Part shown: positions 1-30,046 of the stretch, piece by piece
How positions within the stretch are numbered: the stretch's first letter is position 1
Layout: each line of letters begins with the position of its first letter
Origin: a virus
IMG/VR virus record: IMGVR_UViG_3300028569_000123
Location: 1 to 30,046 of that record
DNA length: 30,046 nt
Reading direction: 5' to 3' (one strand)
The notes under the pieces: generated by a model
Told to the model about the DNA's origin: nothing
What the model saw: the letters and a program-made list of their open reading frames with translations, nothing else
The model's database searches: none
Translations under genes and position numbers: made by a program

Positions 1-118
1 CACCGCCGCCGCCGCCACCGCCGCCACCGCCACCGCCGCCGCCGCCGCCACCGCCGCCGCCGCCTATACCATCACCGCCACCTATACCATCACCGCCACC
101 TATACCATCACCGCCACC
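1..118 (-). repeat. GC-rich Gly-codon repeat: 3 x 18 bp units then a GGC/GGT run
   Basis: On the minus strand, positions 118-65 hold three exact copies of the 18-base unit GGTGGCGGTGATGGTATA. Positions 64-2 are 21 consecutive GGC or GGT codons. This is a low-complexity trinucleotide tract in otherwise AT-rich DNA and is prone to slippage and assembly error. Its true length cannot be judged because it touches the window edge. Confidence 0.9.
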
Positions 119-232
119 AGATCCATCGGTATAACACGATGGATCTTGGAAATTGGATGTATTAGGAGTTAGTAACCTTTTTAATTCTTCCTCTGAAACA
201 ATAGAATCGCAAATAGGATCTTGGTTATTCAT
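1..232 (-). CDS. Glycine-rich protein, partial (runs off the left edge)
   Basis: Unrecognised protein, at least 77 residues, whose 3' end lies outside the window. The ATG at 232-230 is supported by an AAGGAG ribosome-binding site six bases upstream and by an 8-base overlap (ATGAATAA) with the preceding gene. Residues 1-38 are ordinary, mildly acidic sequence with two Cys (C8 and one in the motif DPSCYTDGS). Residues 39-56 are three copies of GGGDGI, and residues 57-77 are an unbroken run of 21 glycines encoded only by GGC and GGT. There is no signal peptide or membrane segment. Glycine-rich modules occur in phage fibre adhesins and as flexible linkers, so a virion or surface role is possible, but its place after the clamp gene does not prove this. 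The local GC content is far above that of the neighbours. Confidence 0.8.
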   Translation of the reverse strand, partial: MNNQDPICDSIVSEEELKRLLTPNTSNFQDPSCYTDGSGGGDGIGGGDGIGGGDGIGGGGGGGGGGGGGGGGGGGGG

Positions 233-596
233 TTGTTTCTCCTTGGTGATGTTTCACAAAAACAATTTTTAAAAATTCCATTAGCGCATCACGATCTTTT
301 GGTGATGATTGGCTTTGTATTATAACTCTTTCTCCTTCTAAATTATAACCGAATAGTATATAAGAATCTAAATATTCTCCTATAATACCACTTAATAATG
401 AAAGATCTCTATTAGTTTCTTTTTGTTTTTGTTCGTTGTTTCTTATCCATTTTTCTATACCTCTTTGCAATTCTTGATTGTTTATAGCGGTTAGAATTTT
501 TTGTTCTATATCTACTAAATTAGCAGAAGATAGACTGGGGGTTTTTGTTTCTTTTGCAATTTCGGTTATTTTAGATTTTGAATTTTTTTTGATCAT
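225..596 (-). CDS. Hypothetical protein, 123 aa
   Basis: I do not recognise this protein. The first 25 residues are basic and Ser/Thr/Lys-rich (MIKKNSKSKITEIAKETK), probably disordered. Residues 27-65 are predicted helical with many charged residues. Residues 66-123 look like a small alpha/beta unit (motifs YILFGYNLEGERVIIQSQ and DALMEFLKIVF). No signal peptide, membrane segment or catalytic motif is visible. It lies 11 bases after the 104-residue gene and overlaps the glycine-rich gene by 8 bases, so it is part of the same minus-strand operon below the sliding clamp. An accessory replication or late function is possible but not shown. The start is the first ATG; there is no clear ribosome-binding site. 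Confidence 0.75.
   Translation of the reverse strand: MIKKNSKSKITEIAKETKTPSLSSANLVDIEQKILTAINNQELQRGIEKWIRNNEQKQKETNRDLSLLSGIIGEYLDSYILFGYNLEGERVIIQSQSSPKDRDALMEFLKIVFVKHHQGETNE
239..244 (-). promoter_or_regulatory. Shine-Dalgarno site AAGGAG for the glycine-rich gene
   Basis: AAGGAG on the minus strand, six bases before the ATG at 232. It is worth noting because nearly all other genes here lack a clear Shine-Dalgarno sequence. It fixes the start of the left-edge gene. Confidence 0.7.
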
Positions 597-607
597 AATG
601 ATTTGTT

Positions 608-922
608 TTAATATTTTATAGATTTATTATTAATTCCGAATTTAATCAAATATTCTATAATAACTTCAATAGAACTGGTTTTTAACTTGAAATGCTCTGT
701 TATATATTGACCACCATCATGCAATTCAAAATATTCTTCGTCTAATTCTTTATGATTATTAAAACAAGTAATAATAACATTCGTTTGATACGGATCTAAA
801 ATAATGCTCCATGATCTAGGATCAGTATTAATATAATTTATAGGAAGTTTATCACATACATAACCAGAATCTCTCATTCTTTTTATGAAGTATGAACAGG
901 TTGTAACTTTATTTTTAGCCAT
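608..922 (-). CDS. Hypothetical protein, 104 aa
   Basis: Unrecognised small soluble protein. It has an N-terminal basic helix (MAKNKVTTCSYFIKRMRDSG), three Cys spread through the chain, a central beta-rich part with the motif ELHDGGQYI around residues 66-74, and a C-terminal helix (SSIEVIIEYLIKFGI). It begins four bases after the stop of the sliding-clamp gene, so it is almost certainly co-transcribed with it. The compact size and its place in a replication operon suggest a small accessory phage protein. No specific activity can be read from the sequence. Confidence 0.75.
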   Translation of the reverse strand: MAKNKVTTCSYFIKRMRDSGYVCDKLPINYINTDPRSWSIILDPYQTNVIITCFNNHKELDEEYFELHDGGQYITEHFKLKTSSIEVIIEYLIKFGINNKSIKY

Positions 923-926
923 ATTA

Positions 927-1679
927 TTACTTAATTAGCCCTGATACGATATATTTCAACTCTAATAAATCATCTTCCATTATATTAAATACTGCTACCT
1001 TACAATCATTGTTTATCTTAACTTTTATATTATTTTTAAATGATGCTAAATTTTTAAATATTTCTAGGCTTATAGGAAAATCAGAAATTAATTCATCACC
1101 ATACCATGTATCTGTAATAGGTATTGACATAACATCTATATTGGGAATAGTCCTATCGTTTATCTCAGCTATCAATACACCGTCCTTTAATGTAAAATAA
1201 ACCTTTTGAGCATCAGTAGCAAAAGAAGAAGCCGAAAGAATTTTTTTTGATTTTTCAGGTGATAACTCGAATTCGGTATTAAAAGATAAACTTGTAATTT
1301 TTTCTAATTTTACAGGAAATTCTTTAATTATCTCGTCATCTACCAGATGATATTTAAAATGTGTTTTTTGATTACTTTCATCTATCTCACATTTAATATA
1401 ATTATCAAATAATGTAATCGAAAACTCTCCATTAACACCTAAACAATTTAAACCTGATAATAATTTTTTAACACTTATTAAGTTTAACTTAAAACTTTCT
1501 TCCAAAAAAGAAGAAATTTTTAATTTTGCATATAGTATAACAGATTTATCTTCAGTCGTAGAAACGCTATAAATATAATCGTCTTTACCTTTTAATACGC
1601 ACGATTCGCTAATTTTATTAATTGGTTTGAGAATTTTTTCCAAATACTCTTTAGATATAGAAATTTTTCTATTCGACAT
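927..1679 (-). CDS. DNA polymerase sliding clamp, gp45-like
   Basis: Probable trimeric sliding clamp that encircles DNA and tethers the polymerase (T4 gene 45 equivalent). Length is 250 residues against about 228 in T4. There is no catalytic motif to check, so the call rests on pattern and context. A clamp-like second domain is visible from about residue 140: a helix (LSPEKSKKILSAS), then paired strands with a turn (VYFTLKDGVLIAEIND). The chain ends in a final strand, DLLELKYIVSGLIK. The gene follows gp32 and one linker gene in the same operon and overlaps the upstream gene by 11 bases. In T4, gp45 also acts in late transcription together with gp33 and gp55, neither of which is identified here. 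The alternative is an unrelated beta-rich phage protein. Confidence 0.7.
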   Translation of the reverse strand: MSNRKISISKEYLEKILKPINKISESCVLKGKDDYIYSVSTTEDKSVILYAKLKISSFLEESFKLNLISVKKLLSGLNCLGVNGEFSITLFDNYIKCEIDESNQKTHFKYHLVDDEIIKEFPVKLEKITSLSFNTEFELSPEKSKKILSASSFATDAQKVYFTLKDGVLIAEINDRTIPNIDVMSIPITDTWYGDELISDFPISLEIFKNLASFKNNIKVKINNDCKVAVFNIMEDDLLELKYIVSGLIK

Positions 1680-2292
1680 TCTTTAGATTGTTTTGATGAG
1701 ACATGATCTCTTGCAATAATGACATCTCCATCTCTTTTGATATCGGTGAAATCATCTGCTTCGTGGAAACATTCTTGGTAATTTTCTTTTTCTTTTTTTT
1801 TACTATTTCTGTTTTTTTGTTTTTTTTAACACCACTATCAATAAAATGTTCACATAAATCCTTTAAAGATGAATCTATACTTTTTACAATTTCCATAAGC
1901 TCTACATTTACGGTTATGATATTTTCTGTTGTATTGATTATTTGTTGAGTTTCAAGCTGAACGGGTGTTTCGGTTATTTGCGGTTGCACTGCTTGTATAT
2001 TAGGTTGAGGTGGTTGTGGAACCGGAATCGGAATTAATTCTGGAATCTTATTCATTGCATCTCTATTCAAAAACTCCATCATTCTAGCTTCGTCTTGGTT
2101 TTGATATCCTCCAAATTCAACAGGTCTTGCTGCATTCGGATTTGCTGAATTAACTACCTGTTGCTGAAACTTTCGCAAATCTATACGATTTGCGGGCATC
2201 GATGATTCTGTTTCTTTATCAATTCTGCGTAGATGGCCGCTTAATGCAGCGGCCAGCTTTGCAACTTCTAAATTTTCTAATGGATCGTGCAT
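1669..2292 (-). CDS. Hypothetical protein with Pro/Gln linker and Lys-rich segment, 207 aa
   Basis: Not recognised as a named family. The N-terminus (about 1-55) is helical with the motif LAAALSGHLRRIDKETE. Residues 85-115 form a Pro/Gln-rich linker (IPIPVPQPPQPNIQAVQPQI). Residues 120-150 form a helix (VELMEIVKSIDSSLKDLC). Then comes a very basic patch (VKKKKKKITKN) and a C-terminal helix. The gene starts one base after the gp32 stop (TAATATG) and overlaps the clamp gene by 11 bases, so it is translated between gp32 and the clamp. The basic patch could contact nucleic acid, but this is inference. No enzyme motif is present. Confidence 0.7.
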   Translation of the reverse strand: MHDPLENLEVAKLAAALSGHLRRIDKETESSMPANRIDLRKFQQQVVNSANPNAARPVEFGGYQNQDEARMMEFLNRDAMNKIPELIPIPVPQPPQPNIQAVQPQITETPVQLETQQIINTTENIITVNVELMEIVKSIDSSLKDLCEHFIDSGVKKNKKTEIVKKKKKKITKNVSTKQMISPISKEMEMSLLQEIMSHQNNLKNVE

Positions 2293-2293
2293 A

Positions 2294-3130
2294 TTAAAGA
2301 TTATTTAAAAGCTCGTCAAGATCTGTTTCTTGATCCTTAGACACTTTAACGGTTTCACTTTTAGGAATCGAAATTGCTTCTTCTTCCTCTTCGACTGTAA
2401 CCGTATTTTGTTTGATAACACTCGGATTTTTATTAAACCAATGCACGTTTAAAGTGTTTTGAACTTCATCGTATGTCTGTTGCTTAAAGATATCTTCTAG
2501 CGGTTTAACAGATTCATAAATACTATCAGGACTATCTAGATCTGGGATTTCTGATGAAGATTGGAATCGTGATGCAACATAAGTAGCATAACCACCTTCA
2601 TTAGATTCAACCTTAATCTTAAGATTACATCCGTTTTCTGATAAGTCGAAAATTCTAGGACCGAATTCTTCTGACTCATCACCTTGAATAGCATTCATGA
2701 TAATCTTATCAAGCTGCTTGCCGTATCTAAGAATTTTAACCTTTCCTTGATTTTCAGGGTTTGTTGGATCTTTAATCACATACACATTAACCAACCAATT
2801 TTCATTTCTCTTTAGTGGTTTAATAGTTTCCTTTTCTTCCTCGGAACCGGACTTCCATACTTTGGAACGATATTCGTCAACTGGGCATCTTTCTCCGTAA
2901 GTGTTAGGACAAAATACATTAACGATGTTACCATCCTTATTGGACTTCCAAATATGTGAATAATAATGTAGAAAAGTTTTTTCGAAATTTTCAACATTCG
3001 GAAGGAGTCTTACGATATAGGTATTATCTTTTTCAAGTTTTAGGAAATCCTTGAAACCGCTGTCTGTTGATTGCTGCTTTTTGTTAAGCGAATCTTTGAT
3101 CGATTCGAATAGTGATGTGTTGTATTTCAT
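2294..3130 (-). CDS. 32: Single-stranded DNA-binding protein, gp32
   Basis: T4 gp32-type SSB that coats single-stranded DNA in replication and recombination and contacts helicase loader, polymerase and UvsX. It has 278 residues (301 in T4). The N-terminal segment (MKYNTSLFESIKDSLNKK) would carry cooperative binding. The OB-fold core contains a metal-site-like region with H59, C74 and C82. The fourth T4 ligand, in a C-x2-C pair, is here D85 (CPVDEY). The C-terminus is acidic (VEEEEE, then TDLDELLNNL), as expected for the partner-binding tail. The 45-base leader contains a small AT-rich hairpin at 3136-3149. T4 gp32 represses its own translation by binding its leader, so similar control is possible but not shown. 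Confidence 0.88.
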   Translation of the reverse strand: MKYNTSLFESIKDSLNKKQQSTDSGFKDFLKLEKDNTYIVRLLPNVENFEKTFLHYYSHIWKSNKDGNIVNVFCPNTYGERCPVDEYRSKVWKSGSEEEKETIKPLKRNENWLVNVYVIKDPTNPENQGKVKILRYGKQLDKIIMNAIQGDESEEFGPRIFDLSENGCNLKIKVESNEGGYATYVASRFQSSSEIPDLDSPDSIYESVKPLEDIFKQQTYDEVQNTLNVHWFNKNPSVIKQNTVTVEEEEEAISIPKSETVKVSKDQETDLDELLNNL

Positions 3131-3135
3131 GATTT

Positions 3136-3149
3136 GAATTTTTTAATTC
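3136..3149 (-). promoter_or_regulatory. Small AT-rich hairpin in the gp32 leader
   Basis: GAATT-tttt-AATTC forms a 5-bp stem with a 4-base loop, ending six bases before the gp32 ATG. It could be an autogenous control element like that known for T4 gene 32, but it is short and AT-rich, so chance is a fair explanation. Confidence 0.25.
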
Positions 3150-3175
3150 TTGTATAGATTAGCATTGATTTGATT

Positions 3176-3820
3176 TTATTGCAAGTGTTTTTTTAAAAAT
3201 GTTTCTATTTTTTTATGCGATTCTTTTATAAATGTTTTAACTGGAGGGGTGTTATGATATCTGAGTTTTGCTGTTGAAATATTTTTTGAAATGTCATTGG
3301 CATATAGTTCTTTTTCGTCTTCTGATAATTTGTGCAATTGTCCCGAAATATCACCTAATTCCAATATACAATATAAATTAATTTTATGTTCTTGGTAATC
3401 TCTAATCCAAGAATATATTAAATTTGTTTTATGGTTTATATATTCGTTTAGATGGATTTTGTTTTGTAAACAAAACATTCCGATGTAACGCATGGAGTTT
3501 TTTATTTCTTCGTATTGCAAATCTGGATTTCTATTTTCTTGTTGTTTTTTTAATAAATTATAAGATTTGATAGCGCATCTTGTGGTAAAAAAATTTAAAT
3601 TCGGGCATTTTTCATCTGGATTTAAAAGTCTAGTAGACCCAAAATATTCATCCCAATTGATATATTGATATTTTTCTAGCAATCTAGATATTTTTTTAAT
3701 GTCGGTTAGTATATGTACAGAAATGTCATCAAAATTTTTTCTAGGTTTAAACGGTTCACCGTTTCTAAAATGTTTTAGAAAACAATTATATATATTTTTT
3801 TCTTTTTCGGTTAATCGCAT
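3176..3820 (-). CDS. Hypothetical protein, possible gp59-like helicase loader
   Basis: 214-residue, largely helical, Lys-rich protein of unknown family. Three hints suggest T4 gp59, which loads gp41 helicase onto gp32-coated DNA. The length is close (217 in T4). The gene sits directly before gene 32, as 59 does in T4. The segment around residues 125-155 (motif YSWIRDYQEHKINLYCILEL) has the same pattern as the gp59 C-terminal helix pair (aromatic, Lys/Gln, Ile-x-x-x-x-x-Ile-Leu). The N-terminal half does not match obviously. It overlaps the preceding gene by 10 bases. The similarity is by eye only, so treat it as a hypothetical protein. Confidence 0.7.
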   Translation of the reverse strand: MRLTEKEKNIYNCFLKHFRNGEPFKPRKNFDDISVHILTDIKKISRLLEKYQYINWDEYFGSTRLLNPDEKCPNLNFFTTRCAIKSYNLLKKQQENRNPDLQYEEIKNSMRYIGMFCLQNKIHLNEYINHKTNLIYSWIRDYQEHKINLYCILELGDISGQLHKLSEDEKELYANDISKNISTAKLRYHNTPPVKTFIKESHKKIETFLKKHLQ

Positions 3821-4116
3821 TTTATATTATTACGGAATTTAGATCTAAAAATTTTCTTGTATACGTTTGGTGTAGTGTTTAAATATTTTTTTACAACGTT
3901 TTGAAAACTATCTTCTCCTAGAGACTTGCAATATATATGTTGTATTTTTTTGTCTTCTACTAGTATTTTCAAAAAATTTAAATAGTTTAATTTTTTATTT
4001 TTAATAATACATATATAAGAAGCGAATACCATAGTAATCATTTCAAATTCTAATAGGTCCATTTGTTCGGATGGGTTTAGTATATCTTTTATTTGTTGAG
4101 AAGATGTTATTATCAT
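3811..4116 (-). CDS. Hypothetical protein, 101 aa
   Basis: Small, mostly helical protein with a hydrophobic central segment (EMITMVFASYICIIKNKKL, about 26-44) and a basic C-terminus (KKIFRSKFRNNIK). The hydrophobic stretch is short and interrupted by Lys, so a buried helix is as likely as a membrane segment. The start is fixed by an ATGA overlap with the DHH gene, and its end overlaps the next gene by 10 bases, so expression is coupled to both. Its position and size recall T4 gene 33, which precedes 59 and 32, but I see no sequence match to gp33 and its C-terminus lacks the hydrophobic clamp-binding tail. Confidence 0.7.
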   Translation of the reverse strand: MIITSSQQIKDILNPSEQMDLLEFEMITMVFASYICIIKNKKLNYLNFLKILVEDKKIQHIYCKSLGEDSFQNVVKKYLNTTPNVYKKIFRSKFRNNIKCD

Positions 4117-5003
4117 ACAGGTTTAAAATTTTTTGTCAACTCCATAAATAGATCGGTCATGTCTCCACCAGCTGATAAATTATGTCCGTTTCCATTACAA
4201 TATTTCTTTGCAAAGTCTGCTAGTTCTATCATATTATCTGATTTTTTTTGTTTTAAGCTAACTTTTTCAGTTTTAGTGTTTATAAAAAATAATAAATCTG
4301 AGTCATATTTTTTAAGGATATAATCTAATGTTATTGTATTTGTATATTCACCATGACTACAAACAATATCTTTGTTTTGACCTTGGGTGTTAATCGTACA
4401 TCTAAACATGGGTAGATTTTTTAATAATAAAATTGCTTCTTTTTTGCAATTTATTATTAAATTTTTTTCTTTTTCGGTAAACCCAAAAAATCCATTATTA
4501 TATTTTTCTAAGAATTTATTGATATCATTTCTATATAACGCCCAAAAAATTATATTCAGATCGTAAGAGTCTTTAATTTTATTATCACCAGAATCGAAAT
4601 CATCGCCTAAAAGTATCAATAATTTTTGTTCTTTGGTTAGTGATATTGGTAAAGTTTTTTCTAAAAATTTATATAAAAATTTTACATTTGAACTATATTC
4701 TTTCAATATGATTTTAGAATTTACAAATATATTTTTAAATTCATTAGATCTTTTATGATGATCTATAAAGGTTATAAAAGGCAAATCAAATGGTTTAAAG
4801 GTTTCACGGAGAGCTAAGTCTAATATATAAATATCGTGAGGATTTATAATATTTTTTAAATATTCTTCTATTTGGACCTCTACATTTTTATTAGTTACAG
4901 CTTTGTAAGATATAGCCGACTGAGGATAAAACCATTTAAACACTAAAAGGCTTAATACTCCGTCTAAATCTTTATGATTGAATATGTGAAAACAATTATC
5001 CAT
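4113..5003 (-). CDS. DHH-family phosphoesterase
   Basis: Metal-dependent DHH/DHHA1 phosphoesterase of 296 residues. Motif I is HKDLDG at residues 10-15 and motif II has D62 in ILDLAL. The DHH signature is at 81-83 (FIDHHKR). Motif IV lies around 134-137 (DDFDSGD). Near the C-terminus the substrate-binding DHHA1 motif appears as GNGHNLSAGG (271-280). Family members include RecJ exonuclease, nanoRNases and cyclic-di-nucleotide phosphodiesterases. The compact size fits an oligoribonuclease or nanoRNase-like or small-nucleotide enzyme better than full RecJ, but the substrate cannot be read from sequence. It lies 36 bases after the helicase gene and has a TATAAATA box 12 bases before its ATG, so it may also have its own promoter. 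Confidence 0.87.
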   Translation of the reverse strand: MDNCFHIFNHKDLDGVLSLLVFKWFYPQSAISYKAVTNKNVEVQIEEYLKNIINPHDIYILDLALRETFKPFDLPFITFIDHHKRSNEFKNIFVNSKIILKEYSSNVKFLYKFLEKTLPISLTKEQKLLILLGDDFDSGDNKIKDSYDLNIIFWALYRNDINKFLEKYNNGFFGFTEKEKNLIINCKKEAILLLKNLPMFRCTINTQGQNKDIVCSHGEYTNTITLDYILKKYDSDLLFFINTKTEKVSLKQKKSDNMIELADFAKKYCNGNGHNLSAGGDMTDLFMELTKNFKPV

Positions 5004-5015
5004 TTATATTTTATA

Positions 5016-5023
5016 TATTTATA
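5016..5023 (-). promoter_or_regulatory. TATAAATA box before the DHH gene
   Basis: TATAAATA on the minus strand, 12 bases before the ATG at 5003. Same motif and similar spacing as boxes before the lectin-like and short GT2 genes. It may allow separate late transcription of the DHH to gp32 part of the operon. Confidence 0.35.
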
Positions 5024-5039
5024 TAAAATATAGCATTTT

Positions 5040-6431
5040 TCAATTGTCGTCTAAACTTTGTATAATATCTAATGTACTTTTAATTTTTAAATTATCAGAA
5101 GATTCTATCTTCTTTTTAACAGTTTTACCTTTAAACGTTAAATCATTTGTAACATCATCAGGTTCTTTTAATTTTAGAGTTGTATAATCAATTTCTAAAA
5201 TACTCTGACAATCTCTTGGACCATATCTATTTTTTACAATACCCATATGTATCAAATGTAAATCTTTATCTTCTTCGACTGTCCAGATCGAAATCTGAGC
5301 ATCTACAGTATGAGCAATACCCATAGATTCTGACGTTGATTCCAATTCGGGTTGATTATCACCATAACCGGATCTATTTGTTTGTACGGCTGTGACAATA
5401 CTACATTCGAACTCATACGAAAGACTTCTTATTTGTTCTGCTACTTCTTTCTGTGATTCATAACTATTCAATCCTTTTGTTCCAGATGAGATCAAAGATA
5501 GATAATCTATTACAATTAGTTCAGGTTTAATTCCTTTTCTAATTAAACGATGTATATATGTTTTGATGTGCGTTGGTGTTACACTTTTAGGCGGAAATTC
5601 CTTTATGATTAATTTGGAATTATTATGATTATTTTTATAAGTTTTAAGACTTTCCTTTAAATTGGGTATTTCCTCTTTTAGATCGCTCATCGGAATATCC
5701 GATATACAGGCACTGATTCTTTTAGAATAGACTTCTTCAGACATTTCCATTGTTATCAAAACAACAGTTTTATCCTGCTCTAAAACATTTGTTGCTATAT
5801 TACCTAGAAAAATAGATTTGCCTACATTAGTTTGTCCGAAAAATAGATATAAAGATTTTCCGTGTTTCATAAAACCACCGCCCAATTTATCATCCAACCA
5901 CGGCCATCCTGTAGAAATAGTTTCAAAGGTTTTTAACAAATCATCACAATGTTTATCTATACTTTCTAGATAATCCATACCGTGATCATGAACTAATGAA
6001 ATGTTGCAAGCCTTTTCAAATTCTTTAAAAATTTTAGAGGTATCAAATTCTCCGGACTGTATTTCTACTGATGTTTTTTGTACTGTTTGAAATACGGTTT
6101 TTTCTTTTAAAAACCGTTCGGTTATATTTAATAAAACATCTTTATTATATGTTTTATCTATATCTTTAAATGAAATAATTACATCTTTTAGGGCGGTTCT
6201 ATTATCATTATCTGTTATATGAAGATTTAATTCTGTTACATTTGGTATTTTTTTATGTGAACAAAAATACGAATGTATAACCCCATAAACAATTCTTATA
6301 TTTTCATTTTCAAAAAATGATGGTTTAGTGTGGTCTATTATAGTTTCTAAATATAATGGATCTTTTAAACAGTTATAAATAAAAACTTTTTCAAATAGTT
6401 TCTTATCGAACGAAAGAACTTTTGGTTGCAT
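5040..6431 (-). CDS. 41: Replicative DNA helicase, gp41/DnaB-type
   Basis: Hexameric 5'-3' helicase of the replication fork, 463 residues (475 in T4 gp41). The N-terminal helical domain spans about 1-150 and the RecA-like ATPase core 165-420. Walker A is GQTNVGKS (199-206), Walker B is LIVIDYLSL (305-313), and the nucleotide-sensing Gln lies in VTAVQTNR (346-353). An arginine-finger-like RYGPRD is at 402-407. The C-terminus is charged. The start codon overlaps the UvsX stop by one base (TAATG), so the two are translationally linked, as expected for proteins of the same recombination-replication machinery. No primase (gp61) gene is visible in this window. Confidence 0.92.
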   Translation of the reverse strand: MQPKVLSFDKKLFEKVFIYNCLKDPLYLETIIDHTKPSFFENENIRIVYGVIHSYFCSHKKIPNVTELNLHITDNDNRTALKDVIISFKDIDKTYNKDVLLNITERFLKEKTVFQTVQKTSVEIQSGEFDTSKIFKEFEKACNISLVHDHGMDYLESIDKHCDDLLKTFETISTGWPWLDDKLGGGFMKHGKSLYLFFGQTNVGKSIFLGNIATNVLEQDKTVVLITMEMSEEVYSKRISACISDIPMSDLKEEIPNLKESLKTYKNNHNNSKLIIKEFPPKSVTPTHIKTYIHRLIRKGIKPELIVIDYLSLISSGTKGLNSYESQKEVAEQIRSLSYEFECSIVTAVQTNRSGYGDNQPELESTSESMGIAHTVDAQISIWTVEEDKDLHLIHMGIVKNRYGPRDCQSILEIDYTTLKLKEPDDVTNDLTFKGKTVKKKIESSDNLKIKSTLDIIQSLDDN

Positions 6432-7534
6432 TAATTAACGTCTTCTTTTTTAAATTTCAATTCTGACTGTAATTTTTCTTCAAGTTTAGGAAGGATTTTA
6501 TTCCAAATTGTTTCATCTTCACGCCAATCCTTATAAAAGCCTAAAATTTCTTCACCTAAAACGTATCGATGACCTTGTTTTGTAATGACACCGTAACCTT
6601 CAGCCATTTCAATCAAACCTGAATATTTTGAAAGTCCGGTTCTAAAATTTAAATACATTTCACATTCCAAAAAAGGAGGAACAAATCTATTTTTTGTTGT
6701 TAGTGCTCTCATCGTTAGCCCGTTAACATCTTTAGACAAAGGTGTAACATCATCGCTAGAATTCTTATTATCAGATTTTCCTACTCTTTCTTGTTTAGTA
6801 GACATTTGAACTAGCACAGAACTCATATACAAAGGGCCAGATCCACCTGATTGACTTTTGATTAGTGTCGGGTACATTGCACCAGGATTGTCATAGATGT
6901 GATTTGTAAACACAATTGGACAGTTAGCCTTAGCTGCTGCATGTGAAATAGCTCTCAACATCGATTTTAAAGATACTGCTCTTGCTCCCATATCAGCACT
7001 ATCTTTTCCATCATCAATTACTTTCGACTCTCTGGCAGAAATCAAATTACCCAAAGAATCAATCACCAATAAAACTTTTCCTTGTAACTTATTTTCGATA
7101 ATATTTTTCAAAAATTTTACAATTTGATTTCTACATTCTTCGATAACTTCGGTTGGACAATGTTTAATTTTCGAAGGATCGCACCCCAAATTAGAAGCTG
7201 TTTCTGGATCTAATGCATTTTCAGTATCAAAATAAGCAACACGCATTCCCTTTTTCTGAGCATGAGCCATAACTTTATTCACCATTAATGTTTTACCACA
7301 AGCTTGTGGTCCAGCAAATCCAGTGATTCTACCCATAGGTATACCGCCATACAAAGAACCCGATATAATCGCATTTAAAGCCATACAACCAGTATCGATC
7401 CATTCCTTAACAGTGGATAGCGTGTTTTGATCTAAAAATGCTGCATCAGGATTTAGATCATCTAGAATTTTAAATGCATCATCTATATCGCCAGTTGTTT
7501 CGTTTTCGATGTTTTCTTTTTTATTTTTAGCCAT
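6431..7534 (-). CDS. uvsX: UvsX/RecA-like recombinase
   Basis: RecA-family strand-exchange protein acting in recombination-dependent replication and repair, 367 residues (about 390 in T4 UvsX). Walker A is GPQACGKT (75-82) and Walker B is LLVIDS (155-160). The DNA-binding loop L2 region carries QSGGSGP (about 228-234), preceded by the conserved TNHIYDNPG. The first 40 residues are charged and may mediate filament contacts. The ATG lies only 14 bases beyond the strong hairpin at 7549-7588, with a T-rich leader (TTTTTTGTTATTATTTTTTC) and no Shine-Dalgarno site. Read-through or attenuation at that hairpin therefore probably controls expression of this gene and of the helicase after it. Confidence 0.93.
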   Translation of the reverse strand: MAKNKKENIENETTGDIDDAFKILDDLNPDAAFLDQNTLSTVKEWIDTGCMALNAIISGSLYGGIPMGRITGFAGPQACGKTLMVNKVMAHAQKKGMRVAYFDTENALDPETASNLGCDPSKIKHCPTEVIEECRNQIVKFLKNIIENKLQGKVLLVIDSLGNLISARESKVIDDGKDSADMGARAVSLKSMLRAISHAAAKANCPIVFTNHIYDNPGAMYPTLIKSQSGGSGPLYMSSVLVQMSTKQERVGKSDNKNSSDDVTPLSKDVNGLTMRALTTKNRFVPPFLECEMYLNFRTGLSKYSGLIEMAEGYGVITKQGHRYVLGEEILGFYKDWREDETIWNKILPKLEEKLQSELKFKKEDVN

Positions 7535-7548
7535 GAAAAAATAATAAC

Positions 7549-7588
7549 AAAAAATCCCGAAATGTCAAAGCATTTCGGGATTTTTTTT
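7549..7588. terminator. Bidirectional hairpin terminator/attenuator before uvsX
   Basis: Perfect inverted repeat: AAAAAATCCCGAAATG (7549-7564), loop TCAAAG, CATTTCGGGATTTTTT (7571-7586), followed by more T. It has a GC-containing core and T tracts on both strands, so it fits an intrinsic terminator in either direction. For minus-strand transcription it lies after the 132-residue gene and 14 bases before the uvsX ATG. Confidence 0.85.
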
Positions 7589-7597
7589 CTTTTATAT

Positions 7598-7657
7598 GTC
7601 AAACAAATTATTCGTCAAACAAATTATTCGTCAAACAAATTATTCGTCAAACAAATT
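7598..7657 (-). repeat. 16-bp direct repeats, four copies, at a gene's 3' end
   Basis: GTCAAACAAATTATTC occurs exactly at 7598-7613, 7614-7629 and 7630-7645, and its first 13 bases recur at 7646-7658. On the minus strand each unit reads TTTGTTTGACGAATAA. The first copy encodes the last residues (LFDE) and stop codon of the 132-residue gene, so the array is a tandem duplication of that gene's 3' end into the region before the terminator. Confidence 0.9.
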
Positions 7658-8038
7658 AACTACCTTTTCTGGCTTTTCTGTCTTTTCTGTATTTGTTTCA
7701 CCAGTAGGAGGCACGAAGAGATTATTCTTATTAAACAATTGGTTATATTGCGCTTGAAGTCTAAAGTCCAAACTTTCCAAATTTGTCTTTGTAATATTAT
7801 CACAGTTGTAATAAAATATAACATCCTCGGACTTATCGGCTAAAAATTCTCTGAAAAACAAAGGTAGTAGTTGAACTGACATACGACCTTGATTATCTGA
7901 TACGACATGAAGAATAACCGGATTTTTTACGGCAAATTTATTTTCGCTTTCGGCTTTTTCACCTAAGATAGTTCTTCCGATTGGATCGAGAAATGTTACG
8001 AGTTTTGTTTTTGTTTCTGTTTCTGTAGTATTTTCCAT
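7640..8038 (-). CDS. Small phage protein with C-terminal clamp-binding-like tail
   Basis: 132-residue protein of unknown function between the polymerase and UvsX. The N-terminus is Thr/Glu-rich. Residues about 13-105 look like a compact domain with the motifs FLDPIGRTILGE, LLPLFFREFLADKS and SLDFRLQAQYNQLF. The C-terminal 25 residues are a charged, probably disordered linker ending in KVVNLFDE. That end resembles short clamp-binding tails of T4-type proteins (hydrophobic pair plus acidic residues), as does the polymerase end LLDLFS. It could therefore be a clamp client such as a late-transcription or replisome accessory factor; this is inference. The stop codon sits inside the first of several 16-bp tandem repeats. 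Confidence 0.8.
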   Translation of the reverse strand: MENTTETETKTKLVTFLDPIGRTILGEKAESENKFAVKNPVILHVVSDNQGRMSVQLLPLFFREFLADKSEDVIFYYNCDNITKTNLESLDFRLQAQYNQLFNKNNLFVPPTGETNTEKTEKPEKVVNLFDE

Positions 8039-8089
8039 ACATTATTAATTTAACATGATATGTAATTAATTCAAGTACAAATTTAAAAT

Positions 8090-10651
8090 TTAAGAAAATA
8101 AGTCTAGTAAATCCGTATGATAATCGAATCCTATTTTTGGTTTAGGCCATCCAATAATAGAATAAACTCTTCCAATAATAGGTGCTATATTTTTTTCAAA
8201 CATTAATTTATAATCTGGTTTTATATACTGTTTAAATTCATCAGGATAGTCTGTAAAAAATCCTATATTAGAAATACCAAATTTATTTCTTTCACAATAA
8301 AAAAATTTAAACTTTTGACCATTTCCTATTTTTAAATATTTATTATCGATTTCTAAACGCTTTAACAGTTCGTTATAATTTATAGCGGCCTTAGTATGAT
8401 TTGGCGTTCCTAGTGCGTATTTTCCGTCTGCATAACCTCTTTCTCCCTTATCATAATCATTAACCTTTTTTCTAACCGATAACAATTCTTCACTAAAGTT
8501 TAAAAATTTCTCAAAACTTTCGTTAAAAATTTTCATAGACGTTTCTTTGTTCTTGGACAGAATAGCAGTTTCTATACTTTCTTTTATCAACGTTTTTACT
8601 TCTTTGGATAAAATAGATTTTGCAACTTCAATTCCTTTGTACATGAATTCGTTTTTAGGAATTCCTTCACTGTCCAAAATATGCAGAATATAAAACTTTT
8701 TCTTTTGCAGAACCGCTATATCACATATTTTTTCACGTTTAAATACATATCGAGGGTCTATAGAATTTAATTCTTTTTTTGCCCATTCTTGTATTTCTAT
8801 ATTTAAAACATCTCCAAAATTTTCTATTATCGCGTTTGCGTCTTTTTGTATAATATTATTATTAGCAAGATTAATATTTTTTTCCTTTAAAATTTTTGTA
8901 AATTCTATGAATATGCTATCAGTGTCAGAGTATCTAACAATATCATCAAAATTACATTTGATTCCTTCTGATATAAATTTATTATACATTATCAATGCTC
9001 CTTCTTTAACAGCAGCTTGACCTGTTAAAGTAATTGATTCCGCATGATCTAAATCAAATAAGGGTGAGAATTTTTGACTGAACACACCATAACAAGAATT
9101 TAAAACGACTTTATACACTTCTGATAAAGTTTTATTGTCGGCTACGAGTTCTTTATATTTTAATTTTAAATTTTCGTCCGTTTCTTTGGTATAAAGTTTT
9201 TCGTATTTTCCTTGTTCTTTTTTTGCTTTTACTCTTAGATCGTAAAGATTATCTACAAATTTTGGAATTACCCCTTTGAATTTTTGACTATATAATACAT
9301 TTGATTTTGATACTGCTAGATTTTCTTTCTTAATCAATTTATCATATTTTTCTTTGCTTATGACCACTTCTTTATCATTTGATAATTTTAAATAATATTC
9401 ATCGTTTTTTATTTTTGTTATTTTTGCTACTTTAGTTTCGGGTGATATATTTAAAGTTATTAGAGTATTTGGATATAGAGAATTGGCATCGTAGGTTACT
9501 ATATTTTCATATAAACCGGGTATGGGTTCTTTTACATAACCACCTTCAAATTTTCCCTTTTCATTTTGAATATTGTAAGTTGGGATATACATACCATCAC
9601 TTAAAGCTTGGTATGCTACTGCTCCGGTTATCAATTGAACCTTTGCCATAGCTCTTTCGAATGGTATAAATCCTTTGTACGCTAAATTTTTAACAAGCTT
9701 TAAATATTTTAACTTTTCCTCAAGTTTAATTAAAAGTTTTACGTCTTGAATATTATAATCTACAAAAGTATGCCAATCTTTATCAGCCAAATCTGATAAA
9801 GATACCGAATTAAATGCTACTTTTTGTTCGTTTAATTCGTAGTCTGATATATAATTTAAAGAATAAGACTCTCTATCACCCAACGTAAAAGTTTGATATA
9901 CATCCATGTAATCTAAGTGAGATATTCCGTAAATAATCCATCTATCCTTCGCCTGTCCTTTTAGATTTACAGCAGCTTTAGGTTTAAGCCACAGTTTATT
10001 GACAGGCGAAAGTTTTATATTTTTATTTTCACCTAGAACTTTTTCAATTCTATTTATGATGTACGGTATATCGTACCCATGGGAATTCCATCCTGTGATA
10101 ATATCAGGATAATCAGAACGCCAGAATTTTAAAAAAAGAACCAATAATTCTTTTTCAGAATCACATTTTGTATATATTACATTATCATCGTTTGAATAAT
10201 AAGAATATTTTAACCCCCAAGTATAAAACTTTTTAGATAGACTATCATAAATTGTTATAAGATTTATTGGGTCTGATGCTTCTTCAGGTGTAGAAAACTT
10301 TCTATTTGTTGCATATGTTTCAATATCAAGATATAAAGTTTTAAGAGGATGTTCGTCTTTTATACCATCTTTATAGGTATCTAGTAGATATTGTTGTTCT
10401 ATTGGAAGATTATGGAATATTTTTTTAATCGGTGAAGATTCTAAATATTTCCGTCTATCATAATTATTTTCAAATTTTATTTTTTTTAAATTTGTTTTAA
10501 ATATCGATACACCATCATTGGCATCATTAGACTCTATAAAAAAATAAGGTTCTATGGTTTGATCTATTTCTATTCTATTACCGTTTTCATCCCATGTCCA
10601 TAAATGCATAGAACCAGTTTTATTATTATAAAATACGTTTCGAAATCCCAT
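8090..10651 (-). CDS. 43: DNA polymerase, family B (gp43)
   Basis: Replicative polymerase with proofreading exonuclease, 853 residues (898 in T4 gp43). Exonuclease motifs: Exo I LDIE (108-111), Exo II N189 and D194 in GWNSHGYD, and Exo III YNIQD (299-303). Polymerase motifs: A is DANSLYP (388-394), B is K514 with NSCYG (518-522), and C is YSDTDS (574-579). All catalytic carboxylates are present, so both activities should be intact. The last residues, DLLDLFS, fit the clamp-binding tail of T4-like polymerases. The gene stands 31 bases after a glycosyltransferase gene. No intron, intein or split is visible, although polymerase genes of T4-like phages sometimes carry them. Confidence 0.96.
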   Translation of the reverse strand: MGFRNVFYNNKTGSMHLWTWDENGNRIEIDQTIEPYFFIESNDANDGVSIFKTNLKKIKFENNYDRRKYLESSPIKKIFHNLPIEQQYLLDTYKDGIKDEHPLKTLYLDIETYATNRKFSTPEEASDPINLITIYDSLSKKFYTWGLKYSYYSNDDNVIYTKCDSEKELLVLFLKFWRSDYPDIITGWNSHGYDIPYIINRIEKVLGENKNIKLSPVNKLWLKPKAAVNLKGQAKDRWIIYGISHLDYMDVYQTFTLGDRESYSLNYISDYELNEQKVAFNSVSLSDLADKDWHTFVDYNIQDVKLLIKLEEKLKYLKLVKNLAYKGFIPFERAMAKVQLITGAVAYQALSDGMYIPTYNIQNEKGKFEGGYVKEPIPGLYENIVTYDANSLYPNTLITLNISPETKVAKITKIKNDEYYLKLSNDKEVVISKEKYDKLIKKENLAVSKSNVLYSQKFKGVIPKFVDNLYDLRVKAKKEQGKYEKLYTKETDENLKLKYKELVADNKTLSEVYKVVLNSCYGVFSQKFSPLFDLDHAESITLTGQAAVKEGALIMYNKFISEGIKCNFDDIVRYSDTDSIFIEFTKILKEKNINLANNNIIQKDANAIIENFGDVLNIEIQEWAKKELNSIDPRYVFKREKICDIAVLQKKKFYILHILDSEGIPKNEFMYKGIEVAKSILSKEVKTLIKESIETAILSKNKETSMKIFNESFEKFLNFSEELLSVRKKVNDYDKGERGYADGKYALGTPNHTKAAINYNELLKRLEIDNKYLKIGNGQKFKFFYCERNKFGISNIGFFTDYPDEFKQYIKPDYKLMFEKNIAPIIGRVYSIIGWPKPKIGFDYHTDLLDLFS

Positions 10652-10682
10652 TCGAACACTATACTATAATTTAAACACTAGG

Positions 10683-11990
10683 TCAATTTATTTTTTGTTC
10701 GGGATTCAATTCTATCAACCTAGGAGCCTTTTCATTTCTTTCTTTGCTACCATATTCTGTAAAATAAACAGCTTCGTATTCGTTAATATGGTCTTCGAGC
10801 CACATAGATTCTACGTATTTTCTTGATTCTGTTGAATATTTGATATAAGAATCAAAATCTTTAGTTATTACTGATAGTTGATCAATCAAATCGTCGCCAT
10901 TATTAAATTTAAATCGAGCGTCTTCATATGTACAAAGATTTTGAAACGCACCGGGTAAGCCCAATGCACCAGATTCTATCATTTTAATATTAGATTTAGA
11001 TTTATTAAAAATATTATCAACCAACGGTGCATACACAGCATTACAATTTAAAGAATCCACTCCTGCTGGTAAATCAAATAAAGCTGACCAATTGTGATAT
11101 TCTATTTCACCGTTATCGATAAATGGTTTTAATGCTATAGGATAACATCCTTTAAAAACAAACTGAAATTTCTTTCTAGCTTTTATAATAGATTCAATCA
11201 CATGCCCGAAATCATCTTTACCGTTTGTTCGATTTAAAACGTCGATATGTGTTCCTGATCCAGCATAAAGGATTCTCGGCTTTTTCTTATTTTTATCAAA
11301 ATTATCTTCTATCTTTTTTCTATTATAATATTTATCTAACCAAAATTTAGGAGCATAATTAGGCAAAATAGTGATGTTTTTATTTCCGGTTTTATCTTGA
11401 TAATAGTCTTTCATGAATTTACAAGTGACTGTAACTTCATCAACAGACCCCATAACTTTCATAATGTTATCAACAATTTTTTGATCCGTAAAAGCATCAC
11501 GACATCTATTATACATAGGGATATCGTCTCTTAGAGCAATATCATCAATTTCATATATTATACGAAATCCCATGTTTTTCTTAACTTTTTGCAATTCTTC
11601 CACAAATGCAAGTTGTGAATCTGTTGCCTGTCTTTGCATTCTAACAGCCTTTAGAGATCCGTAAAAGCGTAGATCGAGTATCATTTGAGTCATACCCGAT
11701 ATAATACCCTTGTTATACCCATTTATTATATACTCAGGCCAAATCATCCGCCAATAACCACAACCACCATAATCAGCATAATAATTTAATGCTCTTGGTA
11801 AAGTTGCTTCAGGCATTTCAATAGGCGGTGGCTCTGGAACTTTTATAGCTGTTGCTGCTGCATAAGAATATGTAGGCGTTCCTATAGGTAATCCTGCTGG
11901 AGCATTAGGAATACCAGTATTAATTAATTTATATTGATAAACTACTTTTTCGTTTTGATTATCATTATTGTTTCTAATTGAAATTGCCAT
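10683..11990 (-). CDS. GT-B glycosyltransferase (GT4-like)
   Basis: 435-residue putative sugar-nucleotide glycosyltransferase. Residues 1-60 form a low-complexity Pro/Ala leader. The N-terminal Rossmann half follows, with the motif YYADYGGCGYWRMIWP near 71-86 and a conserved-looking FRIIYEIDDIALRDDIP. The C-terminal half begins near ILYAGSGTHIDVL (about 240-252). It contains FQFVFKGCYP and, near residue 335, NKSKSNIKMIESGALGLPG, which is the nucleotide-sugar-binding signature region of GT4-type enzymes (Ser-Lys then Glu-x-Gly-Ala). There is no signal peptide, so it acts in the cytoplasm. It sits between gp46 and the DNA polymerase, apart from the other sugar enzymes. The acceptor is unknown. 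A TGTAAATA box lies eight bases before the ATG. Confidence 0.8.
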   Translation of the reverse strand: MAISIRNNNDNQNEKVVYQYKLINTGIPNAPAGLPIGTPTYSYAAATAIKVPEPPPIEMPEATLPRALNYYADYGGCGYWRMIWPEYIINGYNKGIISGMTQMILDLRFYGSLKAVRMQRQATDSQLAFVEELQKVKKNMGFRIIYEIDDIALRDDIPMYNRCRDAFTDQKIVDNIMKVMGSVDEVTVTCKFMKDYYQDKTGNKNITILPNYAPKFWLDKYYNRKKIEDNFDKNKKKPRILYAGSGTHIDVLNRTNGKDDFGHVIESIIKARKKFQFVFKGCYPIALKPFIDNGEIEYHNWSALFDLPAGVDSLNCNAVYAPLVDNIFNKSKSNIKMIESGALGLPGAFQNLCTYEDARFKFNNGDDLIDQLSVITKDFDSYIKYSTESRKYVESMWLEDHINEYEAVYFTEYGSKERNEKAPRLIELNPEQKIN

Positions 11991-12025
11991 GTCTATTATA
12001 TTTACATAGTTTTTAAAAATTACAA

Positions 12026-13828
12026 CTATAATTTAATGGTAGTAGTTCCGTTTTTTTTCTCTAAGAAAATAGTATTATCGATATCCATATTAGAAATATT
12101 TGGATTATGCGATATTATGTATATAGCTTCGTTTTCTTTATTTACTTTATTTCTCAATATTTCTAAAAATTTAACTAATCCCTTTTCATCCAATGCACTA
12201 TCAGCCCATTCATCATACATGCTAATATTGAAATTTATACCTGTTTGCATTTTTAATAGATCTTGAAAGGTAAAAATTACAGCAGCATCAACTCTTTTTC
12301 TTTCACCGCCTGATAAGTTCCAATAATCCATATCTTTACCGTTTAATGTTTTTATAGATGTGTCAAAGGTATCATCAAAATAACATGAACAAGGTGCTTC
12401 CAGTGTTAATAAATAAAAATTTAATCTTTCGTTTAAAAATTTCAAAATCTTTTTAATTATTATAGTTTTAACGCCATCTTCCGAAACTATAATTTTAGCA
12501 TTTTCTAAAATATCAAGTTCTTTATACAATACTTTTATATCATTTTGTATTTCATTTATATGTATATTTGAATTTTCTATCAATGTATCAATATTATCTT
12601 TTTCTTCTTTTAACACATTGATAGTTTTTTCTATTTCTTCGTTTTTGGTTTCTATTATTTTAATCTGGTTGTTTAAATTTTTTAAGCGTTCGATATCAAT
12701 TTTAACTTGATTATTTTTTAATTTTAAAGCGTTTAGTATTTCTTTTATTTTATTCAATTTTATTTTTAATGTGCTATCATCATTTAAAATAATATCATAA
12801 TCTTTTTTTATTTTTTCAATATCGATAGACAATTCTTCTATCCTGTCATCAGTCGAACACGTATCTTCGGTATAAGGTCTTTTACAGCTTGGACAATTAC
12901 CTGTAGATTTTTTAAAATTGTTTATTTCTTTGGTTAAATCTATCAGTTTTGACTTTTTAACATTTAAATCTATCTCAAATTTTTTTAATTTATCGTTTAC
13001 TTTTAATAAATCTATAGTTTCGATTTGTAATATTTTATCTTCTTTATTTTTTAGATCATCTTGTAAAATTTTTAAAGTTTCTGTTACATCTGTATCATTA
13101 TTTTGAATAGTTTTAATTTCTTTTTTATTTTCTTCTATTCGATTATATAACATCGATATTTTATCTTTTTTTAAAGTTTCATTGTTTGTTTTTGTTTTTT
13201 TTAAAAAATCTAAATTTTTCTGTTCGTTTGAAAACAGAGCGGTTTTGGTATCTGAGTTTTTTTTAGTTTCGTTGTAATCTTTTCTTATCTTTAAAAGCAT
13301 TTCACTAAATATATTTAAATTCATAACTCCTTCTATGAATTTTCTTTTATCTATTTTTTTCTGTGCCATGAAAGGAATAGAATTATCAGTAGTAAGAATT
13401 ACTGAATTTTTAAATACATCTTGGTTTATCCCTAATACGTCACATATATATTCATTGTTTTTTTCTATATTAGAAAGAGTTACATCTTCTTCGTTTTTAA
13501 AAATTTTTATAGAAGCAGGTTCAAGTACTCTTTTAACAGAAAACAAATCTTTTTCTATTTTAAATTTTAGAATAGAAAAACATTCTTCTTTACTTTTATT
13601 GTTTTGTATTCTTGATTTTTTTAAATCGTTTATTGTCTCTCCGAAAATATTCCAATATAAAGCGTTTAATATGGTCGTTTTACCTATACCATTTCTGCTA
13701 CCAATATTATCTAAATTTTCTCCGGTAATTATATTAATACCTTGGGAAAAATTAATACTAATAGGAGTAGAGCCAACCGAAATAAAATTTTGAAACGTTA
13801 AATTCTCAAAAACTATATTTTTCATCAA
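12026..13828 (-). CDS. 46: Recombination endonuclease ATPase subunit, gp46/SbcC/Rad50-like
   Basis: SMC-like ATPase that with a gp47/SbcD nuclease resects DNA ends for recombination. It has 600 residues (560 in T4 gp46). Walker A is GIGKTT (47-52). Two long Lys/Glu-rich coiled-coil arms (about 180-300 and 330-460) flank a zinc hook CPSC (312-315). The ABC signature is LSGGERK (505-511), Walker B ends in DE (539-540) within SMYDEWADSALDE, and the H-loop His is about 574. All ATPase motifs are intact. The ATG is doubled (MM), so translation could begin at 13828 or 13825. The partner gp47 is not in this window. The gene begins seven bases after the stop of the methyltransferase that ends the glycan cluster. 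Confidence 0.92.
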   Translation of the reverse strand: MMKNIVFENLTFQNFISVGSTPISINFSQGINIITGENLDNIGSRNGIGKTTILNALYWNIFGETINDLKKSRIQNNKSKEECFSILKFKIEKDLFSVKRVLEPASIKIFKNEEDVTLSNIEKNNEYICDVLGINQDVFKNSVILTTDNSIPFMAQKKIDKRKFIEGVMNLNIFSEMLLKIRKDYNETKKNSDTKTALFSNEQKNLDFLKKTKTNNETLKKDKISMLYNRIEENKKEIKTIQNNDTDVTETLKILQDDLKNKEDKILQIETIDLLKVNDKLKKFEIDLNVKKSKLIDLTKEINNFKKSTGNCPSCKRPYTEDTCSTDDRIEELSIDIEKIKKDYDIILNDDSTLKIKLNKIKEILNALKLKNNQVKIDIERLKNLNNQIKIIETKNEEIEKTINVLKEEKDNIDTLIENSNIHINEIQNDIKVLYKELDILENAKIIVSEDGVKTIIIKKILKFLNERLNFYLLTLEAPCSCYFDDTFDTSIKTLNGKDMDYWNLSGGERKRVDAAVIFTFQDLLKMQTGINFNISMYDEWADSALDEKGLVKFLEILRNKVNKENEAIYIISHNPNISNMDIDNTIFLEKKNGTTTIKL

Positions 13829-13835
13829 ATCTATA

Positions 13836-14489
13836 CTATTTCATTTTTTTAAAAACACAAGATAATATATTGGTATTCTCGTCGGTTGGTTTTCTTATTA
13901 TATCTTCTATGTTGGAACTAGATATTAAATCAAACCCATTAGATTTAAAAAATTCTGTTATAGATTTTAAATTAAAATGCCACAAATGCTCATCAGGTCT
14001 CCGGTGTTTCCAGTTAAAAAACCATTCTTTGCTATGAAAATGACACTCCGGTACACTTATATAAATATAATTACATTTTAATTTTTTAATTATATTTATA
14101 TCTTCAAAATGTTCTAAAACATCAAAAAAACTAATAACATCGTAATGATCTTGTGTTATATCATCGATAAAAAAAACATTTTGGGGTATCGGATATCCTG
14201 AAACATCATTACCGTAACAATTTTTAATTGTCTTTTTACAAATTTTTAAAAAACTACAGTTACCGTATCCTATATCTAAAATAGATTCTGGTATTTTATT
14301 TATAACACCTATCAAATATCCATATCTTAAAAATGAAATCATATCACACTGTTCACCGTATGAATTGTATCGAGTGTTTACGTAATCCAAATCATACTTT
14401 TTAATATCATTTATTATTTTTTTCTGGTGTATTAATCCGTTAGGCAATATATCGTACAATTCTTCGAATTTATTTAAATTATAATCCAT
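13836..14489 (-). CDS. SAM-dependent methyltransferase (class I)
   Basis: 217-residue class I methyltransferase. The SAM-binding motif I is ILDIGYGNCSF (70-80), a DxGxGxx form. A second acidic strand end lies near GNDVSG (93-98). The post-I region FFDVLEHFED (121-130) matches the common methyltransferase type in which this Asp-x-x-x-His segment closes the site. The C-terminal part has DEHLWHFN, usual in small sugar or lipid O-methyltransferases of this type. The gene overlaps the upstream gene by 16 bases and is the last of the glycan cluster before gp46. A role in methylating a sugar made by the neighbouring transferases is likely, but DNA or protein substrates are not excluded. Confidence 0.82.
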   Translation of the reverse strand: MDYNLNKFEELYDILPNGLIHQKKIINDIKKYDLDYVNTRYNSYGEQCDMISFLRYGYLIGVINKIPESILDIGYGNCSFLKICKKTIKNCYGNDVSGYPIPQNVFFIDDITQDHYDVISFFDVLEHFEDINIIKKLKCNYIYISVPECHFHSKEWFFNWKHRRPDEHLWHFNLKSITEFFKSNGFDLISSSNIEDIIRKPTDENTNILSCVFKKMK

Positions 14490-15148
14490 GGTTTGTTTAA
14501 TTTATGTTGATTTTTTTCTATGCTTCGTTGGTTATGACTTTTATGATAAAACAATTTAACCTCTAATGGTAAAGAATCAACCAATACATTAAAACATGAT
14601 TCTACGCAATGGATTTCATCTGCTTTATAGATTAATTCTAAATAATTAAAAATGTTATCGGTATGTTCAGGTGAAACTTTAATAATTTTTAAATTGGAAT
14701 TTATTTTTGAATAATCTATACGATCTTTACCGTCACTACCAGAGCTATGAACTAGTGCATATTTAGAATTATCTGGATTTAATTTGTTATATAATTCTAT
14801 TTCATCTTTTATATTCCTATGGATTTTAAAATTTTCCCATCTTTTAATAAATGGTACGTTGTGTTGCTTATAAAAATATTCATCCCAAGAATAATTTTCA
14901 GGTGTATATTGAAATCCTATTAAAATTTTATTATTGTTATCTATATTTGATAAAAAAGAATTTATACTATTATCACAACCATCTTTAAATGATAAATTTG
15001 TTAGATCGTTGTACATTGATTTAACACTATTTAGATATTGAGGTCTACAAAATAAAGTGTATTCTAAATTACTTTGTATTAAACTTCTAACTAAACCGTT
15101 GCATATTATATGATCACCTAACCCTAGATGGTGAAATATATAAATCAT
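14474..15148 (-). CDS. Putative glycosyltransferase, GT9/heptosyltransferase-like
   Basis: 224 residues from the chosen start. The N-terminus (MIYIFHHLGLGDHIICNG) has the Gly-rich LGxGDxI turn found at the start of GT9-type (heptosyltransferase, ADP-sugar) GT-B enzymes. Near the C-terminus, IYKADEIHCVESCFNVLVDSL resembles their second Rossmann half, where a Ser/Asp stretch contacts the nucleotide. The protein is shorter than the usual 320-350 residues, so it is a reduced member or a related family. I chose the ATG at 15148 because it overlaps the previous stop as ATGA; an ATG at 15163 would add five residues (MGRKT). The end overlaps the methyltransferase gene by 16 bases. Confidence 0.65.
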   Translation of the reverse strand: MIYIFHHLGLGDHIICNGLVRSLIQSNLEYTLFCRPQYLNSVKSMYNDLTNLSFKDGCDNSINSFLSNIDNNNKILIGFQYTPENYSWDEYFYKQHNVPFIKRWENFKIHRNIKDEIELYNKLNPDNSKYALVHSSGSDGKDRIDYSKINSNLKIIKVSPEHTDNIFNYLELIYKADEIHCVESCFNVLVDSLPLEVKLFYHKSHNQRSIEKNQHKLNKPWIII

Positions 15149-15651
15149 TGTTTTTCGACCCATGCACTGAATGTTTTTTCTCCTTCTGATGTATGATCGT
15201 AAACGTCATACCCCAACGATTTAAATAAATCTGGATATAAAACTGATACATGTTTTTCATGTATATTACCATACAATTCATCTTGTGGGTATTCTCCTAT
15301 CGGTGCTTGATAAATTGTAATAACGTTAGATTTTTCTTCTATTTTATTTCTAATTTTTAAAAATTGATCCCATGTTATATGCTCTGGCCCGTGTAACCAT
15401 ATAATAGCATCAAACGTTTCTTCTAACCGTTCGATGTCTAATACATCCATACATATAGCATCGATTCCTATTTTTACCATATTTTCAACGTTGGGTTTAA
15501 AAATTTCTAAAACTTTCCATTTTTTGTTTTCGCTGTAAGCATGATTTAATAGTGTTAAATCGCTATCATTTCTAAATCCAATATTTAAAATTGATTTTAT
15601 ATTATCATTTTTTATTATTTTATCGTATACTAATTTTGTTTGATTATTCAT
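15145..15651 (-). CDS. Putative SAM-dependent methyltransferase, small
   Basis: 168-residue protein with the outline of a class I methyltransferase. The motif SILNIGFRNDSD (about 20-31) stands at the SAM-binding turn. VLEIFKPNVENM (about 47-58) carries the acidic residue that would hold the SAM ribose, MDVLDIER fits motif II, and FDAIIWLHGPEHI (about 80-92) replaces the usual catalytic-loop region. The first turn has N-x-G-x-R rather than D-x-G-x-G, so SAM binding is less certain than for the neighbouring 217-residue enzyme. It begins in an 8-base overlap (ATGAATAA) with the upstream glycosyltransferase and overlaps the downstream one as ATGA, so it belongs to the glycan operon. Confidence 0.65.
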   Translation of the reverse strand: MNNQTKLVYDKIIKNDNIKSILNIGFRNDSDLTLLNHAYSENKKWKVLEIFKPNVENMVKIGIDAICMDVLDIERLEETFDAIIWLHGPEHITWDQFLKIRNKIEEKSNVITIYQAPIGEYPQDELYGNIHEKHVSVLYPDLFKSLGYDVYDHTSEGEKTFSAWVEKQ

Positions 15652-16327
15652 AATTTATTCCTATTTTTTCTAAATCGTTTTTCCAGTTACCGTAAAAATT
15701 ATCATTTTCATCGAATGGTTGACCTACATAATACAATTTATCCCTTTCATAATTTCTCTGTGATGGGAAATTATGACTTTCATGTACAATACAATCATTC
15801 CCAACATTTGTATGAAAAAAACAATATAATAATTTTTGATCAATGCCTTTATTATCATTTTGATTTTCACAAAAATTTTTAATAAACGGTCTTATATCTT
15901 TTTTGATACCGCCCTTAGCTCCCCACATACCAGCTAAAATTGGAAATTCTGGTGTATAATGATATGGATGATCTTTCATTATATGATAAGTTTTATTGGA
16001 ATTTATCCATTCATCAACGGCCTCTTTCTCTCTAAAAGATAACCTAGAGTCAGTGTCTCTAGAAATAAAATAAGATACATTTTCTTCCTCTAATGGTAAA
16101 AATCTATATAAAGTCGAATAAAATCCTCCTTTTTTTTCAATCAAAACAGTCTCAACGTTTTGAAAATTATCCAATTCTTTTTTTAAATCAAAACATTCGG
16201 AAAATAAATAAAATCGACATACCCAATCTGGATATATATGTTGAGCTAAAATTGCATTTTTAATAGCACCTATTTTATATATTATATTATCACCAAAAAC
16301 ACAAAATGTTATTAATTTTTTAATCAT
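15644..16327 (-). CDS. Putative GT-A glycosyltransferase
   Basis: 227 residues from the ATG at 16327. The N-terminus, ITFCVFGDNIIYKIGAIKNAI, looks like a nucleotide-sugar-binding beta-alpha unit. FISRDTDSRLS (about 88-98) holds a D-T-D motif at 91-93, the metal/nucleotide-sugar DxD of GT-A enzymes. MKDHPYHY (117-124) and GMWGAKGG (133-140) follow and look like acceptor-site elements. I prefer the start at 16327 because it gives an 8-base ATGATTAA overlap with the upstream stop, the same junction type as two others here; an ATG at 16378 would add 17 hydrophobic residues and overlap the previous gene by 59 bases. The sugar donor and acceptor are unknown. Confidence 0.7.
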   Translation of the reverse strand: MIKKLITFCVFGDNIIYKIGAIKNAILAQHIYPDWVCRFYLFSECFDLKKELDNFQNVETVLIEKKGGFYSTLYRFLPLEEENVSYFISRDTDSRLSFREKEAVDEWINSNKTYHIMKDHPYHYTPEFPILAGMWGAKGGIKKDIRPFIKNFCENQNDNKGIDQKLLYCFFHTNVGNDCIVHESHNFPSQRNYERDKLYYVGQPFDENDNFYGNWKNDLEKIGINYE

Positions 16328-17588
16328 TTGCTGTAGTAGTACTCGAATTAAAAATATAATAATGTAAAAATTTATCAATATGATATTCTTTTTTTGCTTT
16401 TTCGCATAACTGTTTCAACCAAAACCAATCTTCTGTTTTTGATATATCAGGAAATTTTACACTTTTTGCTAAATTAGAATTCCATATGCACATATGGAAA
16501 GGTTTTCTTTTAATAGTTCTCCCTGCTATATAATCATCGTTAGTTTCATGGTTTAGACTAAAAATAATAGGAGTATCAGGGTCTTGATTTATTCTAGCAA
16601 TTTGTTTAAATGTTATGACATCAACGTTACCGTTTACTATTAATGTATTATATATAGTTTCAATATAATCATCCGAAATATCGTCATCGTCATCTATAAA
16701 AGAAACAAATTCTCCGTTTGATATGTCGATTAAGGATTGTCGTTTTTTACCAACTGTTCTAACTTTATTATCAATTAATGTTAAAATCTCAATTTCTTTT
16801 ACCAAATTTATTTTTTTTATCTGCTCTTCTAATTTTAGAATTAATTTTTTAACATTATCAAATCTTTCGGGTATACCTAAAATTAAAATAGACCATTTTG
16901 TTTCGGTTAAACACATGTCGAAATTTTTTTCTTTTCGTCTATCATAGGTTTTTTGATCGTGGTGCATATAAGATTCGTTTCTCACATACAACTCATCGTA
17001 ATCCGTTTTTTGAAAGGCGGGATGTTTGTGTTCTATAATAATTTTATCAGATCTATATACTTTGTTCAATGTTATTGATACATCGGTAAATTCGTTATCA
17101 CACCAAAGACTAACATAATCTGGGTGATATATATATCCAAATCTATCATAGTATTTTTTACCCATTATAGACAGAGTATTGATTCGATTTTGACCCCCAT
17201 CATTATACCATAAAACTCCGTCCATATCCCTGAAAAAATCATTCATGTCTTTTCTTATAATGTAATCGTAGCCATCTACAACGGGAATCATATCATCGGA
17301 TGCCAATAAAATAATATCCCACCCAGAAACTTTATTTATATCTGCATTGCAAGCCTGTATCTTTGTTTTACTATTACCAAAAAAATAAACTAATTTGCAT
17401 TTATTTTTGTATTCCTCTAATCTATGAATATTTGTTTTCATAGATATGTCATCATTATCAAGAGTTATTAAAAAAGCAATTTTATCTAAATTTTTTGCTT
17501 TATTTATATATTCATCAAGAACCGAAAAAAACTTATCCGGTCTTCCTCTTGTTGGAAATTTGATTAAAAGTTTAGGTTCTGTCTGCAT
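16320..17588 (-). CDS. Two-domain GT-A glycosyltransferase (tandem fusion)
   Basis: 422-residue protein made of two GT-A-type domains. Domain 1 (about 1-225) starts LLIKFPTRGRPDKF and has LLASDDM (94-100) where a DxD would stand. It also has an EHKHPAF motif near 186-192. Domain 2 (about 230-422) is GT2-like: SILILGIPERFDN, then VGKKRQSLIDISNGEFVSF leading into an acidic run DDDDD (299-303), and the acceptor-site motif TEDWFW (385-390). Domain 2 is clearly similar to the neighbouring 179-residue protein. Two active sites in one chain suggest sequential addition of two sugars. The gene starts one base after the stop of that neighbour (TAATATG), so they are co-translated. Confidence 0.8.
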   Translation of the reverse strand: MQTEPKLLIKFPTRGRPDKFFSVLDEYINKAKNLDKIAFLITLDNDDISMKTNIHRLEEYKNKCKLVYFFGNSKTKIQACNADINKVSGWDIILLASDDMIPVVDGYDYIIRKDMNDFFRDMDGVLWYNDGGQNRINTLSIMGKKYYDRFGYIYHPDYVSLWCDNEFTDVSITLNKVYRSDKIIIEHKHPAFQKTDYDELYVRNESYMHHDQKTYDRRKEKNFDMCLTETKWSILILGIPERFDNVKKLILKLEEQIKKINLVKEIEILTLIDNKVRTVGKKRQSLIDISNGEFVSFIDDDDDISDDYIETIYNTLIVNGNVDVITFKQIARINQDPDTPIIFSLNHETNDDYIAGRTIKRKPFHMCIWNSNLAKSVKFPDISKTEDWFWLKQLCEKAKKEYHIDKFLHYYIFNSSTTTAND

Positions 17589-17589
17589 A

Positions 17590-18129
17590 TTATTTTGAAG
17601 GATAATAAAAATAAAGTGGTTCGTCTATAAAAGATTCGGTTTTTAAAAGGTCTTTAACTCTTAATGAAAAATTTTGATCTTCGTGATATGATACATCAGG
17701 AAATCCTACTTGTTTAGCTATATCTCTTTTTATTGGATTTAAATGATTTGGACATCTGTAATATATTCCATTTTCTTCGTACCAATCTTTATATTGCACG
17801 GAATGTATAAATATTCTTGGCTGTATATTCTTTTGTACTATCACACCCTTCATACCTACACAGTCAGGATTTGTTTCTATGCTATTTAATATTTTTGATA
17901 CATAATAAGGCGATACCATATCATCATCGTCAACAAAACAAACATATTCTCCTTTTGCAGAATATAAAAGTTCGTTTCTCTTTTTTCCAATAGAAGATTC
18001 TCCTGTGTCAATGTTTGCTAATATTTCTATACGACCATCTCCTTGAAGTTTTAAAATTTTAGCCATATTCATTAGTAGCGGTTCTCTATTTTTCAAACCG
18101 CACATCAAAATTGATAATTTTTTATCCAT
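17590..18129 (-). CDS. Short GT2-family glycosyltransferase
   Basis: 179-residue single-domain GT2-like protein. It starts LSILMCGLKNREP and has IGKKRNELLYSAKGEYVCF leading to the metal-binding DDDD (67-70), with the acceptor-base motif HEDQNFSLR at 149-157. It shares its order of motifs with domain 2 of the next gene, so the two probably arose by duplication. There is no membrane segment, unlike many host GT2 enzymes. It is the first minus-strand gene after the inserted HNH gene, with a likely promoter at 18175-18202 (TTGACA, 16 bases, TAATAT) and a TATAAATA box 13 bases before the ATG. The target is unknown. Confidence 0.8.
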   Translation of the reverse strand: MDKKLSILMCGLKNREPLLMNMAKILKLQGDGRIEILANIDTGESSIGKKRNELLYSAKGEYVCFVDDDDMVSPYYVSKILNSIETNPDCVGMKGVIVQKNIQPRIFIHSVQYKDWYEENGIYYRCPNHLNPIKRDIAKQVGFPDVSYHEDQNFSLRVKDLLKTESFIDEPLYFYYPSK

Positions 18130-18142
18130 GTTTATAATTTAA

Positions 18143-18150
18143 TATTTATA
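18143..18150 (-). promoter_or_regulatory. TATAAATA box before the short GT2 gene
   Basis: TATAAATA on the minus strand, 13 bases before the ATG at 18129, downstream of the sigma70-like promoter candidate. The glycan operon might thus have both an early and a late start. Confidence 0.35.
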
Positions 18151-18174
18151 TGTGTATATAAATTTTCTTTTTTA

Positions 18175-18202
18175 ATATTAAGTAAAAATTTATTAATGTC
18201 AA
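18175..18202 (-). promoter_or_regulatory. Candidate sigma70-type promoter for the glycan operon
   Basis: On the minus strand TTGACA (18202-18197), a 16-base spacer, then TAATAT (18180-18175), about 45 bases before the ATG at 18129. It is a near-consensus pair, although AT-rich DNA raises the chance rate. A second TTGACA lies 12 bases further upstream (18214-18209) within the palindrome. Confidence 0.45.
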
Positions 18203-18229
18203 TAGAAATGTCAATTTTTATTGACATTT
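18195..18229. promoter_or_regulatory. Palindrome plus direct repeat of AATGTCAAT, possible operator
   Basis: AAATGTCAAT-tttt-ATTGACATTT (18206-18229) is a perfect 10-bp inverted repeat. AATGTCAAT also occurs at 18195-18203, 12 bases before its copy in the palindrome. It presents a TTGACA box to each of the two divergent genes (HNH on plus, GT2 on minus), so it may be a shared promoter or operator. Confidence 0.45.
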
Positions 18230-18277
18230 AAAAATAAAATATTCATAAAAAGGGTATAGGAAGATAAATATAACTAT

Positions 18278-18835
18278 ATGAAAGATAAAAAATATTTGAT
18301 CGAAAAAAGGGAAAAGGATCTTAAAAGACAAAAAAATTATAGATTAAAAAATAGAGACAAATTGTTACAACAAATGAAAGAATATAAGCAAAACAATAAA
18401 GAATATATAAAAGAATATAACAAAAACTATAAAATAAAAAAAAGAGAAGAAATTAAAATCTATAGTAAAGAATATAGACTTAAAAATCCTGATATAATCA
18501 AAAAATGTAAAAAAAGATTTAAACAAAAACATAGATTAGTAGAAAATTTAAGACAAAGAATACGAAAAGTTTTAAAAAAAATACCAAAAGTAAACAAATC
18601 CATGGATTTAATAGGGTGTGGTATAATAACACTAAGAAATCATTTAGAATCACAATTTAAATCCGGTATGTCTTGGGAAAATTATGGACAATATGGTTGG
18701 CACATAGATCATATAATACCATGTGCGTTCTTTGATTTATCAGATCCGGAACAACAAAAAAAATGTTTCCATTATACAAATTTACAGCCTTTATGGTGGG
18801 ATGAAAATATAGCAAAAAAAGATAAAATTATTTAA
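18278..18835 (+). CDS. HNH endonuclease, free-standing homing type
   Basis: 185-residue HNH nuclease, probably a mobile homing endonuclease. Residues 1-95 are very Lys-rich with repeated KEY..N units (for example MKEYKQNNKEYIKEYNKNYK), a DNA-binding-type region common in phage HNH proteins. Residues 110-185 hold the nuclease: WENYGQYGWHIDHIIPCAFF with the catalytic D144-H145 pair, the central Asn in YTNLQPLW (N168), and a final NIAKKDK. It is the only plus-strand gene within a run of minus-strand glycosyltransferases and overlaps the end of the convergent one by eight bases. That arrangement points to insertion. The protein looks intact. Cleavage site and specificity are unknown. Confidence 0.88.
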   Translation: MKDKKYLIEKREKDLKRQKNYRLKNRDKLLQQMKEYKQNNKEYIKEYNKNYKIKKREEIKIYSKEYRLKNPDIIKKCKKRFKQKHRLVENLRQRIRKVLKKIPKVNKSMDLIGCGIITLRNHLESQFKSGMSWENYGQYGWHIDHIIPCAFFDLSDPEQQKKCFHYTNLQPLWWDENIAKKDKII

Positions 18836-20285
18836 TTTTAAAATGAACACATCCATGTGTTTCCGTTTTTTCTATTTTAAAATTTTTTAAATCTATCTGT
18901 TTTAAACCATCATTAAACATATCATCTGTATTTTTTTCAAATTCTTGCATTTTTTTCCCGTTTAATAAATGTTGATTATATTCTACAGGATTATTTAATC
19001 TATGACTATGAGGAACTGAAAAATATTTTCCAAATTGATGTTTTAACGGGCTTAACCCTATTTTTTCACATCTTAATTTTAAATTCCTGTCTTCAGAACC
19101 CCAACCAACATAACTTATCGGATAGCCGTTTACTTTATAAAAATGTTCTTTTCTAAAAGTTATAACACCTCCCATTACAGAATCTGGCGTTTCAATATAA
19201 TTAAATTGACTACAATAAGTGGATAAATGTGAAGGATTTTTAGGGTACGAATAATCAGAAAATAATGGGATCAAATCTACATCATGAAAACAATAATAGT
19301 CATAATCCGGATTTAACAAAAACCCTATATTATTTATCAGTCCCTTATTAAAAAGATCTTTATTGTCCTGTTCGACTATATATATATCAAATATCTCAAC
19401 TTGTTTTGATACATATTCAGACAATTTTGGGATTATTGTTTCTAGTGCAGTTTTTCTGTCTCTATATGGTATAATAATTGCTAATTTTTTATCTTTGTTA
19501 TATAATTTTTTTCTACTATAATTTTTTTCAAGATGCATTAAAAATATAGGTAATAATTTTTTATCAATTTCTTGTATATTGTTTGTAAAAAATCCATGTT
19601 TTTTAATAAAATAACTTGCTGATTTATCCCAATTTTCTTTATATTGTTCTTTATTTGTAATAGTGGAATTATCATCACTACCATCAATCGTCGTTAAAAG
19701 TTTATCAGAATGTAAAACGTCAGGAAAATACCAAAACGGAGATGATACTTTATTTTTGGCTAAATTATATTCCAAATCGATATGTTCAAAAGCATTAATA
19801 TAATTTTCATCAAAATACCCTAATTTTTTAATTATATTAGAATGAAAGTATGAAAAAGCCCCCTGTGGATTATGATAAAATCCTATTGCATGTCCTGATG
19901 GTGCTTCGTATGAATATTTTAAAGTTTTTTCGTTTCCGGCAATTTTTTCAAAATTTAAATGATGTATACCAAATATATTAGCAGTTTCTATATATACATC
20001 AAAAACATTTTCATCTAAAATTAAAACATCATCTTCTATTATAAATAGATGGTCGCATTCATATTTTTCTATTAATAGTTTTAGTGCTATGTTTTTAGAC
20101 TTTGCCACTCCCAATTGTTTATTATTTTTTACTATAAAGTCTGCATCTGATTCGTTTATATAAGAATTTTCTCCATCGTTTATAACAATTAATGTGTTTA
20201 TTTTATTTTTTGGTATTTTTTCTAATACTTTTTTATAATAATCCGGTCTATTATAAGTTATAATAGCTACTCCTATTTTTGACAT
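18828..20285 (-). CDS. GT2-GT7 fusion glycosyltransferase (beta-1,4-galactosyltransferase-like C-terminus)
   Basis: 485 residues from the preferred ATG at 20285 (MSKIGVAIITYNRP); an ATG at 20324 would add 13 hydrophobic residues (MLIILFFTIKYSN). The N-terminal domain (about 1-235) is GT2-like, with IIEDDV (83-88) as the metal site. The C-terminal domain (about 265-430) follows the GT7 beta-1,4-galactosyltransferase pattern: IIIPYRDR (270-277), YIVEQ (302-306), FHDVDLIP (333-340) with the metal-binding D-V-D, GGVITF, and GWGSEDRNLKLRC (394-406). GT7 enzymes usually transfer Gal, GalNAc or Xyl to a sugar acceptor. The fusion implies two consecutive transfers by one protein. Its end overlaps the convergent HNH gene by eight bases. 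Confidence 0.87.
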   Translation of the reverse strand: MSKIGVAIITYNRPDYYKKVLEKIPKNKINTLIVINDGENSYINESDADFIVKNNKQLGVAKSKNIALKLLIEKYECDHLFIIEDDVLILDENVFDVYIETANIFGIHHLNFEKIAGNEKTLKYSYEAPSGHAIGFYHNPQGAFSYFHSNIIKKLGYFDENYINAFEHIDLEYNLAKNKVSSPFWYFPDVLHSDKLLTTIDGSDDNSTITNKEQYKENWDKSASYFIKKHGFFTNNIQEIDKKLLPIFLMHLEKNYSRKKLYNKDKKLAIIIPYRDRKTALETIIPKLSEYVSKQVEIFDIYIVEQDNKDLFNKGLINNIGFLLNPDYDYYCFHDVDLIPLFSDYSYPKNPSHLSTYCSQFNYIETPDSVMGGVITFRKEHFYKVNGYPISYVGWGSEDRNLKLRCEKIGLSPLKHQFGKYFSVPHSHRLNNPVEYNQHLLNGKKMQEFEKNTDDMFNDGLKQIDLKNFKIEKTETHGCVHFKIK

Positions 20286-20293
20286 ATTACTAT

Positions 20294-20321
20294 ATTTTAT
20301 AGTAAAAAACAAAATTATCAA
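20294..20321 (-). promoter_or_regulatory. Weak candidate promoter for the GT2-GT7 gene
   Basis: On the minus strand TTGATA (20321-20316), 16 bases, TAAAAT (20299-20294), in the 70-base gap between divergent genes. An ACTATA-ttt-TATAGT palindrome covers the minus-10 area and the first transcribed bases. The region is extremely AT-rich, so this is tentative. Confidence 0.25.
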
Positions 20322-20355
20322 CATTAATATTAAATAAATATATTAATTATTTAAA

Positions 20356-20568
20356 GTGTATAATAAAATTAATATAGCAGGAGGAAGATTTATATCGGTA
20401 GATTATAATAAGATACCACATTTAGTTTTTGAATGCCTTGACGGTAAAAAAATTACATGCTGTGATCCTGATTATTTATTAACACCAACTCCTACAATTA
20501 GACCAACTTCTACACCAACACCTACACCGACTCGTACACCAACGCCTACCCCTACTCCAACAATATGA
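20356..20568 (+). CDS. Small protein with Cys pair and Thr-Pro repeat tail
   Basis: 70-residue protein beginning with GTG. No ATG is available in frame before the upstream stop at 20344. Residues 1-40 are a short beta-rich unit ending ECLDGKKITCCDPDY with three Cys. Residues 43-70 are a Thr-Pro tail with nine TP dipeptides, interrupted by IRPTS and R. No signal peptide is visible. I do not recognise the family. Thr/Pro tails often serve as stiff linkers or O-glycosylation sites. The same plus-strand cluster contains a Skp1-type GlcNAc-transferase-like gene, so the tail is a candidate acceptor (inference). It could also be the leftover start of a longer fibre gene. An AATAAATA box lies 15 bases upstream. 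Confidence 0.6.
   Translation: MYNKINIAGGRFISVDYNKIPHLVFECLDGKKITCCDPDYLLTPTPTIRPTSTPTPTPTRTPTPTPTPTI
20482..20565 (+). repeat. Thr-Pro codon repeat (ACN CCN)n
   Basis: Imperfect hexanucleotide repeat of the type ACxCCx, coding for nine Thr-Pro pairs. Codon third positions vary (ACA, ACT, ACG; CCA, CCT, CCG), which argues for protein-level selection and not simple slippage. Confidence 0.85.
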
Positions 20569-20572
20569 TCTT

Positions 20573-20788
20573 ATGGCGTATTATGAGGGACGGGGATATC
20601 CATATATTATAGGTGGAGAGGTAACCAACGAAGGAACATTGATATGGCAAGAAAACGGTGGGGAGAGTGCGTCATTATCAAATACATTTCAATTTAATTC
20701 TGATATTCATTATAGTGATTATCTGTCGCTAACTGTAAGATGTGAAACAGATCCAGTCACATCGCTAATACCACCTCCAGTACCTTAA
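20573..20788 (+). CDS. Small hypothetical protein with Pro-rich end, 71 aa
   Basis: Unrecognised. It has Gly/Tyr-rich, beta-prone sequence (YYEGRGYPYIIGGEVTNEG), a polar middle, one Cys near the end and a Pro-rich C-terminus (PVTSLIPPPVP). The layout, a small domain, Cys, then a Pro tail, matches the preceding gene, which ends four bases earlier in another frame. They are probably a pair of small virion-associated or surface proteins. Nothing in the sequence shows an enzyme. No ribosome-binding site is visible; the ATG at 20573 is the first in frame. Confidence 0.55.
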   Translation: MAYYEGRGYPYIIGGEVTNEGTLIWQENGGESASLSNTFQFNSDIHYSDYLSLTVRCETDPVTSLIPPPVP

Positions 20789-20792
20789 CAAT

Positions 20793-21422
20793 ATGAAATA
20801 TACCCACATGCCTTTTTTTATAAATCAAAATTTTGGTTATTTTTGTGTAGCAAATGAATACAAACAATATCAAAATGTAAATTACATGCCTTGGAAATTG
20901 GTTTCTGGTAATTTAGAAAATTATGAAGAAGTAGAATTTCCACACGAACCAAAATCTCCTTTTCATGTTCATTGTTCTCCTATTTTTGTTAATAATATAT
21001 TAAGTTTAAGTTACAATTCCAATGTTTATATAAAGAATAATAATGTTTGGGAAATTGTAAAAGAAAAGGTATGGCAAGGATTTTTTGATGGAGAATTTGC
21101 AAATTGTGTATATTCCAACAAAGCATTTATAAAAAATAAAGAAATTAATTTTTCTTTATTTGAAAAAAATTACAGAATAGCTCCTTTTAATGAAAATTAT
21201 ATTATAACAGGACAGTTACCAACATCAGAAATTAAATCTATAATAGTTAATACAGATGGTGATTTTTTGGGAGAAATACAAGACAGTTTTGGTAATTATG
21301 TATATAAATGCAATATAATAGATGATACATTATACCATTCTGTTAAAAAAATTGAAAACGGAATATGGAATTCTGAAAATTACGAAATACAAAAAACAAA
21401 TAATTTTATCATCAAATTATAA
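20793..21422 (+). CDS. Hypothetical beta-rich protein, 209 aa
   Basis: Unrecognised. The chain is dominated by aromatic residues, Asn and short beta strands. Repeating strand-turn units (SPIFVNNILSLSYNSNVYIK, GEFANCVYSNKAFIKNKEIN, NENYIITGQLPTSEIKSIIV) suggest a partial beta-propeller or sandwich. An N-terminal part with MPFFINQNFGYFCVANEYKQ could be surface-exposed. There is no signal peptide or catalytic motif. The gene starts four bases after the 71-residue gene and ends 17 bases before the GlcNAc-transferase-like gene, so it is probably in one operon with them. A structural or sugar-recognition role is possible, but function is unknown. Confidence 0.65.
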   Translation: MKYTHMPFFINQNFGYFCVANEYKQYQNVNYMPWKLVSGNLENYEEVEFPHEPKSPFHVHCSPIFVNNILSLSYNSNVYIKNNNVWEIVKEKVWQGFFDGEFANCVYSNKAFIKNKEINFSLFEKNYRIAPFNENYIITGQLPTSEIKSIIVNTDGDFLGEIQDSFGNYVYKCNIIDDTLYHSVKKIENGIWNSENYEIQKTNNFIIKL

Positions 21423-21439
21423 TTTATATAATTTAATAT

Positions 21440-22360
21440 ATGAAAAATAAAATATTTGTACAGATTGCATCATATAGAGATCCTGAATTAATTCCAACTA
21501 TTAAAGATTGTATAGCAAAAGCAAAACATCCAAAAAACTTAACATTTGGAATTTGTTGGCAAAGAGATGAAACCGAAAGTTTGGATCAATTCAAAGACGT
21601 TCCAGATTTTAGAATTATAGATATTCCTTGGAATAAGAGCAAAGGGTTATGTTGGGCTAGAAGTCTTATACAAAAATTATGGAACGGAGAAGAATATACA
21701 TTACAATTAGATAGTCATCATAGGTTTCTACAAAATTGGGATGAAGAGTTAATCAATATGATGAGCCTTACGGATTCCAAAAAACCAATCATTACTTCAT
21801 ATGCTGGAATGTATTCACCAAAAGAAAATAAATTATTAAATCATGATCCATATAAAATGGTTGCTGATAAATTTACAGAATATGGTACAATATTATTTTA
21901 TCCACATTTTATTGAAAATTGGGAAAGTTTAAAAAAACCAATTCCTGCAAAATTTGTAAGTGGGCATTTTTATTTTACATTAGGAGTTCATTGTAAAGAA
22001 TATAAATATGATCCTAATATATATTTTGCAGGAGATGAAATTAGTTTAAGCATTAGATCATTTACATTGGGATATGATTTGTTTCATCCACACAAGCTTG
22101 TAATTTGGCACGAATATACCAGAGAAGGAAGAACAAAGCATTGGACAGATTTTAACGAAGAAAACAAAAAACAAGGTAAGGTTGATAAAATGTGGTGGGA
22201 AATGGATATTGAAAGTAAAAAACGTCTTCGTCATTTATTGCAAGAGGAAGACAATAATATAGATTTAGGAGTTTATGGCTTGGGAGATGTAAGAAGTCAT
22301 CATGATTATGAATTATATGCTGGAATAGATTTTAAGAACAGAACCTTGAAGTCAATATAA
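21440..22360 (+). CDS. GlcNAc-transferase-like protein (Skp1-type, GT60-like)
   Basis: 306-residue glycosyltransferase resembling the family of UDP-GlcNAc:Skp1-hydroxyproline GlcNAc-transferases. The N-terminal motif IFVQIASYRDPEL (5-17) and the second strand FGICWQRD are typical. The metal/donor motif is LQLDSHHRF, with D-S-H at 91-93 where the family has DxH. Further family-like elements are KFVSGHFYFTLG (171-182) and GDEISLSIRSFTLGYDLFHP (198-217). The known eukaryotic enzymes modify hydroxyproline or Ser/Thr in the cytosol, whereas phage and bacterial members have no settled substrate. It is on the plus strand beside small Pro-tailed proteins and a lectin-like gene, apart from the minus-strand glycan cluster. 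Confidence 0.82.
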   Translation: MKNKIFVQIASYRDPELIPTIKDCIAKAKHPKNLTFGICWQRDETESLDQFKDVPDFRIIDIPWNKSKGLCWARSLIQKLWNGEEYTLQLDSHHRFLQNWDEELINMMSLTDSKKPIITSYAGMYSPKENKLLNHDPYKMVADKFTEYGTILFYPHFIENWESLKKPIPAKFVSGHFYFTLGVHCKEYKYDPNIYFAGDEISLSIRSFTLGYDLFHPHKLVIWHEYTREGRTKHWTDFNEENKKQGKVDKMWWEMDIESKKRLRHLLQEEDNNIDLGVYGLGDVRSHHDYELYAGIDFKNRTLKSI

Positions 22361-22423
22361 AAATTGATTTATACAATGCTCTATTGACGTTTTAAATAAA
22401 TACAAAATTACTAAGTACGTAAC

Positions 22424-22431
22424 TATAAATA
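22424..22431 (+). promoter_or_regulatory. TATAAATA late-promoter-like box
   Basis: TATAAATA, identical to the T4 late promoter core, nine bases before the ATG of the lectin-like gene. Similar NNTAAATA boxes precede seven other genes here at 7-15 bases. If it is a promoter, the leader would be only a few bases long. Confidence 0.4.
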
Positions 22432-22440
22432 TTACATGAT

Positions 22441-23361
22441 ATGGTAAATTACATTGGATTCGGAAAATCATATGATATAACAGTTTCAAAAACTCAAAAT
22501 GATCCTGTTACGACTACATCAGATTGTGGTTGTGATTTAGGACCCGGAAGTCCATATATAGTTTCTAGCAGTCCCTCAACTTATTCTACAAGCATAGATG
22601 GTATTGTTGGAAATCGTCCTCCAAATATTTCTTTAGACATTCCAACTCCACCTATTAAATGTGTTTTTCCTTGTTTAAGTCCACTAATAGGTAAAATAGG
22701 TAAAAATTCTTTTTATATAGGATTTGGAGGATCTACCGGAGCTTCCACTAATGAACACTGGCTGCATAATGTAACATGGAATTCTTCTTTAAATTCTTTG
22801 AGTTATTCAGACATTTTAAATAATTCTAATTATTTAAATGATGCAATAAAAATAGGAAACTCTGTTAGATTTACGCAAGCAGGAAATGACCAAACTGGCA
22901 ATATTTTTTATACAACTCCTATATACTTTTTAGATAGTAATTCAAATTTATTAAATTGGTCTTGTTATTATGTGTTTTCAATGGGGGGTGGAAGCAGAGC
23001 AGATGGGATTACGTTTATTTTACAAAGTTATTCTAATATTGCAGGTGGTTTTGGCGGTGGATTGGCATATGATGGAATTCCTAATAGTGTAGCTGTTGGA
23101 TATGATTCATATCAAAATTATTTTGATCCGAATAATAACCATATAGAAATAGATGTAAATGGAAGTGTTTCAAGCTCATTAATAACGTTTACACCCCCAT
23201 TTAATATGTGCGGTAATACAGGAACGAATAAATACATATATAATTGGGTTGATTATACGAGTGGAGTTTTAAAAATATATACTTCTGAATCAAACACTAA
23301 ACCATCTACTCCTTATATATCATATTCTATAGATTTAAAGGATTATCTTATTGTTGCATAA
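22441..23361 (+). CDS. L-type (legume-type) lectin-like protein, shortened C-terminus
   Basis: 306-residue protein. Residues 1-85 are a linker with a Cys cluster (SDCGCDLGPGSP) and Ser/Pro-rich sequence. From about 88 to the end it follows the L-type lectin fold: ADGITFILQS (187-196), GGFGGGLAYDGIPNSVAV (202-219), then YDSYQNYFDP and HIEIDVNG (234-241). Legume-type lectins bind sugars with the help of Ca/Mn held by a Glu-x-Asp pair. Here the Glu position is Gly (G220-Y-D222), so metal binding may be altered. The chain stops at IDLKDYLIVA, just where the last strand (usually YVGFTAxTG) is expected. It is likely a virion carbohydrate-binding protein, and secretion is not indicated. The start is set by the TATAAATA-bearing leader. 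Confidence 0.8.
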   Translation: MVNYIGFGKSYDITVSKTQNDPVTTTSDCGCDLGPGSPYIVSSSPSTYSTSIDGIVGNRPPNISLDIPTPPIKCVFPCLSPLIGKIGKNSFYIGFGGSTGASTNEHWLHNVTWNSSLNSLSYSDILNNSNYLNDAIKIGNSVRFTQAGNDQTGNIFYTTPIYFLDSNSNLLNWSCYYVFSMGGGSRADGITFILQSYSNIAGGFGGGLAYDGIPNSVAVGYDSYQNYFDPNNNHIEIDVNGSVSSSLITFTPPFNMCGNTGTNKYIYNWVDYTSGVLKIYTSESNTKPSTPYISYSIDLKDYLIVA

Positions 23362-23371
23362 ATATAATAAA

Positions 23372-23548
23372 ATGTCAAATATAATAAAACTTAATTCATA
23401 CACTAAAGGAAGATTAGTTATCAGAGGAAGCTTTTTAGTTTCTACCGATGATCCTAATGATTGTTTAATAACTACAAAAACGACAACACCACAAAACGAG
23501 TTTATAGTAGAAACCTATGCAACTGGTCTCCTTCCGAATGAAGAATAA
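23372..23548 (+). CDS. Small hypothetical protein, 58 aa
   Basis: Unrecognised small protein (MSNIIKLNSYTKGRLVIRG...). The N-terminal half is beta-prone. A single Cys stands in DDPNDCLITTKTTTP, followed by a Thr-rich stretch and an acidic end (LLPNEE). I chose the ATG at 23372; a TTG at 23351 would add seven residues and overlap the lectin gene. A CATAAATA box lies seven bases before the ATG, overlapping the lectin stop codon. The Asp-Pro-x-x-Cys then Thr-rich layout recalls the other tiny proteins in this cluster. It may be a small virion component. No activity can be inferred. Confidence 0.55.
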   Translation: MSNIIKLNSYTKGRLVIRGSFLVSTDDPNDCLITTKTTTPQNEFIVETYATGLLPNEE

Positions 23549-23558
23549 TATGATGTTT

Positions 23559-23581
23559 AAAACTTTATTTTTAGAAGTTTT
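23559..23581 (+). other. Short inverted repeat before the 1,893-aa gene
   Basis: AAAACTT (23559-23565), nine-base loop, AAGTTTT (23575-23581). It is a weak AT-rich hairpin without a following long T tract, so a terminator is doubtful. It ends just before a TCTAAATA box at 23583-23590, which lies nine bases before the next ATG. Confidence 0.3.
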
Positions 23582-23599
23582 GTCTAAATAGTAGATAAC

Positions 23600-26500
23600 A
23601 TGGCATCAAATCAGGCATATTACATAACCGAATCCGGTACTTGGCCGAATGAAGTGTATAACATATCTATTGCAGGACAGTTAATAAATCCAGCACTAGC
23701 TTCTATACCTGCTGATAATTTATTTAGATTTGTAAATAATCAAACAGTTCCTTTGAATGGATTGCCTTCTAATTATGGAAAATATAATTATTTGAATTCT
23801 GTTCCAACATTTTATGATCAAGGATTGTTGGAATTGGATACTAAAAGTAACACGCTTTTAGTTTGGAATGTTTCTGCGGAAAGAAGAGCATTTAATATTG
23901 GAAATACTTTAAATTCATTGAGTATAGACATTGCTCCGGGAAAACAAATCGGTGAAAGATATTACTCATATTTATTACATCCAAAAAGACTTTTTTTAAA
24001 ACCTACTGCTAAACCTGTAAAAGTTGGAAATAATTGGAGATTAACTACTCAAACTGTTTTATTAAGTACAGCTGCAAATTATTACTTAGGATCTACTACT
24101 GATTTAGATGCTGCAAGCGGAAATATAAATTTTTTAAAAACAAATCCAGTAACAACGTCCCTCATATCAGATTCAACCTATTCGATTGTCTACAATCTAT
24201 GTGCTTCTCGTACTAGAGTAGGTCTTCCGCTTATAACTTTTACCGATTCATACAATCCTACATTTTATTCTACAGTATTGGAACCTTCTCCTGTAAATTC
24301 TACATCAACTTCTAGAATAAGACCAGATACAACATACATAACTTATGGTGTAAACTATTATGCATTAAATCCAGAAGGAAAATATTCTATATATTCGCTT
24401 GGACAGCAGAGAGCGGATGAAAATTTAGGACTATCTCCTACATTAAAATCGTCCTATATAATCACTCCACAAATGCCAGCTAATAAACAAGCATTTCAAT
24501 TGGTACAAATTAAAAATGATACTTTGGACATCGATCTTGGAGACGTTAGATATTGTGTATTAAGCGGTGTTTTTGATTTGTATAATAGTAATTTTTCATA
24601 TTTCAATAACGGATCTTTAAATTCCTCGTCTTCTATAATAAATCTTGTAACGGGAATTCCCGATACTTCTATTTCTGTTAGCTATATAGCAGATTGTCCT
24701 ACGATGAAATTTAGCAATGAGTTTTGGCAAGATACTTTTATTTCGATCACGGAAGCACAATTAGGAGTTCCCCATGCAACAAACCTTTCTCAGAATATTG
24801 ATTGGACTACAAAATATCCTCCTCACTATTATTCTTACAAAGCATCTTTAACTGGTTCCGCAGAACCTAATATTACTGGTTTGATGGAAACTGCGAATTT
24901 AACATTTTATTTAAAATGTTCTTCGGTTTCTGAAAAATATACATCTGGTAAAAATTATACATCATCTGTAACTCTTTCTTCATTCATAACTTCAGATTTT
25001 AATTTTATTAGCTATGATTTGTGGTATGGATCCGGTTCGGATTATATTAAATTTTCTCCATTGGTTCCTTCTAATAGTGTATTCTTATCTTCTCTTTATT
25101 GTTTTTATGGAACTAATTTAGACATTCCATATTCATTGGTAGATTCTGGTTGGATTCAAGCGTCTTCTGCCAATTCATTTTTAATTACATATCCAATAAC
25201 AACTCATGGAGAATTAGATTTTAGTTTAAGACCATCTTTATGTACAATTGCTGGATATATTGATGCATACGAAGCAACCAGAATACGCTTGGCAATCGGT
25301 GAATTACCATATAATGGCGGTCAGCCAATATTTCTTTCTAAGACATATGAAAGCGAAGATTATATGGAAGTTGATGGATCTTTTTTAAACTCAGCAGGTT
25401 CTTGGCCTACAAGAGATCTTAGAAATTCTTATATATCTTGGTTTTTTACTCCAGAAAATAATTCTGTTACTATAAATTCAGTAGACATTGACGGCAATTT
25501 TATTCAAAATATACCTGCATTTAGTGCCGTTCCTTTTGATTTTAATACTTGGTCTGTAGTTGTTTCTGGATATGGTCCACAAACAACAGTAATAAATTTA
25601 TCTTCTCAAAAATATAACGAAGTTACTAACCTAAGTTCAAACTCTGCACTTTTTAATTATTTTGTAGAAGAACGGTTATTAGTTGGAGCACCTTATGGTA
25701 TAAACAATTTAAATGAAACTAGAAGTGTTTATTTAACATGTGCAGTTCCATATAAAGGAAGACAGTATGATTTACCATCAAATGCTCAATTGAATTGGAT
25801 TTGGTCATATAATGATGATATTGATTATGAAACAATTCCTATAAATTCTTATTTATATCCATCTTTAAGTTTATATTCATATGGATATGACTTGGGTACT
25901 ACTATTTTAAGTAGTATAAAAGTAGAAGTAACGCCTCCATATAATAGTACAATTCCAAATATAAATACTGTTAGAATTGTTGCTTCTATAGATACTCAAT
26001 CCGGATTAATAGAAGGAAGTTATATATTTCAAGTTGATGATTTTCCAGATCCTTCTATTTTTAATACGAATTTTTTAGGATATTATACATCATTTCAAAA
26101 AATTTCATCTGAAATTTCAAACACAAGAGATAAGAACTATATAATTACTAGACCAAACAATGCAACAAATAGTTATACATTTTCTTCTTTAAGTGATGTT
26201 ATTCCAACATATATAAATTCTACAATTGTTTGGAATGTATCTAGTAATAACAATATTAATACATTAACATATGGAAACAATCCTATAAATGTTAATATAT
26301 CAAATGTTTCTAAAACTATAATAAGTTTAAGTGCTTTAGATGCTATTGTTCCAGGCTGGACGAGCGCACATAATGTTCAAGCAAATACTGTAGTAAATAT
26401 TTTAGATTCATCCGAATTTAATAAATCATTAGAGTTTTTAACAATTCCAGAATTTTTCTGGAAAAATGGAAAGTATCTGACTCTTTCCGATCAGAATAAC

Positions 26501-29281
26501 TATACACAAATACCATCCAACACTGCATATGGAAATAAAATATCAAATAGTCAGGGGTATTATCTATCGGCAAATAAATCATATTTAAATGATTTTAGAT
26601 ATTATACTGGAGAAAATCTCAATACAAAATTAGAAAATTTTTCTTCTTATTATACATTAGCAAATATTCCATATGCAACTGAAATGTATTCATCATCCGG
26701 ATTGCCTATAACACTAACAGCATTTAATGATGAATTATTTCCAGAAAATAATGGAATATATTATAAAATGCCAAGCGGTTTAGATTTAAATACATATACA
26801 TTTAATATAACCGCAAAATCTGATAATAACAGTGCAAATAGATTACAAAAAAATTTAAAATTAATTCCTTATACAGATATAACAACAACATATATGGTAG
26901 ATACAACTGCTATAGATATTGATAATGATCGTGTTATATCAATATATCAAAGTATAAGTACAAGCATTCCAAATGCTCCCGTAGAAATAGTCGATGGAAC
27001 AATAACATATACCCTTTCAACATATTTTTGGACGGTTAATAGAGAAATTCCAGCAACAACAGGAAATTTTGATGTATTTGAATTAGTAATAGGAGATCCT
27101 GCCAATGAACTCGAAGTATCAGGAACCAAGAAAAATACTCTTTTTTTATATGCTTCTTCAAATATAAATAAAAAAATATTTTCATCAACTTTTGACAACT
27201 ATCCAGATAATGTTTATACAGGCTCTAGGGATTTATGGAGTACTGTTACTCAACTAACAACTTCTATTTCACCAACTAAAACATTAATATCAAGCAGTAG
27301 TGCTGCAAATCCAGAAATTTTTATATCAACTGCGTATGTTCTTACTGGACAAGATTTATTTATACAATTTGATACACCGGATTCTACAAACAATATATAT
27401 ATAATTGCATATATGGTAAATTTTGGTGAGTACGATTCCGATAGAATTACCGCATTCGATTCTTCTTTGTTTTATTCATATAAAAATTCTGGTACATATT
27501 ATATTTCTTACAGTGCATTATATAATGATGGATCAATAAAAATGTATGAACATTCAAATCCAATTTTTGTAAAAGATAATTGGCAAACGTATGATTCAAA
27601 CTCATTAAGATTTGTGGAGGAAACTTTTTTAACACTTCCTTATACAAATGAAGAAGTTTTCATTCAACCAAATGAATGGGGAGATTCTGATATATTCAAT
27701 ACCTCAATAGGTAGAATACAAGATAATTTGGACTATTTAGCATCGAATTTACAAACAATAAATACTAATTCACCAACAATATTTTTTGGTTGGTTGGGTA
27801 CTAATCCCTTTAATTTAAGTAGTGGAATAAGATGGTATACAAAAGATTTTGGAACCGAATTTTATTTTAATCCCAAATTAGCAGTTTCTTCTGGACTTTC
27901 TTATTTTACAAAAATAAAAGATGCTATAGAAGTTAATGATCGTATTTATGTATTGGATGGAAACTTATTCAGATGTTTATCTTCCGATAATATTTCTTCT
28001 CAAATACAATTAGATGGATCAGATTCATTAAATACTATTTTCTTAAATCCTATTTCATTAGAAGTGGATGAAACTGGAACCATAGCATATATAGCAGACC
28101 CTCCAAAAAATAGAGTTTATAGATTTGATTTAGAATTCAATACTCAATCTACATTAAATTATACATTAAATGTTGGCGGATTGGGTTCTAAAAAAGACAC
28201 TAATAAATTTAATTCTCCATCAGAATTGGCATATGAAAGACAAAATTTGTATGTATTGGATTTTAACAATCGATGTATTAAAAGATATAATACAGATTTA
28301 AATTGGATTTATACATATGAAACCGATGAATTTTTTGATGAAAGACCTATAAACATAGCAGTTCATCCAGAATTTGAATTATTATATGTATTAACAGAAA
28401 CAAAAACTATATATATATTTGATTCATTTGGAGCTTCTTATGTTTCAAAATTTAAATTAAATAATATTACTTCAAACATTATTAAAATTATATTTGATGA
28501 AGTAGGAGATTTTATATATGCAGTTACTTCGACAGATGTTTACAAATATTCTGCTTCCGGTTACTTTATATCACAACTTGATCTTCCCGCAAATCTTGTT
28601 TTCATTGGTGCTAAAAAAGATAAAAATCGTTCTATATTATTATTGACCGAGAAGTGTATAATAAAAATTCAAGACATTTTAGAAGTATATAAAGTTGGAG
28701 AAGGATTACCTAATCAGTATTGGTCTAAAGATCAGTTATTAATAGATAGAGATGAATTAGCATCTGATACCAATTATAATAGATGTTTAATAAGAATGGC
28801 TCAGAATATTAAAACCTTTAGAAGTTCATTAAATTACAAATTAGTATTAGCCACTGAACAAACATCTACAAATATAATAAACTATTTTGCATCTGTTCCT
28901 GTTAATGTAAATGATTTGCCTTATTTTGATGGAACGATAGAGGGTGAAACATTAGGTGTTGGCGTAAATGAATTACACACACCACAAGTAATGAACAGAG
29001 AATTTTCTAAATTGTGCAGTGCTTTAAATGATTTAAAGCTGTTTTTAAATATAACTGATTATAATGTACAATCAAATAATAATGGATGTAATGATGCGTT
29101 TTGCTGGTCTTGGAAAGCAATGTCTTGTTATAAATTAACCTTTCCTGCAATACGTATATGTAACATAAATCCCATAACATATGCAGAACTTGAAAGCAGT
29201 TTCCCAATATCCTATGCTCCAAGTAAAACATGGGGATCTGCGGTTTCAGAATGTTGTGATAAAATAATTCCTCCGGTATAA
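23600..29281 (+). CDS. Giant probable virion protein with C-terminal NHL-like beta-propeller
   Basis: 1,893-residue protein, the longest gene here. Residues 1-1420 are Ser/Thr/Asn/Tyr-rich, beta-dominated sequence with few Cys and no enzyme motif, suggesting stacked Ig-like or fibre domains. From about 1426 to 1690 come six strand repeats of an NHL-type propeller: IYVLDGNLFRCL (near 1448), IAYIADPPKNRVYRFD (1495), LYVLDFNNRCIKRYN (1549), LLYVLTETKTIYIFDS (1593), FIYAVTSTDVYKYS (1637) and ILLLTEKCIIKI (1677). A Cys-rich C-terminal part follows (CNDAFCWSWKAMSCYKL, ECCDK). There is no signal peptide. It is most likely a tail fibre, baseplate or other surface structure, with the propeller for host or glycan binding (inference). 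The start is the first ATG, with TCTAAATA nine bases before it. Confidence 0.75.
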   Translation: MASNQAYYITESGTWPNEVYNISIAGQLINPALASIPADNLFRFVNNQTVPLNGLPSNYGKYNYLNSVPTFYDQGLLELDTKSNTLLVWNVSAERRAFNIGNTLNSLSIDIAPGKQIGERYYSYLLHPKRLFLKPTAKPVKVGNNWRLTTQTVLLSTAANYYLGSTTDLDAASGNINFLKTNPVTTSLISDSTYSIVYNLCASRTRVGLPLITFTDSYNPTFYSTVLEPSPVNSTSTSRIRPDTTYITYGVNYYALNPEGKYSIYSLGQQRADENLGLSPTLKSSYIITPQMPANKQAFQLVQIKNDTLDIDLGDVRYCVLSGVFDLYNSNFSYFNNGSLNSSSSIINLVTGIPDTSISVSYIADCPTMKFSNEFWQDTFISITEAQLGVPHATNLSQNIDWTTKYPPHYYSYKASLTGSAEPNITGLMETANLTFYLKCSSVSEKYTSGKNYTSSVTLSSFITSDFNFISYDLWYGSGSDYIKFSPLVPSNSVFLSSLYCFYGTNLDIPYSLVDSGWIQASSANSFLITYPITTHGELDFSLRPSLCTIAGYIDAYEATRIRLAIGELPYNGGQPIFLSKTYESEDYMEVDGSFLNSAGSWPTRDLRNSYISWFFTPENNSVTINSVDIDGNFIQNIPAFSAVPFDFNTWSVVVSGYGPQTTVINLSSQKYNEVTNLSSNSALFNYFVEERLLVGAPYGINNLNETRSVYLTCAVPYKGRQYDLPSNAQLNWIWSYNDDIDYETIPINSYLYPSLSLYSYGYDLGTTILSSIKVEVTPPYNSTIPNINTVRIVASIDTQSGLIEGSYIFQVDDFPDPSIFNTNFLGYYTSFQKISSEISNTRDKNYIITRPNNATNSYTFSSLSDVIPTYINSTIVWNVSSNNNINTLTYGNNPINVNISNVSKTIISLSALDAIVPGWTSAHNVQANTVVNILDSSEFNKSLEFLTIPEFFWKNGKYLTLSDQNNYTQIPSNTAYGNKISNSQGYYLSANKSYLNDFRYYTGENLNTKLENFSSYYTLANIPYATEMYSSSGLPITLTAFNDELFPENNGIYYKMPSGLDLNTYTFNITAKSDNNSANRLQKNLKLIPYTDITTTYMVDTTAIDIDNDRVISIYQSISTSIPNAPVEIVDGTITYTLSTYFWTVNREIPATTGNFDVFELVIGDPANELEVSGTKKNTLFLYASSNINKKIFSSTFDNYPDNVYTGSRDLWSTVTQLTTSISPTKTLISSSSAANPEIFISTAYVLTGQDLFIQFDTPDSTNNIYIIAYMVNFGEYDSDRITAFDSSLFYSYKNSGTYYISYSALYNDGSIKMYEHSNPIFVKDNWQTYDSNSLRFVEETFLTLPYTNEEVFIQPNEWGDSDIFNTSIGRIQDNLDYLASNLQTINTNSPTIFFGWLGTNPFNLSSGIRWYTKDFGTEFYFNPKLAVSSGLSYFTKIKDAIEVNDRIYVLDGNLFRCLSSDNISSQIQLDGSDSLNTIFLNPISLEVDETGTIAYIADPPKNRVYRFDLEFNTQSTLNYTLNVGGLGSKKDTNKFNSPSELAYERQNLYVLDFNNRCIKRYNTDLNWIYTYETDEFFDERPINIAVHPEFELLYVLTETKTIYIFDSFGASYVSKFKLNNITSNIIKIIFDEVGDFIYAVTSTDVYKYSASGYFISQLDLPANLVFIGAKKDKNRSILLLTEKCIIKIQDILEVYKVGEGLPNQYWSKDQLLIDRDELASDTNYNRCLIRMAQNIKTFRSSLNYKLVLATEQTSTNIINYFASVPVNVNDLPYFDGTIEGETLGVGVNELHTPQVMNREFSKLCSALNDLKLFLNITDYNVQSNNNGCNDAFCWSWKAMSCYKLTFPAIRICNINPITYAELESSFPISYAPSKTWGSAVSECCDKIIPPV

Positions 29282-29343
29282 ATATTGATAATAGTAACCT
29301 TCAGAAATGAACGGTTCCTGCTAACAACAGAGACTAAAAAAAT

Positions 29344-30046
29344 ATGAGTAATCGTTTTCATTCAAAATGGCATAGACGTAATCACCATACATATGGTAAT
29401 GACACAAACCCTGATGCATCGCATGATCCAATAGCCAGTCAACAACAACCTTTTCTTGGAGAATTTGTTTTAAAAGGTGCTTTAAGTGCTACTTGTCCTT
29501 TGAGTTCATTTGCAGCATTTCTATACACTGATAATACAGCCTTGTGTGCATATGCAGGAACTCGCGGAGCATATATACACAGCGAAGGATATTTAGGTCT
29601 TGAGGTTATTAGTACAAAATCAATTGGTATTTCTGCAAATGCTCCTAAAATTGCAATAGAAGCTCTTTCCCCTATGAGAGCAATAAGTGCTTGGGGTGGA
29701 CAAATAGGTTTAGATGTTTATTCTCCTACAAGAGCTATCTCTGCTTTTGGAGGAAGAATTGGTGGAGAATTTTATAGTCCAGTAAGAGCATTGTCTGCTT
29801 ATGGTGGACAAATTGGTTTAGATGTATATTCCTCTTCAAGAGGTATATCTTCTTATGGTGGATTCATAGGTGGAGAATTTTATAGTCCTGTAAGAGCATT
29901 GTCTGCTTGGGGTGGTCAGATTGGTTTAGATGTTTATTCTCCTACAAGAGCTATCTCTGCTTTTGGAGGAAGAATTGGTGGAGAATTTTATAGTCCAGTA
30001 AGAGCATTGTCTGCTTATGGTGGACAAATTGGTTTAGATGTATATT
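29344..30046 (+). CDS. Repeat-containing probable fibre protein, partial (runs off the right edge)
   Basis: At least 234 residues, open to the window end. The N-terminus is His/Arg-rich (MSNRFHSKWHRRNHHTYGND), followed by HDPIASQQQPFLGEFVLKG, probably an attachment segment. Residues about 60-108 are degenerate repeats. From residue 109, seven 18-residue units follow without gaps, of the form SP-x-RA-(I/L)-SA-(aromatic)-GG-x-IG-x2-(V/F)-Y, alternating between a GLDVY and a GGEFY ending. Such short Gly-turn repeats fit a beta-solenoid or fibrous shaft. It lies 62 bases after the giant protein in the same direction. No function beyond a structural guess can be given. The C-terminus, where a receptor-binding tip would be, is outside the window. 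Confidence 0.8.
   Translation, partial: MSNRFHSKWHRRNHHTYGNDTNPDASHDPIASQQQPFLGEFVLKGALSATCPLSSFAAFLYTDNTALCAYAGTRGAYIHSEGYLGLEVISTKSIGISANAPKIAIEALSPMRAISAWGGQIGLDVYSPTRAISAFGGRIGGEFYSPVRALSAYGGQIGLDVYSSSRGISSYGGFIGGEFYSPVRALSAWGGQIGLDVYSPTRAISAFGGRIGGEFYSPVRALSAYGGQIGLDVY
29668..30046 (+). repeat. 54-bp coding tandem repeats with 216-bp higher-order period
   Basis: Seven 54-base units begin at 29668, 29722, 29776, 29830, 29884, 29938 and 29992. Units alternate in type, and every fourth unit is closest in sequence. Positions 29707-29830 and 29923-30046 are identical over 124 bases, which shows a recent 216-base duplication or gene conversion. The array continues past the window. Confidence 0.92.

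Follow-up and report, generated by a model that had tools for sequence, protein, structure and literature searches.

A glycosyltransferase island beside gp46 with a conserved core and a variable cassette: a candidate virion glycan locus in uncultured T4-like phages

Beside the recombination gene gp46 of an uncultured T4-like phage lies an island in which five genes encode glycosyltransferases, with seven domains in all, and two encode methyltransferase-like proteins. These genes are all on the minus strand and occupy positions 13836 to 20324 of the window (the whole 30,046-nucleotide stretch of DNA that was analyzed). At somewhat better than even odds (a probability of about 0.55), we read it as a locus with which an uncultured T4-like lineage assembles a variable O-methylated glycan, most likely on one or more of the structural proteins of the phage. 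The island and its gp46 flank comprise the following features.

10683 to 11990, minus strand: GT-B glycosyltransferase between gp46 and the DNA polymerase (PolB); phrog_7162, E = 4e-22
12026 to 13828, minus strand: gp46 (SbcC-like recombination nuclease subunit), the island border; phrog_77, E = 7e-85
13836 to 14489, minus strand: class I SAM methyltransferase (Methyltransf_23), 217 aa; PF13489, E = 2.9e-16; phrog_6564, E = 2e-11
14474 to 15163, minus strand: GT9-like GT-B glycosyltransferase, 229 aa; AF2 model (pLDDT 87.9) and fold match
15145 to 15651, minus strand: methyltransferase-like protein, 168 aa; motifs only
15644 to 16327, minus strand: GT-A glycosyltransferase, 227 aa, ATG at 16327; AF2 model (pLDDT 85.7) and fold match
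16320 to 17588, minus strand: tandem GT2-like glycosyltransferase, two domains, 422 aa; PHROGs profiles
17590 to 18129, minus strand: GT2 glycosyltransferase, 179 aa; PF00535, E = 9e-8, over the cut-off; phrog_14775, E = 8e-37
18278 to 18835, plus strand: HNH/endonuclease VII-like homing endonuclease inside the island; phrog_1035, E = 1.6e-12
18828 to 20324, minus strand: bifunctional GT2 + GT7 (beta-1,4-galactosyltransferase-like) protein, at most 498 aa, likely start 20285; Pfam and PHROGs

The first-pass annotation of this DNA had listed five glycosyltransferase genes with seven domains, and both the genes and their order were confirmed, together with the additional GT-B gene between gp46 and the polymerase; its interpretation was partly supported, as set out below. 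Tight packing of the genes was found only as far as GT2 (gaps, counted outward from gp46, of 7, −16, −19, −8, −8, and +1 bases); a 698-base interval separates the GT2 and GT2+GT7 genes and contains the plus-strand HNH gene, which had been overlooked. A 78% homologue of that HNH gene sits at the corresponding spot beside GT2+GT7 in one relative (G004).

The GT2+GT7 protein matches phrog_2456 (E = 5e-27), the GT7 N-terminal and C-terminal families over their cut-offs (PF13733, E = 3.5e-18, and PF02709, E = 3.2e-13), and solved beta-1,4-galactosyltransferases (E = 4e-23), and its DVD and GWG.ED motifs are invariant in 19 aligned sequences, so that both domains and the motifs place it, as judged from its sequence, in the GT7 family. 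The two halves of the tandem GT2 protein match phrog_14945 (residues 7 to 222, E = 1.5e-18) and phrog_14775 (residues 230 to 419, E = 1.5e-29), with a further match to phrog_8858 (PHROGs matches overall, E = 1e-18 to 1e-29), and the protein has 41 relatives in IMG/VR. DDDD and KRN are invariant in the GT2 protein, as are E297 and E339 in the GT-B enzyme beyond gp46. No strong membrane segment was found in the window's enzymes.

A profile search against PDB sequences returned nothing useful for the two remaining glycosyltransferases, and their assignments are therefore carried by fold comparison. Fold prediction and fold search, one of the checks originally proposed, were run on these two unannotated proteins and yielded a GT-A and a GT9-like GT-B fold. 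The GT-A model matches glycogenin (E = 3e-7) and the capsid glycosyltransferase of chlorovirus PBCV-1 (2p73, E = 6e-6), with VIA Z scores of 13.6 to AvpGT and 13.3 to glycogenin; its RDxD motif is invariant, and translation probably starts at 16327, where its relatives start, the listed TTG at 16378 being probably wrong. The other model resembles the GT9 structure 3tov (Foldseek E = 1.7e-4; VIA Z = 13.1, rmsd 4.2, 217 aligned) and 1psw (VIA Z = 12.8), which suggests a GT-B fold close to that of heptosyltransferases. The N-terminal GLGD motif of this protein is invariant, but the sequence is too short and divergent for profile matches, none of which was obtained, so the GT9 assignment denotes fold membership only. 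A single-sequence scan recovered no relatives of it, and these were located through neighboring genes instead.

Two methyltransferases had been claimed. The one adjoining gp46 is firm, with a homologue 78 to 79% identical in the same position in two relatives (L014 and L015), but the product of 15145 to 15651 resembles a Rossmann SAM methyltransferase by motifs (ILNIGFRND and DAIIWLHGPEHI) and matched nothing in Pfam, PHROGs, phage records, or the PDB; a single-sequence scan for its relatives was also negative.

The genes gp32, PolB, UvsX, a DnaB-type helicase, and gp46 form one block, a T4-like replication and recombination region. Among the 22 loci from the closest IMG/VR relatives of the tandem GT2 protein, which include a few duplicate contigs, every one carries a gp46 homologue downstream in the same orientation. 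Where the contig extends far enough, GT-B and PolB mostly come next, and the GT-B homologues found there are 58 to 68% identical. An alignment search of genome_contigs for a host with the GT-B enzyme found no relative. The first-pass annotation had named two findings that would count against its reading, namely that most of the proteins were not glycosyltransferases or that the genes occurred singly and unlinked in relatives; we found that profiles or folds identify the majority as glycosyltransferases and that the block recurs, linked, beside gp46 in all 22 of these loci.

The seven relatives that we mapped in detail share the order gp47, glycosyltransferase core, variable cassette, gp46. The clusters of the core are each present in five to seven of these relatives, and the genes of the cassette in one to four. 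With the fixed core toward gp47 and the cassette toward gp46, the island parts gp47 from gp46, whereas in T4 and cyanophage Syn33 genes 47 and 46 are close together with no intervening island. No gp47 was found in the window. The original description of the island as directly upstream of gp46 leaves out its more informative position in relatives, between gp47 and gp46. The cassettes contain glycosyltransferases, methyltransferases (including FkbM), and sometimes sugar-nucleotide genes. SDR epimerase/dehydratases are present in the cassettes of 4 of 10 long relatives, and the cassette of one relative (L023) encodes an RfbH-type dehydratase (over the NCBIfam cut-off), an acetolactate-synthase-like enzyme, and an AroB-like cyclase. 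Neither sugar nucleotidyltransferases (PF00483) nor 2OG oxygenases (PF13640) were detected in ten relatives, although control genomes matched both. The suggestion that sugar donors come from the host or from elsewhere in the genome is answered, for part of the lineage, by the sugar-nucleotide genes in the cassette, and the proposed ordered pathway with methyl capping appears reasonable, FkbM methyltransferases being an addition from the relatives.

We propose that the island probably entered the genome between gp47 and gp46 and has been retained there. Its soluble enzymes would draw on nucleotide sugars in the cytoplasm of the infected cell, which in this phage may be host derived, and add sugars singly, and SAM methyltransferases would cap the product. 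The inner glycan would be built by the conserved core (GT2+GT7, GT2, tandem GT2, and the GT-B beyond gp46, with two more GT2-like genes in relatives), and the outer sugars would be varied by the cassette next to gp46, much as in bacterial O-antigen loci. A virion target is favored by the match of the GT-A fold to the PBCV-1 capsid enzyme and by the similarity of the GT2+GT7 N-domain to an enzyme from the cluster F1 phages, among which Che8 and Rita are reported to carry glycans on their capsids (PMC11256854). Against it, the sequence link to the cluster F1 enzymes is weak (about 22 to 23% identity), and the island is surrounded by replication genes rather than late structural genes. The intact portion of the locus encodes no structural protein in which a glycosylation tract is obvious, no strict Pro/Thr-rich protein is present in the long relatives G003 and G012, and a search of G003, G007, and G012 for Ser/Thr-rich segments as acceptors gave no clear candidate.

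The location among replication and recombination genes would also fit a reading in which the sugars are built on a hydroxylated DNA base, as in the glucosyl-hmC of T4 or RB69-like arabinosyl-dC, to give restriction resistance, with the cassette tracking host restriction systems. The T4 DNA alpha-glucosyltransferase gene (a-gt) adjoins gene 47, so the position of the island fits DNA modification too; the glycosyltransferases of T-even and RB69-type phages likewise belong to T4-like phages, phage enzymes for multi-sugar DNA modification have been published (Pyle 2024, as cited in PMC12619734), and cassette diversity fits an arms race. However, hmdCMP and 5-hodCMP are made by enzymes of the thymidylate-synthase family (PMC13390438), and this family (PF00303) is absent from the close relatives, including contigs of 177, 195, and 203 kb, although the same search did detect it in two contigs that are more distantly related (the genome from which the window comes is incomplete). 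The glycosyltransferase families also differ, and no island protein matches the Pfam models of the T4 DNA glucosyltransferases. The TET/JBP oxygenase family (PF12851) had no match in ten contigs, nor in any control genome. Because the three relatives of 177 to 203 kb lack a thymidylate-synthase-family gene, T4-type DNA glycosylation is disfavored, and we consider DNA hypermodification of any kind unlikely.

Still less probable, in our judgment, is a role in which the enzymes alter the O-antigen, capsule, or teichoic acid of the host surface in the course of infection and so block superinfection or readsorption. Like the island, bacterial O-antigen and capsule loci combine a conserved set of genes for assembly with a block of glycosyltransferase, sugar-nucleotide, and methyltransferase genes that varies, and GT9 and GT-A folds occur commonly among enzymes that make surface polysaccharides. 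The locus described here is a phage operon, however, and ten relatives contain no PF02397-type lipid-carrier initiator (polyprenyl-phosphate sugar transferase), which nine control genomes do match; the lack of strong membrane segments in the window's enzymes argues in the same direction. Serotype-conversion genes usually adjoin an integrase, whereas these genes lie in a lytic T4-like replication region.

The first-pass annotation had also joined to the island a GT60-like enzyme encoded on the plus strand. The gene is present, but two features bear on its membership.

20562 to 20563, no strand: probable assembly junction, located where a repeat coding for Pro/Thr ends; comparison with L097 and G003
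21440 to 22360, plus strand: GT60 polypeptide GlcNAc-transferase-like protein, right of the junction; PF11397, E = 2.9e-68

The sibling contig L097 is 99.9% identical to the window from 20563 onward and different before, with a 1,725-aa structural gene running on across the junction, and identity to G003 shifts there from 42 to 83% to 85 to 98%. These comparisons indicate that positions 20563 to 30046 (GT60, a lectin, and a giant structural protein) were probably joined by misassembly. The left and right halves differ in base composition by 0.24, which is no more than the variation seen within individual relatives and therefore speaks neither for nor against a chimera; an exact-pattern search of viral_contigs for a left-half sibling found none. 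Two small open reading frames were rejected as separate genes, that at 20573 to 20788 being the C-terminal stub of the 1,725-aa protein and the 70-aa Pro/Thr frame at 20356 to 20568 being cut by the junction. Since GT60 lies beyond the probable junction, we rejected it as an island member for this window; it should not be counted there without read evidence, and its physical link to the island is doubtful.

In L097 the GT60 gene is 100% identical and stands one small gene downstream of that 1,725-aa protein, which contains a 112-residue Pro/Thr tract. More broadly, of 80 loci with a phage GT60 gene, 41 encode a Pro/Thr-rich mucin-like protein next to it, compared with 0 of 39 controls. This linkage looks new, and modification of mucin-like proteins by GT60 has not, as far as the literature we searched shows, been described before in bacterial viruses. 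In one alternative reading, the window's GT60 would initiate mucin-type glycosylation of a Pro/Thr-rich virion protein, and the island enzymes of the same genome, GT7 first, would extend the chains. This would suit the linkage just described, the order seen in Trypanosoma cruzi mucins (GlcNAc-Thr, then beta-Gal at O-4; PMC3769586), which GT60 plus GT7 matches, and phages G019 and G020, in which a single region encodes GT60 along with a mucin-like protein and relatives of both GT-A and the tandem GT2 N-domain. The reading is nevertheless very improbable given the probable misassembly, the lack of GT60 in 21 of the 23 contigs that carry relatives of the tandem GT2, and the rarity of GT7 together with GT60 (PF02709 in just 2 of 24 GT60 contigs), on which we rejected a T. 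cruzi-like order in one phage.

Returning to the virion glycan locus, we offer tentatively a more specific form of it, in which the conserved core and exchangeable outer-sugar cassette between gp47 and gp46 would act as a serotype-like particle locus, some members having their own dideoxy- or branched-sugar pathway, while in parallel GT60 would O-glycosylate mucin-like Pro/Thr-rich proteins in many phages.

Several known systems offer partial parallels. Like the island, the capsid glycan machinery of PBCV-1 (A064R, A061L, and A111/114R) consists of virus-encoded, in part multidomain, glycosyltransferases and shares the GT-A fold, and two methyltransferase activities finish its outer sugars, with antigenic variation (PMC9614988); PBCV-1 is, however, a eukaryotic algal virus with N-linked glycans on its major capsid protein, and the similarity seen between the enzymes is one of fold. 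Moraphages are likewise aquatic large phages, with glycosyltransferases as four core orthologous groups, but form a separate lineage outside the T4 group, and the portion of the source available to us describes no gp47/gp46 island (PMC12619734). The cluster F1 mycobacteriophages Che8 and Rita also encode soluble GT2-like enzymes (Freeman et al. 2023). Those enzymes are distantly similar to the N-domain of the GT2+GT7 protein (23% identity to Maravista gp99, E = 3e-10, a weak similarity), but their phages are unlike the uncultured T4-like lineage of the island. To our knowledge, cluster F1 phages have few glycosyltransferases and no comparable multigene island with methyltransferases, GT7, GT9-like, and sugar-nucleotide genes.

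Should the island decorate virions, surface sugars would vary among the particles of a single lineage as O-antigens vary among bacteria. Such variation would alter the understanding of host range, particle stability, and competition between phages, and the island would offer compact soluble glycosyltransferases for ready use. The link between GT60 and mucin-like proteins makes mucin-type glycosylation in phages a concrete proposition that can be tested.

Genes in the window, a 30,046-base IMG/VR viral fragment, were identified from ORF lists and profile scans, which gave the following arrangement.

Minus strand, beside the island: gp32, DnaB-type helicase, UvsX, family B polymerase, GT-B glycosyltransferase and gp46
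13836-20324, minus strand, after gp46: the island of glycosyltransferase and methyltransferase genes

The island genes run in the order Methyltransf_23, GT9-like, methyltransferase-like, GT-A, tandem GT2, GT2 and then a GT2+GT7 fusion. The 698 bases between the GT2 and GT2+GT7 genes hold, on the opposite strand, a gene for an HNH endonuclease, and all other adjacent island genes overlap or lie no more than 7 bases apart. These scans bore out the gene list of the first-pass annotation, except that it had left out the HNH endonuclease gene. The islands of two phages carry this HNH/endonuclease VII-like gene, 78% identical and on the opposite strand, at matching places (window 18278-18835 and 21261-21827 of phage contig G004), and it is probably a homing endonuclease. 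The gp46 gene (12026-13828) has an apparent TTG start, with an ATG one codon later also possible, and the GT-A gene (15644-16378), listed with a TTG start, probably begins 17 codons further in.

Relatives of the GT9-like and GT-A proteins were gathered from neighbouring loci and aligned, and the folds were then predicted. The GT9-like model (pLDDT 87.9) matched GT9 heptosyltransferase-type GT-B structures (3tov, Z 13.1; 1psw, Z 12.8), and the GT-A model (pLDDT 85.7) matched GT-A enzymes including glycogenin, AvpGT, GtrB and the PBCV-1 capsid glycosyltransferase, with an RDxD motif that was invariant among the aligned relatives. Both predicted folds are consistent with the original proposal that these unannotated members are glycosyltransferases. 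In the GT2+GT7 protein, the C-terminal half matched solved beta-1,4-galactosyltransferases (E 4e-23), and its DVD and GWG.ED motifs were invariant in 19 aligned sequences. Among the island proteins checked, only the 168-aa methyltransferase-like protein was assigned by motifs alone.

Scanning viral contigs for the tandem GT2 yielded 41 loci. In all 22 of the closest, which include a few near-identical copies (e.g., L005/L006 and L018/L019), the block adjoins gp46, which lies downstream on the same strand; the linkage first proposed from the window therefore holds in relatives, rather than the genes occurring singly and unlinked. The GT-B and PolB genes come after gp46 in most of those contigs that reach that far. 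Gene order was established by ORF clustering of seven contigs studied closely (four short ones and three long ones of 203, 195 and 177 kb) and by profile scans of one. It begins with a UvsW-like helicase, a gp55-like sigma factor, gp47, two GT2-like genes and GT2+GT7, and continues with a GT2 and/or a 333-aa gene, the tandem GT2, a variable cassette, gp46, GT-B and PolB; contig G001 had this order too, plus additional small genes. Core clusters were present in 5 to 7 of the seven contigs and cassette clusters in 1 to 4. In T4 and cyanophage Syn33, just one or two very small genes separate gp47 from gp46. Because these genes are nearly adjacent there and the relatives carry the island between them, the lineage appears to have gained the island by insertion at a single fixed site. 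gp47 was not found in the window itself.

Cassette genes in the relatives encode FkbM methyltransferases, Gly_transf_sug, exostosin-like and Glyco_trans_1_2 proteins. Epimerase/dehydratase genes occurred in 4 of 10 long relatives, at positions inside the island (L019, L020 and L021). In one short contig (L023, 5600-15282), the encoded proteins are an RfbH-type dehydratase, which scored 463.9 bits against a cut-off of 423, a glucose 4,6-dehydratase-like protein, an acetolactate-synthase-like TPP enzyme, an AroB-related cyclase, an SDR and an aldolase-like protein, the set being placed between the tandem-GT2 N-domain and gp46. These genes suggest a phage pathway for an unusual sugar, predicted from the gene content to be perhaps dideoxy or branched. 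The tandem GT2 itself is variable: in loci L017-L021 only its N-terminal domain is kept, while the partner domain changes. A pair made up of this N-domain and GT-A lies away from gp46 in another phage group (L025-L031). Together these patterns point to domain shuffling.

Virion protein, DNA and the host surface were weighed as acceptors of the glycans. Our best guess is virion protein, because of the elimination of the others together with weak homology. The GT2 domain of the GT2+GT7 protein is similar to glycosyltransferases of cluster F1 mycobacteriophages, including Maravista gp99. Freeman 2023 is reportedly the original study of capsid-protein glycans in the F1 phages Che8 and Rita. Both phages are reported to have glycosylated capsid proteins (PMC11256854). 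A working precedent is PBCV-1, a virus that uses enzymes of this kind to build and methylate the glycans of its own capsid (PMC9614988). DNA glycosylation of the T4 and RB69 types requires a thymidylate-synthase-family enzyme (PMC13390438), and the close relatives, the three long contigs among them, yielded no gene of that family. A TET/JBP search (PF12851) matched none of ten contigs but none of the control genomes either, so that DNA modification by a TET/JBP route is a possible alternative. As for the host surface, none of ten relatives had a PF02397 initiator, and the enzymes encoded in the window lack strong membrane segments.

A GT60 gene had been described as following the island on the plus strand. 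Our GT60 scan recovered a sibling contig, L097, that is 99.9% identical to window 20563-28357. Left of this point the sibling runs on as a structural protein of 1725 aa that carries a 112-residue Pro/Thr tract at its C-terminal end, whereas the window has a short Pro/Thr ORF adjoining the GT2+GT7 gene. Of the 1725-aa protein the window keeps a C-terminal stub, ORF 20573-20788, in a frame different from that of the Pro/Thr ORF. The sibling is collinear with 159-179 kb of G003, a long relative, mostly at 85-100% amino-acid identity, and window genes are 85-98% identical to G003 right of the junction but only 42-83% left of it. The simplest reading of 20562/20563 is a probable misjoin at a repetitive Pro/Thr-coding stretch, although a few mismatches to the sibling directly right of the junction, and the similar base composition on its two sides, make a natural recombinant possible. 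Under either reading, read evidence would be needed before GT60, the lectin and the giant protein are counted as island neighbours. The lectin (22441-23361), a legume-lectin-like domain protein (PF00139, E 1e-22), adjoins a 1893-aa structural protein, and the two are 85% and 93% identical to G003.

GT60 includes the Trypanosoma cruzi polypeptide alpha-GlcNAc-transferase. The mucin O-glycans of T. cruzi begin with GlcNAc on Thr, added by such an enzyme (PMC3769586). In two phage contigs (G019 and G020), the gene adjoining GT60 encodes a 758- to 763-aa protein in which TPTNTPT-like repeats span several hundred residues, and Pro/Thr/Ser-rich tracts lay within 6 kb in 50 of the best 80 GT60 loci, 122 of 127 such tracts being on the GT60 strand. 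Under a strict threonine criterion, tracts were found in 41 of the best 80 loci. None of the 39 control loci, which surround tandem GT2 in phages with no known GT60, had such a tract (Fisher P = 1e-9), and 1 of 18 regions sampled far from GT60 on GT60 contigs did (P = 4e-4). These P values are optimistic because some of the GT60 loci are related to each other (de-duplication left 69 clusters). The Pro/Thr-rich gene is often directly upstream of GT60 (L097-L176 and window 20356-22360). A natural pair is provided by L097 and G003, whose large structural proteins are 94% identical over 1,527 residues: L097 has both the Pro/Thr tail and GT60, whereas G003 lacks both. The association suggests mucin-type O-glycosylation of phage proteins. 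As counter-examples, the cultured phages XacN1 and RAS14 have GT60 genes without an annotated mucin-like neighbour. In the jumbo phage XacN1 (AP018399, 219791-223508), the DNA polymerase region contains GT60, then a carbamoyl transferase gene, and a GT9 gene a short distance away. Among the papers searched, none combined the terms "bacteriophage" and "GT60."

The island is real and conserved, and it means more than the first-pass annotation described: it is a probable insertion that splits gp47 from gp46 and joins a conserved glycan core to a variable, O-antigen-like cassette, and it is a new form of phage-encoded glycan synthesis.
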